A DNA stretch of 64,000 nt from Sulfurimonas hongkongensis (GTDB lineage Bacteria; Campylobacterota; Campylobacteria; Campylobacterales; Sulfurimonadaceae), in assembly GCF_000445475.1 (NCBI RefSeq), contig NZ_AUPZ01000002.1, positions 124,001-188,000 of the forward strand, given 5' to 3'. This document shows positions 1 through 64,000 of this stretch, in pieces; positions within the stretch are counted from its first letter, which is position 1; the number at the start of each line of letters is the position of its first letter. Made by a program: the position numbers and the translations under genes. A model generated the notes under the pieces. It was given only the letters and a program-made list of their open reading frames with translations, was not told the DNA's origin and ran no database searches.

Positions 1-995
1 AAAAGAGCAAAAAGCAAGACTAAACTTAGTATTGACTCACAAGATGGAATAACAAAAACTATGATAGTAACCCCTAATGCTCCGATGGTTGCAACTCCAC
101 TGTTGACATAGTATTTTGAAAAAGCTGCTGCAAGAAATGAACCGGCTATGATACCAAAACCTGCCATTGCCATAGCTCCTTGAACATAGATAGCGTTTGT
201 GATACCAAGTTCTCCCTTTGCAAACTCTCCAAAGATAGCAAGCACAACTTGAGAGATAGACCAAAATAGGCTAAGAGCTAGTATGGCGTCAAAGATCTCT
301 TTGTTTCTCTTAATAGTTTTAATATTTTTTTGAAGATACTCAGCTCTTATGTATCTCTTAAAGTTAAATTTTTTTTGGCTAGCTTCGACCATCATATTTG
401 GAAGATTTGAAGCCAAAAACCACTCAATAAGTGAGCCTAAGACCAAAAGCCAGCCAAGCGGAGCTATTGCCTTTAAGACATCCTCTTTTGTCTGAAAGTT
501 ATCAGCTAAAGAGATTTCAAACAAAACTGTATAAAAGATTATCCCGCTTAATATTGCTATGGTAGTAACTGCTTGGACTGCACCATTTCCTAGGCTTATA
601 AACTTCAAACCTACTAACTCTTTTATATATCCATACTTTGCAGGACTATAGATAGCACTTTGTAGAGCGAGCATAAAAGTCATAAAAAATGCACTATAAA
701 ACCAGCCTTGGTAGTAAAAGTATGTGATAAGGAGCGTAACAACAACTGCTAAAGCCGAGGAGTATTTCATAATAGCACTCTTAGCAAACCTATCGGCTAA
801 AAATCCAGATGGAGAGAAGAGTAAGATAAAAGGTAGAAGTATCAAAGCATTTACGATGGCAGTTAAGATAATCTGCAGCTCGCCATCATAAACTTTAAAA
901 ATAGTATTTTGTATAATTATTTTATGCCCTAAGTCTGTAAAAGCGTTTAAAAACACCACTATAAGGTAGTTTATAACTCCTACAATCTTAAACAT
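1..995 (-). CDS. MFS transporter, LplT/Aas-like (partial, C-terminus outside window)
   Basis: The reverse-strand frame is open from an ATG at 995 to the window edge, so only the N-terminal ~330 residues are visible. The protein is very hydrophobic, with many membrane segments. An early stretch (SPSGFLADRFAKS, then QSAIYSPAKYGYI) resembles the MFS domain of lysophospholipid transporter LplT and of bifunctional Aas proteins, where the transporter is fused to acyltransferase and AMP-ligase domains. Whether those domains follow cannot be seen. The start lies 12 bases after the stop of the DUF695-like gene, so the two are probably co-transcribed. By family, the role would be flipping lysophospholipids across the inner membrane; this is inferred from resemblance only, and a general MFS exporter is the alternative. 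Confidence 0.7.
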   Translation of the reverse strand, partial: MFKIVGVINYLIVVFLNAFTDLGHKIIIQNTIFKVYDGELQIILTAIVNALILLPFILLFSPSGFLADRFAKSAIMKYSSALAVVVTLLITYFYYQGWFYSAFFMTFMLALQSAIYSPAKYGYIKELVGLKFISLGNGAVQAVTTIAILSGIIFYTVLFEISLADNFQTKEDVLKAIAPLGWLLVLGSLIEWFLASNLPNMMVEASQKKFNFKRYIRAEYLQKNIKTIKRNKEIFDAILALSLFWSISQVVLAIFGEFAKGELGITNAIYVQGAMAMAGFGIIAGSFLAAAFSKYYVNSGVATIGALGVTIIVFVIPSCESILSLVLLFAL

Positions 996-1007
996 CTCTC
1001 TCAAAGG

Positions 1008-1718
1008 CTACTCTTTTCTTGCTAGAGTTGTACTCCAGCCCTCATAGTATCCGCCAAACTCTTTTGCTTTTTTGTAGAGTTCATCTACCACTTCACTAAT
1101 TTCCTTTTGAGTAGGTGCGTGAACTTTGATGAGCGCAATACCATTATCAAATTCATCGCTACTTATTTCATCTTTAAAACTTACGCCTTCAATATCTAGA
1201 TTTTGCAAAAATCTATCTTTTTGCGATGGAGTTTCAAATGAGAGGTAATGCTCCACATCTCTTTTAATACTCAAATCATCACCCTCTTCTTCGAGCATAA
1301 AGATGATTTTATCACTCTCAATATGACAAAATTCCAACTCGGTAGGATAGAGCTCTTTTTCATAAAAATTCCACTTTGTATCTCTTACAACATTGCTTTC
1401 ATAGACATACGAAGATGGAGTAAGTATCTTTGAAGTGATAGCATCTAATCTTTTAGAATCCATAGCATAGAAATAAAGTTCCGCCCAACCATCATAGAGT
1501 CTACTTCCTACAAAAACTGCTCTATCCTGATGTTCTAATGCGATAATTAAAGACTCTTTTGTCTCTAAAAACTCTTCGTATTTCTCATCAGCAGTTTTTT
1601 CTTGCTTTAAAAACACACTAAACAACCAAGGATTCATCTCTTTTACATCAAGTGCTTCAAGATTTGTCTCTATAATCATCTCACAAGAGTCTTGGACTCT
1701 CTTAAATATCTCTCTCAT
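1008..1718 (-). CDS. DUF695 / RraB-like two-domain protein
   Basis: This is a 236-residue soluble protein. The first ~135 residues, with an aromatic core (RLYDGWAELYFYA), look like a DUF695 domain. The last ~90 residues (from about EDFDNG-type sequence to GGYYEGWSTTL) look like the RraB/DUF1260 fold, named for the E. coli regulator of RNase E. This pair of domains often occurs fused in bacteria and its biochemical role is not established. There is no signal peptide or membrane segment. It sits just upstream of the LplT-like transporter on the same strand, with a 12-base gap between stop and start. A role in RNA turnover cannot be claimed from sequence alone. Confidence 0.65.
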   Translation of the reverse strand: MREIFKRVQDSCEMIIETNLEALDVKEMNPWLFSVFLKQEKTADEKYEEFLETKESLIIALEHQDRAVFVGSRLYDGWAELYFYAMDSKRLDAITSKILTPSSYVYESNVVRDTKWNFYEKELYPTELEFCHIESDKIIFMLEEEGDDLSIKRDVEHYLSFETPSQKDRFLQNLDIEGVSFKDEISSDEFDNGIALIKVHAPTQKEISEVVDELYKKAKEFGGYYEGWSTTLARKE

Positions 1719-1778
1719 TTAACTCTTTTATATTTTTATTGCATTATATCTTATATATCATAAAAGATATAAAGTCTC

Positions 1779-3449
1779 TTAGTCATATATCAGCGTCTCA
1801 TAAGCATCTTTAAAAACAATAGGATATGCAATTTTTGCAAACTTGAGTACACCTCTATACTCTTTAAGCTCTTGTTGATTTTGCTCTTTTGTTATAAAAT
1901 AAACTCCATTTACAACAGCTTCATGCTTTAGATGAGGATATCTTTTATACAAGAGACTTAAAAACTCTACACCATTTTTAAAGCCAGAGCCCTTAAAATT
2001 GTAATCTATAACTATTTTATTTGGTTTATTGCTTCCTAACCACGCTTCTAAAATCACATTTTTTGCAAAACAAAAAACACTCCAATTTTTAAAAGCATCA
2101 CCAATTGCCCCTTTAAAAAACTCAAGTGTTTTTAGCTCTGATGATATTACTACCAACTTCTGCATCTCATATGGCGTATAATCTCGTAACTCTTTGGTAG
2201 TCACCTTACCCTTAAAGTGTAGAAATGTAGAACTGCAAGGTATGATTTTTGGCATATTTTTCTTAAAAAACCTATGTATCTCACTTGAACTTTTAGCTCT
2301 TTTAAATATATAAAACTCAAGAGTTGAGCAGTAGTGCTTATTTAGAGCATAAGTTATCTTTAGGATTTTACTCAAGCGTTTTTTTAACTCAATTCCCAAA
2401 ACTTTTGAGAGGCTAACCGCTTTTATGCTTTTAAAAATCTCTCTATTTTTTAAAAAATGATATAAAAACTCTGAAAACTCCTCTATCTCTTTATGTTCAG
2501 ACATAAGTTTAAAAAGTCTATCATCTTTAAATTCACAATCTATCTTGATAAACTCTTCTATTATATACTCAAAATGTGGAGCGTAGAGTTTGTTATCTAT
2601 AGGAAAAAATTTCTTTACATGACTCGTTGACATTGATAGCGTATCAAAAGTGTGTGAGATGAGTGCAGTTATTATCTCCGATGGTCGTAAATCTGTAGAG
2701 TTAACATAATCTAACTCTTTTTTAAAACCATCTATAAGCCCTAGGCGACTCTTCTTTATATGAGAAGAATTTTCTTTACGCTTTAGTATGCACTTGATTC
2801 TTTTATGGCTTACTTTATGTTCAATCTGCGACTCAAAGAGGTATATACTAAGTATGGAGTAAAGCAGTTCAGGATACTCATTTTTTGTTATTTGTGCATT
2901 AGAAAATGATTCATCGATAATAGTGTCTAAGTTGTCTGTGACAGAGTCTATACCGATATCTCCAAAATATAAATAACACATTTTTTCTATAAACTCTTTT
3001 TTCTCAACTTGCTGTGTTTTTATCTTTTGGAGTTCTATGTTTTGGAGTGATTTTTGTTTTTGCAAAGCTTTAAATTTTTGAACAAAACTCTCATATCTAA
3101 ATGGTTTGTATATAATGCCCAAGATACTCTCTTGTATCTCGCTCTTTAGGATAAGTTGTGTACTTGAAGATGTTACAAAAACGACTTCAAGGTTAGAGAG
3201 TTTACCAGTATCTTTTAGTATCTCTATAAACTCATCACCATTTAAGTATGGCATGTTTATATCGGTTACTATAAGCTTTATATCATGAGCTCTCCCCATA
3301 ACTTCAAAAGCCTCCATCCCATCAGAGGCACTATAGATGGAGTCATCTCTAAAGTAGTATCCATCTATCTTATTTGTTAGAAGTGATCTTTTTATAATCT
3401 TGATAATCATAGGACTATCATCAACTATAAGCGCTGGAGTAACTCTCAT
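1779..3449 (-). CDS. response regulator with N-terminal receiver and degenerate C-terminal receiver-like domain
   Basis: The 556-residue protein begins with a canonical receiver domain: acidic pair D10-D11, phospho-acceptor D63 in VTDINMP, conserved S/T near 93 and K115 in YKPF. The middle ~300 residues are helical and lysine-rich, with no DNA-binding, GGDEF or HD-GYP motif that I can recognise. The last ~125 residues look like a second, divergent receiver fold, with an aspartate in IVIDYNF (about 482) and a lysine in the KIAYP segment near 539. No histidine kinase is adjacent. The gene ends 23 bases before the ribBA start codon region of the same strand and is probably transcribed separately. 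Output and partner are unknown. Confidence 0.75.
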   Translation of the reverse strand: MRVTPALIVDDSPMIIKIIKRSLLTNKIDGYYFRDDSIYSASDGMEAFEVMGRAHDIKLIVTDINMPYLNGDEFIEILKDTGKLSNLEVVFVTSSSTQLILKSEIQESILGIIYKPFRYESFVQKFKALQKQKSLQNIELQKIKTQQVEKKEFIEKMCYLYFGDIGIDSVTDNLDTIIDESFSNAQITKNEYPELLYSILSIYLFESQIEHKVSHKRIKCILKRKENSSHIKKSRLGLIDGFKKELDYVNSTDLRPSEIITALISHTFDTLSMSTSHVKKFFPIDNKLYAPHFEYIIEEFIKIDCEFKDDRLFKLMSEHKEIEEFSEFLYHFLKNREIFKSIKAVSLSKVLGIELKKRLSKILKITYALNKHYCSTLEFYIFKRAKSSSEIHRFFKKNMPKIIPCSSTFLHFKGKVTTKELRDYTPYEMQKLVVISSELKTLEFFKGAIGDAFKNWSVFCFAKNVILEAWLGSNKPNKIVIDYNFKGSGFKNGVEFLSLLYKRYPHLKHEAVVNGVYFITKEQNQQELKEYRGVLKFAKIAYPIVFKDAYETLIYD

Positions 3450-3472
3450 GGTTTATACCGCATTTAAAGTGC

Positions 3473-4501
3473 TTAGATATTTATAGTCTCATTAACTTCA
3501 AGCCCAAAGCCACTAAGTCCTACAAACTCAGCTTGTTTTAGTGAAGTTAAAAGATTCATCTTTGATACTCCTAGAGATTTTAGTATCTGTGCACCTGTTC
3601 CTATCTCTTTCATAGCAGCATTGTCTTGATGGTTAGTCTTGTTTATAAAGACTAAGACACCACTGTTTTTTTTGAGATAGTCTATTGAATTTATAAGGTT
3701 GTTATATTTTTTCTGATTTAGTAGAAGTTCAATATCAGGGACAACATTGTGGACTCTCACATTTGAGATCTCGGATGCAGAGTAAAAAACTATAGCAGTA
3801 TGTTCTATCTTGTCGTGATCTTCAAACTTGTGTTGTTTTACTTTGACACCAAAGAACTCAATCTCTTCTACACTTACTTCCTTTACAAGTCTCTCATTAG
3901 CTAGGCGATACTCAACTATATCAGAGATAAAAACTGTCTTTAGATTGTGTGCTTCTCCAAAAACATCTAAATCATCACGTCTCGCCATTGTTCCATCTTC
4001 TTTGATTATCTCACAAATCACTGCAGAATCATTCAGCCCAGCTAAACGGCACAAATCAACAGAACCCTCAGTATGTCCAGTTCTAACGAGCGTACCTCCA
4101 TCTTTAGCAATAAGTGGAAAAATATGACCTGGCTTTACTAACTCATCTGCATTTGAGATTGGGTTTGCAAGGATTTTAATTGTATCATCTCTCTCTTTCG
4201 CTGAGATACCAGTTAGTGCATCTCTTGCATCAACAGAGACTGTAAAAGCCGTCTCATAAGAGGATGTGTTTGAACTTACCATTGGGTTAAGTTCTAATCT
4301 TGAGGCTATAGGCTTACTAATAGCAACACAAATGAGTCCTCTTGCGTGTGTAGCCATAAAATTTACATGCTTAGGTGTAGAAAAAGCTGATGCATAAACT
4401 AAATCACCCTCATTTTCTCTATCTTCATCATCTATCATAATGACCATGTTGCCCTTTTTTATCTCATCTATCGCCTGAATTACTCTTTGTGTAGGTGTCA
4501 T
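3473..4501 (-). CDS. ribB: 3,4-dihydroxy-2-butanone-4-phosphate synthase with degenerate GTP cyclohydrolase II-like half
   Basis: RibB converts ribulose 5-phosphate to 3,4-dihydroxy-2-butanone 4-phosphate in riboflavin synthesis. The N-terminal ~200 residues carry the family signature DDEDRENEGD (about 24-33) and GHTEGSVDL (near 150). The C-terminal ~135 residues align in outline with GTP cyclohydrolase II (GTGAQILKSLGVSKMNLLT, then GLEV) but contain no cysteine at all, so the three-cysteine zinc site needed for GTP hydrolysis is missing. RibBA proteins with a dead cyclohydrolase half are typical of epsilonproteobacteria such as Helicobacter. A separate ribA is therefore expected elsewhere. 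The start ATG is followed by MTPTQRV and is unambiguous. Confidence 0.92.
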   Translation of the reverse strand: MTPTQRVIQAIDEIKKGNMVIMIDDEDRENEGDLVYASAFSTPKHVNFMATHARGLICVAISKPIASRLELNPMVSSNTSSYETAFTVSVDARDALTGISAKERDDTIKILANPISNADELVKPGHIFPLIAKDGGTLVRTGHTEGSVDLCRLAGLNDSAVICEIIKEDGTMARRDDLDVFGEAHNLKTVFISDIVEYRLANERLVKEVSVEEIEFFGVKVKQHKFEDHDKIEHTAIVFYSASEISNVRVHNVVPDIELLLNQKKYNNLINSIDYLKKNSGVLVFINKTNHQDNAAMKEIGTGAQILKSLGVSKMNLLTSLKQAEFVGLSGFGLEVNETINI

Positions 4502-4643
4502 TTACTCTTCTTTTTTAAAATATATTTTTAAGAATTATACACAAGATAGTTTAATCTCAACTATCATAAGAGATTTAGGTTTTATGAAAAAAAGACTAAT
4601 TATTCACAAAAAGTTAAGTTTTAAATATTTTTATTAAAATCAC

Positions 4644-4672
4644 TTGACAAAACCAACTCTTTTGCCTATAAT
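4644..4672 (+). promoter_or_regulatory. sigma-70 promoter for the tRNA array
   Basis: A perfect TTGACA at 4644-4649 and a perfect TATAAT at 4667-4672 are separated by 17 bases. The first tRNA begins about 39 bases after the -10 box. This is the best consensus promoter I can see in the window and suits a highly transcribed stable-RNA unit. Confidence 0.85.
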
Positions 4673-4710
4673 TTCGCTCCAACAAACATATTGGACTTGT
4701 TTGTTAACAC

Positions 4711-4787
<77 letters not shown>

Positions 4788-4807
4788 ATTCTTTCATTTT
4801 TTAATGT

Positions 4808-4882
4808 TGGGGTATCGCCAAGCGGTAAGGCCGTGGCTTTTGGTGCCACTATTCGGGGGTTCGAATCCCTCTACCCCATCCA
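4808..4882 (+). tRNA. tRNA-Gln (TTG), copy 1
   Basis: The 75-base cloverleaf has acceptor arms TGGGGTA/TACCCCA, anticodon loop TTTTGGT flanked by GTGGC/GCCAC, a T-arm GGTTCGAATCC, and an encoded CCA. It lies 20 bases after tRNA-fMet copy 1 and is probably processed from the same transcript. It is identical to the copy at 6621-6695. Confidence 0.95.
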
Positions 4883-4908
4883 CAACTCCCTATTTTTTAT
4901 AGGTGCAC

Positions 4909-4985
<77 letters not shown>

Positions 4986-5138
4986 ATCACATATACCTCG
5001 ATTAAAACCATCTTTTTTTACTATATTAAGATAGAGTTTAAATATACGAAATATTCCAAAGTATTTAAATCACTCAATAAATATTAACTATTTTTATGTT
5101 AGTCTCAATATGATGCTCTGGTTGTTTCATAAATTGGA

Positions 5139-5157
5139 TTGCGGGTCAAGCCCACAA
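5139..5157. repeat. dispersed palindromic repeat (TCAAG-loop type)
   Basis: The arms TTGCGGG and CCCACAA (one mismatch) surround a TCAAG loop, followed by TGACAAG. The same arm-TCAAG/CTTGA-arm-ATGAC pattern appears at 34508-34524 and 34657-34673, and a relative with an AAA loop appears at 58004-58020. It lies in the 283-base non-coding stretch between the tRNA array and proB; I see no gene there. Confidence 0.6.
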
Positions 5158-5268
5158 TGACAAGAGGGTTGATCAAAAAGTGATTCTCTTGTTTTGATTT
5201 AGGATCTAGTAAGAGACTTATACAGAGAATTTAACACCTAAAAGCAATTATTACAAAAGAGGGGAAAA

Positions 5269-6057
5269 ATGAAAAGAGTAGTTATCAAAGTTGGAAGCAG
5301 TGTTTTAACAGAAACAACAAATATAGCAGAAGAGAGGATGTTATGTCTTGTCTCTTTAATTACTGAAGCTAGAAAAAAATATGAAGTTATTTTAGTATCA
5401 TCTGGTGCTGTATCTGCTGGATATACGGCAGTTAAATTAAACAGAACTATACCTACAAGTAAAAAGGTTTTAGCTTCTGTCGGGCAATCTGTTTTGATGA
5501 GTTCTTATAAAAATATGTTTGATATTTATGATGTAACTATTTCTCAAATACTCTTGACAGAAGAAGATTTTGATTCAAAAGTACATACTAGAATTTTTCA
5601 AGATATTATCGATAGAACATTTAAACATGATATTTTACCTATTGTTAACGAAAATGATATTTCAACAACTCCAGATCAACTATTTGGGGACAATGATCAA
5701 TTATCTGCCCATGTTGCTTACTACACAGGAGCTGATATGCTTATAATACTGAGCGATATTGATGGTTATTACGATTCTAATCCCAAAGATAATCCTAAAG
5801 CAAAAATAAGAAAATTTGTAACTGAATTAAAAGAGGAAGAGTTAAATCAAGTGCATACTCCAAATTCTCAATTTGCTACAGGTGGAATTGTCACGAAGCT
5901 CAAAGCTGCCCAATACCTTATGGATAAAGGTAGAGAGATGTTTTTATGCAATGGCTATGATTTAACGTCCGCTAGAGAGTTTTTGATAGATGGTGTGCAC
6001 AACAAAGGCACTCTCTTTACTAGCAAGAGAGAAAAAAAGAATAAAAAACAAAATTAA
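5269..6057 (+). CDS. proB: glutamate 5-kinase (short form, no PUA domain)
   Basis: ProB phosphorylates glutamate to gamma-glutamyl phosphate, the first step of proline synthesis in the cytoplasm. The 262-residue protein is an amino-acid kinase fold with KVGSSVLTE at the N-terminus, SSGAVSAG near 45, NENDIS followed by FGDNDQLSA, ILSDIDGYY and GGIVTKLKAA. It ends without the C-terminal PUA domain of E. coli ProB, as in other epsilonproteobacteria. The ribosome-binding site GAGGGG lies about 6 bases before the ATG. proA is not adjacent. The gene is flanked by identical tRNA-Gln copies (4808 and 6621), which makes local duplication or insertion between them plausible. Confidence 0.93.
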   Translation: MKRVVIKVGSSVLTETTNIAEERMLCLVSLITEARKKYEVILVSSGAVSAGYTAVKLNRTIPTSKKVLASVGQSVLMSSYKNMFDIYDVTISQILLTEEDFDSKVHTRIFQDIIDRTFKHDILPIVNENDISTTPDQLFGDNDQLSAHVAYYTGADMLIILSDIDGYYDSNPKDNPKAKIRKFVTELKEEELNQVHTPNSQFATGGIVTKLKAAQYLMDKGREMFLCNGYDLTSAREFLIDGVHNKGTLFTSKREKKNKKQN

Positions 6058-6082
6058 TTTTTATTGAAATTTTCGGTTTTAG

Positions 6083-6355
6083 TTAAGTATCTAAAAGCGA
6101 AACCATCTGAGAGAGTAAGACTCCTATCTGTGCTTGGATAGCTGCCTTCTCGCTCTCTTTTGCATGAGAGAGTTTTGCTTCAAGGATTTTCAACTTCTTT
6201 TGTAGTTGAGCCATGATATCTTCATCTTCTTTTTCTTTATTATCTTCTTGTAGCATATTTTGATTGTTTGCATAGATTTTTTTCATATCCAACAAAGGAC
6301 TTTCTTTTTGAAAAGTCTCTAGTGTAGTTAAATTTTTATTAGTTTCTATTGCCAA
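6083..6355 (-). CDS. small coiled-coil protein of unknown function
   Basis: I do not recognise this 90-residue acidic protein. Residues ~40-75 (EDIMAQLQKKLKILEAKLSHAKES) are strongly predicted coiled coil, and there is no signal peptide or membrane segment. The longest reading uses a TTG at 6355 that overlaps the stop of a small upstream ORF (TTGGCAATAG), which suggests translational coupling. Without coupling, an internal ATG at MKKIYANN (about residue 24) is the next candidate start. The upstream ORF in the same direction is frameshifted. Confidence 0.5.
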   Translation of the reverse strand: MAIETNKNLTTLETFQKESPLLDMKKIYANNQNMLQEDNKEKEDEDIMAQLQKKLKILEAKLSHAKESEKAAIQAQIGVLLSQMVSLLDT

Positions 6356-6530
6356 GTCAATGTGGAAATGACTACAGCTTTGCCACTCTCAAAAAGAGCT
6401 ATACCACCCTTTCTCATCTCGCCTAAGAGCTCATTAGTCTCAGATTTCATACTAAAAGAAGTTTGAGTGTTTCTTAAAAAGATAGCTCTATTGATAGCTC
6501 TCCAATTCTAATATCAAGTGAAATTTCCAT
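6346..6530 (-). pseudogene. frameshifted small ORF upstream of the coiled-coil gene
   Basis: Reading from an ATG at 6530 gives MEISLDIRIGELSIELSF and then a stop in a run of five T (A5 on the plus strand at 6476-6480). Adding one T restores an open frame of about 61 codons that continues through SMKSETNELLGEMRKG and ends at TAG overlapping the TTG start of the next gene. This is either a one-base deletion in a homopolymer (real or a sequencing error) or, less likely, the true gene begins at the internal ATG of MKSETNELL. The product is not recognised. Confidence 0.4.
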
Positions 6531-6620
6531 TCAATCTAACTTGCCAATATTTAACCTTAATTACCCCGCACTTTTAGACAATTCTAAGTTTTGTATGATA
6601 GAATTTTGCCATTATTTTAT

Positions 6621-6695
6621 TGGGGTATCGCCAAGCGGTAAGGCCGTGGCTTTTGGTGCCACTATTCGGGGGTTCGAATCCCTCTACCCCATCCA
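6621..6695 (+). tRNA. tRNA-Gln (TTG), copy 2
   Basis: Identical over 75 bases to the tRNA at 4808-4882. Flanking sequence diverges within a few bases on both sides. A TATGAT box at 6594-6599, about 22 bases upstream, could be its -10 element; the -35 is poor. Confidence 0.95.
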
Positions 6696-6742
6696 CATAA
6701 ACGCACAAACTAAACAATCAAGAAATTATTTAAAGGCAAAAC

Positions 6743-6844
6743 ATGGAAGAGTTAGATGCAACGACTATTGTAGTTAGATCACTAGTCCTTGTTGTGATAC
6801 TAGTAATCTTTTTCTTTGTTCTAAAGAGTAAGAAAAAAGACTAA
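6743..6844 (+). CDS. 33-residue single-span membrane micro-protein
   Basis: An ATG with AAAGG about 7 bases upstream opens a 34-codon frame ending in TAA at 6842-6844. The product has an acidic N-terminus (MEELDATT), one strongly hydrophobic segment (about residues 13-27, LVLVVILVIFFFVL) and a positive tail (KSKKKD), giving a clear N-out/C-in topology by the positive-inside rule. It follows tRNA-Gln by 47 bases and ends 3 bases before the convergent HIT gene. Its size and shape resemble small respiratory-complex subunits such as CcoQ-type proteins, but I cannot assign it. Confidence 0.5.
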   Translation: MEELDATTIVVRSLVLVVILVIFFFVLKSKKKD

Positions 6845-6846
6845 AC

Positions 6847-7338
6847 TTATATATATTTTTTAGTTAGTTTTTTTATTTTTTTATAAATCTTCTTAAAGTC
6901 AGTTGAGTAAACTCTTGTGTTTGCTAGGGCTGTTATAAAGTTTGTATCCCTACTCCATCTAGGAACTAGATGCATATGAATATGCTCAGCTATCCCAGCT
7001 CCTGCACCTTTACCTAAGTTCATACCTATATTTACACCCTTCGCACCTAAGCCCTCTTTTAAAAGCCTAACGCCCTTTTGAGCCAAAAGACTCATATGTA
7101 GCCATGTTGCCTCATCTAGTTCTTCTAATTTATCTGTATGTTTGTGAGGGATTATCATAAAATGTCCTGGAGTGTAAGGATATATATTCATAACCATAAA
7201 GCAGTGTTCATCCCTGTAGAGAACATGCGACTTTTTATCCTCTTTTGCATGAGTGCTTATATGACAAAAAACGCAACCCTCTATCTTTTTACCAGCAATA
7301 TACTCATCTCTCCACGGCGCATATAAAATATTTTTCAT
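6847..7338 (-). CDS. HIT-family nucleotide hydrolase/phosphorylase
   Basis: HIT proteins hydrolyse or transfer nucleoside phosphates. This 163-residue member shows the histidine triad in EHIHMHLVPRW near residue 120, preceded by EGCVFCHIS (possible zinc ligands) and GHFMIIPHKH. The length and the extended N-terminus resemble the Ap4A phosphorylase-like branch more than the short Hint branch. The physiological substrate cannot be read from sequence. The gene converges on the micro-protein at 6743-6844. Confidence 0.85.
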   Translation of the reverse strand: MKNILYAPWRDEYIAGKKIEGCVFCHISTHAKEDKKSHVLYRDEHCFMVMNIYPYTPGHFMIIPHKHTDKLEELDEATWLHMSLLAQKGVRLLKEGLGAKGVNIGMNLGKGAGAGIAEHIHMHLVPRWSRDTNFITALANTRVYSTDFKKIYKKIKKLTKKYI

Positions 7339-7426
7339 CTTTGTCTCTTTTTTTTATTTTGTAGCTATAGTTTAGTCCATTACTCTATAAAAAGAGATAA
7401 TTTTGCTAAAGTTTATAGAACTTTCC

Positions 7427-7446
7427 GGAAGCGATGCTTCAGCTTC
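7427..7446. repeat. GGAAGC inverted repeat downstream of dctM
   Basis: GAAGC-GAT-GCTTC (7428-7440) forms a 5-bp hairpin, followed directly by AGCTTCGC. It lies in the 134-base gap between dctM and the HIT gene and could end dctM transcription. The GGAAGcGATG core resembles parts of the elements at 46019 and 52776. Confidence 0.35.
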
Positions 7447-7472
7447 GCACTGTGGAGCTTTAAAATCTAAAA

Positions 7473-8756
7473 TCATACAAAAGCAAAAACCAAATCTGGA
7501 AATATCATAACTAGCCCTATGGTTAAGATTTGTAAGAGTATAAAAGGAATGATGCCTCTATATATCTCACTAGAGCTTACACTATCTCCTGCTACACCTT
7601 TTAGAAAAAAGAGTGAAAGCCCAAAGGGTGGAGTTAAAAATGAGGCTTGTAGGTTTAGTGCTATAAGGATTGCAAACCAGAGAGGGTCAATCCCAAAGCC
7701 TATCATAACAGGGACCAAGATAGGTACTATGATAAACGATATCTCTATAAAGTCTATGAAAAAACCAGCTACAAAGATAATTAGCATCGAGATCGCTATA
7801 AAAAACCAAACATTTCCAATATCTTCATGAAAAAACTCAACTATAGCGTCAGTCCCTCCAAGTTCGTTAAACACAAGAGAAAAGGCAGTAGATGCGATGA
7901 GTATCATAAATATCATGCCGCTTAACTTTACACTTCCTAGTGAGGCATACTTTAGCATCTCAAAATTTAGTGATCTGTTGATTGCACTTAAAATTATCGC
8001 ACCAATAACTCCAAAAGCGGCAGACTCGGTAGGAGATGCGATGCCAGCAAAGATACTTCCTAGTACTGAGAACATCAAAAGGAGTGGTGGAATTATAGAG
8101 AAAAATATCTCTATTTTAGATACTTTTTTAACCTCTTTTGGGATTGGAGCTAGTTCTGGCGAAAAATAGGAACGGATTAGTATATACGCAATATATAGAC
8201 CAACTAAAAGAGCTCCAGGCAAAACCGCTCCCATAAAAAGTTCGCCAACACTTACACTCATAACATCGCCTAAGATGATGAGAATAATGGAAGGCGGAAT
8301 GATTTGTCCAAGTGTTCCAGATGCCACGACTGTCGAAGATGCTAAAGATTTATCATATCCAGCACGAAGCATAAGTGGAAGAGCTATAACGCTCATCATA
8401 ACTACAGATGCAGAGACTATGCCAGTTGAAGCCGCAAGCATAGCACCGACTAAGACTACGCTAACAGCTAGTCCTCCACGGATATCACGAAACAAAGCAC
8501 TCATGGATATGAGTAGTCGCTCAGCCATTTTTGATTTCTCTAATATAAGCCCCATGGCTATAAAAAGTGGAACTGCCATCAGCGTTGAGTTGCTCATGAT
8601 GCCATAGATGCGAAGAGATAAGATATCAAAGATGCCAAAACCTAACTCTGGTATGAAAAAAGCAAAGAAAATAGCCACACTTCCAAAAACAAAGGCTACA
8701 GGGATGCCTAAAAGCAAAAGTGCTAAAACAGTTACAAATATAAAAATCGCCATCAT
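7473..8756 (-). CDS. dctM: TRAP transporter large permease subunit
   Basis: DctM is the 12-helix membrane subunit of tripartite ATP-independent periplasmic transporters, which import organic acids using the ion gradient. This 427-residue protein is almost wholly hydrophobic, with the expected helix series and family stretches such as IPPSIILIILG, SPTESAAFG and LTPPFGLSLFFLKG. The usual length is ~425-430. It overlaps dctQ by 4 bases (ATGA), so the two are translated together. No periplasmic binding protein gene (dctP) lies beside them. The substrate cannot be inferred. Confidence 0.93.
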   Translation of the reverse strand: MMAIFIFVTVLALLLLGIPVAFVFGSVAIFFAFFIPELGFGIFDILSLRIYGIMSNSTLMAVPLFIAMGLILEKSKMAERLLISMSALFRDIRGGLAVSVVLVGAMLAASTGIVSASVVMMSVIALPLMLRAGYDKSLASSTVVASGTLGQIIPPSIILIILGDVMSVSVGELFMGAVLPGALLVGLYIAYILIRSYFSPELAPIPKEVKKVSKIEIFFSIIPPLLLMFSVLGSIFAGIASPTESAAFGVIGAIILSAINRSLNFEMLKYASLGSVKLSGMIFMILIASTAFSLVFNELGGTDAIVEFFHEDIGNVWFFIAISMLIIFVAGFFIDFIEISFIIVPILVPVMIGFGIDPLWFAILIALNLQASFLTPPFGLSLFFLKGVAGDSVSSSEIYRGIIPFILLQILTIGLVMIFPDLVFAFV

Positions 8757-9277
8757 AACTTTATAGCCCCATCATACTCTTTAGACTCATTACTCTTTGC
8801 ATCTTCTCTTAAACTTTTGATATCTTTATAGGCTTCATTAATTGCGACAAGTGCTAAAAAAAAGAAAGACAGAGGAAGAAGTGACTTTACTAAAAACCTA
8901 TACTCCAAACCTCCAGGATTTGATGAAGCTTCATTTTGAGCAAAACTAAGAGCTACAAAATCGATGCCAATGTAGACTATCATACATGAAAAAGGAAGCA
9001 CGAAAAAGAGTGAAGAGATGATGTTTATGATAGTTTTTTTCTTTTTTGAGTAAGACGCGTAAAATATATCTACTCGAACATGAGCATTCTCTTTTAAAGT
9101 ATAAGCAATTCCAAAAAGGATAATAACATCAAAGAGATGCCATTCCAACTCTTGAAGAGCAATAGAGCCGCCTGAGAAAAAGTAACGAGAAGTAGCATCA
9201 TAAACTACGAGCAAAACTAAAAAACTCAAGATAAAAGCTGTAAAATAGCCTAAATATTTTATGCCTTTATCTATCAT
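8753..9277 (-). CDS. dctQ: TRAP transporter small permease subunit
   Basis: This 174-residue protein has four hydrophobic segments and the DctQ-family core (QELEWHLFDVIILFGIAYTL, then ENAHVRVD), which in relatives helps dock with DctM and the binding protein. Its ATG shares one base with the hsdM stop (TAATG at 9277), an operon-like junction with the restriction-modification genes. A dctP gene would normally precede it; instead the hsd operon does, so the transporter may have lost its binding protein or may use one encoded elsewhere. Confidence 0.88.
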   Translation of the reverse strand: MIDKGIKYLGYFTAFILSFLVLLVVYDATSRYFFSGGSIALQELEWHLFDVIILFGIAYTLKENAHVRVDIFYASYSKKKKTIINIISSLFFVLPFSCMIVYIGIDFVALSFAQNEASSNPGGLEYRFLVKSLLPLSFFFLALVAINEAYKDIKSLREDAKSNESKEYDGAIKL

Positions 9278-10749
9278 TACAACAGCTCTTTAAGCTCTAC
9301 CAAGTTAGACTCTATACTTGTTGAAAGTTTATCTATCTCTTCTAGTATCTCACTCGTAGATGCGTACTCTATCTCTTCATATTCTATGGTTTTATAGCGG
9401 TTTATGGATAGGTCATAATCATTCTCTTTTATTTGCTGTGCATCTATAAAAAAGTGTTTTTTACTCTCTTTGTAGTCGGCTTTATCTTTAAGAGCGTAGT
9501 TTTTTATGATGTCTGGTATATCATTTATCTCTGTAACATTTCTTTTGTCATCCAAAGTGTAACCATCTGCTTGCATATCATAAAACCAGACTTTCTCTGT
9601 TGAACCACCTTTTACAAAGACAACAACAGCAGTTGAGACTCCCGCATAAGGTTTAAAGACTCCGCTTGGCATCGAGATTACAGCTTTTAGCTCGTTTTTC
9701 TCTAGTAGATTTTGTCTTAGCATCTTATGTGCGTTTGAGCTTCCAAACAAAACGCCATCAGGAATGATAACTCCACATCTTCCACCAACATCTAAAACTC
9801 TAACTATCAGGTCAACAAACAAAAGTTCTGTTTTTGTAGATGAGATGCTAAAGCCATCATTTTTATCATCTTTGTCGATGCTTCCCTTAAATGGAGGATT
9901 TGCTAAAACTACTTCGTATTTGTCTTTTTCATTGTAGTTTTTAGAGAGTGTATCTATCTGTTTTATATGCGGGTTTTGAATATCGTGGAGCATCATATTC
10001 ATCATAGATATTCGTATCATACTTATGTCGCTATCATTTCCATAAAAAGTATCATTTGAGAGTTTATCCCAAGATGCTTTGTCTGAGAGATTTGCCCCTA
10101 AAGTTCCATCTTTTTTAGTATATGGAGCTAACATGTGAGTATATGCACTTACTAAAAACCCTGCTGTTCCCACACTCGGGTCAAAAACTCTCTCGCCTAT
10201 TTGTGGGTTTACAAGCTCTGTCATCATCTGTATGATGTGTCTAGGTGTACGAAACTGTCCGTTTTTTCCGCTTGAGCTTATCTCACTTAGCAAGTACTCA
10301 TACATATCTCCCAAACTATCCATAAAACCTTTTTCATCTTTTTCTAAGATGTTAAATATCTCTTGGATGCTCTCCACAGTCTCACTAAGCAAAGATGGTT
10401 TAGTGATGATAAAAGCCAAATCTTTAAGAGACTTGTTAAACTCACTCCCCTCGTTGTAGTTTTTTATGAAAGGAAATGCTTTGTCTCGAACACTCTGCAT
10501 CATCGACTCACTATCAAGCTCGCGAAACTCATCCCATGAAGCCATCTTCTCATCTTTAAAGATAGATTCGTACTCTTCGCCAGTAAACGATGCTTGGAGT
10601 TTCTTTTGGTTATCTCTTTCACTTAGCATCTTTAAAAAGATGAGTGCACTTATCTGCTCTATGGCGTTAAGAGGGTTTGCGATGCCACCACTCCAAAACT
10701 TATTCCAGATGCTGTCTATTTTACTTTTTACTTCACTTCTTACGAACAT
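9277..10749 (-). CDS. hsdM: type I restriction-modification DNA methyltransferase subunit
   Basis: HsdM transfers a methyl group from SAM to adenine N6 in the type I site chosen by HsdS. The 490-residue protein has the N-terminal HsdM helical domain, GQFRTPRHI (164-172), SAM-binding DPSVGTAGFLV (190-200) and catalytic NPPF (284-287), all intact. It is separated from the rest of the hsd operon by a 168-base stretch holding a PIN-domain remnant, and it is the last hsd gene before dctQ. An AGGG lies just before the ATG (ATTATTTTCCCTAC on the plus strand). Confidence 0.95.
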   Translation of the reverse strand: MFVRSEVKSKIDSIWNKFWSGGIANPLNAIEQISALIFLKMLSERDNQKKLQASFTGEEYESIFKDEKMASWDEFRELDSESMMQSVRDKAFPFIKNYNEGSEFNKSLKDLAFIITKPSLLSETVESIQEIFNILEKDEKGFMDSLGDMYEYLLSEISSSGKNGQFRTPRHIIQMMTELVNPQIGERVFDPSVGTAGFLVSAYTHMLAPYTKKDGTLGANLSDKASWDKLSNDTFYGNDSDISMIRISMMNMMLHDIQNPHIKQIDTLSKNYNEKDKYEVVLANPPFKGSIDKDDKNDGFSISSTKTELLFVDLIVRVLDVGGRCGVIIPDGVLFGSSNAHKMLRQNLLEKNELKAVISMPSGVFKPYAGVSTAVVVFVKGGSTEKVWFYDMQADGYTLDDKRNVTEINDIPDIIKNYALKDKADYKESKKHFFIDAQQIKENDYDLSINRYKTIEYEEIEYASTSEILEEIDKLSTSIESNLVELKELL

Positions 10750-10775
10750 TATTTTCCCTACTTTTCATTTTTAGT

Positions 10776-10928
10776 TTATAGAAAAATCGGAAATTCCGAA
10801 TTTCTTAATCTCTTTACAATTTCTATATTTTCTTGTATAATTCTCGCAAAGTTCCCATCTACTGACAAGACTCCAAGGGAGGCTTTGCAAATTAGCGTTT
10901 GTGATAGGTAGAATGGGTCATCTTTCAT
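10776..10928 (-). pseudogene. PIN-domain (VapC-like) toxin C-terminal remnant
   Basis: Between the DUF3800 gene and hsdM, an open frame from an ATG at 10928 encodes 50 residues beginning MKDDPFYLSQTLICKA and continuing with LSVDGNF. The DPF...L(I/L)..A...LLS.DxxF pattern is the C-terminal third of PIN-domain ribonuclease toxins. The N-terminal two thirds, with the first acidic residues of the active site, are absent, so the fragment cannot be a working nuclease. It overlaps the 3' end of DUF3800 by 11 bases in another frame. No antitoxin gene is seen. Confidence 0.55.
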
Positions 10929-11898
10929 AATAACTATCCGTTCTGTCTTTTGTCATTACATCTTCATCTATTATATATTTACTGATTTTATTATAGTAAT
11001 TATCTTGTAAATGCTCATATTTTCTATATATTGCCCAACCCATATAATCAACTATCTGTAAGTTTGCACTTGATGCACTACAGTGATGAAAAATGTCATA
11101 TCTTATATTTAAGTTGTTATGTTTTATATACTCTTTAAGCCCTTTTTTTAACGCCCCTATTTGCTTTGCTTTATTTTTATGCACAGGTAGATTATCTGTT
11201 ATTATGATTATGTTGCTTGTTATGCCTATTTTATCAAGTAATCTTTGTATAGAATGGTTTAGATTGTTTATGTAAAACTTATCATTTTCTTTGCGTTTAT
11301 CGGGTGTGACTTTTGGTTTTTCAAGTATATAAGAGTAAAGTTTTACATCATTTTCATTAAATGTTGAGATGATGTTAAATAGTTCATGTTTTATAAATTT
11401 ATTGTCATTATGAGCGTGAAAACTCTCTATGTTTAATCTTTTTCCATTTAATGGGTCTAGGTTTCTCTCTAAAAGCGAATACCTATAGCTAGATATATAT
11501 TCATGTAGATTAAAGGGTCTTTTTTTTACTAAAAAGTTAAACATATAATGTTTTGAGCCATTTACTGAAAAGTCCATATCTCCTGCTTCATCTACAAATA
11601 TATAAACAGTATCATTAACTTTTTCTACAGCTCTATTGGTATCTATTGTAAAAACAATAGATGATATTTCATAATCGTAATCCGTTAGTCCATTGAAAAG
11701 CTGAATCAACAAAGATAAATCATCTTTATTTAGTTGCACAAAGTCAAGGTAATAGTTTGGATGAACAAAAAGATTTATTTCTCCGCTACTAGCATCGCTT
11801 TGATGCTCTTTGAAGTAACAATTTTCTATTTTCAAAACTAAGTCATAACGATTTTGCTTTTTAAGGATATTTTGAATTATTTGTATATAGCTATTCAT
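10918..11898 (-). CDS. DUF3800 protein embedded in the type I RM operon
   Basis: The 326-residue protein shows the DUF3800 signature: a first strand ending in YIFVDEAGD (99-107), a central IIIITDNLP, and a C-terminal HHCSASSANLQIVDYMGW segment. DUF3800 proteins are predicted RNase H-like enzymes often found near defence systems; their activity is not established. Here an extra ~95-residue N-terminal part precedes the domain. Its start overlaps the hsdS stop by 4 bases (ATGA), so it is translated as part of the hsd operon. I infer an accessory role in the restriction system, or a passenger defence gene. Confidence 0.75.
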   Translation of the reverse strand: MNSYIQIIQNILKKQNRYDLVLKIENCYFKEHQSDASSGEINLFVHPNYYLDFVQLNKDDLSLLIQLFNGLTDYDYEISSIVFTIDTNRAVEKVNDTVYIFVDEAGDMDFSVNGSKHYMFNFLVKKRPFNLHEYISSYRYSLLERNLDPLNGKRLNIESFHAHNDNKFIKHELFNIISTFNENDVKLYSYILEKPKVTPDKRKENDKFYINNLNHSIQRLLDKIGITSNIIIITDNLPVHKNKAKQIGALKKGLKEYIKHNNLNIRYDIFHHCSASSANLQIVDYMGWAIYRKYEHLQDNYYNKISKYIIDEDVMTKDRTDSYYER

Positions 11899-13085
11899 CC
11901 TATCTCTCCCTTAAAAGCTTTTTGCATCAGGCTATCGTGTAGAGTTTGTAGTGATTTTAGTTTTTTGTTCTCTTTTTCTTTTATGAGTTCTGTTTTTTCT
12001 ACTATGGATGCGAATTTGTTTTGTAGGGTTATTGGGGGTATAGATATATTGAGTTGTTTTAGAACAGGGGCTGTGATGCCTTGTATTGTAGCCCCTCTTT
12101 GTTGAGATTTTAGAACTTTTTTATAAAAATGTATAAAATAAAATATATAAATCGGTATTACATTGTCTGTGATGTTTGTTAAGGACATAATATCTTGATT
12201 ACTGCATAATTCCTCAGTGTTAATTGATACTTTTCCAACACCAACCCTTGTTCCTATAATTATAGAATTTATTGGAATTATTTTAGTAGCACTATTTTGA
12301 ATTGCTTCATTTGTAATAAATTCAACAGCATTTTTTCTATCTATATATAATTTTCCAAGTGATGTTGTAGTTATCCACGGTATATTTCCTTTAAAATATT
12401 CTGGGTTTTGTCTTGATGGCGTTCCTCCACCTTTCCATTTTCCTAGGTTTTCCAGCTTTTCAACTTCCCATTCCATAGGATTTTTTATAGGGTCACCGAA
12501 CATCTCTATGAACTTTGATTTTAAAAATAGGTCATAGTTTTTTATAAGCTTTTTTTGCTTATCTATCAAAGCCGAGCTAATATCAAGAACTTTTACAATC
12601 TTGGCTTGTTGTGGAAGTGGTGGGATTGGAATTGAAATTAATTTTATTATTGAAGTTTTTAGTGAAGGGTAAGAGTCATTATCACTAAAATTTACCATAT
12701 CCATTTTACAAAGTAATTGATATACAAATTTTCTTGTAATCTCATTCTCTAAGTATATAGCACATAAATGTGAAACGATATAAGCATCCCTTCCTAAAAT
12801 TGCTCTATGGTTGTTTTTAACAGACATCCCACTTTTAGCAAATAGAATAGTTCCACTCTTTGCAAATGTTTGTTTTGTTTCATCTAAACAAATATCATTT
12901 ATATAATCTCTAATATCTTGTAAATTATTATTAAACTTTTTATCTGATAAATCACTGACCCTTACGAATGGATAATTACCATTTTCAAAATACTTAGTAT
13001 CTTGTGGAGCTGATGAACCAGTAAATACCTTTCCTATATCTCCCAACTTCTCAACTCTCCACCCATCAGGCAATTTATCTATCAT
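11895..13085 (-). CDS. hsdS: type I restriction-modification specificity subunit
   Basis: HsdS recognises the bipartite DNA target and holds HsdM and HsdR. The 396-residue protein has two target-recognition domains: the first opens with LPDGWRVEKLGDIGKVFTG, the second with NPMEWEVEKLENLGKWKGG near residue 200. Each is followed by a helical spacer (IPPLPQQAKIVKVLD and ISIPPITLQNKFASIVE), giving the typical pseudo-dimeric layout. Both halves look complete. It overlaps hsdR and DUF3800 by 4 bases each. Confidence 0.93.
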   Translation of the reverse strand: MIDKLPDGWRVEKLGDIGKVFTGSSAPQDTKYFENGNYPFVRVSDLSDKKFNNNLQDIRDYINDICLDETKQTFAKSGTILFAKSGMSVKNNHRAILGRDAYIVSHLCAIYLENEITRKFVYQLLCKMDMVNFSDNDSYPSLKTSIIKLISIPIPPLPQQAKIVKVLDISSALIDKQKKLIKNYDLFLKSKFIEMFGDPIKNPMEWEVEKLENLGKWKGGGTPSRQNPEYFKGNIPWITTTSLGKLYIDRKNAVEFITNEAIQNSATKIIPINSIIIGTRVGVGKVSINTEELCSNQDIMSLTNITDNVIPIYIFYFIHFYKKVLKSQQRGATIQGITAPVLKQLNISIPPITLQNKFASIVEKTELIKEKENKKLKSLQTLHDSLMQKAFKGEIG

Positions 13086-15775
13086 TTACTATCTTCTTTA
13101 TCGTCTATTATTTGTACGAGTTCATTCATAAGTGAGCCTTGAAAGACTCCTTGTATTCCCATCTTGTGGAACTTTGTAAATGGGTTTTGTACTAGGTCTT
13201 TTCTCGTTATGTCATGCTTTTCTTTTACGAAGTGTTTTATGGCTTTTATGAACTCTATTTGAGTAGAGCTTAGTGAGTGGTTTTTTAAAAACTCATCAAG
13301 CAGATGCGGGAGTTTGTACTCTTTTTTGTTTATGATGCTTTGAAATATCTCTACCAAATCATCAGACTTACACTCAAACATCTCTCCTAAAACCTTAGCA
13401 TCTATCTCTTCTTTGAGCATCTCATCTTTTAGTGCATCTATATCTTCAACGCTTAGATGCAGACCTAAAAAAAGCTTCTGCAAAGTGGAACTTTCGTTTG
13501 TAAGTTTTTGTATGACCTTTAAGATATGCTCTTCATAAGCTTCTAAGTTTACGCTTAAGTGGTTTATCTCTATGTTTGTTTTACTCTTTATGGCATCTGC
13601 TAAGTCAAAGTGGTACTCTTTTGCATCTACTCTTTTAGACTTGTAAACCATAAGCGGTGCTAAGATATTTGTAGTAGCATTTGACTCCACAAAATCAAGC
13701 TCTAGCCAAAAAGTACCCTCCTCTGCCTCATCTATTAGCTCTTCTTGCATCTGTACTGCTGAGATGGTTTTTTGAAGTCTTAAAACATCGCTTACAATTT
13801 TCTCAATGGATTTTTGTAGTTTTTCATCGTCTTGGATTATCTTGTAGGTTTGTAGTTTTTTAGTTTGAAGTCTAAACCTTAACTCAGAGTAGTTTTGAAC
13901 TGTGATTCTATCAAGTAGTTTAGAGATGCTACTAAGTCGTGAGAGATTGTCATCGAACTCTTTTAAAAATGGCTCTAGCTCTGCTGAGTGCTTTTTAACA
14001 AAGTAGTCATCTTTTGGTATGGCATCTAGTTGTTGTTTAACTTCTCTTTTTATAGTCTCAAAGTTATCTCCACTTAGATTTTTTAACAGCACTAGATTTT
14101 GCTCAAAAATCTGTCTGTGAAGACTCGACTGCTCTTTTGGAGCCTCTCCACTTGGTTTTTCGTTGAAGTACTCAAAGTTAGACCAAAAGTCAAAGATAAC
14201 AAACTTCTCTTTTTTGTAATCTCCATCATAGAGTCTTGTTCCACGCCCTATCATCTGCCAAAACTTAGCTTTTGAAAAGACGGGTTTTGCAAAGACAAGG
14301 TTCATGATTTTTGGAACATCGATGCCAGTATCTAACATGCCCACAGAGATAGCTATACTAAACTTGGAGTTGTTGTTTTCATACTTATCTTTAAACTCTT
14401 TTATCAGCTCATCAGCGTTGTTAAGGTCTGAAGTTATCACTTTTGCGACCTCTGAGTTATAGTGAGGGTAAAGCTCATCAAAAAGTTTTACAAGTCTGTT
14501 TGCGTGAGGTCTGTTTATGGCAAAGATGATTGTCTTTGCTGGTAGGTTTGTCAGAGGGTTTTTGTATCCATCTTCCATAAGTGTGGTTAAGATTTTACGG
14601 TTAGTATCATCATTTTTAACCATCTTCTCAACTGCACTTCCCTCAAAGTCTATCTCACTTGCATCGTAGCCATCAACTAAAAGTCTTTCTTGTTCTTCTT
14701 TTGGTAGCATCTCAAACTTGATGCCATCAGCTAAAAAGTTTGTTTTTACATCTACAACATCATAAGGCGATAAAAACTTATCTTTTATAGCCTCTTCATA
14801 AGTGTATGCAAAAGTAGGATTTCCTCCATCGGTACCAAAAAACTTGTAAGTATCTCTATCTGCAAACTCTACTGGAGTTGCAGTAAGTCCCATCTTTATG
14901 GCATCAAACTTTAAAAAGAGTTGTCCGTAGTAGTTGTAGATGCTTCTGTGACTCTCATCTGCGATGATTAAGTCAAAGAAACCTTGGCTTATATCTGTAG
15001 TTTTTAAAAGACTCATCATAGTTTGAAAAGTTGAGACATAGATGCGTTTGTCTTTTTCAAAATTATCTGATTCTATGCGTTGTCTTGATTGGTTTGGCAT
15101 GTGTTCTTTAAAGTCATCAAAGGCTTGAGCAGCTAGTTCTCTTCTATCTGCTAAAAACAAAACTCTTTTAACTTTGCCAGCACGAAGTAAAACATCAACT
15201 AAAGAGATAACTGTTCTGGTTTTTCCTGTTCCAGTTGCCATAACCCACAAAACACTTCTTTTGTTTTCATTTAGCTCTTGGAGTGTTTTTGTAACAGCAT
15301 CTACTTGGTAGTATCTTCCTGCAATTTCTTTGTTTATAAGTTCTGGGGAGAGTTTGGTGTTGTTGTTATTTCGCTTTGAGTAAGTCTCCAAATCATCTAA
15401 AGAGTGGTAAGATAAAACTTCTCGTAAGGGATAATTTTCTGAGTCCCAAAATTCTATCTCATGTCCATTTGTTATGTAGATAAACGGAGCAAAACCTTGA
15501 GTTTTTTTTATACGCTGAGCGTAGTAATGAGCCTGTGTTTTAGCACTTCCTAGAGTTTTGTCCTCTCTTTTAGCTTCAACTATGGCGATAACTTCTCCAA
15601 CTCTGTTTATAAGAGCATAGTCTACATACCTTTTAGTTTTGTTAAAAAACTCAGGTAAATACTCATCTAGTTTTATCTCATACTCTTGGATGACTTTAGT
15701 TATGTCTTTAACATCCCAACCGCACTTATTTAACTCATCATCTATTAAATTAGTTCGCGTTTGGGCTTCATTCAT
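13082..15775 (-). CDS. hsdR: type I restriction endonuclease motor subunit
   Basis: HsdR translocates and cleaves unmethylated DNA. The 897-residue protein has an N-terminal nuclease with D52, E67 and K69 in IVEAKRED, Walker A MATGTGKT (179-186), DESH (273-276) in place of DEAD, and a helicase C-terminal half with QMIGRGTRL. All key motifs are present, so the enzyme is probably active. It is the first gene of the hsd operon and starts 8 bases after the murF stop, so it could be read from the murF operon as well as from its own promoter. Confidence 0.95.
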   Translation of the reverse strand: MNEAQTRTNLIDDELNKCGWDVKDITKVIQEYEIKLDEYLPEFFNKTKRYVDYALINRVGEVIAIVEAKREDKTLGSAKTQAHYYAQRIKKTQGFAPFIYITNGHEIEFWDSENYPLREVLSYHSLDDLETYSKRNNNNTKLSPELINKEIAGRYYQVDAVTKTLQELNENKRSVLWVMATGTGKTRTVISLVDVLLRAGKVKRVLFLADRRELAAQAFDDFKEHMPNQSRQRIESDNFEKDKRIYVSTFQTMMSLLKTTDISQGFFDLIIADESHRSIYNYYGQLFLKFDAIKMGLTATPVEFADRDTYKFFGTDGGNPTFAYTYEEAIKDKFLSPYDVVDVKTNFLADGIKFEMLPKEEQERLLVDGYDASEIDFEGSAVEKMVKNDDTNRKILTTLMEDGYKNPLTNLPAKTIIFAINRPHANRLVKLFDELYPHYNSEVAKVITSDLNNADELIKEFKDKYENNNSKFSIAISVGMLDTGIDVPKIMNLVFAKPVFSKAKFWQMIGRGTRLYDGDYKKEKFVIFDFWSNFEYFNEKPSGEAPKEQSSLHRQIFEQNLVLLKNLSGDNFETIKREVKQQLDAIPKDDYFVKKHSAELEPFLKEFDDNLSRLSSISKLLDRITVQNYSELRFRLQTKKLQTYKIIQDDEKLQKSIEKIVSDVLRLQKTISAVQMQEELIDEAEEGTFWLELDFVESNATTNILAPLMVYKSKRVDAKEYHFDLADAIKSKTNIEINHLSVNLEAYEEHILKVIQKLTNESSTLQKLFLGLHLSVEDIDALKDEMLKEEIDAKVLGEMFECKSDDLVEIFQSIINKKEYKLPHLLDEFLKNHSLSSTQIEFIKAIKHFVKEKHDITRKDLVQNPFTKFHKMGIQGVFQGSLMNELVQIIDDKEDSK

Positions 15776-15783
15776 ATCAAAAC

Positions 15784-17226
15784 CTATATAAAGTTCGGTG
15801 CATCATTTGCAAAAAGTATGATATCCCCTGCTTTTGTTTGAGATGCTAAAACATCTTGAATTTTTGACTTATCGTGTAGCATGATTTTGTTTTTAACACT
15901 TATGTTTTTCTCAAAGAGTTTAGCGTTTAGTGAGCCGGTAACTATAACTATATCAAAGACTGCATTTATCTCTTTTATAAGCTCTAAGTTTAACTCATCC
16001 CTGCTCTCAACAAGTCCTGGAGTAACTATAACTTTTCTACCACTATGGAGTGAGCAGAGTCTGATGCTCTCTTTCATACCATCTATGTTACCGTTATATC
16101 CATCATCTAAGATGATTTTACCACCTGCTACTATCTTTTGAAGCCTATGTTCAACTGGCTCTAGGTTTGAGACTGCTTTTGCTATTTCTTGGCTACTTAG
16201 TCCAAAAGTCTTAGCTATATGCACTGCTACTTCTATGTTGTTAGCTTGAAATGCTCCTAAGACTTTTGTATGAAGTTTGAGTACCTCGCCATCAAGACTC
16301 ATCTCAAAACTAGTCCCATCAAGAGTAGCATCTATATTTGAAACACCATCACCAAAAAAAGTAACTCTCTCGTGTGGCTCATCTGTAACAGAGTTGTGGA
16401 TAAAAGCTTTTTTGAGTCTAGGTGACTGCATAATCTCAAGCTTTGCGGCTATAATATTTTTTAAAGATTTAAAGTACTCTATATGCGCCTCACCAACTTT
16501 GCCAACAACAACAACTTGAGGCTCTAAAAAGTTAGTTATCTCATAGATATCTCCACTCTCTCTAGCTCCAGCTTCACAGATATAAACCTCAGTATCACTT
16601 GCTAGTGACTCATTTACATCACGCATGATTCCACCTAGCGTATTTACGCTTCTTGGAGTTGCATGCACACTATACTTTTGTGATAGTATCTGCTCTACAA
16701 AGTTTTTAATGCTCGTTTTTCCATAACTTCCTGTGATGCATACAATCTCTAGCTCTTTTATAGAGCTTAACTTCTTTTTTGCTTCTTTGTAAAATGCCAT
16801 AAAAAGAAACTTCTCTATAATAACGCTACCAATATAAGCAACTGCTAGAGGCATAAAGACTCCATAAACTTCACAAGCATCTTTTATAGTACAAAGTACA
16901 TCTTGAAAAAGGGTCAAAGAGACTAAAAGTATCAAAAACCTCTTAACTCGCCATGTAAGAACTAGCTTCTTATCTAGCTTTTTATGCCACACAAAGGTTG
17001 CAGGAAGAAGTGCAAAGTAAAAAAATATGGGAAAAAATTCTGCGGTTGCATAGTAAGCCATAAAGGGAACTAAAAAGTATATAATATGCCAATGAGGCTT
17101 GTGATGCTTTAGTATAACTCTTGAGAGTTTATAGTCGTACCATTGCAAGTTTGTAATAAGGTACCAACCCAGAGTTGTAACAAGCAAAACATTTGTAATA
17201 AAGGCTAAGAGTAATGTAAAATCCAT
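15784..17226 (-). CDS. murF: UDP-MurNAc-tripeptide D-Ala-D-Ala ligase with N-terminal membrane domain
   Basis: MurF adds D-Ala-D-Ala to the peptidoglycan precursor. The 480-residue protein starts with ~145 residues containing several hydrophobic segments, then the Mur ligase ATP loop GSYGKTS (about 166-172), an ECAG-type ICEAGARESGD and DDGYNGN. The membrane-anchored N-terminus replaces the UDP-binding domain seen in E. coli MurF, as is usual in epsilonproteobacteria. It overlaps the hydrolase gene by one base and lies downstream of ddl, which makes its substrate. Confidence 0.88.
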   Translation of the reverse strand: MDFTLLLAFITNVLLVTTLGWYLITNLQWYDYKLSRVILKHHKPHWHIIYFLVPFMAYYATAEFFPIFFYFALLPATFVWHKKLDKKLVLTWRVKRFLILLVSLTLFQDVLCTIKDACEVYGVFMPLAVAYIGSVIIEKFLFMAFYKEAKKKLSSIKELEIVCITGSYGKTSIKNFVEQILSQKYSVHATPRSVNTLGGIMRDVNESLASDTEVYICEAGARESGDIYEITNFLEPQVVVVGKVGEAHIEYFKSLKNIIAAKLEIMQSPRLKKAFIHNSVTDEPHERVTFFGDGVSNIDATLDGTSFEMSLDGEVLKLHTKVLGAFQANNIEVAVHIAKTFGLSSQEIAKAVSNLEPVEHRLQKIVAGGKIILDDGYNGNIDGMKESIRLCSLHSGRKVIVTPGLVESRDELNLELIKEINAVFDIVIVTGSLNAKLFEKNISVKNKIMLHDKSKIQDVLASQTKAGDIILFANDAPNFI

Positions 17227-17963
17227 TATTTATGCTCCAAAGTTTTTAAAAAAATTTTCTCTATCTCACTAGATACTTCCTTCGCATGTTTCATAAAAAA
17301 GTAGTGATCGCCATCATAAATTTTTAGAGTTGAATCTTTTAAGAGTTTTTGCATTTTGTATGCAATACTAAGTGGTGTAGCTGTGTCTTTATCTCCCCAA
17401 CATAGAAGTGTCTTAGCTTCACTTGAACTAAACTCATCACTCAAGTCTTCATCTATAACATTTTTAAAAGTCTGATACATCGGTTCACTCAAACTTTTTG
17501 CATCCTCTGCAACAAAGAGTGAGCGAAATTTTGCAAGTCCAAAGAATTTGAAGAGTTTATATATAGCTATCTTAAGCTTTATTTTTAGAGGCTTTGGTAC
17601 CATTATTCCAGTACTTCCAACGAGAATGAGAACCTTAGGCTCAAGTAAAAGTGCTACTTTGCCACCAAAAGAGTGACCCAAAATAATATCTTTTGAGGCA
17701 TTTATATGAATCATAAAAAGCTCAACTATCCTTGCATAGTCTTTGGTACCAAGTGCCACACTAGATGTGCTTTTTCCAAACCCTGGCAAGTCTATATAGA
17801 TATGACGAAATGTGTCCATATATGGATGAAATGAGTTCTTCATAAGCTCCTTGTTACTTCCCCAACCGGGTAAAATCACTAGGTCTACTGGTCCATCATG
17901 GTTAAGTATCTCATAGCTTATATCAAAAGTATGTTGGTTGTACTGTATAGACTTTAGAGCCAT
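17226..17963 (-). CDS. alpha/beta hydrolase between ddl and murF
   Basis: The 245-residue protein has an oxyanion segment LPGWGSNKE, nucleophile elbow GHSFGG with S98, an acid in CWGDKDTATP and a histidine in YDGDHYFF, so the catalytic triad is complete. There is no signal peptide. It overlaps both neighbours by a base (ATG/stop fusions at 17226 and 17963). Its place between two D-Ala-D-Ala genes is conserved-looking and hints at a cell-wall-related role, but the substrate is unknown. BioH-like esterase activity is an alternative. Confidence 0.82.
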   Translation of the reverse strand: MALKSIQYNQHTFDISYEILNHDGPVDLVILPGWGSNKELMKNSFHPYMDTFRHIYIDLPGFGKSTSSVALGTKDYARIVELFMIHINASKDIILGHSFGGKVALLLEPKVLILVGSTGIMVPKPLKIKLKIAIYKLFKFFGLAKFRSLFVAEDAKSLSEPMYQTFKNVIDEDLSDEFSSSEAKTLLCWGDKDTATPLSIAYKMQKLLKDSTLKIYDGDHYFFMKHAKEVSSEIEKIFLKTLEHK

Positions 17964-19000
17964 TACTTACCTTTTGCTTTAGATATTGAGTGAATATACT
18001 CGTAGTTTGTTTTTGCTCTTTTTTGGGCTGTCAGTGATGATGCAAGTAGTTCTAGTGAGGTTTCGAAGTCGCCAAAAAGATAGTTAGCCATGGAGCCTGG
18101 GATTGGGTTTATCTCATTTAAATATACCTCTGAGTTTAAAACAAAAAAGTCACATCTAATGAGTGCACCTTCAAATAGATTTTTATAGATTTTTTCAAAA
18201 GTTGATTTTAGTTTTAACTCAACTGTTGAGTTAAGTTCTGCTTTTGCTACACTCTCTGAGCGAGAAAAGTCCATATATTTTTTCTCAAAATCTAAAAACT
18301 CATTTTTTTGTGGTTCTTCTATTATAGAGAAATGAAACTCCCCTTTTGCCATAAAACCAGCTAAATTATACTCTTTTATACCGCATATAAAAGGCTCAAT
18401 TATAACCGACCTATCAAACTCAAAAGCTACATCTAAAGCATAATCGAGTTCACTCTCTTCTTTTACAACACTCAAGCCGATGGAGCTTCCAAGTCTTGCA
18501 GGTTTTACAATAATAGGGTACTGTATATTTATGTTTTTATGTTCATTTGATGAGAGAACTTCATACTCTATAGTCTTTATCTTTTTAGCCTCACAGAGCC
18601 ACTTTGTGTATCTTTTATCATAAGAAAAAACACTAGCATCCACTCTAGGACCAATATATTTTATATCAAAAAAATCAAGTAAGGAGGGGATTGTTCCATC
18701 TTCTCCATCAGCTCCATGAATAAGATTTAAAACAACACCTGCATGCTTAGTTGAGCTAAACATACTCTTTTGCTCAAAGTAGCCATTTGTAAGGCTAAGT
18801 TGTGGCATCTTTTTATGCTCACCTTTAGAAAAGGTGCTAGCTCTCATCTTTGATGGCTCTATGAGGTAAAATTTATGATCTTGATCACAAAAGATAAAAC
18901 TTAGTTCATGAGTTGATAATTTTTCTTTTAAAGTTATAGCACTTATAATGCTAATCTCATGCTCAAAACTAGCTCCGCCAAATAAAATTGTTAATTTCAA
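17963..19000 (-). CDS. ddl: D-alanine--D-alanine ligase
   Basis: Ddl joins two D-alanines using ATP for peptidoglycan synthesis. The 345-residue protein has FGGASFEHEISI at the N-terminus, HGADGEDGTIPSLLD, KPARLGSSIGL in the ATP-grasp domain and NEINPIPGSM near the C-terminus, matching the family in order and length. It is the third gene of the fapA-ruvA-ddl-hydrolase-murF run and starts 36 bases after ruvA. Confidence 0.95.
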   Translation of the reverse strand: MKLTILFGGASFEHEISIISAITLKEKLSTHELSFIFCDQDHKFYLIEPSKMRASTFSKGEHKKMPQLSLTNGYFEQKSMFSSTKHAGVVLNLIHGADGEDGTIPSLLDFFDIKYIGPRVDASVFSYDKRYTKWLCEAKKIKTIEYEVLSSNEHKNINIQYPIIVKPARLGSSIGLSVVKEESELDYALDVAFEFDRSVIIEPFICGIKEYNLAGFMAKGEFHFSIIEEPQKNEFLDFEKKYMDFSRSESVAKAELNSTVELKLKSTFEKIYKNLFEGALIRCDFFVLNSEVYLNEINPIPGSMANYLFGDFETSLELLASSLTAQKRAKTNYEYIHSISKAKGK

Positions 19001-19036
19001 AATACATTTCCTTGTTTTAAAACTCGGATTATAGCA

Positions 19037-19603
19037 TTAAATAGTTTGAAGTAGTTTTAGAGCCTCTTTTACAAGTAGTGAAGTATCTTCGCTAGAGCAT
19101 GAGCTAAGAGCTTTAGAGATTTTATCTTTTTTAAATCCTAGTGATTGGAGTGCCTCACTAGCTTCGTTAAAGGCTTTGGTTTTTGGAACTTGTTCTGATG
19201 ATACAAGCTCTGCGTCAAAACCACTAAGCTCTACTAAAATCCGCCCCGCACTCTTAGGTCCAATACCAGGTACTTTTTTTACGCCATTTATATCTTTGTT
19301 GTTTATAAGAGTTGCAAACTGGTTAGGAGTATAAGTTGAGCAGATGGCGGTTGCAACCTTAGGTCCAACTCCACTTATTTTTATAAGTCTCTCAAACATT
19401 TTTTTCTCAGCCATATCTAAAAAACCAAAAAGAAGTTGTGCATCTTCGCGAACTATATGTCTTGTAAATAGTTTTGTTTCATCACTGCCTAGTGCTGAAA
19501 AAGTATGCAAAGATATAAAAACTTCATAAACTACACCATTAACATCTATATGAACCAGACTTGGCTCTTTATGTATGATATTGCCACTTAAACCTACTAT
19601 CAT
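19037..19603 (-). CDS. ruvA: Holliday junction branch migration protein RuvA
   Basis: RuvA binds four-way DNA junctions and loads RuvB. The 188-residue protein has the N-terminal OB fold (MIVGLSGNI, then LFTRHIVREDAQLLFGF), two helix-hairpin-helix motifs (ISGVGPKVA and VPGIGPKSAGRI) and a C-terminal domain (EALQSLGFKKDKI) that contacts RuvB. The start ATG directly follows the stop of the DUF342 gene. ruvB is not in the window. Confidence 0.95.
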   Translation of the reverse strand: MIVGLSGNIIHKEPSLVHIDVNGVVYEVFISLHTFSALGSDETKLFTRHIVREDAQLLFGFLDMAEKKMFERLIKISGVGPKVATAICSTYTPNQFATLINNKDINGVKKVPGIGPKSAGRILVELSGFDAELVSSEQVPKTKAFNEASEALQSLGFKKDKISKALSSCSSEDTSLLVKEALKLLQTI

Positions 19604-21511
19604 CTACTCTTTTACCGCCTCTATTTTATATTTTCCATCATCTGATTCTACTATTGCAAAGATTTTATCATGTGAGCCTTCAGGTGGTTTAAAAGAGACT
19701 TCTATTGGTGGGTCTACAAGCTTAAATATTATCTCATTATGTTCTGTCCATCTGTCTCTATTTATAATTCTTGCGTTAAAAATATTGTCTTGAAAAGATG
19801 CAGTTTTAGTTGTCAAAAGATTTAAATAGTCTCTCTTAGATGAGAACTCTTTTTTTATCTTAGCTAAATGTTCTCTCGCTTTTTTAAAATTATTGTACTG
19901 TTTTATAAACGAAGATGGCATCTTTACATTGTTTTTTTTATAATGAAGAAGTCGTTTTTTTACATCCTCAAAAGCTTTTTTATTGTTTTGAACCATTTCT
20001 GTATATTGTTCTATCTCTTGTTTTATGTTTTTTACACTTTTTTTTAGCTTTGAAATCTCTTCTTTGTTTTGGTTTAGCCCCTCTTTAACAGAGCCTTTAA
20101 GAAGTGGATCTATAACAAAAGTATTTTCACTACCTTGAAGTTTTTTTATCTCAATAAATCTAGATGCAACAGCATTAACATAAGAACCGCATCTCTCTAT
20201 GGTTACCTCTTTTGCTCTTATATGTCCACCTACACATTGGACGATATCGACTACATCTCCAGTTACCTCTCCGTGTTCTAGTCTTGTTATATGGATATTT
20301 TTTCCATACGCCTTTCCTTTATGAACATTTATGCGCAAGTTATCTGCTTTTATACTCGCCGTTTTGTGTGTTTGTCCGCCAACACTTGCTTTTAGTGCTT
20401 TTACCTGAGCATTTGGACCGACATTTCCTTCTATCTCTATCTCACTGACTTCAACTTCCATACCAGTCCCAATAGCATCTTTCATAACATCACTCTCTGT
20501 TACGCTAATATTTACATCAGAGTCAACGCCAGCGTGAATATTTCCAGTAGACCTAAAACTAATCTCATCTATATCTATATCAGACTTTATAGTATAAGCA
20601 TTGGCATCAAGAACTATATATCCATTTTCAACTGCTCTATACTCTATCTTATCATCACTCTCTATAATTTTGATAGTCTCATCAGTAGTAAAAGTAGGAG
20701 TATTTGACTCTAGTGGTTCTTTTGGTTCTAAAAATTCACCTCTACAGTTTCTACCAGGTGTTCCTTTTTTTGCTCTGATGTATTCCATAAGAAGTTCGTC
20801 TTTTTTTACACTCTTTATAAAGCCTCTGTTTGCATAGTCTATCTTTTCATTATCATCAATATTTTCTTTTTTTTCATAATGAAGTATTAAAGCGTCATTT
20901 TTTGTAAGTATAGGTTCATAGGACTCAGCTACAAGATGCATTTCGCTTTTTTCATATCTTGCACTCTCTTGAACTCTTACATATGCTGTTATTTTTGACA
21001 CAACACTTGGCATCATTGTGTCAAAAACATTTATAAGAATATTTGCACGAACCTTACTTTTATTTATAAGAGTGACTAAATCTTGCTCAAAATTTTTGTT
21101 ATATGAGATTTGTGAATCTTCTTTTATGCTTAGATATACTTTACACTTAGTAGCATTTGCACCAATTGCTAGATGAAAATCTTGATATGGATCACCTTCT
21201 ACTTTAGAAAAAATCTCTATCTCGTACATCTGCTTTAGACCAAAGTTTTTGTTAAGTAGGTTTTCTTTAGTTAGTAGTTTTTGTAGTTCTTCATCTGTAG
21301 CCTCTTCCCAATCTACTTCTTCATTATCCTTGTTTATCCTTGTATATGTCTGAACTTCTAGCACATTAAAATCAATAGAGTGAATACTAACGTCATTACT
21401 TTTTGCAATAGAAATCAACTCCTTTGCAACGTTTTGAGTTCGCACAACAGTTGGACGAATCTTAGTTTGTGATGATTGAGTACCTTTTTTGCCAGAAGCA
21501 AATATTGCCAT
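19604..21511 (-). CDS. FapA / DUF342 flagellar-assembly-type protein
   Basis: The 635-residue protein has the DUF342 beta-helix pattern: repeated short hydrophobic strands around 300-440 (ISFRSTGNIHAGV, VSEIEIEGNVGPNAQVKA, SVGGQTHKTASIKA) followed by a long coiled coil (about 470-560, KLKKSVKNIKQEIEQYTE). FapA proteins of this type affect flagellar assembly or polarity in Vibrio and Campylobacter relatives. There is no signal peptide. It is the first gene of the ruvA-ddl-murF run; murJ diverges from it. Confidence 0.8.
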   Translation of the reverse strand: MAIFASGKKGTQSSQTKIRPTVVRTQNVAKELISIAKSNDVSIHSIDFNVLEVQTYTRINKDNEEVDWEEATDEELQKLLTKENLLNKNFGLKQMYEIEIFSKVEGDPYQDFHLAIGANATKCKVYLSIKEDSQISYNKNFEQDLVTLINKSKVRANILINVFDTMMPSVVSKITAYVRVQESARYEKSEMHLVAESYEPILTKNDALILHYEKKENIDDNEKIDYANRGFIKSVKKDELLMEYIRAKKGTPGRNCRGEFLEPKEPLESNTPTFTTDETIKIIESDDKIEYRAVENGYIVLDANAYTIKSDIDIDEISFRSTGNIHAGVDSDVNISVTESDVMKDAIGTGMEVEVSEIEIEGNVGPNAQVKALKASVGGQTHKTASIKADNLRINVHKGKAYGKNIHITRLEHGEVTGDVVDIVQCVGGHIRAKEVTIERCGSYVNAVASRFIEIKKLQGSENTFVIDPLLKGSVKEGLNQNKEEISKLKKSVKNIKQEIEQYTEMVQNNKKAFEDVKKRLLHYKKNNVKMPSSFIKQYNNFKKAREHLAKIKKEFSSKRDYLNLLTTKTASFQDNIFNARIINRDRWTEHNEIIFKLVDPPIEVSFKPPEGSHDKIFAIVESDDGKYKIEAVKE

Positions 21512-21626
21512 AACTACCTACCAAATAATTTTTATAATACATTTTAATCTAATCTTTGTTAAACTTTCGTAAATATAGCGAAATATCGACAAAATCAAGA
21601 CAATATTGAGACAAAGTAGCCCTTTT

Positions 21627-23030
21627 ATGTTTAGATCCATTTTTACAAATAGTTTCGGAATACTCTTCTCTAGAATACTTGGATTTCTTAGAGATTTACT
21701 CACTGCCTCGGCTTTGGGTGCGAGTGTTTATAGCGATATTTTCTTTATCGCTTTTAAATTACCAAATCTTTTTCGCCGAATCTTTGCAGAGGGTGCCTTT
21801 ACACAAGTATTCATTCCAGCTTATGCACACTCTAAACACAAGTCCGTTTTTTCAGCAAGTATTTTTTTAATCTTTTTATCAATAATTCTTATAATAACTT
21901 TGCTTGTCAACATTCTACCATCTCTTGCCACTCAAACCATAGCTATAGGTTTTGATGATGAAACTATAAGGCTTGCATCCCCTTTTGTTGCTATAAATTT
22001 CTGGTATCTTCCACTCATTTTTATAATGACTTTTTTAAGTACAATGCTTCAATACAAAAAACACTTTGCAACAACAGCATTCTCAACTGCACTGCTAAAT
22101 ATCTCTCTTATTTTAGCTCTACTACTCTCACAAGACAAATCTCAACTAGAGATAGTTTATTACCTTAGTTTTGGTGTAGTTATAGGTGGGGTTTTACAGC
22201 TCATCGTACACTTAATAGCTATACACAAACTAGGCCTTTTTAAACCTTTGTATGGTGGTTTTAAGTACATAAAAACAAAATCCATTCACATAAAAGAAGA
22301 ATCAAAAAAGTTTAAAAAGCAGTTTTTTCCTGCGATGTGGGGCAACTCAACTCCACAAGTTAGTGCTTTTTTAGACACCATCTTAGCATCATTTCTAGCA
22401 ACTGGTTCCATCAGCTATCTCTACTATGCAAACCGTATCTTTCAACTCCCACTAGCACTTTTTGCTATTGCAACTTCCATAGCACTCTTTCCTAGTGTGG
22501 CTAGATATATTAAAAACAAACAAAACAACGAAGCGAAAGCCTATATGAAAAAGGCTTTTTGGTTTTTAACATTTTTACTAACTGCAAGCACCATTGGTGG
22601 CATCATACTCTCTCATGAGATAGTTTGGCTCTTGTTTGAGAGAGGTTCATTTACCGCAGAGGACACGACAAACTCAAGTACAGTTCTTCAGATGTATATG
22701 ATAGGACTTCTGCCACTTGGACTTCAAAAACTCTTTTTGCTTTGGTTATATGCAAATGAAAGACAACTCCACGCTGCAAAGATAGCAACATTTTCACTTC
22801 TTTTCTATGTTATCTTTGCACTAACACTTATAGCTCCAATGGGAGCCGCTGGATTAGCATTAGCTGGGACTATCAGCGGTTTTGCGGGCTTCACTCTGAC
22901 TGTAAAAGCCTTTGGCATAAAAGACTTTTTAGAGATGCTAGGCTTAAAAAACATAATATATCTCATAGTTGGCTCTACAGCTTTAAGTCTCTTGCTTTTA
23001 GCTTTTAAGAGTTTTATCTCTGTGCTATAA
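21627..23030 (+). CDS. murJ: lipid II flippase MurJ
   Basis: MurJ flips lipid II across the inner membrane. The protein has ~14 hydrophobic segments and the MVF-family motifs SRILGFLRDLLTA near the N-terminus, PNLFRRIFAEGAFTQVF and LYYANRIFQLPLALF. A TTG at 21606 would add seven residues, but the ATG at 21627 (MFRSIFTNSFGILF) fits the family start, giving 467 residues. It is divergent from the fapA-like gene and 30 bases before cysS. Peptidoglycan precursor genes ddl and murF are close by on the other strand. Confidence 0.92.
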   Translation: MFRSIFTNSFGILFSRILGFLRDLLTASALGASVYSDIFFIAFKLPNLFRRIFAEGAFTQVFIPAYAHSKHKSVFSASIFLIFLSIILIITLLVNILPSLATQTIAIGFDDETIRLASPFVAINFWYLPLIFIMTFLSTMLQYKKHFATTAFSTALLNISLILALLLSQDKSQLEIVYYLSFGVVIGGVLQLIVHLIAIHKLGLFKPLYGGFKYIKTKSIHIKEESKKFKKQFFPAMWGNSTPQVSAFLDTILASFLATGSISYLYYANRIFQLPLALFAIATSIALFPSVARYIKNKQNNEAKAYMKKAFWFLTFLLTASTIGGIILSHEIVWLLFERGSFTAEDTTNSSTVLQMYMIGLLPLGLQKLFLLWLYANERQLHAAKIATFSLLFYVIFALTLIAPMGAAGLALAGTISGFAGFTLTVKAFGIKDFLEMLGLKNIIYLIVGSTALSLLLLAFKSFISVL

Positions 23031-23060
23031 TTCGACAAAATTTAAACTAAAAAGATTTAT

Positions 23061-24461
23061 ATGAAGATTTACGATTCACAACAAAAAATAAAACGAGAAT
23101 TCATCCCTCAAGATAAAAACAATGTAACACTATATGTTTGCGGTCCAACAGTCTATGATGATGCTCACTTAGGTCATGCAAAGAGTGCTTTAGTTTTTGA
23201 CCTGCTTTGTAGAGTTTTGCGTGCGAATGGATACAAGGTTACTTATGCTAGAAATATCACAGATATTGATGATAAGATTATAAAAAAAGCACAGCAAGAG
23301 AACAAAACTATAAAAGAGATAACAGAGTTTTACACTGAGGCTTATCATAAAGAGATGTCAAAGCTTGGAGTTATAAGACCAGATATTGAGCCAAAAGCTA
23401 CAGAGTCGCTAGATGCCATGATAGAGTTTATCCAAAGACTCATAGATAAAAATCACGCCTATAAAACAGAAGATGGAGATGTATATTTTGATACTTCAAG
23501 CGATGCTGAGTATCTAAGCCTCTCAAAAAGAGTCCAAGAAGAAGAAGATAAACTTCAAAGAGTTGAGAGCTCATCACAAAAGAGAAGCAGTGCTGATTTT
23601 GCTCTTTGGAAGAGTATAAAAGATGGAAGTGTTACATTTGACTCCCCTTATGGTAAGGGTCGCCCAGGTTGGCATCTTGAGTGTTCTGCTATGATAGAAA
23701 AACATTTAGCAAAGCCTAATCTTAAGTTTAGTGTAGATATCCACGGCGGAGGAGCAGACCTACTCTTTCCTCACCATGAAAATGAAGCTGCACAGACAAG
23801 ATGTGCAACAGATCACACACTAGCTGCTTACTGGATGCACAACGGTTTTGTAAACATAGATGGCCAAAAGATGTCAAAGAGTTTGGGCAATAGCTTTTTT
23901 CTCAAAGATGCGCTAAAAGAGTACGATGGAGAGGTTTTACGGTTTTATCTTCTTAGCACTCATTATAGAAGCAACTTTAACTTCAACACTGTGGACTTAG
24001 ATCTTGCTAAAAAAAGACTTGACAAGATCTACAGACTAAAAAAACGACTCTTTGGACTTAGTGGATCAACAGATGCAAGTGAGTTTAAAGATGCACTCTT
24101 AGAAGCTCTAAGTGATGACATGAACATCTCTTTAGCACTAAGCCTCATTGATGAGATGATATCAAATGCAAATGAGACTCTTGATAGTGCTGGCAAACAT
24201 AAAGTGCTTAAAAAAGAGATTATTTCAAACCTTGCTTTTATAAAAGAAATTTTAGGTTTTGGTGTTAAAAATCCTTACGAATACTTCCAATCAGGGGTAG
24301 ATGAGGCGACTAAAGAGAAGCTAAGAGAGCTAATATCAAAAAGAGATGTGGCAAAAAAAGAGAAAGACTTTGCAACTTCTGATAAACTCAGAGATGAAAT
24401 ATTATCCTTTGGAGTAAACATAATGGACACCCCACAAGGCACTTTTTGGGAGAAAGTATAA
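23061..24461 (+). CDS. cysS: cysteinyl-tRNA synthetase
   Basis: Class I synthetase of 466 residues with the HIGH-type motif DDAHLGHAKSA near residue 35, YARNITDIDDK, zinc-ligand region ECSA and HHENEAAQT, and KMSKSLGN at about residue 270. The length is typical. The ATG is 31 bases after murJ and probably belongs to the same transcript. Confidence 0.97.
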   Translation: MKIYDSQQKIKREFIPQDKNNVTLYVCGPTVYDDAHLGHAKSALVFDLLCRVLRANGYKVTYARNITDIDDKIIKKAQQENKTIKEITEFYTEAYHKEMSKLGVIRPDIEPKATESLDAMIEFIQRLIDKNHAYKTEDGDVYFDTSSDAEYLSLSKRVQEEEDKLQRVESSSQKRSSADFALWKSIKDGSVTFDSPYGKGRPGWHLECSAMIEKHLAKPNLKFSVDIHGGGADLLFPHHENEAAQTRCATDHTLAAYWMHNGFVNIDGQKMSKSLGNSFFLKDALKEYDGEVLRFYLLSTHYRSNFNFNTVDLDLAKKRLDKIYRLKKRLFGLSGSTDASEFKDALLEALSDDMNISLALSLIDEMISNANETLDSAGKHKVLKKEIISNLAFIKEILGFGVKNPYEYFQSGVDEATKEKLRELISKRDVAKKEKDFATSDKLRDEILSFGVNIMDTPQGTFWEKV

Positions 24462-24531
24462 GCGCTTATTTAAAGAGCTATTAAATATTAACAATAGTAC
24501 AATTTAACAAAAGCTTATCTAAGGCACACAA

Positions 24532-25155
24532 ATGGTTTATGAATTATCAAACCCAGTTACAAAAACATTAATTACTCACTTAAGAGATCAAAAAAGTGAT
24601 GCCATTCGTTTTAGACATACAGTTGCAGAGCTTACAAAGCAACTTGTTTATGAAGCATTAAAAGAGTTCCCCTTAGTCCAAAAGAACATAAAGACTTGGC
24701 AAGGAGAACAAAATTTTGGCACTATTGATGAAAAAAATATAGTCGTAGCATCTGTTTTGAGAGCAGGTATGCCTATGTTAGATAGTGCTATAGAACTTCT
24801 TCCTGAAAGCACTGCAGGCTTTTTGGCAATGAAAAGAGATGAGATTACACATAAAAGTGTTCTCTATTATGACAGACTTCCTGAGTGTAGAGAAAAAACT
24901 ATACTTTTAGTTGACCCGATGCTAGCAACAGGTGGTTCAATGTGCGATGCGATAGAGCTTATTAAAAGTAAAAATCCTATGAAAATAATTATGCTCAACA
25001 TTATCGGTGCACCTGAAGGCATAGATGTAGTAACCTCTGTACATCCTGATGTTGATATCTATATTTCACAGATAGATGAAAGACTAAATAGTAACAAGTT
25101 CATAATTCCAGGTCTAGGAGATGTAGGTGACCGCTCTTACAACACGGTTGAATAG
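24532..25155 (+). CDS. upp: uracil phosphoribosyltransferase
   Basis: Upp salvages uracil to UMP with PRPP. The 207-residue protein has VLRAGMPML, the PRPP loop VDPMLATGGSM and the uracil-binding C-terminus FIIPGLGDVGDRSY. It is transcribed toward the CitE-like gene; a short GTGCT-AA-AGCAC hairpin (25178-25189) at the convergent junction may help termination. Confidence 0.96.
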   Translation: MVYELSNPVTKTLITHLRDQKSDAIRFRHTVAELTKQLVYEALKEFPLVQKNIKTWQGEQNFGTIDEKNIVVASVLRAGMPMLDSAIELLPESTAGFLAMKRDEITHKSVLYYDRLPECREKTILLVDPMLATGGSMCDAIELIKSKNPMKIIMLNIIGAPEGIDVVTSVHPDVDIYISQIDERLNSNKFIIPGLGDVGDRSYNTVE

Positions 25156-25169
25156 TAAATTTATTATTT

Positions 25170-26081
25170 TTATAAAAGTGCTAAAGCACCTTTATATATT
25201 GGCTCGTCTATAAAGCCGTACTCAGGGTGAGTAAAGCCTGTAACTCCATTTTCTCTTCGCATCTCAAATAGTTTTACTATCTCTTTTGCCCTTTTTATCT
25301 CAAGTTCACTATAAGAAAAGGTTTTATTTACCAATCTTACTTGTGCTGGAGAGATACAAGCTTTTGCATCGTAGCCTAAAGATTTTTCAAGCTCTATCCA
25401 TTTTGAAAATTCATCTAGTTTTTCAAACTCCTGGTAAACAAAAGAGACAGCTTTGACTCCCATAGCTCTTGAGCTTACTAAGAAGTGCGTAAGTATGTAG
25501 ATTATAGTAGGATTATCAATCTTTAACAGACTTTGAGGAAGCCTCAAATCTGCTAAAAGATCTAAGATGCCTAGATAAAATGTAGTAACTCTTTTCTTTA
25601 CCCGCAAAGTTGCCAAGTTATGCCACGCTTCTGAGGTTTCTATGGAGAGATGAAGCTCTATATCTTCATCTAAAAGAGCCAAAACACTCTCTACCTCTTT
25701 TTTTGTTTTTATCTTTGAGACTCTTATGGCATCTGGCATAAACTGGTTTAGATAAGCTATCTCATCATAACCGCCCTCTTCAAGTGCGTTTACTCTCACT
25801 ACGAGCTTTTTACTACACTCTTTATGCTTGACTAGATATATAGCACAAAGGGCTAATGCAAGAGGTTTATCTTCTTTGCTTACCCCATCTTCAAGGTTTA
25901 AAATTATGCAGTCTGCTTCAAGCTCACTTATCTTTTCTAAGTGTTTTATTTTATTGCATGAGAGCATAAGCACTGATGTAAAATCATCTCTTTTGTTTAA
26001 AACTCTAACTGTTGGCACAACCATAGCGTCTAGAGCTTCTACATCTCTTTGTTTAAAAGCTTGCACAATTTTACTTAACAT
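25170..26081 (-). CDS. HpcH/HpaI aldolase, citrate lyase beta-subunit (CitE)-like
   Basis: The 303-residue protein follows the CitE-like TIM barrel: an arginine/lysine-rich opening, ILNLEDGVSKEDK with the metal-ligand region, VVRVNALEEGG, a glutamate in LSIETSEAW and the C-terminal KACISPAQV. Related enzymes cleave citryl-, malyl- or methylmalyl-type CoA thioesters. No citrate lyase alpha or gamma genes are nearby, so a true citrate lyase role is unlikely. It overlaps the cytochrome gene by 11 bases. The substrate is not known. Confidence 0.8.
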   Translation of the reverse strand: MLSKIVQAFKQRDVEALDAMVVPTVRVLNKRDDFTSVLMLSCNKIKHLEKISELEADCIILNLEDGVSKEDKPLALALCAIYLVKHKECSKKLVVRVNALEEGGYDEIAYLNQFMPDAIRVSKIKTKKEVESVLALLDEDIELHLSIETSEAWHNLATLRVKKRVTTFYLGILDLLADLRLPQSLLKIDNPTIIYILTHFLVSSRAMGVKAVSFVYQEFEKLDEFSKWIELEKSLGYDAKACISPAQVRLVNKTFSYSELEIKRAKEIVKLFEMRRENGVTGFTHPEYGFIDEPIYKGALALL

Positions 26082-26409
26082 TTTTTTTCGCTTCTTGTAG
26101 GTAAAGATAGAGTGCTTGAATCTCTTTTTTAGTTAAAAAGTATCTTGGCATCCCATCTTTTCGCTCATTTAGTGAGTTAAAAAAGTACTCAAAATCTAGT
26201 TCATTTATAACTGGTCCAGTAAAGTTTTTTTGTTTTTTTTTATCTATGTAAGTTGCAACTATCTTGCCCTCGCCTTTGTCTCCATGACAGTTATGACAAC
26301 CTATGCCTCTTGGATTTTTGTAGAGTTGAGATGCGTACTCTAGTGGAGTTATAAAAGAACTAGATGCAAAGAGGTAGAGTGGAAAGATTAAAATCAATAT
26401 ATTTTTCAT
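26071..26409 (-). CDS. small monohaem c-type cytochrome
   Basis: An ATG at 26409 gives a 112-residue protein with a signal peptide (MKNILILIFPLYLFA) and one haem motif, GCHNCHGDKGEG, with a likely axial methionine in the GMPRYFLT segment. It would be a periplasmic electron carrier of the cytochrome c class I type. A longer reading frame up to 26499 would run across the folD start and lacks a signal peptide, so I reject it. It overlaps the start of the CitE-like gene. Confidence 0.85.
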   Translation of the reverse strand: MKNILILIFPLYLFASSSFITPLEYASQLYKNPRGIGCHNCHGDKGEGKIVATYIDKKKQKNFTGPVINELDFEYFFNSLNERKDGMPRYFLTKKEIQALYLYLQEAKKNVK

Positions 26410-26468
26410 AAAGCGACCTATTATTATTGGAGTGATATAATATCGAAAAAATAATTTATGGGGTTTAA

Positions 26469-27338
26469 ATGCAGTTATTAGATGGCAAAGCACTCTCAAA
26501 AAAAATAGAAGAAAAAGTAGCTAGTGATGTTAAAGAGCTAAAATCAACTTGCGGATGCACGCCTGGTTTAGCTGTTGTTTTAGTTGGAAAAGATCCAGCA
26601 AGTCAAGCTTACGTAAATATGAAGAAAAAAGCTTGCGATAGAGTCGGTTTTTACTCCATCACTCATGAGATGCCAGAGACTATCTCTCAAGAGGCTATTG
26701 AGAAAAGCATAATTAAGATGAATAATGACTCAAGTATAGATGGTATACTCATTCAACTCCCCCTTCCATCACACATAGATACAACTAAACTTTTAGAACT
26801 TGTCACACCAGAGAAAGATGTTGATGGCTTTCATCCCTTTAATGTAGGAAGGCTCACAACTGGACTTGATGGCTTTGTTCCTTGTACACCACTTGGTGTC
26901 ATGGACTTGTTAAAAGAGTACAATATCGATGTAGAGGGGAAAAACTGCGTTGTAGTTGGAGCATCAAACATAGTTGGAAAACCTATGGCATCACTCTTAC
27001 TAAACGCAAATGCAACAGTTGAGATATGCCATATATTTACAGATGACCTCAAAAAACACACACTTGCTGCAGATATGATTTTTGTAGGAGTTGGAGTGAT
27101 AAATCTCATCAAAGAAGATATGGTTAAAGATGGTGCTGTTGTTGTAGATATCGGTATCAATCGTGCCCAAAATGGAAAACTAGTAGGTGACGTTGACTTT
27201 GAGAGAGTTAGTAAAAAATGCTCTTACATCACTCCTGTTCCTGGCGGAGTTGGTCCTATGACAATAGCAATGCTTCTCTCTAACACTCTAAAAGCAGCTA
27301 AAGCTAATGCTCTTAAACTAAAAGAGGCACAAGTTTAA
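26469..27338 (+). CDS. folD: bifunctional methylenetetrahydrofolate dehydrogenase/cyclohydrolase
   Basis: FolD interconverts methylene-, methenyl- and 10-formyl-THF. The 289-residue protein has the family motifs VGKDPASQAYVNMKKKAC with the catalytic lysine, ILIQLPLP, EKDVDGFHP, VVGASNIVGKPMA and TPVPGGVGPMT. Length is standard. Its last base is shared with the lepB ATG. 10-formyl-THF, its product, is also the substrate proposed for HypX encoded at 52952-54658. Confidence 0.97.
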   Translation: MQLLDGKALSKKIEEKVASDVKELKSTCGCTPGLAVVLVGKDPASQAYVNMKKKACDRVGFYSITHEMPETISQEAIEKSIIKMNNDSSIDGILIQLPLPSHIDTTKLLELVTPEKDVDGFHPFNVGRLTTGLDGFVPCTPLGVMDLLKEYNIDVEGKNCVVVGASNIVGKPMASLLLNANATVEICHIFTDDLKKHTLAADMIFVGVGVINLIKEDMVKDGAVVVDIGINRAQNGKLVGDVDFERVSKKCSYITPVPGGVGPMTIAMLLSNTLKAAKANALKLKEAQV

Positions 27339-28147
27339 TGAAAGAGTTTTTATACAAAACTTACAAATTTTCAAACTCATGGACTGGAACTATAGTCATA
27401 GTTCTTTTTATCATCTTTTTTATAGCTCAAGCCTTTAGAATTCCATCTGGCTCAATGAAAGACTCTCTTCTTGTAGGAGACCATCTCTTTGCTAAAAAAT
27501 TTGCTTATGGTATCTCTATGCCACATATTCCTTTTTTAGAGGTCTCTATCATGCCATGGAGCGATAGACTTCGTTTAGTTGATGGAGATAAGCCAAAAAG
27601 AGGCGATATTGTTATCTTTAGACCGCCTCACAATCCTAAGCAACACTATGTCAAAAGATGTGTAGCACTTCCTGAAGATGAACTTTTTATAAGTGATAAA
27701 AATCTTTATATTCATCATCATGAGGGAGATGAGTGGATAAAAAAGAATTTTAAAGATTATGAAATAGTAGTCCTTGGAGGAAAACTTTGGGTTAAAAATC
27801 CATATATGAAAAAACATCCAGGTATCCATCACGATGATAAAATCCAAAACAATGGAAGATACCATATGGAGCTTTTTGAATTTGCTCCTATTAAGATAGA
27901 TAAAGATCACTACTTTATGATGGGAGATAATCGTGATCACTCAAATGACAGCCGTTTTTGGGGAGCAGTTCCTTATGACAATATAGAGGGAACTCCTTGG
28001 TTTATCTACTTCTCCATAGGAAGTAACTGGGAAATTAGATGGGATAGAATCGGAAAAACCCCAACAGATTTAGAGCAAAAAGAACATCTTGACATTGCAA
28101 TACAAGAGAGAATAAAAGAAGATAAAGACGATCATGGAATCTATTGA
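27338..28147 (+). CDS. lepB: signal peptidase I
   Basis: LepB removes signal peptides at the outer face of the inner membrane. After one N-terminal membrane segment (about 17-32) come the serine box FRIPSGSMKDSL, the lysine box YVKRCVALPEDE and FMMGDNRDHSNDSRFWG, with the Ser/Lys dyad intact. It overlaps folD by one base and the site-2 protease gene by 14 bases. Confidence 0.96.
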   Translation: MKEFLYKTYKFSNSWTGTIVIVLFIIFFIAQAFRIPSGSMKDSLLVGDHLFAKKFAYGISMPHIPFLEVSIMPWSDRLRLVDGDKPKRGDIVIFRPPHNPKQHYVKRCVALPEDELFISDKNLYIHHHEGDEWIKKNFKDYEIVVLGGKLWVKNPYMKKHPGIHHDDKIQNNGRYHMELFEFAPIKIDKDHYFMMGDNRDHSNDSRFWGAVPYDNIEGTPWFIYFSIGSNWEIRWDRIGKTPTDLEQKEHLDIAIQERIKEDKDDHGIY

Positions 28148-28808
28148 TATTTTAAAGATTGCATCTGCAATCTTTGCACTAGCCATTGCCATTATCGGAC
28201 ATGAAATCATGCACGGTTGGGTAGCTTTCATGTATGGCGATACAACTGCAAAAAATGCTGGAAGACTCTCTATAAACCCTCTTATACATATTGATTTAGT
28301 TGGTACTATTATAGTTCCAGCTACTATGTACTTTTTACCAATTTTACTAGGCGGAGAGAGTGGATTTTTGTTTGGTTGGGCAAAACCTGTGCCGATAAAC
28401 ACTTCTACAGTTGTGAGAAATGGTGGCTACAACGCTGCTATGCAAGTTGACTTGGCTGGGATAGTTTATAACTTTACTATAGCAACCATAGCTTCTATAG
28501 CACTTGTAGCAATGAGCCAACCTACTACTGCAGATAGTATTGTTTATATCTTTGCCTATATGCTTGTTTTTCAACTGCTCATCATAAATGTCGTTTTGGG
28601 AGTTTTTAATCTTCTCCCTATCCCTCAGTTTGATGGAGCACACTTCTTAATGCATTTAGCACTAAAATACAGAGTAAACGCTGTAGCAGAGTTTTTTTAC
28701 AAAAATGAGAGGTATGGCATCATTATAGTTCTTATAATTTTGATGACGCCCATCAAAGACTATGTCTTACTTTTGCCAGTTAGAACTATTCTCGCACTAC
28801 TTACATAA
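28134..28808 (+). CDS. site-2 protease family (M50) membrane metalloprotease
   Basis: The 224-residue polytopic protein has HEIMH (about residues 23-27) as the zinc-binding HExxH, and a second motif NLLPIPQFDGAHFL where the usual LDG aspartate is in FDG. No PDZ domain is present, so it belongs to the short M50 group common in Gram-negative bacteria, whose substrates are mostly unknown. Co-location with lepB suggests work on membrane or secreted proteins. Confidence 0.85.
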   Translation: MESIDILKIASAIFALAIAIIGHEIMHGWVAFMYGDTTAKNAGRLSINPLIHIDLVGTIIVPATMYFLPILLGGESGFLFGWAKPVPINTSTVVRNGGYNAAMQVDLAGIVYNFTIATIASIALVAMSQPTTADSIVYIFAYMLVFQLLIINVVLGVFNLLPIPQFDGAHFLMHLALKYRVNAVAEFFYKNERYGIIIVLIILMTPIKDYVLLLPVRTILALLT

Positions 28809-28817
28809 AGGAAAAAT

Positions 28818-29252
28818 ATGAAATTTTATATTGCAACAGATCATGCCGGATTGGATTTAAAAGATTTTACTGTAGAATTGTTAAAGCAAAAGGGTCATGA
28901 AGTCATAGACCTTGGTCCTTTTTCAAAGACAAGAGTGGACTATCCAGACTTTGCCATCAAGGTTTGTCAAGCAGTTTTAGCAGACAAGGAGTCTCAAGGC
29001 ATCCTAATTTGTGGCTCTGGCATAGGAATGAGCATGGCAGCAAATCGCCTCAGCGGCATCAGAGCTGCGCTTTGTCATGACGCATATACTGCAATGGTAG
29101 CAAGAGGACACAACGATGCAAATGTTCTGTGTTTTGGTGAGAGAGTTGTAGGTAATGGTGTAGCAGAATCCATAATAGACTCATGGCTAGCATCAAGTTT
29201 TGATGGTGGAAGACACTGCGGTCGCGTTGAGAAGATAGAAGCAATAAAGTAG
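28818..29252 (+). CDS. rpiB: ribose-5-phosphate isomerase B
   Basis: RpiB interconverts ribose 5-phosphate and ribulose 5-phosphate. The 144-residue protein shows ATDHAGLDLKDF, VDYPDFA, CGSGIGMSMAANR with the catalytic cysteine, and ALCHDAYTA. The SD AAAGGA lies just before the ATG. It is followed closely by the coiled-coil gene at 29274 and by apt. Confidence 0.94.
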   Translation: MKFYIATDHAGLDLKDFTVELLKQKGHEVIDLGPFSKTRVDYPDFAIKVCQAVLADKESQGILICGSGIGMSMAANRLSGIRAALCHDAYTAMVARGHNDANVLCFGERVVGNGVAESIIDSWLASSFDGGRHCGRVEKIEAIK

Positions 29253-29273
29253 TTTTGCGAAGGATTATTATTT

Positions 29274-29606
29274 ATGTTTTGGGAATGGTCACTTTTAACA
29301 ATTTTATCAATCTTGTGTGTATATCTCTTTGTAAAGATGTACTACTTTAAGAGCATCACAAGTAAAGAACAAAGAGGAAATGACCTTATGAAGTTAACAC
29401 TTCAAGAGGCTGAAATACTTATTAGAAAGTACCAGATACAGCTCCAAAGAGCTTTGGGAAATGTAGATATTCTAAGTGAAGAACTTACAAAACTAAGAAA
29501 TGAGCTAAAAGTTTTAAAGCAAAGAAATACTAAACATAGACAAGAGACAGACCGTCTAAATGGTAAAATAAAAGCATTAGAAAATCGTATAGATGCTTTA
29601 CTCTAA
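29274..29606 (+). CDS. membrane-anchored coiled-coil protein of unknown function
   Basis: The 110-residue protein has one N-terminal hydrophobic segment (WSLLTILSILCVYLFVKMYYF, about 4-24) followed by a basic patch and a long coiled coil to the C-terminus (LRNELKVLKQRNTKHRQETD). Expected topology is a membrane anchor with the coil in the cytoplasm. I do not recognise a family. It sits between rpiB and apt on the same strand. Confidence 0.7.
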   Translation: MFWEWSLLTILSILCVYLFVKMYYFKSITSKEQRGNDLMKLTLQEAEILIRKYQIQLQRALGNVDILSEELTKLRNELKVLKQRNTKHRQETDRLNGKIKALENRIDALL

Positions 29607-29702
29607 ACAACTAACGATGCTATACTAAATTAATGGGAGGTTTCCTTTCATTTTACTAGGTACCCTTTAAGGGTGTTAAATAAAATTAAAGGAGAAAATA
29701 TT

Positions 29703-30251
29703 ATGACACTTAGCAAAACAGAAAGAAAAATCATTGAAGACTCCATCAGAGAGATAAAAGATTTTCCAAAACCGGGAATTGTCTTTAAAGATATCACAAC
29801 TCTCTTAAGCGACAAATACGCTTTTGGTGTTTTGATGAATCATCTATACCAAAGATATAAAGAGTATAACCTAGACTTTATAGTCGGTATAGATGCAAGA
29901 GGTTTCATCTTTGCCTCTGCCCTAGCTCAGATGCTAGGCATCGGCTTTGTTCCTATACGCAAACATGGGAAACTTCCATATACTACTATTGGTGAGAAGT
30001 ACTCACTAGAGTATGGTGTAGATGAAGTTGAGATTCATATAGATGCTTTTAGAGGACAAAAAGATGCTAGGGTTCTTCTTTTAGATGACCTCATTGCAAC
30101 TGGCGGAACTGCAAATGCTGCAGCTACACTTATAAAACAAGCAGGTGCTGAGTGTGTTGAGGCTTGTTTTGTTGTTACTCTTACCTTTTTAGATGGTTAC
30201 AAAGAAGTAGAGAAAAAAACTCCTGTTTATTCAATTATAGAGGTTAAATAA
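29703..30251 (+). CDS. apt: adenine phosphoribosyltransferase
   Basis: Apt salvages adenine to AMP. From the ATG at 29703, preceded by AAAGGAG at the right distance, the 182-residue protein shows [30 protein letters not shown] and the PRPP loop [14 protein letters not shown]. An in-frame ATG at 29673 lacks a Shine-Dalgarno and would add ten residues, so I prefer 29703. The region just upstream holds a palindrome ACCCTT-T-AAGGGT (29662-29674). The stop overlaps the trpB ATG by one base. Confidence 0.94.
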
Positions 30252-31450
30252 TGTATATTCCTAAAGCTTCAAAATTTGATCCAAGCGAAGATGGACATTT
30301 TGGTACATTTGGTGGTAGATACGTACCTGAAACACTTATGCCAGCTCTTATAAAACTTAAAAAAGAGTATGAATTAATCCGCTTTGATGAGAATTTTTGG
30401 AGTGAAGTCGATTACTACTTAAAAGATTATGTAGGTCGCCCTTCTCCACTCTACTATGCTAAAAATGTCTCAGATGAGCTAGGTGCAAAAATCTACCTAA
30501 AAAGAGAAGATTTAAACCACACAGGTGCCCATAAAGTAAACAATGTAATAGCCCAAGGTCTGATGGCTAAAAGGCTCGGATATAAAAAAATCATAGCTGA
30601 GACTGGAGCTGGCCAACATGGTGTTGCTACTGCTACAGTCTGTGCACTACTAGATTTAGAGTGCGAAGTTTTTATGGGAGCTAAAGATGTATCTAGGCAA
30701 GAGTTAAATGTTTTTCGCATGAAACTTCTAGGTGCTAAAGTAAATGCAGTTACAAGTGGTTCTTGTACTCTAAAAGATGCGATGAATGAAGCTATACGTC
30801 ACTGGGTTACAAACACTAGGGATACTTTTTATATCATAGGAACAGTGGCAGGTCCACATCCATATCCAATGATGGTAAGAGATTTTCAATCCATCATCGG
30901 CTATGAGGCAAGAGCTCAAATACTCCAAAAAGAGAACCGCTTACCAGACTATGTGATAGCATGTATTGGTGGTGGCTCAAACGCGATAGGAACATTTCAA
31001 CACTTCTTAGAAGACAAAGAAGTTGAGTGCATCGGTGTTGAAGCTGGAGGCTTAGGCATCGAGACATCTAAACACGGCTGCTCACTAAAAAAAGGTCGCC
31101 CTGGTGTACTGCATGGTCAGATGAGTTATACACTTCAAGATGAAGATGGGCAGATTACAGAGGCTCACTCTATCTCGGCTGGACTTGACTACCCGGGCAT
31201 TGGACCTGAACACTCTTTTCATAACGACAACAAGTCTGTAACATATGACAACGCAACAGATGAGGAGGCTCTTGAAGCTTTTGTATGGCTAAGTCAAAAA
31301 GAGGGAATCATCCCAGCATTTGAGAGTGCACACGCTATTGCTTATCTTAAAAAGATAGAAGATATAAAAGACAAACTCATCATAGTAAACCTCTCAGGTA
31401 GAGGTGATAAAGATATGATACAAGCAAAAGAGATACTTCATTTTGACTAG
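30251..31450 (+). CDS. trpB: tryptophan synthase beta chain
   Basis: TrpB condenses indole with serine using PLP. The 399-residue protein shows [14 protein letters not shown] at the start, the PLP lysine in [37 protein letters not shown] and LSGRGDKD at the end. It is the TrpB1 type. It stands apart from other trp genes and is translationally coupled to apt; trpA is not in the window. Confidence 0.96.
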
Positions 31451-31509
31451 TTAAGTATGGTTTTTCATCTTTAGATACAATTAAGACAAACTTTTATAAG
31501 GAGATTGTT

Positions 31510-32112
31510 ATGGAGTATTTAGAACACGGAATTTCTATAGGTATAAATCGTGTAGATGATTTTTTCTTTATCAAGATGAAGATAGTTGGTAAGCTTACGC
31601 ATAATGACTATGCAAATATGACTCCTATGCTAGAGAGTTCGCTTGATGGTGCAAAAGAGTTTAAGGCAAAAATGCTCCTAGATGCAACAGAATTTGATGG
31701 CTGGGAACTTAGAGCCGCTTGGGATGACTTTAAATTTGGGATGAAGTATAAAGATCTCTTTAGTAAGATTGCTATCGTTGGAGCTAGTACAACTGATGAG
31801 TATTTAGCAAAGTTTGGAAGTTGGTTTATGAGTGGTGAGGTAGAGTTTTTTAGCTCACTTGATAGTGCTTATGCCTGGCTGAGCAGAGAAGAGGTAAAAC
31901 CAACAACTCCTGTGCAAAAAGACATGCACTCAAGAAAAAAAGATATACAAGACGAACTAGAGTCACTCTTTAAATCAAACCTTAGAGTAACAAACTACAA
32001 TGTTCCAGAGCCAAATGGACAGAAAAGTTCTGAGATTTTAGTTGAAATCTTAGAAGAGAAATTAAGAAGCATACAAGATGATGTAAAAGCTAAAAAGTAT
32101 ATGCACTATTAG
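31510..32112 (+). CDS. SpoIIAA-like (STAS-related) domain protein with C-terminal extension
   Basis: The first ~130 residues match the SpoIIAA-like family (PF11964 type): FFIKMKIVGKLTHNDYANM, KMLLDATEFDGWELRAAWDDF and a WFMSGEVEFFSSLDSAYAWL ending. The remaining ~70 residues are charged and helical and are not recognised. It is cytosolic. SD AAGGAG precedes the ATG by 6-7 bases. The function of this family is unknown. Confidence 0.75.
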   Translation: MEYLEHGISIGINRVDDFFFIKMKIVGKLTHNDYANMTPMLESSLDGAKEFKAKMLLDATEFDGWELRAAWDDFKFGMKYKDLFSKIAIVGASTTDEYLAKFGSWFMSGEVEFFSSLDSAYAWLSREEVKPTTPVQKDMHSRKKDIQDELESLFKSNLRVTNYNVPEPNGQKSSEILVEILEEKLRSIQDDVKAKKYMHY

Positions 32113-32157
32113 AGATATTTAATCAATATCTAACAAAAATAACACTATGGATAAACA

Positions 32158-33570
32158 ATGAATATAAAACTTTTAAATAAAAATATATCTGATGTCAAAA
32201 CAGACATTAAAGTCGAGTTTTTAACTCCTGATGAACTAAAAAAACATAAGAAATTTAAGCTCTTAAATTTAGCAGGATTTAAAGCAGAGCAAGACACCAT
32301 CTGTTTTTTACATGAAAAAGGCTTACTTTTTTGTGGAGTTGATGGCAAAAAAAGCGATGATATAAGAAGTGCAACTTCTAGCATGATAAAAGCACTAAAA
32401 TCTTCAAACTATAAAAGTGTTGCTTTTAGTGTTATCAAAGCAACTTCACTTCGCGCTATGGTTGAGGGTGTAGTTCTTGGTGGATATGAGTTTAATGACT
32501 ACAAATCAAAACCAAAAGAGAGCAAGTTAGAAGATGTTTTTATGGTATCTAATAAACTTGAATATAAAAAGCTAAAGCCTATATTTAATGATGCGCTTAT
32601 TATCTCAAAATCTACCTGTTTTACTAGAGATATCGTAAACACTGCTCCACAAGAGCTAAACCCTGAATCGTTTGCATACTTAGCACAAAGGTTAGCTGAT
32701 GAAAATTCTTTAGAGTGTGAAATTCTTGCAGAAGATGAGCTAAAGAAGCAAAATATGAATGCAATGCTTGCAGTTGGTCGTGCATCCATCCATCAAAGCC
32801 AACTCATCCACTTAGCTTATAAGCCAAAAAAGCCAAAAAAAATCATCTCTTTAGTCGGAAAAGGTCTAACTTATGATAGTGGTGGACTTAGCCTAAAGCC
32901 ATCAACTTCAATGGTAACTATGAAGATGGACAAGGCTGGAGCATGTTCAGTTTTGGGCATTATTAAGGCGGTTAGTGAGTTAAAGCTCGACATAGAAGTT
33001 CACGCTTTTATAGGTGCAGTTGAAAATATGGTTGGTGGTGATGCTTACAAACCTGATGATGTTTTGGTATCAAGAAGTGGGACAACTATAGAAGTTAGAA
33101 ACACTGACGCTGAGGGTAGATTGGTCTTAGCTGACGTTCTAGACTTTGCGCAAGACAAAGTAGATGCAGATGCAATCTTTGACTTTGCAACTCTTACTGG
33201 TGCTTGTATGGTAGCTCTAGGTCAATATACGACCGGAGTTATGGGACACTCTCATAAACTAAAACATGACATCTCAAAAGCGGCAACTACAGCTGGCGAA
33301 CTTACTGGTTCACTTCCATTTAACAAACATCTTAAAAAGCTAATAAAGAGTGAGATAGCTGACATTTCAAATGTCTCTTCAAAACCTTATGGTGGAGCCA
33401 TCACAGCGGGCTTATTTTTAGATAACTTTATAAAAGAGCAAAACAAAGATAAGTGGTTACATTTTGATATAGCAGGTTCAGCATATACAGAGACTCCTTG
33501 GGATTGCAATGTTTATGGAGCAACTGGTGCAAGTGTGCGTTTTATGAGTGAATACTTAAAAAATATATGA
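32158..33570 (+). CDS. pepA: leucyl aminopeptidase (M17)
   Basis: PepA cleaves N-terminal amino acids and uses two metal ions. The 470-residue protein has GKGLTYDSGGLSLKPS, the metal ligands in KMDKAGA and NTDAEGRLVLAD, and LTGACMVALG in the C-terminal catalytic domain. The N-terminal ~150 residues are the variable macro-type domain. It overlaps the DMT transporter gene by 4 bases. Confidence 0.94.
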   Translation: MNIKLLNKNISDVKTDIKVEFLTPDELKKHKKFKLLNLAGFKAEQDTICFLHEKGLLFCGVDGKKSDDIRSATSSMIKALKSSNYKSVAFSVIKATSLRAMVEGVVLGGYEFNDYKSKPKESKLEDVFMVSNKLEYKKLKPIFNDALIISKSTCFTRDIVNTAPQELNPESFAYLAQRLADENSLECEILAEDELKKQNMNAMLAVGRASIHQSQLIHLAYKPKKPKKIISLVGKGLTYDSGGLSLKPSTSMVTMKMDKAGACSVLGIIKAVSELKLDIEVHAFIGAVENMVGGDAYKPDDVLVSRSGTTIEVRNTDAEGRLVLADVLDFAQDKVDADAIFDFATLTGACMVALGQYTTGVMGHSHKLKHDISKAATTAGELTGSLPFNKHLKKLIKSEIADISNVSSKPYGGAITAGLFLDNFIKEQNKDKWLHFDIAGSAYTETPWDCNVYGATGASVRFMSEYLKNI

Positions 33571-34448
33571 CAAAAGAGCGCGAAGGCGAACTTTTAATGA
33601 TAGTACTCTCCATCTTGGAGAGTTGGTTTCCCATACTCTCAATAGTAGCTATTTCGCATATCGGAGCACTACACACTTACGCCTTTTCTCTCTTTGTATC
33701 CTTATTCTTTTTTATATTTCTTATGCTAAAAAAAGGTCTTTTTAAAGAGCTAAAAAACAGAGCTGCTTATAAAGACCTACTACTTACAAGCTTTTATATT
33801 ACAACACTTTTTGCCTTAGTTTTTATAGGCATGCAGTTTACTACAGCTGGAAATATGTCAGTAATAATTTTTACTCAACTCTTCTTTTCTTACCTCTATT
33901 TCAATATCTTTGGAAAGGAGAAAATAGATCTTGTTCATAGCATTGGTGCTTTTATTATGGGACTTGGGGCAATAATCATACTTATTCCTGATAATTTAAC
34001 CTTCAACAAAGGTGATTTTATAATCCTAGTAGCAGCAGCCATTGCTCCCATTGCAAATTTTTACTCAAAACGTGCAAGAGGATATTGTTCATCTATAACA
34101 ATATTAGGATTTAGAACAATCATAGCACTCCCAGTCATAGCCTTTTTAGCTTGGTTAATAGAACCAAAGATTAGCTTAGAGGCTTTAGAAAATGCGTTTG
34201 TTTATCTTCTACTCATAGGTTTAGTTATCTTTGGCATCTCTAAGATTTTATGGATGGAAGCCTTGTATCGCATCTCTATCACAAAGATAAGTGCTATGAT
34301 TGCTTTTGTGCCACCAATGACACTCTTTTTTGCCTTTATATATCTAGATGAAGTACCAGGGTTTCGTCAGATGTTAGGGATAATTCCCGTGCTTATTGGT
34401 GGATACCTACTAATAAAACCAATAAAAAGCAAAAAAATCTCTGTATAG
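33567..34448 (+). CDS. DMT-superfamily (EamA) transporter
   Basis: The 293-residue protein has about ten hydrophobic segments arranged as two EamA repeats, e.g. FIMGLGAIIILIP closing the first and GIIPVLIGGYLLIKP closing the second. Such transporters usually export small metabolites; the substrate cannot be told. The start ATG overlaps the pepA stop by 4 bases (ATGA). A second ATG at 33597 is possible. Confidence 0.85.
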   Translation: MTKEREGELLMIVLSILESWFPILSIVAISHIGALHTYAFSLFVSLFFFIFLMLKKGLFKELKNRAAYKDLLLTSFYITTLFALVFIGMQFTTAGNMSVIIFTQLFFSYLYFNIFGKEKIDLVHSIGAFIMGLGAIIILIPDNLTFNKGDFIILVAAAIAPIANFYSKRARGYCSSITILGFRTIIALPVIAFLAWLIEPKISLEALENAFVYLLLIGLVIFGISKILWMEALYRISITKISAMIAFVPPMTLFFAFIYLDEVPGFRQMLGIIPVLIGGYLLIKPIKSKKISV

Positions 34449-34500
34449 ATGTAAACAACTTTGCACACATAATTAATCGATTCCTCTGATTAGTTTATAA

Positions 34501-34680
34501 ACTAGATCCCGTGTCAAGCACGGGATGACAGCATATGTGTCATCCTGAAACGAAACACTTATCATCCTGAAATGCAAAAACTTATCATCCTGAAATGCAA
34601 AAACTTATCATCCTGAAATGCAAAAACTTATCATCCTGAAACGAAACACTTGTCATCCTGAACTTGATTCAGGATCCAAT
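34501..34680. repeat. tandem 22-23 bp repeat array flanked by two palindromes
   Basis: Six copies of a unit starting CATCCTGAAA begin at 34541, 34563, 34586, 34609, 34632 and 34654. Just before the array is CCCGTG-TCAAG-CACGGG (34508-34524) and at its end CCTGAA-CTTGA-TTCAGG (34657-34673). Units are contiguous, with no unique spacers, so it is not a CRISPR. The array appears to have grown by repeating one half of the palindromic element also found at 5139 and 58004. Apart from this array and the broken gene that follows, I see nothing in the 630 bases between the DMT transporter and the TonB receptor. Confidence 0.85.
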
Positions 34681-34717
34681 TTAACAATTCTTCAAAGTAT
34701 TAAATTTAAAAACTATC

Positions 34718-35085
34718 ATATCTCCACTTAGGCACCCAACTGAAAACTATATGGAGCTAGATAGTTATAATTTTCAAAGAGATAAACTTGGAGAGGTGTC
34801 AAGAATATTTGTTGATGCTAAATATAGGGACATTCAGATAACAAAAGCTATAATAAATGAAGTTAAAAATTCATGTATATAAAAATGAATCAACTTGACA
34901 TTGAGTACACTTATGGAGCGCTAGAATCGAGCTTTTTAAGATTACTTAAAATCTATAAAATGAACTATGTCAAGATAGGTAATGAGCAGGTGCATAAATA
35001 TTTTGGTTTTCGTCATCCATGTATTTTATATATAAAACAATTACTCATAGACAATCTGGAACTTTTGGGGGAGAATTATTATTAA
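34718..35085 (+). pseudogene. broken FeeM-like/autoinducer-synthase-like acyltransferase remnant
   Basis: Two consecutive frames read as the C-terminal half of a GNAT-like acyltransferase. The first runs through LRHPTENYMEL and GEVSRIFVDAKYRD to a stop near 34881. The second, from about 34885, reads LDIEYTYGALESSFLRLL, then MNYVKIGNEQVHKYFGFRHP to a stop at 35085. The E(V/L)SRIFV..YR pattern and the later xEPSxxRLL and IG..V.Y.G spacing are those of N-acyl amino acid synthases and PEP-CTERM-type acyltransferases. The N-terminal part is missing and a frameshift splits the rest, so no product is expected. Confidence 0.5.
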
Positions 35086-37171
35086 AAAGAATATTTTGAC
35101 AAAGCTACCTAATATTAGCTTCCTTTTATTTCCAATACTTGGTTTAACCAACCTTAATGCCCAAACAGATGCACTGATAAGCTCTTTGTCAAATGATATG
35201 AAGCACTTTAACAAAGTTGCGACTGCTACTAAACAAAACGAAAATTATCAACCATATATTATCTCTGTATTTAAAGGTAGTGAACTAGAAAAACTTGGTG
35301 TATCAAATCTAAAAGAAGCACTTGAATTAGTACCTGGTGTTGACATGGCTACAGATAGTTTTAACAACCAAACACCTATCTTTAGAGGTTCAAATTCTCT
35401 AGCATATGGTCAATCAAAACTTTTTATTGATGATGTGTTAGTTAACAATACCTTCTTTGACTCTTACTCTGAATACCTCTCTTTTCCCATAGAAATAATC
35501 AAGCGTATCGAAGTCACAAGAGGACCTGGGAGTAAAACAGATGGTGTAAATGCTTATGCAGGTTCTATCCATGTTATAACATATGCAGAAGACTTTAAAG
35601 ACTTCAAGAACAATGATAAATTAGTTTTTAAATATGGCTCATATGACTACATAATGGGTGGATTTATAAAGAACTTCAAAGCCGAGGACTTAAAAGTATT
35701 TACAGACTTTTACTATCAGCAAGACGATAAAAAACTATATGCTGGTCCTGATGGTCTCTCTCAAGGATCACTTGGTGCAGGAAATGTAGCACTTTCTCAA
35801 ACAGGAGATGCTCCTCTGTGGCTAAAAGAGTACTCTCTAGGTTTAAATATCAAATATAAAGACATATATCTTAAAGCAAGGCTACATGAACATACTAAAG
35901 GTAGTGCTTATGGAATAAACTTAGCACTACCACAAGATGATGATAGAATGAAACTTCCGAACTACTATTTTGAACTCGGTTACAACAAAGATATCAATGA
36001 CTTTAGTGTCTATATAAAAGCAGGGATCAAATACAATGCCTTTGATTCTGTGTCTAAATTAGCCCCTGATAACACTATACTACTTAAACCATCCGATGGT
36101 ACTCCTGTTACCTTTGCAAATGGTATTTACAGTGAACACTTTGCTGCACAAAGGGAATTGTACCAATCTTCATATGTTAAATATAAGGGTATTGAAAAAC
36201 ATCTCATTACCTTTGGATATCGTTTAACAAATGAAGAGACTATTGATATGACGTCTAAACTATCAAACAGAGAAACTGGAGATGCAGGACTTTTTGACTA
36301 CACTGATACCCTGCCATTTTTTGATAAAAATGCAAAACGAAGTACTCTAGTTATCTCCTTGCAGGATGAATTTCAGTATAGCAACAGTCTTGGCTTTATG
36401 TATGGTTTCAACTATGAAAAAAACACATATAAAACCTCAGGTATAGAACCCAGAGTATCTATGGTATATCAACATAGCTCTGAGGATATTTTTAAAGCCA
36501 TATATAGCCGTTCACACCGAAATGCTTCATGGCAAGAGATGTACACTATGAATAACAGAGCTAGAGTTGGAAATACAAACTTGGATCCTGAAAAAGTAGA
36601 TGCTTTTGAAGTTGCATATATTAAAAAATTCTCTAGTGATACATATCTGCAAACAAATATATTTTATCTTTTAAACAAAGATCAAATATATAATACTGCA
36701 ACAGATTCTACATATAGAAATGTTGTAGACACAGATATCTATGGCTTTGAGCTTGAATACAAAGGAAACTTTACATCCTCAGATCAACTATACATAAACT
36801 ACTCTTATGTAGCTGGAACTTCTTACATAAAAGATGAAAGCAAGAGTGAGTCACTACCTAATGTAGCGAACCACTTACTTAAAGGCTACTATATCTATAA
36901 TATCAGTAGTTCACTCTCTGTTAGTGGACTTGCAAAATATGTTGGTTCAAAAGAGAGAATCTCTGGTGATACTAGAGATAAATTAGACTCATACTCTACC
37001 TTAGATACTTCTCTTAACTACAAAAACAAAAGACACAATTACACTGTAACACTGAGTCTAAAAAATATATTTGATGCAACCCTTAAGTTCCCATCTTCTC
37101 CAAATACATATTCACAAGATTATGAGCAAGAGGGTAGGAGCTTTCTTGTCGCTCTTAAGAAGAAGTTTTAA
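35081..37171 (+). CDS. TonB-dependent receptor-type outer-membrane protein (likely ATT start)
   Basis: The protein has a plug domain (about 50-165: SNLKEALELVPGVD, TPIFRGSNSLAYG, IKRIEVTRGPGS) and a 22-strand-type barrel ending in the aromatic residue KKKF. A GGGGGAG (35067-35073) lies exactly 7 bases before an ATT at 35081. Starting there gives KKNILTKLPNISFLLF...LNA, a normal signal peptide; the first conventional codon, TTG at 35096, is 22 bases from the SD. No clear TonB box is seen. It is followed by a YfiR-like gene with no gap, which suggests a signalling rather than purely transport role. The ligand is unknown. Confidence 0.85.
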   Translation: MKKNILTKLPNISFLLFPILGLTNLNAQTDALISSLSNDMKHFNKVATATKQNENYQPYIISVFKGSELEKLGVSNLKEALELVPGVDMATDSFNNQTPIFRGSNSLAYGQSKLFIDDVLVNNTFFDSYSEYLSFPIEIIKRIEVTRGPGSKTDGVNAYAGSIHVITYAEDFKDFKNNDKLVFKYGSYDYIMGGFIKNFKAEDLKVFTDFYYQQDDKKLYAGPDGLSQGSLGAGNVALSQTGDAPLWLKEYSLGLNIKYKDIYLKARLHEHTKGSAYGINLALPQDDDRMKLPNYYFELGYNKDINDFSVYIKAGIKYNAFDSVSKLAPDNTILLKPSDGTPVTFANGIYSEHFAAQRELYQSSYVKYKGIEKHLITFGYRLTNEETIDMTSKLSNRETGDAGLFDYTDTLPFFDKNAKRSTLVISLQDEFQYSNSLGFMYGFNYEKNTYKTSGIEPRVSMVYQHSSEDIFKAIYSRSHRNASWQEMYTMNNRARVGNTNLDPEKVDAFEVAYIKKFSSDTYLQTNIFYLLNKDQIYNTATDSTYRNVVDTDIYGFELEYKGNFTSSDQLYINYSYVAGTSYIKDESKSESLPNVANHLLKGYYIYNISSSLSVSGLAKYVGSKERISGDTRDKLDSYSTLDTSLNYKNKRHNYTVTLSLKNIFDATLKFPSSPNTYSQDYEQEGRSFLVALKKKF

Positions 37172-37717
37172 ATGAAAAAAATAATCTTTTTATGTTTCAT
37201 TTTAGTAAATATGGCTTATGGCTATAGTTATAGTGACATATTACTAAAAGCGCAAGCTTCTATTTTTCCAAAAATACTGCTCTTAGATAAAAACCTAAAA
37301 AATAAACTCATTGATGGAAAGGTTGTTTACACAATAGCTTATGGCAAAAATGATCTACATATAGCTCAAGAGATAAGTGAATTTATAGATAAAAACTTTG
37401 AAGGATATTTTGACAAATATTTATATGAAATTAACCTAGTTGAATTTTCTGATCTATCAAATGATACAAAGGCATCTGCTATTTACACTCTAAATTCAGA
37501 TCAACACATCTCCAAAGTTGCCAAAGTTGCCAAAGAAAAAGGAGTAATAGCCTTTTCATACGACATACAAAACTTAAAAAAAGGGCTACTTTTTTCTCTA
37601 ATGCTAGAAAAATCAACTGTTTTGTATCTAAACAAAGAAGACTTAAATAAAACTAAAATAGACTTTGTTGACTCTTTATTACAAATGGTTACATTTATAG
37701 ACAAAAATAATATATAA
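37172..37717 (+). CDS. YfiR-like (DUF4154) periplasmic protein
   Basis: The 181-residue protein has a signal peptide (MKKIIFLCFILVNMAYG) and a single domain resembling YfiR/DUF4154: VVYTIAYGKNDLHIAQEI, a central AIYTLN segment, and the C-terminal pattern KKGLLFSLMLEKSTVLYLN followed by VDSLLQMVTFID. YfiR in Pseudomonas binds and represses the membrane diguanylate cyclase YfiN. Here the next gene is a membrane GGDEF-EAL protein, and the TonB-type receptor ends immediately before this ATG, so I infer a YfiR-type relay. It lacks the cysteines that form disulfides in P. aeruginosa YfiR. Confidence 0.65.
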   Translation: MKKIIFLCFILVNMAYGYSYSDILLKAQASIFPKILLLDKNLKNKLIDGKVVYTIAYGKNDLHIAQEISEFIDKNFEGYFDKYLYEINLVEFSDLSNDTKASAIYTLNSDQHISKVAKVAKEKGVIAFSYDIQNLKKGLLFSLMLEKSTVLYLNKEDLNKTKIDFVDSLLQMVTFIDKNNI

Positions 37718-37800
37718 TTGTCTCTCAACTTCACTATGAATATGCTAAGATGATTTATGCAAAATATAAGTTATGTAGCGTGAATGGAGTCTTATTTAGT

Positions 37801-39735
37801 ATGAAAAAAAATCAAGTCAAATCTATCTCTACTAAAATTGTACTTCTTATTGTGCTTATTTTTTTACTTAGTGTTTTAGTTATCTTGACTGCGTTTGAAA
37901 AAATAAATAAAAAAGCCTTTTATAGTATAGAAATGGAAAAAGCAGATCTTGTTGCTAGAACTATAGAACCTTTAATCGCTCTAAATATATATCTTGATAT
38001 GAAAGATAAAACAGATCAAGTATTAAGTCAACTTATAGAAAATCCGAATATACTAGCCGTAAAAGTTTTAAAAAACCTCAAAGTTATTAATGAAATCAGA
38101 TCACCAGAGTATGATAAGAGCATAGAAGAATCTTTTACTATAAAACAAGCCATACACCAACCAAATTCAAAAAAAATACTCGGTTCTCTAATTATTACAT
38201 ATTCAAATAAAAATTACAAAGAACTAATTAATCAATACACTAAAATATTGCTAATAATGTTTGTTGTTTTTAGTTTTATCTTTACTCTTTTTGGCTTATA
38301 TGTAAAAAAACTTTTACTACCTCTTAGAAAGATTGCCAAATCACTAAAAGAATATTCTCCAGATCAAGAGATAAAGATACCATATGTATCTCAAAACAAT
38401 GAAATAGGACTTATATCAAAAGCTCTAAATAATATGCAGCAAAAAATATCTCAATACTCAAAAAAACAAAAAAATATAAATCAATATCTTGAAGAAAAGG
38501 TAAATGAAAAAACATTAGAGTTGCGTAAACAACTATATACCGACTCGCTTACAAAGCTACCAAATAGGCATAGTCTACTTAATGATATCATCAGCAGCGA
38601 TGATGGGGCACTTCTTGTCATTAATATAGATGACTTTAGAGAGATAAATGACTTTTTTGGACAAACTGCAGGTGATTACATATTAAAAAGTTTTGCATAT
38701 AAGCTTAATAGTATGTTTAATAAAAAGCAAAACACTACTGTAAGCAGACTCTCAGGTGATGAATTTGCTATATATTTTACAAAAAAACCATCTATACAAG
38801 AGTTTATTAAAATAGCTGAAAATCTAGCAGCAAATGTTGAAAAAATGATATTTTTTTATGAGAATAATGAGCTTTCCATTAGAGTTTCTGTAGGTGGATC
38901 TTATCAGATGGAAAATATTTTAGAAAAAGCAGATATAGCTTTAAAATCAGCAAAAAAGCAACAAGAATCTTTTTTACTTTATGATGAAAATTTAAATATT
39001 GAAGAGCAATATAAAGATAATATTGAATGGGTAAAAAATCTTAAAATAGCTATAGAAAATGATAAGATAGTCCCATACTTTCAAGCTATATATGATAATA
39101 AATCAGATAAAGTTGCAAGCTACGAGTGTTTAATACGTCTCATAGATGAAGATGGAAATATAATTAGTCCATATAAATTTTTAATAATCGCCAAAAAAAG
39201 TAGACTTTATAGTAAATTGACAAAAATTATGATTGAGAAAAGTTGTAAATATTTTGAAAATATCGATTCATATTTTTCTGTAAATGTATCAGTTGAAGAT
39301 ATTTTAAATAAAAACACTGTTAAGTACATAAAGCAAAAGATAAAAGAACATAATGTTTCTAAAAAAATAATATTTGAAATTTTAGAGTCTGAGGGCATAG
39401 AGAACTATGAAGATGTAGCTGTTTTTACAAATGAGATGAAAGCTCTTGGCTGTAGAATATCTATAGATGACTTTGGCTCCGGATACTCTAACTTTGAACA
39501 TCTTCTTAAATTAAACATAGACTATATAAAGATAGATGGTACTCTAATAAAAAATATTGATTATGACATAAATGCCCAAATAGTTGTTAAAACCATTGTT
39601 GATTTTGCGCAAAGACTAAATATACTGACTGTTGCAGAGTTTGTACATAATGAGTCAGTTTATAAAAAAGTAAAAGATCTAAGTATTGATCGTACTCAAG
39701 GATTTTTCTTAGCTAGACCTCATGATAAAATCTAA
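37801..39735 (+). CDS. membrane GGDEF-EAL cyclic-di-GMP enzyme
   Basis: From the ATG at 37801 the 644-residue protein has TM1 (about 12-32), a ~115-residue periplasmic domain, TM2 (149-168), a HAMP-like linker, a GGDEF domain with SGDEF (318-322), and an EAL domain (about 413-644) with ECLIR (442-446), NVS (495-497), FEILE, IDDFGSG (555-561), KIDG and AEFVH. The EAL catalytic residues look intact. The GGDEF loop has serine in its first position, so cyclase activity is uncertain. An ATG at 37750 would add 17 residues; I prefer 37801 because TM1 then sits at the usual place. Confidence 0.88.
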   Translation: MKKNQVKSISTKIVLLIVLIFLLSVLVILTAFEKINKKAFYSIEMEKADLVARTIEPLIALNIYLDMKDKTDQVLSQLIENPNILAVKVLKNLKVINEIRSPEYDKSIEESFTIKQAIHQPNSKKILGSLIITYSNKNYKELINQYTKILLIMFVVFSFIFTLFGLYVKKLLLPLRKIAKSLKEYSPDQEIKIPYVSQNNEIGLISKALNNMQQKISQYSKKQKNINQYLEEKVNEKTLELRKQLYTDSLTKLPNRHSLLNDIISSDDGALLVINIDDFREINDFFGQTAGDYILKSFAYKLNSMFNKKQNTTVSRLSGDEFAIYFTKKPSIQEFIKIAENLAANVEKMIFFYENNELSIRVSVGGSYQMENILEKADIALKSAKKQQESFLLYDENLNIEEQYKDNIEWVKNLKIAIENDKIVPYFQAIYDNKSDKVASYECLIRLIDEDGNIISPYKFLIIAKKSRLYSKLTKIMIEKSCKYFENIDSYFSVNVSVEDILNKNTVKYIKQKIKEHNVSKKIIFEILESEGIENYEDVAVFTNEMKALGCRISIDDFGSGYSNFEHLLKLNIDYIKIDGTLIKNIDYDINAQIVVKTIVDFAQRLNILTVAEFVHNESVYKKVKDLSIDRTQGFFLARPHDKI

Positions 39736-39812
39736 TAATATCCCCTTTACAAATAAACAAAGCATAATTTAGATAAAATCACATAACTATATTTTTAAAA
39801 AAAAGGTAAATA

Positions 39813-40913
39813 ATGGGTTTAAGTATAGGTCTAGTAGGACTCCCTAATGTCGGTAAATCAACAACTTTCAATGCATTAACAAAGGCACAAAACGCAGAGG
39901 CTGCAAACTATCCATTTTGTACCATAGAGCCAAACAAGGCTGTAGTTCCTGTTCCAGATAAGAGATTAGCAGAGCTTGCAAAGATAGTAAATCCCCAGAG
40001 GATTCAATACTCTACACTAGACTTCGTAGATATCGCAGGTTTAGTAAAAGGTGCGTCAAAAGGTGAAGGACTTGGAAATAAGTTTCTCTCAAACATCCGT
40101 GAAACTGAGGTTATACTCCAAATTGTAAGATGTTTTGATGATGAAAACATAGTCCATAACGAAGGCAGTATCGACCCACTTCGTGATGTTGAAATTATAG
40201 AGGGTGAGCTTATACTTGCAGATATAGAGGTTTTATCTAACCGTATTGATAGACTCAAAAAACAGGCAAAAGCAGATAAGAGTGCAAAAGAGATGTTAGA
40301 GATGGCCGAAGAGCTTATGGAGTTTTTAGCTGATGGGAAGTTAGCAAGAAACTTTAAAGATGCCGACACTGATATTTACAAACAACTAAACTCAGAAGTT
40401 AGATTTTTAACTAACAAAGAGATTATGTATGGAGCAAATACTGACGAAGATGGTCTCTTAGAAGACAACAATTATGTAGTAGCTCTAAGAGAGCATGCTG
40501 CTAAAAACAACTGTGAGCTTATAAAACTATGTGCAAAGATTGAAGAAGAACTTATCGGTCTTGATGATGATGAAGCTCAGGAATTTTTAACAGATCTAGG
40601 AGTTAAAGAGTCAGGATTAGAACAGATAATACAAAAAGGTTTTGACAAACTAGGACTTATGAGCTACTTTACAGCAGGCGTTAAAGAGGTTCGCTCTTGG
40701 ACTATTAGAAAAAATTCAACTGCACCTCGCGCTGCTGCTGCCATCCACAATGACTTTGAAAAAGGTTTTATCCGTGCAGAGGTTATATCTTATGAAGATT
40801 TCATAACTTATGGTGGAGAAGCAAAGGCAAAGGAAGCTGGAAAGATGAGACTTGAGGGGAAAGAGTACATCGTACAAGATGGCGATGTTATGCACTTTAG
40901 ATTTAATGTTTAA
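39813..40913 (+). CDS. ychF: redox-regulated ribosome-binding GTPase/ATPase YchF
   Basis: The 366-residue Obg-family protein shows GLPNVGKSTTFNALT, DIAGLVKGASKGEGLGN and the C-terminal TGS domain (SYFTAGVKEVRSWTI, then VQDGDVMHFRFNV). YchF binds ribosomes and hydrolyses ATP in preference to GTP in studied species. The gene follows the signalling cassette on the same strand with its own SD. Confidence 0.96.
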   Translation: MGLSIGLVGLPNVGKSTTFNALTKAQNAEAANYPFCTIEPNKAVVPVPDKRLAELAKIVNPQRIQYSTLDFVDIAGLVKGASKGEGLGNKFLSNIRETEVILQIVRCFDDENIVHNEGSIDPLRDVEIIEGELILADIEVLSNRIDRLKKQAKADKSAKEMLEMAEELMEFLADGKLARNFKDADTDIYKQLNSEVRFLTNKEIMYGANTDEDGLLEDNNYVVALREHAAKNNCELIKLCAKIEEELIGLDDDEAQEFLTDLGVKESGLEQIIQKGFDKLGLMSYFTAGVKEVRSWTIRKNSTAPRAAAAIHNDFEKGFIRAEVISYEDFITYGGEAKAKEAGKMRLEGKEYIVQDGDVMHFRFNV

Positions 40914-40936
40914 AAAATAAAATTAAGGATATTATT

Positions 40937-41536
40937 ATGGAGTTAAAATACGTTGGTCCAAAACCTATCATCTCTCATACAGGCATAGAGTTTGATAACA
41001 ATAAAGAGGACAAATATGTCTACTTAAATATAGCAGTTCAACTTATAAAAGCACTTGATCACGACTATTTTGAAGATAAAATATACACTTATGAAGCCTC
41101 AACTAAGAGATTAGATAACAAAGAGCTATTTGATGAGCTAAAAAAGATATGTCCAAATATAAACACGCTTATGGAAAAACAAAATCATGATATAGAAGAA
41201 GAGATAGAGCACAATTTAAAAAGAGCCCAAGAAAACACTGTATTGAGTGAAGAGAACAAAGAGGTTTTGTATAACAATATAAACATTATGCATGATTATC
41301 TCATCCAAAGATCTATCAATAAAAGTGTTTATTATTGTGTTATATACGCACTTGCAGATATGCTAAAAAAAGATCATATCAACTATATAGTAGCACCACT
41401 ATTTCAAAAATTTGCTCATGTTCTTCACTCAGTCCAAGGAAGTCTAAAAAGACAAAAAACTCCCCTAGACACTGCTATGGAAATTTTTAAAAAAGATGAT
41501 GGACTCTTTGTAAAACTAAAAGTCATTAGCAGATAG
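40937..41536 (+). CDS. conserved-looking hypothetical protein
   Basis: The 199-residue soluble protein begins MELKYVGPKPIISHTG and contains charged helices in the middle (EEEIEHNLKRAQEN) and a hydrophobic stretch VYYCVIYALADML. No recognised domain, signal peptide or catalytic motif is seen. The SD AAGGA precedes the ATG. It directly follows ychF on the same strand and may be co-transcribed. Function unknown. Confidence 0.7.
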   Translation: MELKYVGPKPIISHTGIEFDNNKEDKYVYLNIAVQLIKALDHDYFEDKIYTYEASTKRLDNKELFDELKKICPNINTLMEKQNHDIEEEIEHNLKRAQENTVLSEENKEVLYNNINIMHDYLIQRSINKSVYYCVIYALADMLKKDHINYIVAPLFQKFAHVLHSVQGSLKRQKTPLDTAMEIFKKDDGLFVKLKVISR

Positions 41537-41557
41537 CGTTTACAAAAAAGATAAAAC

Positions 41558-42031
41558 CTAAAGGCTCAAAATGTCCTCTAACTTAGGCTTTAATTTATCA
41601 GCTAACTCAAAAGCTAAGCGGCTTGTACTCAAAAGAGTGTTTGAGTCATTTTCTTCATCTTCTAGCTCTCTAAATCTCTCTAAGAGCTGTTTTTTATAGT
41701 CATTTACCATCTGATCTATATCCATCTTCGAGTCTGGATTTTCCTCTAGTTCTTTTTCTAGTTTTTTCTTGTACTCTTCTAGCATCTCTTCTATTTTTTG
41801 CATATTAAAGTCATACATAAACTTAAAAGAACCCTTTTGAGTGAGGTCTTTTTTAAACTGTTGAAGTGCTATATCATCCGCGTTTATCTCGTCACGACTC
41901 TTATACTCTTTTACTTGAGTTTGAGTTTGAGTTTGTTTTTCATCATTAAAAGCAAACGCTATATCAGATTCTCGTATTTGTTCTTTGTTTTTACTATAGC
42001 TAAAAGCACTTGTAGAACTACCAACTAACAT
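41558..42031 (-). CDS. acidic coiled-coil protein of unknown function
   Basis: The 157-residue protein has a low-complexity QTQTQTQ segment near residue 37, followed by a long charged helix (NMQKIEEMLEEYKKKLEKELE) likely to form a coiled coil. There is no membrane segment or signal peptide. It converges on the preceding plus-strand gene. I do not recognise a family; its overall character resembles the protein at 6083-6355 but I see no clear homology. Confidence 0.6.
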   Translation of the reverse strand: MLVGSSTSAFSYSKNKEQIRESDIAFAFNDEKQTQTQTQVKEYKSRDEINADDIALQQFKKDLTQKGSFKFMYDFNMQKIEEMLEEYKKKLEKELEENPDSKMDIDQMVNDYKKQLLERFRELEDEENDSNTLLSTSRLAFELADKLKPKLEDILSL

Positions 42032-42140
42032 AATCTACTCCTGTTTTTTTATATTTACAAGCAATAACTATACCTTTAACTTTTAAAGTGAGTTTTCAAG
42101 TAAAATAGCTAAACTTTCATCTAAAAAAACAGGGCTAAAC

Positions 42141-43052
42141 TTGACTCTACAAGACTTAAACGCACATATTTTACTAAACTCAAAAGATTTGAGTGCTGAA
42201 TTTAAAAGACTTTTTCATGGTCGTGGTGGGCTTTATGATGATTTTAAACATCTCACTATTGACTCTATTGACACTATTTTAAGTGTCGCTCTATATGATA
42301 AAGATGCGAAAGAGAGCGAACTCTTAGAACTTTTAAAATCTTTTATAAAAACTTCAAGACATAATACTATAGTTGTGCAAAGAAGATATAAAAAAGACTT
42401 TCCAGTTGAAGTAGTCATAGGAGAGTTAAGTGATGAGATTTTTGCTCTTGAAAATGGTATGAAATTTAGACTAAATCTTCTCTCAAATCGTAACAGTGGC
42501 TACTTTGCAGATATGAAAAATGGAAGAGAGTTTGTAAGAGAGAGTGCAAAAGATAAAAGTGTTTTAAATCTTTTTTCATATACTTGTGCTTTTAGTGTGG
42601 CTGCCATCTTAGGAGGTGCAAAAAGTGTCTCAAATATCGATATGAGCAAAGCATCTCTAAGTATTGGTCGCTTAAACCATCACTTAAATGATCTTGATAC
42701 TAGAGGTGTGAGCTTTCTGCCTTACAATATCCTAAAATCTTTTTCTCGCATCAAGAAAAAAGGTCCTTATGACCTTATCATTATTGATCCGCCAAGTTTT
42801 CAAAGAGGAAGTTTTGAAGCTACGAAAGATTATAGAAAAATCATAGCAAAACTTCCAGATATTGCATCAGATAACTGCATCTTGCTCGCTTGCTTGAACT
42901 CGCCAGAACTTAACTCATCTTTTTTAAAAGAGTTAATATCAGAGTTAGCTCCTGAGTTTGAGTTTAAAGAGAGACTTGCAAACCTAAAAGAGTTTGAGAG
43001 CCTTGATGAAGAGAGAAGTCTAAAAAATCTACTCTTTACAAAAGTCCGCTAA
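42141..43052 (+). CDS. SAM-dependent methyltransferase, RlmI/RlmK-like
   Basis: The 303-residue protein has a pre-catalytic RFLS/YFADMKNGREFVRE segment, a SAM-binding motif VLNLFSYTCAFSVAA and the catalytic IIDPPSFQRGSF, the layout of 23S rRNA m5C/m2G methyltransferases such as RlmI. The PUA domain of full-length RlmI is not evident, so it is the shorter class. The best start is a TTG at 42141 with AGGG about 8 bases upstream. It overlaps the convergent DJ-1 gene by 24 bases. Confidence 0.8.
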   Translation: MTLQDLNAHILLNSKDLSAEFKRLFHGRGGLYDDFKHLTIDSIDTILSVALYDKDAKESELLELLKSFIKTSRHNTIVVQRRYKKDFPVEVVIGELSDEIFALENGMKFRLNLLSNRNSGYFADMKNGREFVRESAKDKSVLNLFSYTCAFSVAAILGGAKSVSNIDMSKASLSIGRLNHHLNDLDTRGVSFLPYNILKSFSRIKKKGPYDLIIIDPPSFQRGSFEATKDYRKIIAKLPDIASDNCILLACLNSPELNSSFLKELISELAPEFEFKERLANLKEFESLDEERSLKNLLFTKVR

Positions 43053-43589
43053 GAGTCCACCTTTTACCATCTTATAGGTCTCTTCGCCCTTTAGTTTTTT
43101 TACAATTGCCAAAGCAAAACACATAGCAGTTGCAGGTCCACGAGATGTTAAGACATTAGCGTCTTCAACAACCATTGTGCCATCTCCTATGTAACCCTGC
43201 TCTCTTATCTCTTTTTCTACTGATGGATAACAAGTATAGTTTTGCTTTAAAACTCCAGCTCTATGAAGTGCATAAGGAGCCGCACAGATGGCTGCTATGT
43301 TTTTGCCTTTACTATCCATCTCCTTTAAGATGTTCTGTACATTCCCATCATCTGCTAGAGCGTGAGTTCCATCCCAACCACCAGGAAGTGCTATCATATC
43401 AAGCTCACTAACCTTTACATCTTTAATGTTCATGTCAGTTACAACACTGATGCCATTTGCACCCTTTACAACACTCTCTTCATCAAATGCGGCTACTAAA
43501 ACTTCAATCTCCGCTCTTCTTAAAACATCTATGATAGATACAGCCTCTATCTCTTCAAACCCTGTAGCTAGTGGTACTAAAACTTTCAT
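43029..43589 (-). CDS. DJ-1/PfpI family protein
   Basis: The 186-residue protein follows the DJ-1/YajL branch: FEEIEAVSIIDVLRRA, DMIALPGGWDGTHALA and the nucleophile elbow IAAICAAPYAL with the reactive cysteine, then TSRGPATAMCFAL. Family members act as glyoxalase-like or chaperone-like stress proteins and the exact activity is debated. It is convergent with the methyltransferase gene and divergent from pyrD. Confidence 0.9.
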   Translation of the reverse strand: MKVLVPLATGFEEIEAVSIIDVLRRAEIEVLVAAFDEESVVKGANGISVVTDMNIKDVKVSELDMIALPGGWDGTHALADDGNVQNILKEMDSKGKNIAAICAAPYALHRAGVLKQNYTCYPSVEKEIREQGYIGDGTMVVEDANVLTSRGPATAMCFALAIVKKLKGEETYKMVKGGLLADFCKE

Positions 43590-43663
43590 AAAAAATCCTT
43601 TATCGTTATGTTATTCTAATAATAGTATAATTGAAAAAATTTTACAAAGGCAACTTTAAAAAG

Positions 43664-44722
43664 ATGATAAATTATGAAACTATAAAACCTTGGCTTTTTA
43701 AACTAGAGCCAGAAAATGCCCACCTCTTAGCTGAGAGTGCACTAAGAGTTGCAAATCTTTGTCAGATACCATTTAACTCTTTTTTAGAATCTCATTTTGT
43801 AACTGATAACGCCTTAAGACAAAAGTTATTTAAAAGAGAGTTTTTAAATCCTGTTGGTCTTGGGGCTGGGTTTGATAAAAATGCAACTGTTCTTCGCGGT
43901 ATTCAAATTTTAGGATTTGGCTTTAGTGAGATAGGCACTATCACTCCACTTGCACAAGCTGGAAATCCTAAGCCTAGAATGTTTAGACATATACAAGAAA
44001 AAACTCTACAAAATGCTATGGGCTTTAACAATGATGGGGCCCTAAAGATTCAAAAAAGACTTAAAAAAGTATATCCTTTTACAACTCCTATCGGTATAAA
44101 TATTGGTAAAAACAAGATTACAGCAGAAAAAGATGCCATTAGTGACTACACAAAGCTTATCAAAACTTTTAATGGCTTGGGTGATTACTTTGTTATAAAT
44201 ATCTCATCTCCAAACACTCCAGGACTTAGAGATTTGCAAAATGAAGAGTTTATAACAGAGCTTTTTAAAGAAGCAAAAGCACTCACAGATATGCCGATAC
44301 TTCTGAAGATAGCACCTGATATGACAAAAGAAGATGCGGTAGCTCTTACAAAGATGGCAGTTGAAAAAGGCGCAGATGGCATAATTGCAACAAACACAAC
44401 TATAGACTACTCACTCGTAGAAAATCCAAAAGATATCGGTGGACTAAGTGGCGCGGTTTTAAAAGAGAAGAGTTTTGAGATATTTGAGGCTATTGCAAAA
44501 GAGCTTTATAGTAAGACTATACTTATCTCAGTTGGTGGGATTGACTCCGCAGAGGAAGCTTACAGACGCATAAAAGCTGGAGCATCTTTAGTTCAAGTCT
44601 ATACTTCACTGATATTTAGTGGACCTGATTTGGTCATGAACATAAATAAGGGGCTTATAGAGCTTATCAAAGCTGATGGATATACAAATATCACAGAAGC
44701 TATAGGTGCAGACAGAACATGA
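43664..44722 (+). CDS. pyrD: dihydroorotate dehydrogenase (quinone), class 2
   Basis: PyrD oxidises dihydroorotate to orotate and passes electrons to the quinone pool. The protein shows the class 2 membrane-associating N-terminus (ETIKPWLFKLEPENAHLLAE), NPVGLGAGFDKNA, NAMGFNNDGA, INISSPNTPGLRDLQ with catalytic serine, and GGLSGAVLKEKS. A TTG at 43631 would add 11 residues; the ATG at 43664 fits the family better. Its stop overlaps the next ATG by 4 bases. Confidence 0.95.
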   Translation: MINYETIKPWLFKLEPENAHLLAESALRVANLCQIPFNSFLESHFVTDNALRQKLFKREFLNPVGLGAGFDKNATVLRGIQILGFGFSEIGTITPLAQAGNPKPRMFRHIQEKTLQNAMGFNNDGALKIQKRLKKVYPFTTPIGINIGKNKITAEKDAISDYTKLIKTFNGLGDYFVINISSPNTPGLRDLQNEEFITELFKEAKALTDMPILLKIAPDMTKEDAVALTKMAVEKGADGIIATNTTIDYSLVENPKDIGGLSGAVLKEKSFEIFEAIAKELYSKTILISVGGIDSAEEAYRRIKAGASLVQVYTSLIFSGPDLVMNINKGLIELIKADGYTNITEAIGADRT

Positions 44723-46011
44723 AAATATTCTTAGCAATCTTACTAACTTTAGGGACATTAATGGCATCATCACTACCTCATTATGAGACAAAAACACTTA
44801 AAAACGGACTACAAGTAGTTGTAATCCCACTAGAAAATTCCACAAATGTAATCTCTACTGACATCTTTTACAAGGTTGGAAGTAGAAATGAAATCATGGG
44901 TAAAACAGGCATTGCTCACATGTTAGAGCATATGAATTTCAAATCTACAAAAAATCTTCCAGCTGGAGAGTTTGACAAAGAGGTAAAGAACATAGGCGGG
45001 GTAAACAACGCATCTACGAGTTTTGACTACACTCACTACTACATAAAATCAAGTACAGATAATCTTTCAAAGTCACTTAGTCTATATGCTGAACTTATGC
45101 AAAACCTAAATCTAAAAGATGATGAGTTTCAACCTGAGAGAGATGTTGTAGCTGAAGAGAGACGTTGGAGAACTGAAAACTCTCCTCTTGGTTACTTGTA
45201 CTTCTCTTTGTTTAACAACGCTTATGTTTATCATCCATACCACTGGACTCCGATAGGCTTTATGAATGACATCCAAACATGGACTATAAAAGATATAAAG
45301 GATTTTCACAAAACTTACTACCAACCAAACAATGCTATCTTAATGGTTACAGGCGATGTAGATGCAAAAGAGGTTTTCAAAAAAGCAGAAGCTAAATTTG
45401 CTCATATAAAAAATGGTACTAAGATTCCTGAATTTAAGTTTGTAGAACCCCCTCAAGATGGAGCAAAAAGAGTCATTATCCATAAAGAGAGCGAAGTTGA
45501 GCTTTTGGCTATTGCTTTTCACATCCCAGACTTTAAAAGTAAAGATCAAGTAACACTTAGTGTAATCTCTGAGATACTCTACTCTGGAAAAAGCTCAAGA
45601 CTCTACAAAGAGCTAGTAGATAAAAGACACCTTGTAAACCAAGTATATGCTTACAATATGGAAAACATCGACCCTGGTCTTTTTATATTTTTAGCTTCTT
45701 GTAACTCAGGTGTAAAAGCTGAGGATGTTGAGAAGATTTTGATAGAGCAAATAGAGCTTATGAAAAACTCAAAGGTAACTAAAGCTGAACTTGAAAAAGT
45801 AAAGATCAACACAAAAGCAGACTTTATCTACTCGTTAGAGAGCTCATCATCTGTTGCAAATCTATTTGGTAGTTATTTAGTCCGTGGGGATTTAGCTCCA
45901 CTTTTAACTTACGAAGAAGATATAAACAAAGTAACCTCAAAAGAAGTTTTAGAAGTTGCTAACAAATACTTTGACTTTACTAAGTCAACTACTATTATTT
46001 TGAAAAAGTAG
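44719..46011 (+). CDS. M16-family zinc peptidase, secreted
   Basis: The 430-residue protein has a signal peptide (MKIFLAILLTLGTLMASS), the inverted zinc motif HMLEH in GIAHMLEHMNF and the downstream glutamate in the EERRWRTEN segment. The C-terminal M16 domain follows. Active M16 peptidases of this type degrade small peptides in the periplasm; often a second inactive subunit is encoded beside them, but none is here. It overlaps pyrD by 4 bases. Confidence 0.92.
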   Translation: MKIFLAILLTLGTLMASSLPHYETKTLKNGLQVVVIPLENSTNVISTDIFYKVGSRNEIMGKTGIAHMLEHMNFKSTKNLPAGEFDKEVKNIGGVNNASTSFDYTHYYIKSSTDNLSKSLSLYAELMQNLNLKDDEFQPERDVVAEERRWRTENSPLGYLYFSLFNNAYVYHPYHWTPIGFMNDIQTWTIKDIKDFHKTYYQPNNAILMVTGDVDAKEVFKKAEAKFAHIKNGTKIPEFKFVEPPQDGAKRVIIHKESEVELLAIAFHIPDFKSKDQVTLSVISEILYSGKSSRLYKELVDKRHLVNQVYAYNMENIDPGLFIFLASCNSGVKAEDVEKILIEQIELMKNSKVTKAELEKVKINTKADFIYSLESSSSVANLFGSYLVRGDLAPLLTYEEDINKVTSKEVLEVANKYFDFTKSTTIILKK

Positions 46012-46018
46012 GTAAATT

Positions 46019-46100
46019 GGAAGTGATGTTTTTAGGGCGAGGCTCATCGTGGAGAATGCCATTGGCTAGCATTCCTAGAAGCATTACTTCCGGCTCGCCC
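46019..46100. repeat. structured intergenic element with interleaved inverted repeats
   Basis: Between two convergent genes lie arms A GGAAGTGATG (46019-46028), B GGGCGAG (46035-46041), C GAATGC (46054-46059), C' GCATTC (46069-46074), A' CATTACTTCC (46082-46091) and B' CTCGCCC (46094-46100). A pairs with A' (one wobble), C with C', and B with B'; because B lies inside A/A' and B' outside, the pairings cross. It may act as a bidirectional terminator for the M16 peptidase and adk or be a mobile palindromic element. Confidence 0.5.
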
Positions 46101-46107
46101 AAAGATT

Positions 46108-46827
<720 letters not shown>

Positions 46828-46933
46828 CTATTTAGCTTAATAGACCCTCACCTACCTAATAAATATAACAATGTAAATACAAAACCGCTATAATTAAATA
46901 TAATACTAAAATATCTTATTTAGGAAATAAATC

Positions 46934-47854
46934 ATGAAAATAGCACAAAATGTAACTGAGTTGATTGGAAATACTCCACTTGTAAAGATAAATAGTATCT
47001 CTAATGAGACAAACACCACAATACTTGGCAAATGTGAGTTTATGAATCCTACTAGCTCTGTAAAAGATAGAATTGCTCTAGCTATGATTGACGCCGCAAT
47101 AGCTGATGGCAAGATAAACAAAGAGACTCTTATAGTTGAGCCAACAAGTGGAAACACTGGGATTGGACTTGCTATGGTCTGTGCTTCTAAAGCTTTAAAA
47201 CTCACACTTACAATGCCAGAATCTATGAGCCTAGAGAGACGTCAACTACTTTCTGCTCTTGGTGCTAACATAGTTCTAACTCCAGCTGCACTTGGGATGA
47301 ACGGTGCGATTGACAAAGCAGCTGAGCTAAATAAAGAGACTAAAAACAGCTTTATGCCTCAACAGTTCAACAACCCAGCAAATCCAGCTGTGCATAAAAA
47401 AACTACTGCCAAAGAGATACTAAGAGATACTGATGGTAAGATTGATATCTTAGTTGTAGCAGTTGGAACGGGTGGTTCACTAACTGGAATAGGAGAAGCT
47501 CTAAAGGAGTACAATCCAGATATAGAAATAATCGCAGTTGAGCCATCAAGTTCACCTGTTATTTCTGGAGGAAAAGCAGGACCTCACAAGATTCAGGGTA
47601 TCGGTGCTGGTTTTATTCCAAAAGTATTAAACTGCGATATCTTTAGTGAAGTTATCCAAGTTAGCGATGAAGATGCGTTTGCCTCTTCAAAAGCTTTAGC
47701 AAAGAGTGATGGACTTTTAGTTGGTATCTCAGCAGGGGCAAATGCTTATGCTGCAAAACTTGTAGCCCAAAGAGAGAAAAACAGAGGAAAAACCATAGTT
47801 ACTATACTTTGTGATACAGGAGAGAGATACCTCAGTACTGCTCTTTACTCGTAA
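46934..47854 (+). CDS. cysK: cysteine synthase A (O-acetylserine sulfhydrylase)
   Basis: CysK makes cysteine from O-acetylserine and sulfide. The 306-residue PLP enzyme has NPTSSVKDRIA with the PLP lysine, EPTSGNTGIGLA, VGTGGSLTGIGEALK and GISAGANAYAA. Start MKIAQNVTELIGNTPLVKI is standard. A CTATAAT-like box about 40 bases upstream may be its -10 element. Confidence 0.96.
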   Translation: MKIAQNVTELIGNTPLVKINSISNETNTTILGKCEFMNPTSSVKDRIALAMIDAAIADGKINKETLIVEPTSGNTGIGLAMVCASKALKLTLTMPESMSLERRQLLSALGANIVLTPAALGMNGAIDKAAELNKETKNSFMPQQFNNPANPAVHKKTTAKEILRDTDGKIDILVVAVGTGGSLTGIGEALKEYNPDIEIIAVEPSSSPVISGGKAGPHKIQGIGAGFIPKVLNCDIFSEVIQVSDEDAFASSKALAKSDGLLVGISAGANAYAAKLVAQREKNRGKTIVTILCDTGERYLSTALYS

Positions 47855-47870
47855 AACAGCACTATATTTA

Positions 47871-47904
47871 TACCCTTTATAGATGTAAAAAGAGTTAAAG
47901 GGTA
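47871..47904. terminator. hairpin between convergent cysK and chemoreceptor gene
   Basis: TACCCTTTA (47871-47879) and TAAAGGGTA (47896-47904) form a perfect 9-bp stem with a 16-base loop in the gap between two convergent genes. There is no clear U-tract, so termination is plausible but not certain. Confidence 0.5.
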
Positions 47905-47920
47905 GGCTCTTTGAGCAACT

Positions 47921-49720
47921 TTAGAACTCTTTAGACTCAGCATTTTGAACAAATCGTCCAGCCATCTCTTTAGTTTGCGTTACTATCTCGTTTACCTCTT
48001 TTGCATTGTCTGCATTTTTCTGTGTGGTCTCCTCAAGCGTGCCAATAGTGTCGTTAATATTTGAGACTGCTTGAGACTGCTCTTGCATAGTTGAACTTAC
48101 TTCATTTATAGAACCTGTCATGATACCCACAGTTGCAGTAATTTCATTAAGACTTTTTTGTGTTTTTTCAGCAAGACTAGTCACTTCATCTGCAACTACA
48201 GCAAACCCTCTACCATGTTCTCCCGCTCGTGCTGCCTCAATAGCAGCATTTAGTGCTAAAAGATTGGTCTGATCTGCAATATCACGAATAACGCTTATTG
48301 ATGATTTAATATCCTCGGATTGGCTTACAACATTATTGGTTCTATTAACAATCTCATTTATTGCAACTGTAATAGACTCCATAATTGCTGAGGTATCTTT
48401 GAGTTTTTGTGCTTGATCTTGTGCTGAAGATGTCAATAATGTCATATTCTCAGAGAGTTTTAAAGATTGACTCTCAAGGCTATGCCCATCTTCGAGCTCC
48501 TGTTTACTAGCTTGTGAGAGAGCTTTTCCTAAACTGTTTGTACTCTCAAAAAGTTCTTTTACTCTCCCCTGTGTATCTGCTATTTCTACGGTAGCCTTAA
48601 AATTATCATTTTCATAACTCTTAAGCACTTCTAGTACTTTTTGGATATTTGTATTCATAGCATCAAGCATAGAGTTGACAATCTCTTTGAGTCTATTTAG
48701 AGATTCACTACTCGCATCTACTTCAACTCTTTTTGTCATATCGCCTTTGGCTGTTTTTGAAGCAACATCTGAGAGGTTAGCTATAAGTTTATTATCTTGG
48801 ATTATGCCATCTTCCATATTTTTTATATAGCGATTAAACTCCTGAGCTATGTCTTTAATCTCATCATTTTCTTTAATCTCTATGTGTGAACCATTTTTTT
48901 CGTTTAAATTTTTAACGCCATCTAGTAAAAGCTGCAGTTTACTTTTAAACTTTAAAGAGACGATAAGGGCTATAACTATGATTATAAATGCAATCGTAAC
49001 TAGTGTAAGCGTAAAGTTCCACATGTTATCTTTAACTTGATCTCTCATTTTTTTATTTGAGATACTTACTCCAAGATAGCCTGATACATCGCCCTCTTTC
49101 CAGTTTGTATGGCAAGCAATACAACCTTTTTCAGCTATAATTTTTTCATAAAAAGTAGAGGTATCATCTGCTTCATCTATCTTATAGGCTCTGTTATTTA
49201 TAAACTCTAAATCTCTATCTATTTCAAAGTGGCAACTGCTACATTTTTTCTCTTTATCCATCAAGGTGCTTCCATGAAATCCAGCCGACTCTTCAAGGGG
49301 TTTATCACTCCAATCTGTTCGAAGATACCTTCCATTTGTTTGTTCATAAATTTTTTTGTTTGGATTGTAAAAACCATCATCTGTGTGAACAAATGGTTTT
49401 CCGACTGTCACCTCATTCGATTTGTAATTCATGAGTCCAGATGATGCATATAAAACAGTCTCTTTTACACCTTCTAGGAGTGCTATGTTATCCATTGCAG
49501 CTTGAAATGTTTTACGCTGACCCTGCGCAAGAGAATCTTTTGAAGAGACAGTGTAGTTATGTGAAATAGCAAACCCTTTATCCTTTATCATCTCCTCAAG
49601 TTTTTCTTTTTGAAGGTAATAATTGAGTGTTATAGAGATAATGGAAATAGCTGCAACGCTAAAAACAAGAGGAAAAGAGAGTTTAAACAAGATGGTTTCA
49701 AAAAATCTTCTCTTTTGCAT
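47921..49720 (-). CDS. methyl-accepting chemotaxis protein with dihaem periplasmic sensor domain
   Basis: The 599-residue receptor has TM1 (about 10-32), a ~200-residue periplasmic domain, TM2 (about 234-256), a HAMP-type linker and a signalling domain with the tip [21 protein letters not shown]. The periplasmic part carries two c-type haem motifs, CSSCH (160-164) and CIACH (200-204), in a DUF3365/Tll0287-like context ([11 protein letters not shown]). Its ATG comes 3 bases after the stop of the hydrogenase small subunit, with AAAGGG as SD inside that gene, so it is the last gene of the hydrogenase operon. I infer that it senses the redox state set by that hydrogenase; a general redox or gas sensor is the alternative. 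Confidence 0.9.
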
Positions 49721-49723
49721 GAT

Positions 49724-50671
49724 TTACCCTTTAAACTTAAAATGTCTAAACTTTGATATAGCCCTTTTATCCTTAAAAGAGTGAAGCATAATCTGCCTTG
49801 GAAAGTGCTCACTTGCGCATCCTATACAGGGATGACCAGCTTTTATGCATGTATTTGTGTTGTTATTGTGTCCTATCGTCATACAATCATTTTTTGTAAC
49901 GGGGCCTTGACAACCAAGCTTAAGCAGACAGCCTGCATCACCAATTTTTTTTGCATAGTTTTTCTCTTGAAATTCAGAGTAGTATATGCATCTCTCATGA
50001 ACAGTTTGAGAGAAAAATCTAAGCGGTCTTCCCTCTGCATCAAGTTCTGGAATAGTTTGAAATTTTGCATAATGAAAAATTACATAAACTAGATGCTCAG
50101 GCTTCATAGGACAATTTGGCAAAGATACTATAGGTTTGTTTATTTTTTTATGTTTTGTAAATTTACCTATGGACATAACACCTGCATCCATTCCTTGCAT
50201 TCCAGTGATTCCTCCAAAGGCAGCACATGTTCCACCTGCAACGCAAGCAGAAGCACTAGCACTCATCTGTTGCATCCAATCCATAATAGGTCTATCGCCC
50301 ATCATACAAGCATGAGGCATTGCAACAGGAATAGAACCCTCTACTACTAAAAGATAATTGTCCTTTAGCTCTGTAGAAGCTTTATTTAGTATATCTGTAA
50401 CTTGTTTTCCAGTTGCTAAAGAGATGTCGGGATGGTAGATAATGTTTGTGTATTTAGTTAAAATATCAAGCACAGATACATCTTCAATATTTAAAAATGA
50501 GGTCGAACAGCCAGAGCATGAAGAGCCATGTAACCAAATTATATTTGGCTTTATCATCTTTCCTTTTTCCATAGCCATGAGGTCTTCAAGTGTGAAAAAG
50601 TTTGCTGCTCCAACGGCAGCTATTACTTTTAACATCTGCTTTATTGCATCTCTTCTTGTTAAAGTAGCCAT
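49724..50671 (-). CDS. [NiFe]-hydrogenase small subunit, no membrane anchor (second hydrogenase)
   Basis: The small subunit carries Fe-S clusters that move electrons from the NiFe site. The 315-residue protein has SCSGC (51-55) for the proximal cluster, SLPNCPMKPEH, and C-terminal ligands around VHERCIYY, LKLGCQGPVTKNDC and GHPCIGCASEHF. The N-terminus has TRRDAIK (5-11) followed by a hydrophobic run (VIAAVGAANFF), a twin-arginine-like signal without an obvious cleavage site. The C-terminal anchor helix of uptake enzymes is absent. It follows its large subunit by 9 bases, the reverse of the usual small-large order. Confidence 0.93.
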   Translation of the reverse strand: MATLTRRDAIKQMLKVIAAVGAANFFTLEDLMAMEKGKMIKPNIIWLHGSSCSGCSTSFLNIEDVSVLDILTKYTNIIYHPDISLATGKQVTDILNKASTELKDNYLLVVEGSIPVAMPHACMMGDRPIMDWMQQMSASASACVAGGTCAAFGGITGMQGMDAGVMSIGKFTKHKKINKPIVSLPNCPMKPEHLVYVIFHYAKFQTIPELDAEGRPLRFFSQTVHERCIYYSEFQEKNYAKKIGDAGCLLKLGCQGPVTKNDCMTIGHNNNTNTCIKAGHPCIGCASEHFPRQIMLHSFKDKRAISKFRHFKFKG

Positions 50672-50680
50672 TTTGTCTCC

Positions 50681-52234
50681 TTAATGAACCGAACATGCAA
50701 GACATGGATCTGTAGATCTTACTATTCTTGCCAACTCTATAGGATTGTCTGGGTCTTTGATTTTCGTATCCATTAGCATCTTCTCTACAGCACCAAGAGC
50801 TCCACTTGCGTCTTTTGGCGATATATTCCAAGTAGTAGGTACAATCATGTCGTAGTTTTTTATAAGACCTTTCTCATCCGTCTCTATCCAGTGTGCTAAA
50901 GCTCCTCTTGTTGCCTCAGTAAGTCCAAATCCAACCGCATTTTTTGGAACATCTCTCTCAACAAATGCAAGTTCATCAGGAATAACTTTGTCTGTATCTT
51001 CTAAAATTTTATCAATTATAGTAGCTGCCATAATAGCCCTGCAAAGATGTCTTCCCAAAACAGAATTATACTCTTTAAAAGTAAGCCCTAATTTTTTATT
51101 TATAGAATCCACAAGAGTATTTAGCTTTTTGTTTTTACCGCTTTTATAAGTATTTATAACTCTTGCAACCGGGCCCACTTCCATAATTTTACCTTTGTAA
51201 CGAGGCGCCCTTGACCAACTATATTTTCCGCCCTCTTTTTTCTGTTCTTCTTTAAACTCTTCATAATCTATAGGTGTTAATATTGTAGAATCGAGAGGTC
51301 TTACATTAGAGTCAGGTTTGGATTTGTAGTAGGAGTATTTGTGGTCTTCAAAGATATTTTTCAAATCAAGTTCTTCATACTTGCCATCTATTGTTGAGCC
51401 ACCTACAAAAAGATGATTTTCTCCATTTTCATCGGGCAGATATTCAAATGAGAGGTAATCTCCATATCCTGCCCCTATTTTAAAATACTCAGGAAACTCT
51501 TTTGCTACGGCTATAATATCGTTTAGGTAGTTATCTTTTATAAATTTTCTGGCACTTATTATCAAAGATCTATACTTTGCAAGTTTTCCTATAGTAGGAA
51601 TAGTTGTTACTCCACCAGCTTCGAGTGTTACAGGATGTGGTGCTTTTGCTCCAAAGATTGCAACAGCTTTTGTCAAATCAGCCATAACTCTAATAGCTTC
51701 TAAGTAGTTTTTGATTGCCGTAAAATTGGTGTTATTTCCTTTTGCGTACATTGCTTCATAGCGAGGTAAGAAAGGAGCTGCGGGAAATATTTTATTACTT
51801 TTTAATTCGTTTTGAACCCATTTTTTTACACTTAAGATGCTATCATCGTCTCCCTCATATTTCAACACCGCAGTTATATCGATAAAATCTAACGCGCTTA
51901 AAATATAAAAGTGCAATAGATGGTCTTGAAGCTGATAAGCGCCGACAATCATATTTCTTAGTAGCTGTCCATTATGATTTGGTTTTATTCCCATAGCATC
52001 CTCAAGGGCAAGAGAGGCTGCTTCAGCGTGTGCATAGGGACAAACACCACAAACTCTTTGGGTAACTTGTTGTGCAACTCTGGCATCATAACCTATGAGT
52101 GCCTTTTCGATTCCTCTATACATCTCCGCAGAACACTTAGCATCTGTAACAACCCCATCTTTAATTATTGTCTCAAATTTAAGATGCCCCTCTATCCTTG
52201 TCAGCGGATCTATCGTAATTTTCCTCTCACTCAT
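50681..52234 (-). CDS. [NiFe]-hydrogenase large subunit lacking the C-terminal tail (sensor-like)
   Basis: The large subunit holds the NiFe(CN)2CO centre. The 517-residue protein has RIEGHLKFE, the N-terminal cysteine pair RVCGVCPYAHAEA (C62, C65) and the C-terminal pair DPCLACSVH (C511, C514), after which TAA follows at once. Respiratory large subunits carry a tail beyond this histidine that a protease must cut; H2-sensing enzymes such as HupV/HoxC and some other groups lack it. The HydB protein at the window edge has that tail. This subunit is therefore not a HydD substrate. It starts with AGGGG before the ATG and is followed by the small subunit and a chemoreceptor. Confidence 0.94.
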   Translation of the reverse strand: MSERKITIDPLTRIEGHLKFETIIKDGVVTDAKCSAEMYRGIEKALIGYDARVAQQVTQRVCGVCPYAHAEAASLALEDAMGIKPNHNGQLLRNMIVGAYQLQDHLLHFYILSALDFIDITAVLKYEGDDDSILSVKKWVQNELKSNKIFPAAPFLPRYEAMYAKGNNTNFTAIKNYLEAIRVMADLTKAVAIFGAKAPHPVTLEAGGVTTIPTIGKLAKYRSLIISARKFIKDNYLNDIIAVAKEFPEYFKIGAGYGDYLSFEYLPDENGENHLFVGGSTIDGKYEELDLKNIFEDHKYSYYKSKPDSNVRPLDSTILTPIDYEEFKEEQKKEGGKYSWSRAPRYKGKIMEVGPVARVINTYKSGKNKKLNTLVDSINKKLGLTFKEYNSVLGRHLCRAIMAATIIDKILEDTDKVIPDELAFVERDVPKNAVGFGLTEATRGALAHWIETDEKGLIKNYDMIVPTTWNISPKDASGALGAVEKMLMDTKIKDPDNPIELARIVRSTDPCLACSVH

Positions 52235-52385
52235 TTAACACCCCTTAAACAGTAAAATTAAAATAACCTTTACTGCATGATACAATTTAAATATTTAATT
52301 ATTCATAAAAGTTATATTTGTTTTTTTAAGAAATATGTGAAAAAAAGTAAAAGTCTATTATTTTATTAACCAATCATATTTATAT

Positions 52386-52727
52386 CTACTCAAGCTCTAA
52401 CTGCATCAGATACATATCCTCTCCATCAAGAATATCAAGATCAACGCTGTTGCATGTAGGACAAAAATATTCTATACCCACTAAAACTGACTCCTTTAGA
52501 CAATTATTACATTTAACAATAATTTGCTGAATATTTATAACAAATTCCGCCTCTTCGCAGAGTGTTTTTTCTTTAAATATCTCAAACGCACTTCTTAAAA
52601 GTTCAGGTTCGACTCCGCTCATCACACCTATCTTGATAACAACTTTAATCACCTTTTTCGCATTGTTTTTTATTGCATTCTCTTCGCAAGAATCTAAAAG
52701 AGACTGGACTATACTATATTCATGCAT
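52386..52727 (-). CDS. hypA: hydrogenase nickel-insertion protein HypA
   Basis: HypA delivers Ni to the large subunit with HypB. The 113-residue protein starts [11 protein letters not shown] (nickel-binding H2) and has a zinc site in CNNCLKES...CPTCNS. It lies downstream of hypX, separated by the 91-bp tandem repeat, and 151 bases upstream of the second hydrogenase, so it may share that operon's transcript. The 151-base gap shows no clear promoter. Confidence 0.96.
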
Positions 52728-52775
52728 CTGTATTCCTTGATTTTATTTTATAAAATAAAGTGAATCCTTTATTTA

Positions 52776-52991
52776 TTTTATCACGATATCGGAAGTAATT
52801 CCGCTATCTACGCTAACGCTTGGTTTCCTTCGGCAGGAGGCCCATCGCACTTGTGCGATTTTAATGTTTTATCACGATATCGGAAGTAATTCCGCTATCT
52901 ACGCTAACGCTTGGTTTCCTTCGGCAGGAGGCCCATCGCACTTGTGCGATTTTAATGTTTTATCACGATATCGGAAGTAATTCCGCTATCT
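52776..52991. repeat. 91-bp tandem repeat at the 3' end of hypX
   Basis: Three units start at 52776, 52867 and 52958 (period 91); the third is partial (about 34 bases). The first two are essentially identical. Each full unit contains CGGAA-GTAA-TTCCG and ATCGCAC-TT-GTGCGAT hairpins. The third unit overlaps the last 11-12 codons and the stop of hypX, so the repeat provides that gene's end. The array fills the 224-base gap between hypX and hypA. Confidence 0.9.
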
Positions 52992-54658
52992 TTGCTAACT
53001 TTCCCTCGGCACTTGTGTCTCTTAAGTCTTTCTGGTGTTTGTAGAGAACACACTTTATATACAAAATCATATCTTAGTTTATGAAAAGAGCTATCTTCTT
53101 CCCAAAACTCTCTATACATAACTCTTAACTCTTCTTCTTTTTTTTGCTCAATTTGGGAGCTGTTTTGGGATATATAATCCTCTTTTTCATATAAAAAATC
53201 ACTATAAACATCTTCATCTTCGCATAGTTTTTGAGCAAATTCGTTTAAAGATTTGAAATAATCATTATATTCAAAAACTTTATCTATCACTCCTATCTTA
53301 AGTGCTCTGTTTGCACTGATGGGCAGACACTCATTTAAAAGTTCCCCTGCTTTTTCCTCGCCAACTCTTCTTGCTAGTGAGAAAGTGTGATATTCGCTCC
53401 CACTAAGTCCCAAAGTTCTATAGTGCGGATTTAAAACAACTCCTTCTTGTGCTACTACATGGTCGCAAGAGAGTGCCAAAAAGACTCCACCCGCTCCTGC
53501 ATTTCTATGTAGAGATGCGATTGTTATAACTTCATCTGCAAAGAGAATGGACTTTACTACATCATTCATAGCATTTATATTGCTCCAACCATCTTCTCCA
53601 TGCTTTTTTGAATCTTGCAAAATATTTAGATGAATACCATTACTAAAAAAGTCCTCCCCACCCATCAAAACTATAACTTTGCAGCTCTCTTTTAGATGCT
53701 CAAACGCATATTTTAGCCTTATGCATTGCTCTGAATGCATCGCACCATTATGAAAATTAAAGTAGAGATATCCGACATCGCCTATAACTTTAGAACTAAT
53801 CTCATGAAAAGTTATATCTCCAACTTCACTAATTAGAGGTATTCGCATTTCCTTAACACCTTTTATCCTCTCTTTTAGGGCGTAGGTTGATGGAAGTTTA
53901 AATCTGCCAACCTCTTGCATATGGCTTATCCAGAGTGCGCCATCAACTGTGCCAACGCAAATTGCACCATCTCTTTTTGCGATTATCTCTTTTGGTTCCC
54001 CTCTTAAACTCTCCTCTTGCCATGCACCAAAAAGATAGCACTCTAAGCCTAAAAACTCATCTTTAACACCGGGATAACTATCACTCATATATATCTTTTT
54101 TATAATCTCTTTAGTAGTCTCTTTTTCCCAGTCTATGGCTCTATCTTGTTGTGAGAGATAGTGATGCATCTGGGATTTTAACTGTGGAGTAGGCTTAAAA
54201 TTTTTGTCTGCTAAATTTGCAAGTAACTCTTTTAGAGCCTTTGATGCAGCACGCGCTACTTCGTTTCTATAGATGGAAGCCTTGTAGGTGCCACGCATTA
54301 AAAATCTAACTTCTGCGTAAACATCTCCGCCGTCAAGCTCTTCATTTGCTCTAAGAATCACAACTCCCCACTCCTTTTTTTCCTCTCTTATGGCATGGTC
54401 TAGCGAGTTGTGACCTCTATCGCCTCTAATACCTGGATGAAGTATAAAAGTCGGAGTTTTTAAAAATATCTCTTTTGGGAGATACTTTTTGAGATAGGGA
54501 CAAAAAACAATATCTGGTGCAAACTCTTCAACGCTCTGCATCATCGCCTCACTGCTTATGGCATACTGCACGGATACTGTATGATTCATATCTCGAAGCT
54601 CACAAAATAGCCGTTGAGTAAGAGAGTTAAAAGCCGATACGATGAGTAGTATTTTCAT
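52952..54658 (-). CDS. hypX: HypX/HoxX, CO-ligand-forming hydrogenase maturase
   Basis: HypX makes the CO ligand of the NiFe centre from 10-formyl-THF under oxic conditions. From the ATG at 54658 the 568-residue protein has an N-terminal formyltransferase-like domain (HPGIRGDRGHNSLDHAI, then ELDGGDVYAEV) and a C-terminal crotonase domain (MGGEDFFSNGIHLN, HRNAGAGGVFLALSCD). A longer start at 54691 lies inside hypE and is rejected. The last ~12 residues (SGITSDIVIKH) are encoded by the tandem repeat. Its presence implies hydrogenase synthesis at least at low oxygen. Confidence 0.92.
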   Translation of the reverse strand: MKILLIVSAFNSLTQRLFCELRDMNHTVSVQYAISSEAMMQSVEEFAPDIVFCPYLKKYLPKEIFLKTPTFILHPGIRGDRGHNSLDHAIREEKKEWGVVILRANEELDGGDVYAEVRFLMRGTYKASIYRNEVARAASKALKELLANLADKNFKPTPQLKSQMHHYLSQQDRAIDWEKETTKEIIKKIYMSDSYPGVKDEFLGLECYLFGAWQEESLRGEPKEIIAKRDGAICVGTVDGALWISHMQEVGRFKLPSTYALKERIKGVKEMRIPLISEVGDITFHEISSKVIGDVGYLYFNFHNGAMHSEQCIRLKYAFEHLKESCKVIVLMGGEDFFSNGIHLNILQDSKKHGEDGWSNINAMNDVVKSILFADEVITIASLHRNAGAGGVFLALSCDHVVAQEGVVLNPHYRTLGLSGSEYHTFSLARRVGEEKAGELLNECLPISANRALKIGVIDKVFEYNDYFKSLNEFAQKLCEDEDVYSDFLYEKEDYISQNSSQIEQKKEEELRVMYREFWEEDSSFHKLRYDFVYKVCSLQTPERLKRHKCRGKVSKDSGITSDIVIKH

Positions 54659-54662
54659 CTCT

Positions 54663-55661
54663 TTAACAGATTCTAGGAAGTAGTTCGCCACTTGGAGTAT
54701 CTAAAAATCTTGAAGTTCCCCAGCTGCTCTTTAAGATAACTTTCTTTAAATGAGTATCTGTTATCTTGCCAATTGTCGTGGCTTTTAAACAACTAGGAAA
54801 TCCCTTTAATATCTCTACTGCTTTGTCTGCATCTTCCTTTTTTACAGCAAGAACAAAAGTGCCCTCATTTGCTAAAGCCGTAGCTTCAAAGCCTAACATC
54901 TCACAGATACCTTTTACTTCATCGCTTACAGGAATGCTCTCCTCTTCAACCTCAATGCAGATATTTGACTGAGAAGCCCACTCATTTAAAACTGCACTAA
55001 CACCGCCTCTAGTGGCATCTCTCAAGGCAGTTATTTTTATATTTGCATCCAAAAGAGCTTTTACTTGAGGATAAAGCGATTCACAATCACTCTTGAGTGA
55101 ACTCGTCATCTCAATCCCCTCTCGAGCCACAAAAATAGCCGCCCCATGGCATCCAATATCACGGTTTACTATGATGATATCATCCTTGCTTATGTTGTTA
55201 GAACTGATACCTTTTTTTATAACTTCACCAATTCCGCTAGTGTTTATAAAAATCTTATCAACACTCCCACGAGGCACAACCTTAGTGTCACCACTCACAA
55301 CAATAGCCCCGTTAATCTCAAGCTCTTTTTTCATACTTCGCACGATTTTATCTAGCTCTCTTGTAGCAAAACCCTCTTCAATAATCACACTACAAGTAAG
55401 ATATTTAGGCTTCGCACCCATCATAGCTAAATCATTACAAGTCCCACAAACAGCAAGTTTACCGATGTCCGCTCCTGCAAAAAAGAGAGGCGAGACCGTA
55501 AAGCTATCAGTAGAAAACGCAAGTTTTCCATTATGAATAATAGCCGCATCTTCACTTTTTTCTAGTATCTCATTTTTAAAAGCTTTATAAAAAACTTTTG
55601 AGATAAGTTCATTATTTTCCTCTCCACCGTTTCCACAAGCTAAGCTTATTGTTTTGTTCAT
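54663..55661 (-). CDS. hypE: hydrogenase maturation protein HypE
   Basis: HypE turns carbamoyl groups received from HypF into the cyanide ligands on its C-terminal cysteine. The 332-residue protein starts with the PurM-like fold (SLACGNGGEENNELI, then GADIGKLAVCGTCNDLAMMG) and ends in LLPRIC, keeping the essential last cysteine. The start overlaps hypD by 4 bases. Confidence 0.97.
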   Translation of the reverse strand: MNKTISLACGNGGEENNELISKVFYKAFKNEILEKSEDAAIIHNGKLAFSTDSFTVSPLFFAGADIGKLAVCGTCNDLAMMGAKPKYLTCSVIIEEGFATRELDKIVRSMKKELEINGAIVVSGDTKVVPRGSVDKIFINTSGIGEVIKKGISSNNISKDDIIIVNRDIGCHGAAIFVAREGIEMTSSLKSDCESLYPQVKALLDANIKITALRDATRGGVSAVLNEWASQSNICIEVEEESIPVSDEVKGICEMLGFEATALANEGTFVLAVKKEDADKAVEILKGFPSCLKATTIGKITDTHLKKVILKSSWGTSRFLDTPSGELLPRIC

Positions 55662-56800
55662 CTCAAATTCCCATACTTATAGTAAGCTGCACAAGCACCC
55701 TCGCTGCTTACCATACAGCTTCCTATCGGGCTTGTTGGTTTACATGCAGTTCCAAAAATGGTACATTCTGGTGGGTTTGCCATTCCTCTTAGTATGTCTC
55801 CGCAGATGCATAGTTTGTGGTCTTCTATCTCGCCTATTGGCAAAATATCTTTGTAGATAATCTCTGCATCGTACTCTTTAAACTCAGGCTTTAGTTTTAG
55901 TCCGCTTTTTGGAATATTGCCTAAACCACGCCATTTAAATAGATCTCTTTTGTCAAAATATCTCTCTATTAACTCTTGAGCTTTTAGGTTTCCATCATAA
56001 GTTACTAACCTTTTGTACTCAATCTCAAGTTCGCATCTGCCCTCTATAAACTGCTTGACTATCATGCTAATTGCCTGCATCACATCAACTGGTTCAAAGC
56101 CTGAGACAACTACTAGGCGGTTGTAATCTCTTGGAAACTCTTCATATATCTTACTACCGCTGATAACGCTCACATGAGATGGCCCTAAAAATGCGTCTAT
56201 TTTGTTGTTGTAACTATCTACATGTTCATCTCTTGAGTCGATTAACTCGCGCATTACTTCTGGAACTGTTACATGGTTTATGTGAAAAAAGATATTTTTT
56301 ATATCTTTTTTTATAACCGCATCAAGAAGAGCCGCTGTCATTGGAGTTGTCGTTTCAAATCCTATGGCAAAAAAGATGATTTTTTTAGTTGGGTTTTCAT
56401 TTGCGATTTTTAGACACTCTAAGGGAGAGTAGACAAAACGAACATCCGAACCTCTGCTTCTTGCATCTTGGAGGCTTCCATTGCTTCCTGGGACTTTTAT
56501 CATGTCGCCTAGAGTTACTAAAATCACATCTTCTACCATGCTCAAAACATAGGCGTGATCTATGCGCTCTTTTGGCATGATACAAACAGGACAACCCGGA
56601 CCATGGATAAACTTGATGTTTGATGGTAAGAGCTGTGGAAGTCCGTATTTCATGATGGTGTGCGTATGTCCACCACAAACTTCCATGATATTTATCTGGT
56701 TTTTAAGTTTTTTGGCATCTTCTTTTATGATTTTTGCATAGGCTTTTATGGTGTTGCCATCTCTAAAATCATCATAAAGATTTTTTAGCTCTAACCCCAT
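55658..56800 (-). CDS. hypD: hydrogenase maturation protein HypD
   Basis: HypD, with HypC, assembles the Fe(CN)2CO unit and holds a [4Fe-4S] cluster. The protein has VCGGHTHTIMKYG, HGPGCPVCIMP, GFETTTP and the cysteine-rich C-terminus LCICGDILRGMANPPEC...GACAAYYKY. I choose the ATG at 56800 (TGAGATG junction with hypC, with AGGAG just upstream), giving 380 residues; an ATG at 56827 adds nine and overlaps hypC. Confidence 0.96.
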   Translation of the reverse strand: MGLELKNLYDDFRDGNTIKAYAKIIKEDAKKLKNQINIMEVCGGHTHTIMKYGLPQLLPSNIKFIHGPGCPVCIMPKERIDHAYVLSMVEDVILVTLGDMIKVPGSNGSLQDARSRGSDVRFVYSPLECLKIANENPTKKIIFFAIGFETTTPMTAALLDAVIKKDIKNIFFHINHVTVPEVMRELIDSRDEHVDSYNNKIDAFLGPSHVSVISGSKIYEEFPRDYNRLVVVSGFEPVDVMQAISMIVKQFIEGRCELEIEYKRLVTYDGNLKAQELIERYFDKRDLFKWRGLGNIPKSGLKLKPEFKEYDAEIIYKDILPIGEIEDHKLCICGDILRGMANPPECTIFGTACKPTSPIGSCMVSSEGACAAYYKYGNLR

Positions 56801-56801
56801 C

Positions 56802-57092
56802 TCACTCTCCTCTATTTGGACACTCATCCGCCTCTAAAATCGCCATCTGCCGATCCTCTTCGTTCATCGCATCTATGATTTCTTTGTAAATTTCCAAACT
56901 ATCTAGCGCCTCGGCTTCATCGATTTTGTTCATCACAAACCCAATATGCAAAAGTACATAGTCACCTATTTTAATATCCTCTTGGCTCATAAGCGACAAA
57001 GAAGCCTCTCTTTGTACGCCCATAGTATCAACTGTTGCTACTTCATTTTCTTTATCTATCTTAACAACTTTACTTGGAATAGAGAGGCACAT
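56802..57092 (-). CDS. hypC: hydrogenase maturation chaperone HypC
   Basis: The 96-residue protein begins MCLSIPSKVVKI with the conserved Cys2 that binds the iron-ligand complex, followed by GDYVLLHIGFVMNKIDEAEA. It shares one base with the hypB stop and precedes hypD in the tight hypBCDE run. Confidence 0.96.
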   Translation of the reverse strand: MCLSIPSKVVKIDKENEVATVDTMGVQREASLSLMSQEDIKIGDYVLLHIGFVMNKIDEAEALDSLEIYKEIIDAMNEEDRQMAILEADECPNRGE

Positions 57093-57874
57093 TATCTCAT
57101 CCCCATTTTAAACTTAATCCAAGAAGCCACTTTTTTGATACTCTCTTCATCTTTTATGCTAACCTCAAGTATGTCTACACTTGGTTTTAATGCTCTTGCC
57201 ATCTCTTTTTCTTTTTGCATATCGTACTCAAAATACGGAAGTAGATCTGTTTTAGTAAAAAGTATCAAGTCTGCTTGACGAAACATCACTGGATATTTTG
57301 CAATTTTATCTTCACCCTCTGGGATGCTCACAAGAACTACATTTAAATGACTCCCAACATCATAACTAGCAGGACAAACAAGGTTCCCAACATTTTCTAT
57401 AAAACAGACATCTACACTATCTAAGTCCATATGATGCAGAGCTTTGTGAACCATAAATGCATCTAGATGACAAGCTGAACCAGTTTGAATCTGATGGGCT
57501 TCTATCCCTTTTGCTTTTAATCTATCTGCATCTCTACTTGTCTCTAAGTCTCCCTCAATTACAGCAAATTTAAACTCGCCTACATCCACCAAAGCCTCAA
57601 GTAGAGCCGTTTTTCCACTTCCTGGAGAACTCATCAAGTTTATACAAAGAACACCATGAGAGTTAAAATGCTCTCTATTATGTCCTGCTTCTTGATCATT
57701 TTTATCTAAAATTTTTGTAATTACAGAGATAGTTTTAGGGTCGTTTAACTGGGGATTATCATATAGATGAGCATGAGCGCTCTGATGTTCATGAGAACCC
57801 TCGTGATGGTGGTCTCCACTATGGTCATGAGAGTGACTATGTTCTACAATTGAGCAACCGCAATCTTTACACAT
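57092..57874 (-). CDS. hypB: hydrogenase nickel-incorporation GTPase HypB with His-rich N-terminus
   Basis: The 260-residue GTPase drives nickel insertion with HypA. The N-terminus has the CKDCGC nickel site (2-7) and then a histidine-rich stretch (HSHSHDHSGDHHHEGSHEH), suited to nickel storage. The P-loop is SSPGSGKTAL, followed by EGDLETSRDAD and the dimer/nickel-site CHLDAFMVH and VGNLVCPASYD. It is first in hypBCDEXA and preceded by a candidate operator and a repeat. Confidence 0.97.
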   Translation of the reverse strand: MCKDCGCSIVEHSHSHDHSGDHHHEGSHEHQSAHAHLYDNPQLNDPKTISVITKILDKNDQEAGHNREHFNSHGVLCINLMSSPGSGKTALLEALVDVGEFKFAVIEGDLETSRDADRLKAKGIEAHQIQTGSACHLDAFMVHKALHHMDLDSVDVCFIENVGNLVCPASYDVGSHLNVVLVSIPEGEDKIAKYPVMFRQADLILFTKTDLLPYFEYDMQKEKEMARALKPSVDILEVSIKDEESIKKVASWIKFKMGMR

Positions 57875-57923
57875 TTTTAAATCCTTAATTTTTTTTCTTG
57901 ATATGAATGAACAAATTTATTGT

Positions 57924-57941
57924 TATGAATAGGTATTCATA
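57924..57941. promoter_or_regulatory. candidate operator upstream of hypB
   Basis: TATGAAT-AGGT-ATTCATA is a perfect 7-bp inverted repeat 50-67 bases before the hypB start. A third TATGAAT half-site lies at 57902-57908. The spacing suits a dimeric repressor or activator site; the regulator is unknown. NikR or Fur-type control is possible, but I do not see a clear match to either consensus. Confidence 0.35.
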
Positions 57942-58003
57942 TTATATGTTTTTAAAATAAATCTAATATAAATTGAGTCTTCTAAACAATTTTTAAGCTA
58001 GAT

Positions 58004-58020
58004 CCTGAACAAAGTTCAGG
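58004..58020. repeat. dispersed palindromic repeat between hypF and hypB
   Basis: CCTGAAC-AAA-GTTCAGG is a perfect 7-bp inverted repeat followed by ACGACGCG. The preceding TAGAT and the arms match the element at 34499-34680 (GATCC with CCTGAA arms). It lies in the 207-base gap between hypF and hypB and splits the hyd/hyp run in two. Confidence 0.65.
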
Positions 58021-58081
58021 ACGACGCGTGTCACGTCATTTAATGCTTAAACGTAATCGAGTTTATACAGAGGGTCCAATT

Positions 58082-60307
58082 TTATATTTTCTTATTATAC
58101 GATAAAACATAATAAGCCTGCCCTAAGGCGATGCCACCATCATTGATGGCGGTTTTTTGCTGAGAGTAATACTTCATTTTCTCTCGCTTTAACGCTTGAC
58201 TCACAAGCTCTAAGAGTGTTTTGTTTTGAAACACACCGCCACTTAAAATCACCTCTAGTTTTTCTATCTTTGAAATATCTGTGATGATTTTTACTAGTGT
58301 ATTTATAAGCATAGAATTGAGCTCATCTTTATCCATTTTACCCTTTAAAATATACTCAACTATTTTTATATCAATCACATTGTTAGCTATAGTATAGTCG
58401 AAGCATTTTGCTATATTTTTATCATAATGACTCTCACACAAAAGTCCACTCTCACCCTCATAACTCACACTTTGCGTAAGTCCTGAAAATGAGGCTATAG
58501 CATCAAAGAGTCTTGCTACAGAGCTTGTTTTTGGTGCATTGAGATTTTTTATATAACTCTGATGGAGCATCTTTATCTCAGATGCTACAAAAGATTTAAC
58601 AACATCAAACTCTAGCTCTAAAACCTCTTCTAAGCTTAGCTCGTCAAAAAGCATACTAAGAGCAACTCTTCTTGGTTCTTTTATCGCTTTATCTGCACCT
58701 AAAAGCTTAATCCCTTTAAAGCTATATTTGCGAGCATCTCCTACAAAAATCTCTCCACCCCAAAGAGTTCCATCATCACCGTAACCAGTCCCATCAAAAC
58801 TAAATCCAAGATAATCCCCACTAAGTCCAAATTCCGCCTTACACGCATAGATGTGGGCTAAATGGTGTCCAACTTCTAAAAGCTCACAGTTTTGTTTTTT
58901 TGCCCACTTTGTTGTCTCATAATTTGGGTGTTTATCATGAACTATAATATCAGGCTCAAAATCGTAAAACCTTTTAAAACTCTCTAGCGTTCGCTCAAAA
59001 AAACCAAATGCCTCCATAGAGTCCAAGTCCCCGATATGAGGAGATAAGATGATATTATCCCCAATTACAAAAGCTACAGAGTTTTTTGCATTTGCACCAA
59101 CTGCTAAGATTTTTTTCTCACTCTTAAATGGAAGTTTTATAACCTTAGGTGCGAAGCCTCTTGAGAGCCTTAAAGTCTGCATCTTTGCAGCAACTACTTG
59201 GACTAAACTATCATCAACTCCGCTAATTATCTCTCTATCAAAATCGAGTGTAAAATCAACAAAAGGAAGCTTTTTAAAGATATCTTTAGCGCTTATAATG
59301 ATAGGCTCATCTCCAAGATTTGCACTTGTTGCCACTATGGGGTTTTTAAGATGCATAAAAAGAAGATGATGAAGTGCAGTATAAGGCAAAAAACAGCCGA
59401 TTCTATCTATCTTTGGAGCTACAAGAGATGAAATATTATTGCTGTTTATAAGCTTTTTCAGTATTACAATCGGGGCTTCTTTAGATGCTAAAAGCTCTTC
59501 TTCTTTCTCGCTTACTTTGGCTAGTGACTCTATCTGCTGTAAGTCTCTGCACATAATTGCAAAGGGTTTTGCAGGTCTGTTTTTAAACTCTCTCAATTTT
59601 TTAATTACTTCATCATTTGTAGCATCACAAACTATATGAAATCCGCCTATGCCTTTTATGGCTACAATCTCTGCGCTCTCTATTAGAGATGCGACTTTTT
59701 TGATTATATCTTTTTCATCTACTCTTGTCTCGCCCCTAAAAAGAGACAAAATAGGTCCACACTCATTACATGAGATTGGCTGTGCGTGGTACCTTCTCAT
59801 CTTAGGATTTTTGTACTCATCTTCACATGAGCTGCACATCTCAAACTTCTGCATTGAGGTGTTTTTTCTATCATAAGGGACTGTTTTTATGATGCTATAT
59901 CTTGGACCGCAGTTTGTGCAGTTAGTGCCAAAGTAGTTGTGAAATTTTTTACTCCTTTTTATATCTGCTAAACACTTATGACATATAGCAACATCTGTGG
60001 GAATAAGCGCTGTTTTTGAACCACTAAGCCCTTTATCACTTTGTATAATTTTGAACTTATCTTCTTGAACTAACTTTATCTCTGTTATTTGTACATCATC
60101 AATTCTTGCAAGTGGCGGAAGCTTAGAGTAGAGTGAATCTTCAAAGAGTTTTATATCTTCATCCCTGCCTTGCATTTCAAGTTTGACTCCACTTGTGTCA
60201 TTTTTGACAAAGCCCACAAGGGAAAATTCTAGTGCTTTTTTATATACAAAAGGGCGAAATCCAACGCCTTGAACCTGTCCTTTTATACTATAACTGACTC
60301 TTCTCAA
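58082..60307 (-). CDS. hypF: carbamoyltransferase HypF
   Basis: HypF activates carbamoyl phosphate and passes the carbamoyl group to HypE. The 741-residue protein has an acylphosphatase domain (GQVQGVGFRPFVYK), zinc fingers (CHKCLADI...CTNCGPRYS and CSSCEDEY...CNECGP), a YrdC-like domain (AIKGIGGFHIVCDA) and a Kae1-like domain (HHLAHIYACK, SGGVFQN). All are intact and the length is normal. It overlaps hydE by 4 bases. Confidence 0.97.
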   Translation of the reverse strand: MRRVSYSIKGQVQGVGFRPFVYKKALEFSLVGFVKNDTSGVKLEMQGRDEDIKLFEDSLYSKLPPLARIDDVQITEIKLVQEDKFKIIQSDKGLSGSKTALIPTDVAICHKCLADIKRSKKFHNYFGTNCTNCGPRYSIIKTVPYDRKNTSMQKFEMCSSCEDEYKNPKMRRYHAQPISCNECGPILSLFRGETRVDEKDIIKKVASLIESAEIVAIKGIGGFHIVCDATNDEVIKKLREFKNRPAKPFAIMCRDLQQIESLAKVSEKEEELLASKEAPIVILKKLINSNNISSLVAPKIDRIGCFLPYTALHHLLFMHLKNPIVATSANLGDEPIIISAKDIFKKLPFVDFTLDFDREIISGVDDSLVQVVAAKMQTLRLSRGFAPKVIKLPFKSEKKILAVGANAKNSVAFVIGDNIILSPHIGDLDSMEAFGFFERTLESFKRFYDFEPDIIVHDKHPNYETTKWAKKQNCELLEVGHHLAHIYACKAEFGLSGDYLGFSFDGTGYGDDGTLWGGEIFVGDARKYSFKGIKLLGADKAIKEPRRVALSMLFDELSLEEVLELEFDVVKSFVASEIKMLHQSYIKNLNAPKTSSVARLFDAIASFSGLTQSVSYEGESGLLCESHYDKNIAKCFDYTIANNVIDIKIVEYILKGKMDKDELNSMLINTLVKIITDISKIEKLEVILSGGVFQNKTLLELVSQALKREKMKYYSQQKTAINDGGIALGQAYYVLSYNKKI

Positions 60308-61974
60308 AGTAGCTCATTTGCACCATATAAAATATTTCTACCATCTATTGGCAACTCTTTGTTGAAGTAGAGATTGTGATTTACTGAGACCTCTTTACTA
60401 AGTTTGCTAAAGAGATGTCTATTTTCTAAAAGCATTCCAGTAGCAACTACTGCATCTGTTTTCATCTCCTCTTTTATATCATCAAATTGTGAGGAGATAA
60501 ACTCAACAAAACTCTCAACTACCCCATAACAAAGTGTAAGTCTATCTACATCTGCTAGTTTAAAACTCATAGCAGTTCTTATGGTCATAAGTGGTTCTAA
60601 GTAAACTTTAGAATTTTGTCTTTTTAGTTTATAGTCTATTCTTGGGCCTTTTGTACCTAAAAAAAGAGCTGCATTTTGCTCTATTATTTCAGCTGATTTC
60701 ATTAAATCTTTATCTTTTGAATATCCTAGCACTATAGAGACAATCCCCCAAAGTTTATAAACATTAAACTCCTCTTCATCAAACTCTATCTTAGATATCT
60801 CTTCGTAATGCTCAGGAAATTTATTTTTAAAGTTCTCTACTAGTTTTGCTCCAGCTTCATCAAAAGCTACTATAGAGTCAAACACCTCTTTAATCGAGCC
60901 AAAGTTAAATTTAAATGAGAGATACTCAATAACTCCAAACTTTTTAGAATAGACCATAATATTATTATGATAATCTTTGGAGATATTAACCCCAGCAACA
61001 GTTCCATCAAGCAAAGAGTGCTCTTTTACAACTGAGAAAAAAGCGCCAACATGCTTGATAAGGTCATCTTTATGGCTTAGATTTTCATATGGCAGACCTT
61101 TTTGCCCCTTTACAATTGCGATATGGTTATCACCTACAACAATCTCTATAGGTTCTAGCTCTTTTTCGCGCATTATCAAATCAAACTTCACATCAAAAGC
61201 AATACTCTCTTTTGTTATAAAAATCATACTGATGCCAAGCTTGTTTAGTTCACCAAGGAGTAGATGCAAAACAAAATCATCAGGGAGTTTAAAACGAATA
61301 AGCTCTTTATCTACTTCCTCAAAATCCATCTTAAACTTCATGTTTGTTTTTAATCTTATAAGAGGTTTCTCTATAGCTCCTAGAGCTACTACTTCACTAT
61401 TGCTAGCGTTTGTATAGTTTAAAACTGATACTAAATCATAACAAACAATATCAAAATCAGTATTGCTACATTTGTTTCCTACTTTACCAACATAATATCT
61501 ACCATTAAATGTATCTAGGCTAGCCACCTGTCCGTCACTTATAGCTTTAGCAAGGGTTGCAAAGTCATCTTTATAACTTCTCATCTTACCCGAAACTCCG
61601 TATCCACAAACTTCACACTCATGAAATATATTGTAGTAGTTTTTATCTGCTTCGTCCATAACTTTAGTTAAACACTTTGGACAAAACGCCATATCTAGCT
61701 TTGGTGTTTTTTGCAAAATGAAACTACTCTCTGGCATCTCATCAACAACTCTTACATCAGTCTCATGTAGAAAAATAGAGTGAGGCAACTCTGTTGAGAG
61801 TCTATTTGCAAAACTCTCTAGCTCATCGATATCTTCTGATTTTACATATAAAAAGAGTTTATCGCCATCTCTTATGATTTTTGATTCTAGTAAAAACTCT
61901 TTTAGAGTTCTTGTGATTATCTTCTCATAAATTAGAGATGATGAGAGATAGTTAAATGAAAATTCCAATATCAT
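60304..61974 (-). CDS. hydE: HydE, HypF-related accessory protein of the uptake hydrogenase
   Basis: The 556-residue protein occupies the position of hydE in the Wolinella-type hydABCDE operon. It contains one zinc-finger unit like those of HypF (CPKCLTKVMDEADKNYY...CEVCGYG; C98, C101, C120, C123) and later segments faintly like the YrdC and Kae1 parts of HypF (DGQVASLDTFNGRYYVG, SLLDGTVAGVN). No acylphosphatase motif is visible. I read it as a divergent HypF paralogue, not the unrelated radical-SAM HydE of [FeFe]-hydrogenases. It overlaps hydD and hypF by 4 bases each. Exact role unknown. Confidence 0.75.
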   Translation of the reverse strand: MILEFSFNYLSSSLIYEKIITRTLKEFLLESKIIRDGDKLFLYVKSEDIDELESFANRLSTELPHSIFLHETDVRVVDEMPESSFILQKTPKLDMAFCPKCLTKVMDEADKNYYNIFHECEVCGYGVSGKMRSYKDDFATLAKAISDGQVASLDTFNGRYYVGKVGNKCSNTDFDIVCYDLVSVLNYTNASNSEVVALGAIEKPLIRLKTNMKFKMDFEEVDKELIRFKLPDDFVLHLLLGELNKLGISMIFITKESIAFDVKFDLIMREKELEPIEIVVGDNHIAIVKGQKGLPYENLSHKDDLIKHVGAFFSVVKEHSLLDGTVAGVNISKDYHNNIMVYSKKFGVIEYLSFKFNFGSIKEVFDSIVAFDEAGAKLVENFKNKFPEHYEEISKIEFDEEEFNVYKLWGIVSIVLGYSKDKDLMKSAEIIEQNAALFLGTKGPRIDYKLKRQNSKVYLEPLMTIRTAMSFKLADVDRLTLCYGVVESFVEFISSQFDDIKEEMKTDAVVATGMLLENRHLFSKLSKEVSVNHNLYFNKELPIDGRNILYGANELL

Positions 61975-62516
61975 AAAGCGCCTTTTAAATATGTATATTT
62001 AGAGACCTCTTCTAAAGTTATGCTTTTTTTTACCACAACTTTGATTCCAAAATCTTCTATATATTTTATAATAACTCTCTGCATTATATTAGCAGCTTTT
62101 AAAACTTCATCAGTCATTGTAAAAGTACTGTTTTCACCTATGACAAAGGGAATTACTCCTACTATTTTTGTAGATGGCAAATCTCCTAGCATCTCAATCA
62201 TCTGGAGAGTTTGTAGCATCTCTACCTCATGAGCACTTCCATTCCATGTGATAAACTCAGGGACATCGCTAAAATCAAAGCTATAAACATCTCCAACTTT
62301 TCCATCAACTACTTTTACACAGTCTATAAGTAAAACACTCTCATACTCTGTAATAATAGGAATCAATCTTTGTGCTAAAGTACCACCATCTAGGATATCT
62401 ACGGTATGCTCATCAGATATAAACTCATATTTTTCATCTAGTAGATTTGCAAGATGAGGACCAATCCCCTCATCTCCAAACAGAATATTTCCAATACCAA
62501 GAATTAAAATTTTCAA
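61971..62516 (-). CDS. hydD: hydrogenase maturation protease HydD
   Basis: This HyaD/HupD-type endopeptidase cuts the tail from the large subunit after nickel insertion. The 181-residue protein shows GIGNILFGDEGIGPHLANLL with the metal-binding glutamate, VDILDGGTLAQRL with the second ligand, and a histidine in GSAHEVEML. It lies between hydC and hydE. Its likely substrate is HydB, which has a 23-residue tail; the second large subunit has none. Confidence 0.94.
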   Translation of the reverse strand: MKILILGIGNILFGDEGIGPHLANLLDEKYEFISDEHTVDILDGGTLAQRLIPIITEYESVLLIDCVKVVDGKVGDVYSFDFSDVPEFITWNGSAHEVEMLQTLQMIEMLGDLPSTKIVGVIPFVIGENSTFTMTDEVLKAANIMQRVIIKYIEDFGIKVVVKKSITLEEVSKYTYLKGAL

Positions 62517-62532
62517 AAGCTATTCCTCTGTA

Positions 62533-63246
62533 TTAGTGTTTTCTTTTCCATCTATATCCGCTAAATATAGAGTCAACTGTTCCCTCTTTGCCATAGACAG
62601 CGTTAAAGACTACCATATAAACATGCCCAACTACAAAGATAATAACTCCCCACATAAGTATATGATGAAGCTCTCTAACCGCCGCTAATCCACCAATCAT
62701 AGCTTCGATAACTCTCATTGAGTCATAGAGTATTGCACCTATTCCACCATGAAAGCTGTGAACATAGAGGATAAGTCCTGTTAGAATTAGACCACTTATT
62801 GCAACATAAAAGACTACATAAGCCATTAGCTGTATAACATTATAGGCTCCACTTAGCTTTGGATGTTTTGTTAAGAGGAGATAATATCCTACCTGATTAA
62901 GCCAATTTTTAAGACTAAAAAGATCTTTAAAAGAATTTATCTCAACCTTATCTTTAACAGAAAAAAAGAAGTAGTATGTTTTTCCTATAAACATAGATAT
63001 CATAATAAATCCAAAAATTTCATGTATACCTCTTAAATCTGCATTTAAAAAATTTGTCGGCTGGGCATTTACAGCTGGCACTATAAAAGGAACAGAGATA
63101 TAAAATCCTGTTACGGTTAGTATGATTATACTTAACACTCTAATCCAGTGATGCCATCTATAAAAAGAAGTAAATTCAAGCTCACGTTGGATTTTTTCAT
63201 CACTGTTTTTTAAAGAGCTTTGCTCTAATGTAGTAACACCTTGCAT
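62533..63246 (-). CDS. hydC: Ni/Fe-hydrogenase cytochrome b subunit HydC
   Basis: HydC anchors the uptake hydrogenase and passes electrons to the quinone pool. From the ATG at 63246 (GGGGG SD 5 bases upstream) the 237-residue protein has about four hydrophobic segments with haem-ligand histidines in RWHHWIRVL, RGIHEIFGF, LHHILMW and VVGHVYM. The longer frame back to 63300 would run into hydB and is rejected. Confidence 0.94.
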   Translation of the reverse strand: MQGVTTLEQSSLKNSDEKIQRELEFTSFYRWHHWIRVLSIIILTVTGFYISVPFIVPAVNAQPTNFLNADLRGIHEIFGFIMISMFIGKTYYFFFSVKDKVEINSFKDLFSLKNWLNQVGYYLLLTKHPKLSGAYNVIQLMAYVVFYVAISGLILTGLILYVHSFHGGIGAILYDSMRVIEAMIGGLAAVRELHHILMWGVIIFVVGHVYMVVFNAVYGKEGTVDSIFSGYRWKRKH

Positions 63247-63256
63247 AATAGCCCCC

Positions 63257-64000
63257 TTAAACCGTACATCCGCCATAAAGCGGATCAACTTTATACTCAC
63301 TTAGCACTTTGCCTTTAGTATCCATTACATGAACAGCACATGCTATACATGGATCATATGAGTGGATGATTCTAATTATCTCTATTGGTTGTGTCAAATC
63401 TTCTATCTTTAGACCGATTAAGTCAGCTTCATATGGTCCTTTTGAACCTTTAGCGTCCATAGGCCCAGCATTCCAAGTAGATGGAACAACTGTTTGATAG
63501 TTCTCAACAACTCCGTTTTTAATTCTAATCCAGTGACTAAGCATTCCACGAGGCACATCACCTAGACCTCTTCCTTTATACTCTTTGTTTTTATCAATCG
63601 TATAAGTTGCACAAGTCTCTTGATCAACTTTTAGGTTTTCTATAAGATTATTAAAAGCAACCAATGCGTTATCAGCTATAAGTTTAGTTTGTAGCATTCG
63701 CCCAGCTGTTCTTCCTAGAGTTGAAAACAGAGCACTAGCAGGTAGTCCTGTCTGCTCTAAAAATCCATTTACAACACTCTCTACTCTTTTGTTACCTTTT
63801 GCATAAGCAACTAAGATACAAGCAAGAGGTCCAACTTCCATAGGTTCGCCATCATATCTAGGTGATTTTATCCAGCTATATTTCTCTTTTTCATTAATAT
63901 TTTTTGAAGCTACCATCTTACCATCAGGTCCAACGCTTTGCCCATCTACAAAACCTGTATATTTAGGATTGTTTGTCCCATCATAAGGATGCTGTGGTTC
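63257..64000 (-). CDS. hydB: uptake [NiFe]-hydrogenase large subunit HydB (partial, N-terminus outside window)
   Basis: The visible ~247 C-terminal residues continue to the window edge with no start needed inside (GFVDGQSVGPDGKMVAS precedes the first internal ATG). They contain WIKSPRYDGEPMEVGPLA, PSTWNAGPMDAKG and DPCIACAVH followed by a 23-residue tail ending YGGCTV, which HydD would remove. This is the respiratory, membrane-bound group 1 type, paired with HydC. hydA should lie just outside the window. Confidence 0.96.
   Translation of the reverse strand, partial: EPQHPYDGTNNPKYTGFVDGQSVGPDGKMVASKNINEKEKYSWIKSPRYDGEPMEVGPLACILVAYAKGNKRVESVVNGFLEQTGLPASALFSTLGRTAGRMLQTKLIADNALVAFNNLIENLKVDQETCATYTIDKNKEYKGRGLGDVPRGMLSHWIRIKNGVVENYQTVVPSTWNAGPMDAKGSKGPYEADLIGLKIEDLTQPIEIIRIIHSYDPCIACAVHVMDTKGKVLSEYKVDPLYGGCTV

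Follow-up and report, generated by a model that had tools for sequence, protein, structure and literature searches.

HoxBC, the known [NiFe]-hydrogenase sensor of H2, acts on a histidine kinase, and its electron acceptor has been called unknown (PMC5665086). For hydrogenases of another kind, HydDB [FeFe] group C2, named 'Chemotactic (putative)', action on methyl-accepting chemotaxis proteins (MCPs) has been proposed (PMC5037454), and one published table counts MCP genes in the neighbourhood of what seem to be [NiFe]-hydrogenases (PMC12727194). On the receptor side, one-haem MCP sensors of Geobacter switch the ligation of the haem with its redox state, at potentials of -156 and -251 mV (PMC8396549). 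In sulfidic and vent habitats, H2 is a main source of electrons, and little is known of the ways in which bacteria locate it.

Here, we describe a locus of Sulfurimonas hongkongensis, within an analysed stretch of 64,000 nucleotides (the window), in which a [NiFe]-hydrogenase pair adjoins a chemoreceptor with two haem-binding motifs. The side-by-side occurrence of hydrogenase and haem chemoreceptor genes in distant relatives suggests a dedicated device for H2-guided swimming. We consider it fairly probable (about 0.64) that the products of the three genes form a single sensing unit, in which a periplasmic H2-oxidising sensor would reduce the receptor haems and so steer swimming.

Organisation of the locus

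The three genes run on the reverse strand from position 52234 to 47921 of the window, large subunit first, then small subunit, then chemoreceptor (Table 1). They are separated by 9 and 3 bases, respectively, and AAAGGG in the final codons of the small-subunit gene is a candidate ribosome-binding site for the receptor; the initial annotation, which had placed consecutive genes with these gaps and a receptor ribosome-binding site inside the hydrogenase gene, had the coordinates right. Upstream lie genes that we take to be hypA-like, for Ni insertion, and HypX/HoxX-like, for maturation, followed by a group of maturation genes in which the names hypC and hypD are our assumption; hypE, hypD, hypC and hypB presumably serve the uptake hydrogenase as well.

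Table 1. Features of the hydrogenase-chemoreceptor locus, in positions of the window
Feature	Position	Strand	Basis or remark
Tail-less [NiFe]-hydrogenase large subunit, 517 aa	50681..52234	-	PF00374 E 1.3e-137; ends DPCLACSVH
Hydrogenase small subunit, 315 aa	49724..50671	-	PF01058, PF14720, TIGR00391 above cut-off
Predicted twin-arginine leader of small subunit, about residues 1-33	50573..50671	-	Cleavage point guessed; alignment to 2wpn_A N-terminus
Methyl-accepting chemotaxis protein, 599 aa	47921..49720	-	PF00015 E 4.8e-33; PF00672
Receptor periplasmic sensor domain, about residues 31-230	49031..49630	-	Single-Cache-like fold (predicted model), two CxxCH
Receptor first CxxCH (CSSCH), residues 160-164	49229..49243	-	Absent from one-CxxCH relatives examined
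Receptor second CxxCH (CIACH), residues 200-204	49109..49123	-	Common to one-CxxCH sensors
MCP signalling domain, residues 451-586	47963..48370	-	Pfam search
hypA-like gene, 151 bases upstream of large subunit	52386..52727	-	Sequence
HypX/HoxX-like gene, formyltransferase and enoyl-CoA hydratase domains	52952..54691	-	PF00551, PF02911, PF00378
hypE, hypD, hypC, hypB, maturation genes	54663..57874	-	TIGR02124 (hypE), TIGR00073 (hypB) above cut-off

The hydrogenase pair

PF00374 is the sole Pfam match of the large subunit, which is thus of the [NiFe] type and not one with an [FeFe] H-cluster domain. The residues that we take to be its Ni ligands, C62, C65, C511 and C514, are present, and a stop codon directly follows DPCLACSVH, as the initial annotation had read it. 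Nothing extends beyond H517 in any of 17 tail-less large subunits; a C-terminal extension is present in the other group-1-like large subunits that we read (26 and 14, plus HoxG and HydB).

The small subunit begins with MATLTRRDAIKQMLKVIAAVGAANFF. R6 and R7 of this leader are invariant in an alignment of 7 sequences, an RR leader was found in 15/15 triplet small subunits, and the leader aligns with the N-terminus of PDB chain 2wpn_A. No hydrophobic C-terminal helix was found in the host small subunit, in which no 19-residue Kyte-Doolittle window beginning beyond residue 150 scored above 0.81. The earlier description of a twin-arginine-like N-terminus without a membrane anchor therefore holds, and the cytoplasmic location once named as an objection is not what the leader predicts, which is export of the small subunit and a periplasmic hydrogenase. 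Moreover, the residues that we assign as FeS ligands suffice for three clusters, with C275 as the fourth medial cysteine, and the 12 FeS-ligand positions and the 4 Ni-ligand cysteines are identical in all 17 tail-less pairs. With TIGR00391, the host small subunit scored 201.8 bits against a cut-off of 179.5, which makes it group-1-type; the score with the Group 1 [NiFe/NiFeSe] equivalog NF033181 was 531.1 bits, below the cut-off of 600.

The chemoreceptor and its sensor domain

Hydrophobic 19-residue windows of the receptor start at residues 6-19 and 230-248, and CSSCH and CIACH both lie between them; PF00015 (114.9 bits, cut-off 34.6) and PF00672 exceed their Pfam cut-offs, and the signalling tip is intact. 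Two CxxCH motifs in a periplasmic domain joined to an intact tip, as first described, are thereby borne out. The AlphaFold2 model of the sensor (pLDDT 80) was compared with the haem-Cache architecture, a single-Cache fold in which CxxCH is inserted ahead of the final strand. It matched WalK (4ywz_B) with a Z of 10.6 over 134 residues and an rmsd of 3.2; GSU0935 (3b42_A) stood at Foldseek rank 47 (E 0.2), and Tll0287 did not appear among the 50 structure matches listed for the model, which excludes nothing. The sensor scored 9.3 bits with the haem-Cache family PF11845 (DUF3365/Tll0287), below the gathering score of 24.1, and a PDB profile search returned weak cytochrome matches only (best E 0.087, cytochrome c3). 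No second axial haem ligand is invariant across 14 aligned sensors (M97 occurs in 13), which counts against the sensing unit.

Two CxxCH motifs were present in 15/15 hydrogenase-linked receptors, and one in 23/23 weaker sensor matches, those with a locus given. Among the sensors examined, the extra CxxCH was confined to hydrogenase-linked receptors and one orphan. Given that a Geobacter review names two haem motifs for GSU0591 and GSU0599 (PMC8396549), two-haem sensors are not confined to the hydrogenase setting, a further point against the sensing unit.

Such a receptor might instead sense NO (or CO), the hydrogenase keeping its haems ferrous for gas binding, so that H2 would be the reductant and not the signal. 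The host's relatives often denitrify, which favours this reading. Moreover, the one signalling-associated haem-Cache domain tested bound NO tightly and was NO-sensor-like (PMC12889525), a finding that also counts against the sensing unit, and for the Geobacter sensors binding of NO and of another diatomic gas is described (PMC8396549). However, a dedicated hydrogenase would be a costly reductant, one-CxxCH sensors occur without a hydrogenase in their immediate loci, and the extra CxxCH suits electron entry more than gas binding; we regard gas sensing of this kind as decidedly unlikely.

Recurrence in other genomes

In genome samples of 60, 397, 369, 378 and 48, we found 17 loci with a complete tail-less pair, several of them in draft or metagenome-assembled genomes. 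A two-CxxCH receptor lay downstream at 15 of the 17, in Campylobacterota and Pseudomonadota, so the order of large subunit, small subunit and MCP, for which the initial annotation had suggested a search elsewhere, is not unique to the host genome. The 15 include L109, for which the available sequence covers the first 302 residues of the receptor, with the sensor but not the signalling domain; a further locus, L104/L010 (G054), stands outside the 17, with only the start of a related large subunit at a contig end. The flanks of the recurring triplets mostly differ between loci. Strong sensor matches (E ≤ 1e-41) occurred in 7 of 397 Campylobacterota genomes, and the hydrogenase adjoins in 6 of these. 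The sensor was absent from 40/40 tailed-hydrogenase loci in a sensor-profile search of flanks up to about 1.5 kb, the positives of which include sequences used to build the profile, or near copies. dN/dS against near relatives was 0.045 to 0.104 where estimable, indicating purifying selection on all three genes, with ratios that are rough because several of the 15 comparisons gave a dS above 1 or none that could be estimated.

Chance neighbours or an annotation artefact were rejected on the recurrence and the dN/dS values, and together with the 40 tailed loci these results indicate that the gene order is more than chance. Plasmid cargo was rejected as well: 140 plasmid records match the large subunit irrespective of the tail, none at 60% identity or above, and the best listed at 34.8%. 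Hydrogenase and sensor distances were correlated (r 0.96, 91 pairs), as they were for the signalling tip (0.91), and we did not use these values as evidence because shared ancestry explains both. CheA was found in 16/16 genomes searched (G845 and G915 were outside this search) and FliG in 18/18 genomes, counts of genome presence that do not show that the receptor feeds the flagellar array. Taken together, the sequence comparisons support a conserved hydrogenase-chemoreceptor module.

Several features of the loci count against a single sensing unit. The gaps are longer at L112 and L113 (74 to 281 bases), and at L109 the small subunit and the receptor are 275 bases apart with the start used. Sensor identity beyond near relatives is 19-36%, below the 43-64% of the large subunit. 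G058 has a receptor without the pair, no small-subunit remnant being found within the 361 bases left before the contig ends, and L054 and L055 have a tail-less pair without a receptor. The latter two form a lineage nested among the tail-less hydrogenases, in which the pair follows a molybdenum enzyme; at L055, the one locus of the two for which families were run, the neighbour is a molybdopterin oxidoreductase with an FeS subunit. This neighbourhood suggests that the pair exports electrons, which favours the sensing unit. The missing tail, initially taken as a hallmark of sensing, does not indicate sensing on its own.

The same two loci, where the pair adjoins an enzyme and not a receptor, favour an explanation that we hold to be unlikely, namely an ordinary soluble uptake hydrogenase that passes its electrons either to periplasmic cytochromes or to a quinone-reactive cytochrome b, and a receptor that is a neighbour reading the general redox state, in energy taxis, without direct contact. 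In Nautilia PV-1, a periplasmic non-selenium pair beside Hyd-1 was proposed to replace the Hyd-1 subunits on HynC (PMC10092268), and the layout of L056 fits this locus; in N. profundicola, a second, anchorless pair was described as a soluble NiFeSe uptake enzyme of the periplasm (PMC2628731). In contrast, the C-terminal anchor is missing from the small subunit examined, that of the host, the usual neighbour is the receptor (15/17) and not cytochrome b, and a PF00374 search found no tailed group-1 large subunit in four genomes with the module (G246, G435, G438 and G915). The restriction of the extra CxxCH, one orphan apart, to hydrogenase-linked sensors among those examined also speaks against a mere neighbour.

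A proposed route from H2 to the flagellar motor

In the sensing unit that we favour, the hydrogenase would serve an energy-taxis receptor as its H2-detecting subunit. Judging from the conserved residues, the small subunit would carry the large subunit to the periplasm through the Tat system, the large subunit would not need C-terminal cleavage, H2 would be split at the Ni-Fe site, the ligands of which are intact, and electrons would exit via three clusters, each with a four-ligand set and the distal one His-ligated. We infer that the distal cluster may donate to the receptor's additional c-type haem, the first of the two, that the second haem, positioned as in one-haem sensor domains, would then change its redox and ligation state, and that this change would move the Cache-like domain and, via HAMP and the signalling tip, alter CheA and the flagellar motor. 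The H2/H+ potential is about -414 mV at pH 7; the Geobacter haem potentials lie above it, so H2 could reduce such haems. That the tail-less periplasmic [NiFe]-hydrogenase feeds H2 electrons directly into the two-haem chemoreceptor, the H2 flux being sensed by electron transfer and not by ligand binding, seems to us somewhat better than an even bet. In an H2-using chemolithotroph, attraction to H2 is likelier than repulsion.

If true, this would be the first case of a [NiFe]-hydrogenase working with a chemoreceptor and an H2-taxis mechanism spanning two phyla, with receptor function divided between a detecting enzyme and a signalling haem protein. The covalent haems of the presumed acceptor would have visible spectra, through which the passage of electrons from the sensor to its receiver could be followed directly. 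It would also give another possible role to the Nautilia pairs that published work treats as uptake enzymes, which are probably the same pairs.

Comparison with known systems

The pair resembles HupUV/HoxBC (HydDB group 2b, represented here by HoxC of Cupriavidus necator pHG1) in that the large subunit has no C-terminal tail, as in HoxC, and the medial site of the small subunit has four cysteines, unlike HoxK and the host's HydA. However, the RR leader found in 15/15 small subunits is missing from HoxB, and HoxB precedes HoxC while the large subunit comes first here. The gas-channel positions, which we take to be those of D. fructosovorans V74 and L122, are I and F in HoxC, whereas here they are V (C in 4/17) and L (17/17), the residues of the HoxG and HydB type. 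The partner of HupUV/HoxBC is a histidine kinase, and the next gene here is an MCP in 15/17. In a large-subunit tree with one HoxC reference and flagged long branches, a 100/99 branch lies between HoxC, together with the cytoplasmic large subunit of the host, and the 17 tail-less and 28 tailed rows; 15 of the tail-less rows form one group (100/100), and L112 and L113 separate from it at a fork with weak support (92/56). Membership of group 2b was rejected on the export leader, the gas channel, the partner and the tree.

The likeness to HoxB and HoxC in the tail-less end and the four-cysteine medial site would suit signalling by protein contact, a conformational coupling as may be supposed for HoxBC and its kinase, with the receptor haems reading O2 or redox potential; that the electron acceptor of HoxBC is called unknown (PMC5665086) fits such a coupling. 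We nevertheless consider it very improbable, as the path by which electrons would leave through the FeS clusters is conserved throughout, with receptor haems at hand, and the gas channel has the residues of HoxG and HydB, not the I and F of HoxC.

Among PDB sequences, both subunits match the periplasmic group 1 [NiFe]- and [NiFeSe]-hydrogenases of Desulfovibrio best, and they share with these the leader, the lack of a membrane anchor and the full set of relay ligands. Their partner is a multihaem cytochrome; here the C-terminal extension is missing and the receptor adjoins the pair. On the receptor side, GSU0582 and GSU0935 of Geobacter, DcrA of Desulfovibrio and the haem-Cache sensors likewise join a periplasmic Cache/PAS-like domain with CxxCH to HAMP and MCP output, and a redox-linked switch is described for GSU0582 and GSU0935 (PMC8396549). 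These have one haem, whereas the receptor here has a second CxxCH and is encoded together with a hydrogenase; to our knowledge, no hydrogenase is co-encoded with any of them.

The initial annotation knew of no direct coupling between a hydrogenase and a chemoreceptor. This stands for [NiFe]-hydrogenases, as no description of such a unit was found in the literature searched, but it does not extend to [FeFe] group C2, for which a link is proposed (PMC5037454). Compared by description only, group C2 has an unrelated active site and belongs to another protein family than the [NiFe] pair. The putative MCP-linked class already listed in HydDB is thus one of [FeFe]- and not of [NiFe]-hydrogenases.

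The hydrogenase and chemoreceptor genes and their surroundings

The genome measures 2.30 Mb, and the window is a section of its contig C2. The run of large subunit, small subunit and receptor described in the initial annotation was recovered in that order, the genes being separated by 9 and 3 bases. Among named sequences, those nearest to the large subunit (93%) belong to Sulfurimonas metagenome-assembled genomes. HydABC, encoded upstream, is a membrane-bound uptake hydrogenase, and the three other PF00374 large subunits of this genome are the tailed HydB, a cytoplasmic tail-less one and a Hox-type enzyme. The cytoplasmic tail-less pair (L038:6309-8442) is located just upstream of HydAB, outside the window; its large subunit ends in FDVCSVCTTH, its small-subunit cluster ligands are altered, and a TetR-like regulator adjoins it. 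Pairs in a similar position are termed H2-sensing in the available parts of two Nautilia papers (PMC10092268, PMC2628731). HypX/HoxX-like genes were also seen by eye near the module in L040, L041 and L044.

Coordinates of the module and of other features of the window
Feature	Position	Strand	Remark
[NiFe]-hydrogenase large subunit	52234..50681	-	first gene transcribed in module
Hydrogenase small subunit	50671..49724	-	second gene transcribed in module
Methyl-accepting chemotaxis protein	49720..47921	-	third gene transcribed in module
Fused formyltransferase and enoyl-CoA hydratase gene (HypX/HoxX-like)	52952-54691	-	adjoins module
hypA, HypX-like gene, hypE, D, C, B, F, maturation protease, uptake hydrogenase HydABC	upstream of module	same as module	several names provisional
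Type I restriction-modification-like genes	9277-15775	-	by eye
326-aa ORF	10918-11898		between specificity and methylase genes of the type I-like stretch

Hydrogenase subunits

All four Ni-ligand cysteines (C62, C65, C511 and C514) are kept in the large subunit, and H517 is its last residue, bearing out the tail-less end. The small subunit retains the residues which we take to be the ligands of three FeS clusters. Its C275 is replaced by proline in HoxK and the host's HydA, whereas HoxB of the regulatory hydrogenase has a cysteine at this position; the regulatory enzyme carries three [4Fe-4S] clusters, according to the accessible text of PMC5665086. The small-subunit N-terminus aligns with that of the Desulfovibrio chain 2wpn_A, and the twin-arginine-like character ascribed to it holds across the triplets, with RR in 15/15. 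At two positions that presumably belong to the gas channel, the 17 tail-less loci carry V (C in 4/17) and L, in contrast to I and F in HoxC. CGCC instead of CGVC, with Cys for Val before the second Ni-site cysteine, was found in the large subunits of L053, L056, L057 and L058 only (4/17).

The pair might mainly serve as an H2 uptake enzyme. The Nautilia papers, in the parts available, assign that role to pairs which probably correspond to those of L056 and L057, judging by gene layout and hydrogenase inventory rather than by name. However, the C-terminal membrane anchor is indeed absent from the window's small subunit, as first annotated, and in G246, G435, G438 and G915, which all carry the module, no tailed large subunit of group 1 was seen.

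Recurrence of the module

By large-subunit profile, the tail-less family was detected in 8/397 Campylobacterota genomes and, around the gammaproteobacterial metagenome-assembled genome of L044, in 3/369 genomes of its class and 3/378 of its phylum, one being common to the class set. An earlier protein search gave 4/60 relatives, one as a contig-end fragment, and a contig collection gave five loci; L041 appears to equal G004 of the protein search, with identical coordinates. In the class of G915, 2/48 genomes have tail-less large subunits, while the 14 other matches listed all have tails. Over all searches, 17 different loci hold a complete tail-less pair, and a two-CxxCH receptor follows in 15 of them (the window, L040-L044, L052, L053, L056-L058, L108, L109, L112 and L113; L109 counted from the first 302 receptor residues), so the proposed gene order recurs in other genomes. 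Gaps within the triplets are 9-34 and -1 to 21 bases, and longer (up to 281) in L109, L112 and L113; the flanking genes vary among most loci. The hydrogenase-chemoreceptor module is real and conserved.

The remaining two loci, L054 and L055, have the pair without a receptor. In the large-subunit tree, 15 tail-less sequences form one group (100/100) and L112 and L113 branch apart; L054 and L055 nest inside the group, which suggests that they lost the receptor. At these loci the pair is preceded by genes for a molybdenum enzyme of the DMSO-reductase family, its FeS subunit and a TorD-like chaperone (L054:5910-11978, L055:2751-8803; family searches for L055 only), perhaps forming an H2-driven periplasmic reductase. 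A DsbI-like gene is found nearby.

Against five near relatives, dN/dS was 0.045-0.104 where dS was estimable; for the more distant of them, dS was high or had reached saturation. CheA was present in 16/16 genomes searched and FliG in 18/18, sets that include G058, G110 and G387, all without the triplet.

The receptor and its sensor domain

The sensor domain, with its CSSCH and CIACH motifs, lies between two hydrophobic segments. It was modelled at a mean pLDDT of 80, with lower confidence around residues 131-160, and the model is similar to single-Cache sensors (WalK 4ywz_B: Z 10.6, rmsd 3.2, 134 residues). At 1e-4 the sensor profile matched in 55/397 Campylobacterota genomes, strongly (E<=1e-41) in seven, the next best being 2.9e-7. 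A hydrogenase adjoins six of the seven strong matches; the seventh, in G058, has no pair, and no small-subunit trace was found in the 361 bases up to the contig end. A PAS-like gene comes after this orphan two-CxxCH receptor (G058:C23, L101:7269-9041). All 23 weaker matches with a locus returned carry one CxxCH, at the position of the second motif. The L112 and L113 sensors carry two and appear homologous to the others (hhalign probability 98.3, E 1.2e-14, single comparison). No such sensor was found beside tailed hydrogenases in 40 loci, with flanks up to ~1.5 kb.

Proposed mechanism

Judging from the conserved ligands, the hydrogenase would oxidise H2 outside the membrane. Electrons may then pass through the three FeS clusters to the extra haem of the receptor and on to the haem common to other haem-Cache sensors, where a change in ligation or spin would drive the receptor. 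That the tail-less hydrogenase hands electrons to a periplasmic partner is suggested by L054 and L055, because their pair goes with an FeS-bearing molybdenum enzyme. One-haem Geobacter receptors are described as switching with redox state, their potentials being -156 and -251 mV, and sensor proteins with two haems occur in other settings too, GSU0591 and GSU0599 of Geobacter being named as such (both from the available part of PMC8396549). Alternatively, the receptor could sense NO, a reading that draws on the accessible portion of PMC12889525. We consider the predicted function, H2 sensing by the hydrogenase-chemoreceptor module, likely.

Comparison with known systems

No description of a [NiFe]-hydrogenase-chemoreceptor unit was found in the literature searched, which took in few subscription papers. 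In the available part of a neighbourhood study, one table row gives a count of 87 for MCP genes in neighbouring gene clusters, the hydrogenases concerned being apparently of the [NiFe] type, and the text there does not comment on it (PMC12727194). The Fibrobacteres authors, in the section available, cite the idea that sensory hydrogenases aid cell orientation to H2 gradients (PMC4704652). In the accessible text on HydDB, histidine kinases and, putatively, diguanylate cyclases are given as the partners of [NiFe] groups 2b and 2c, and the putatively chemotactic group is [FeFe] group C2 (PMC5037454).
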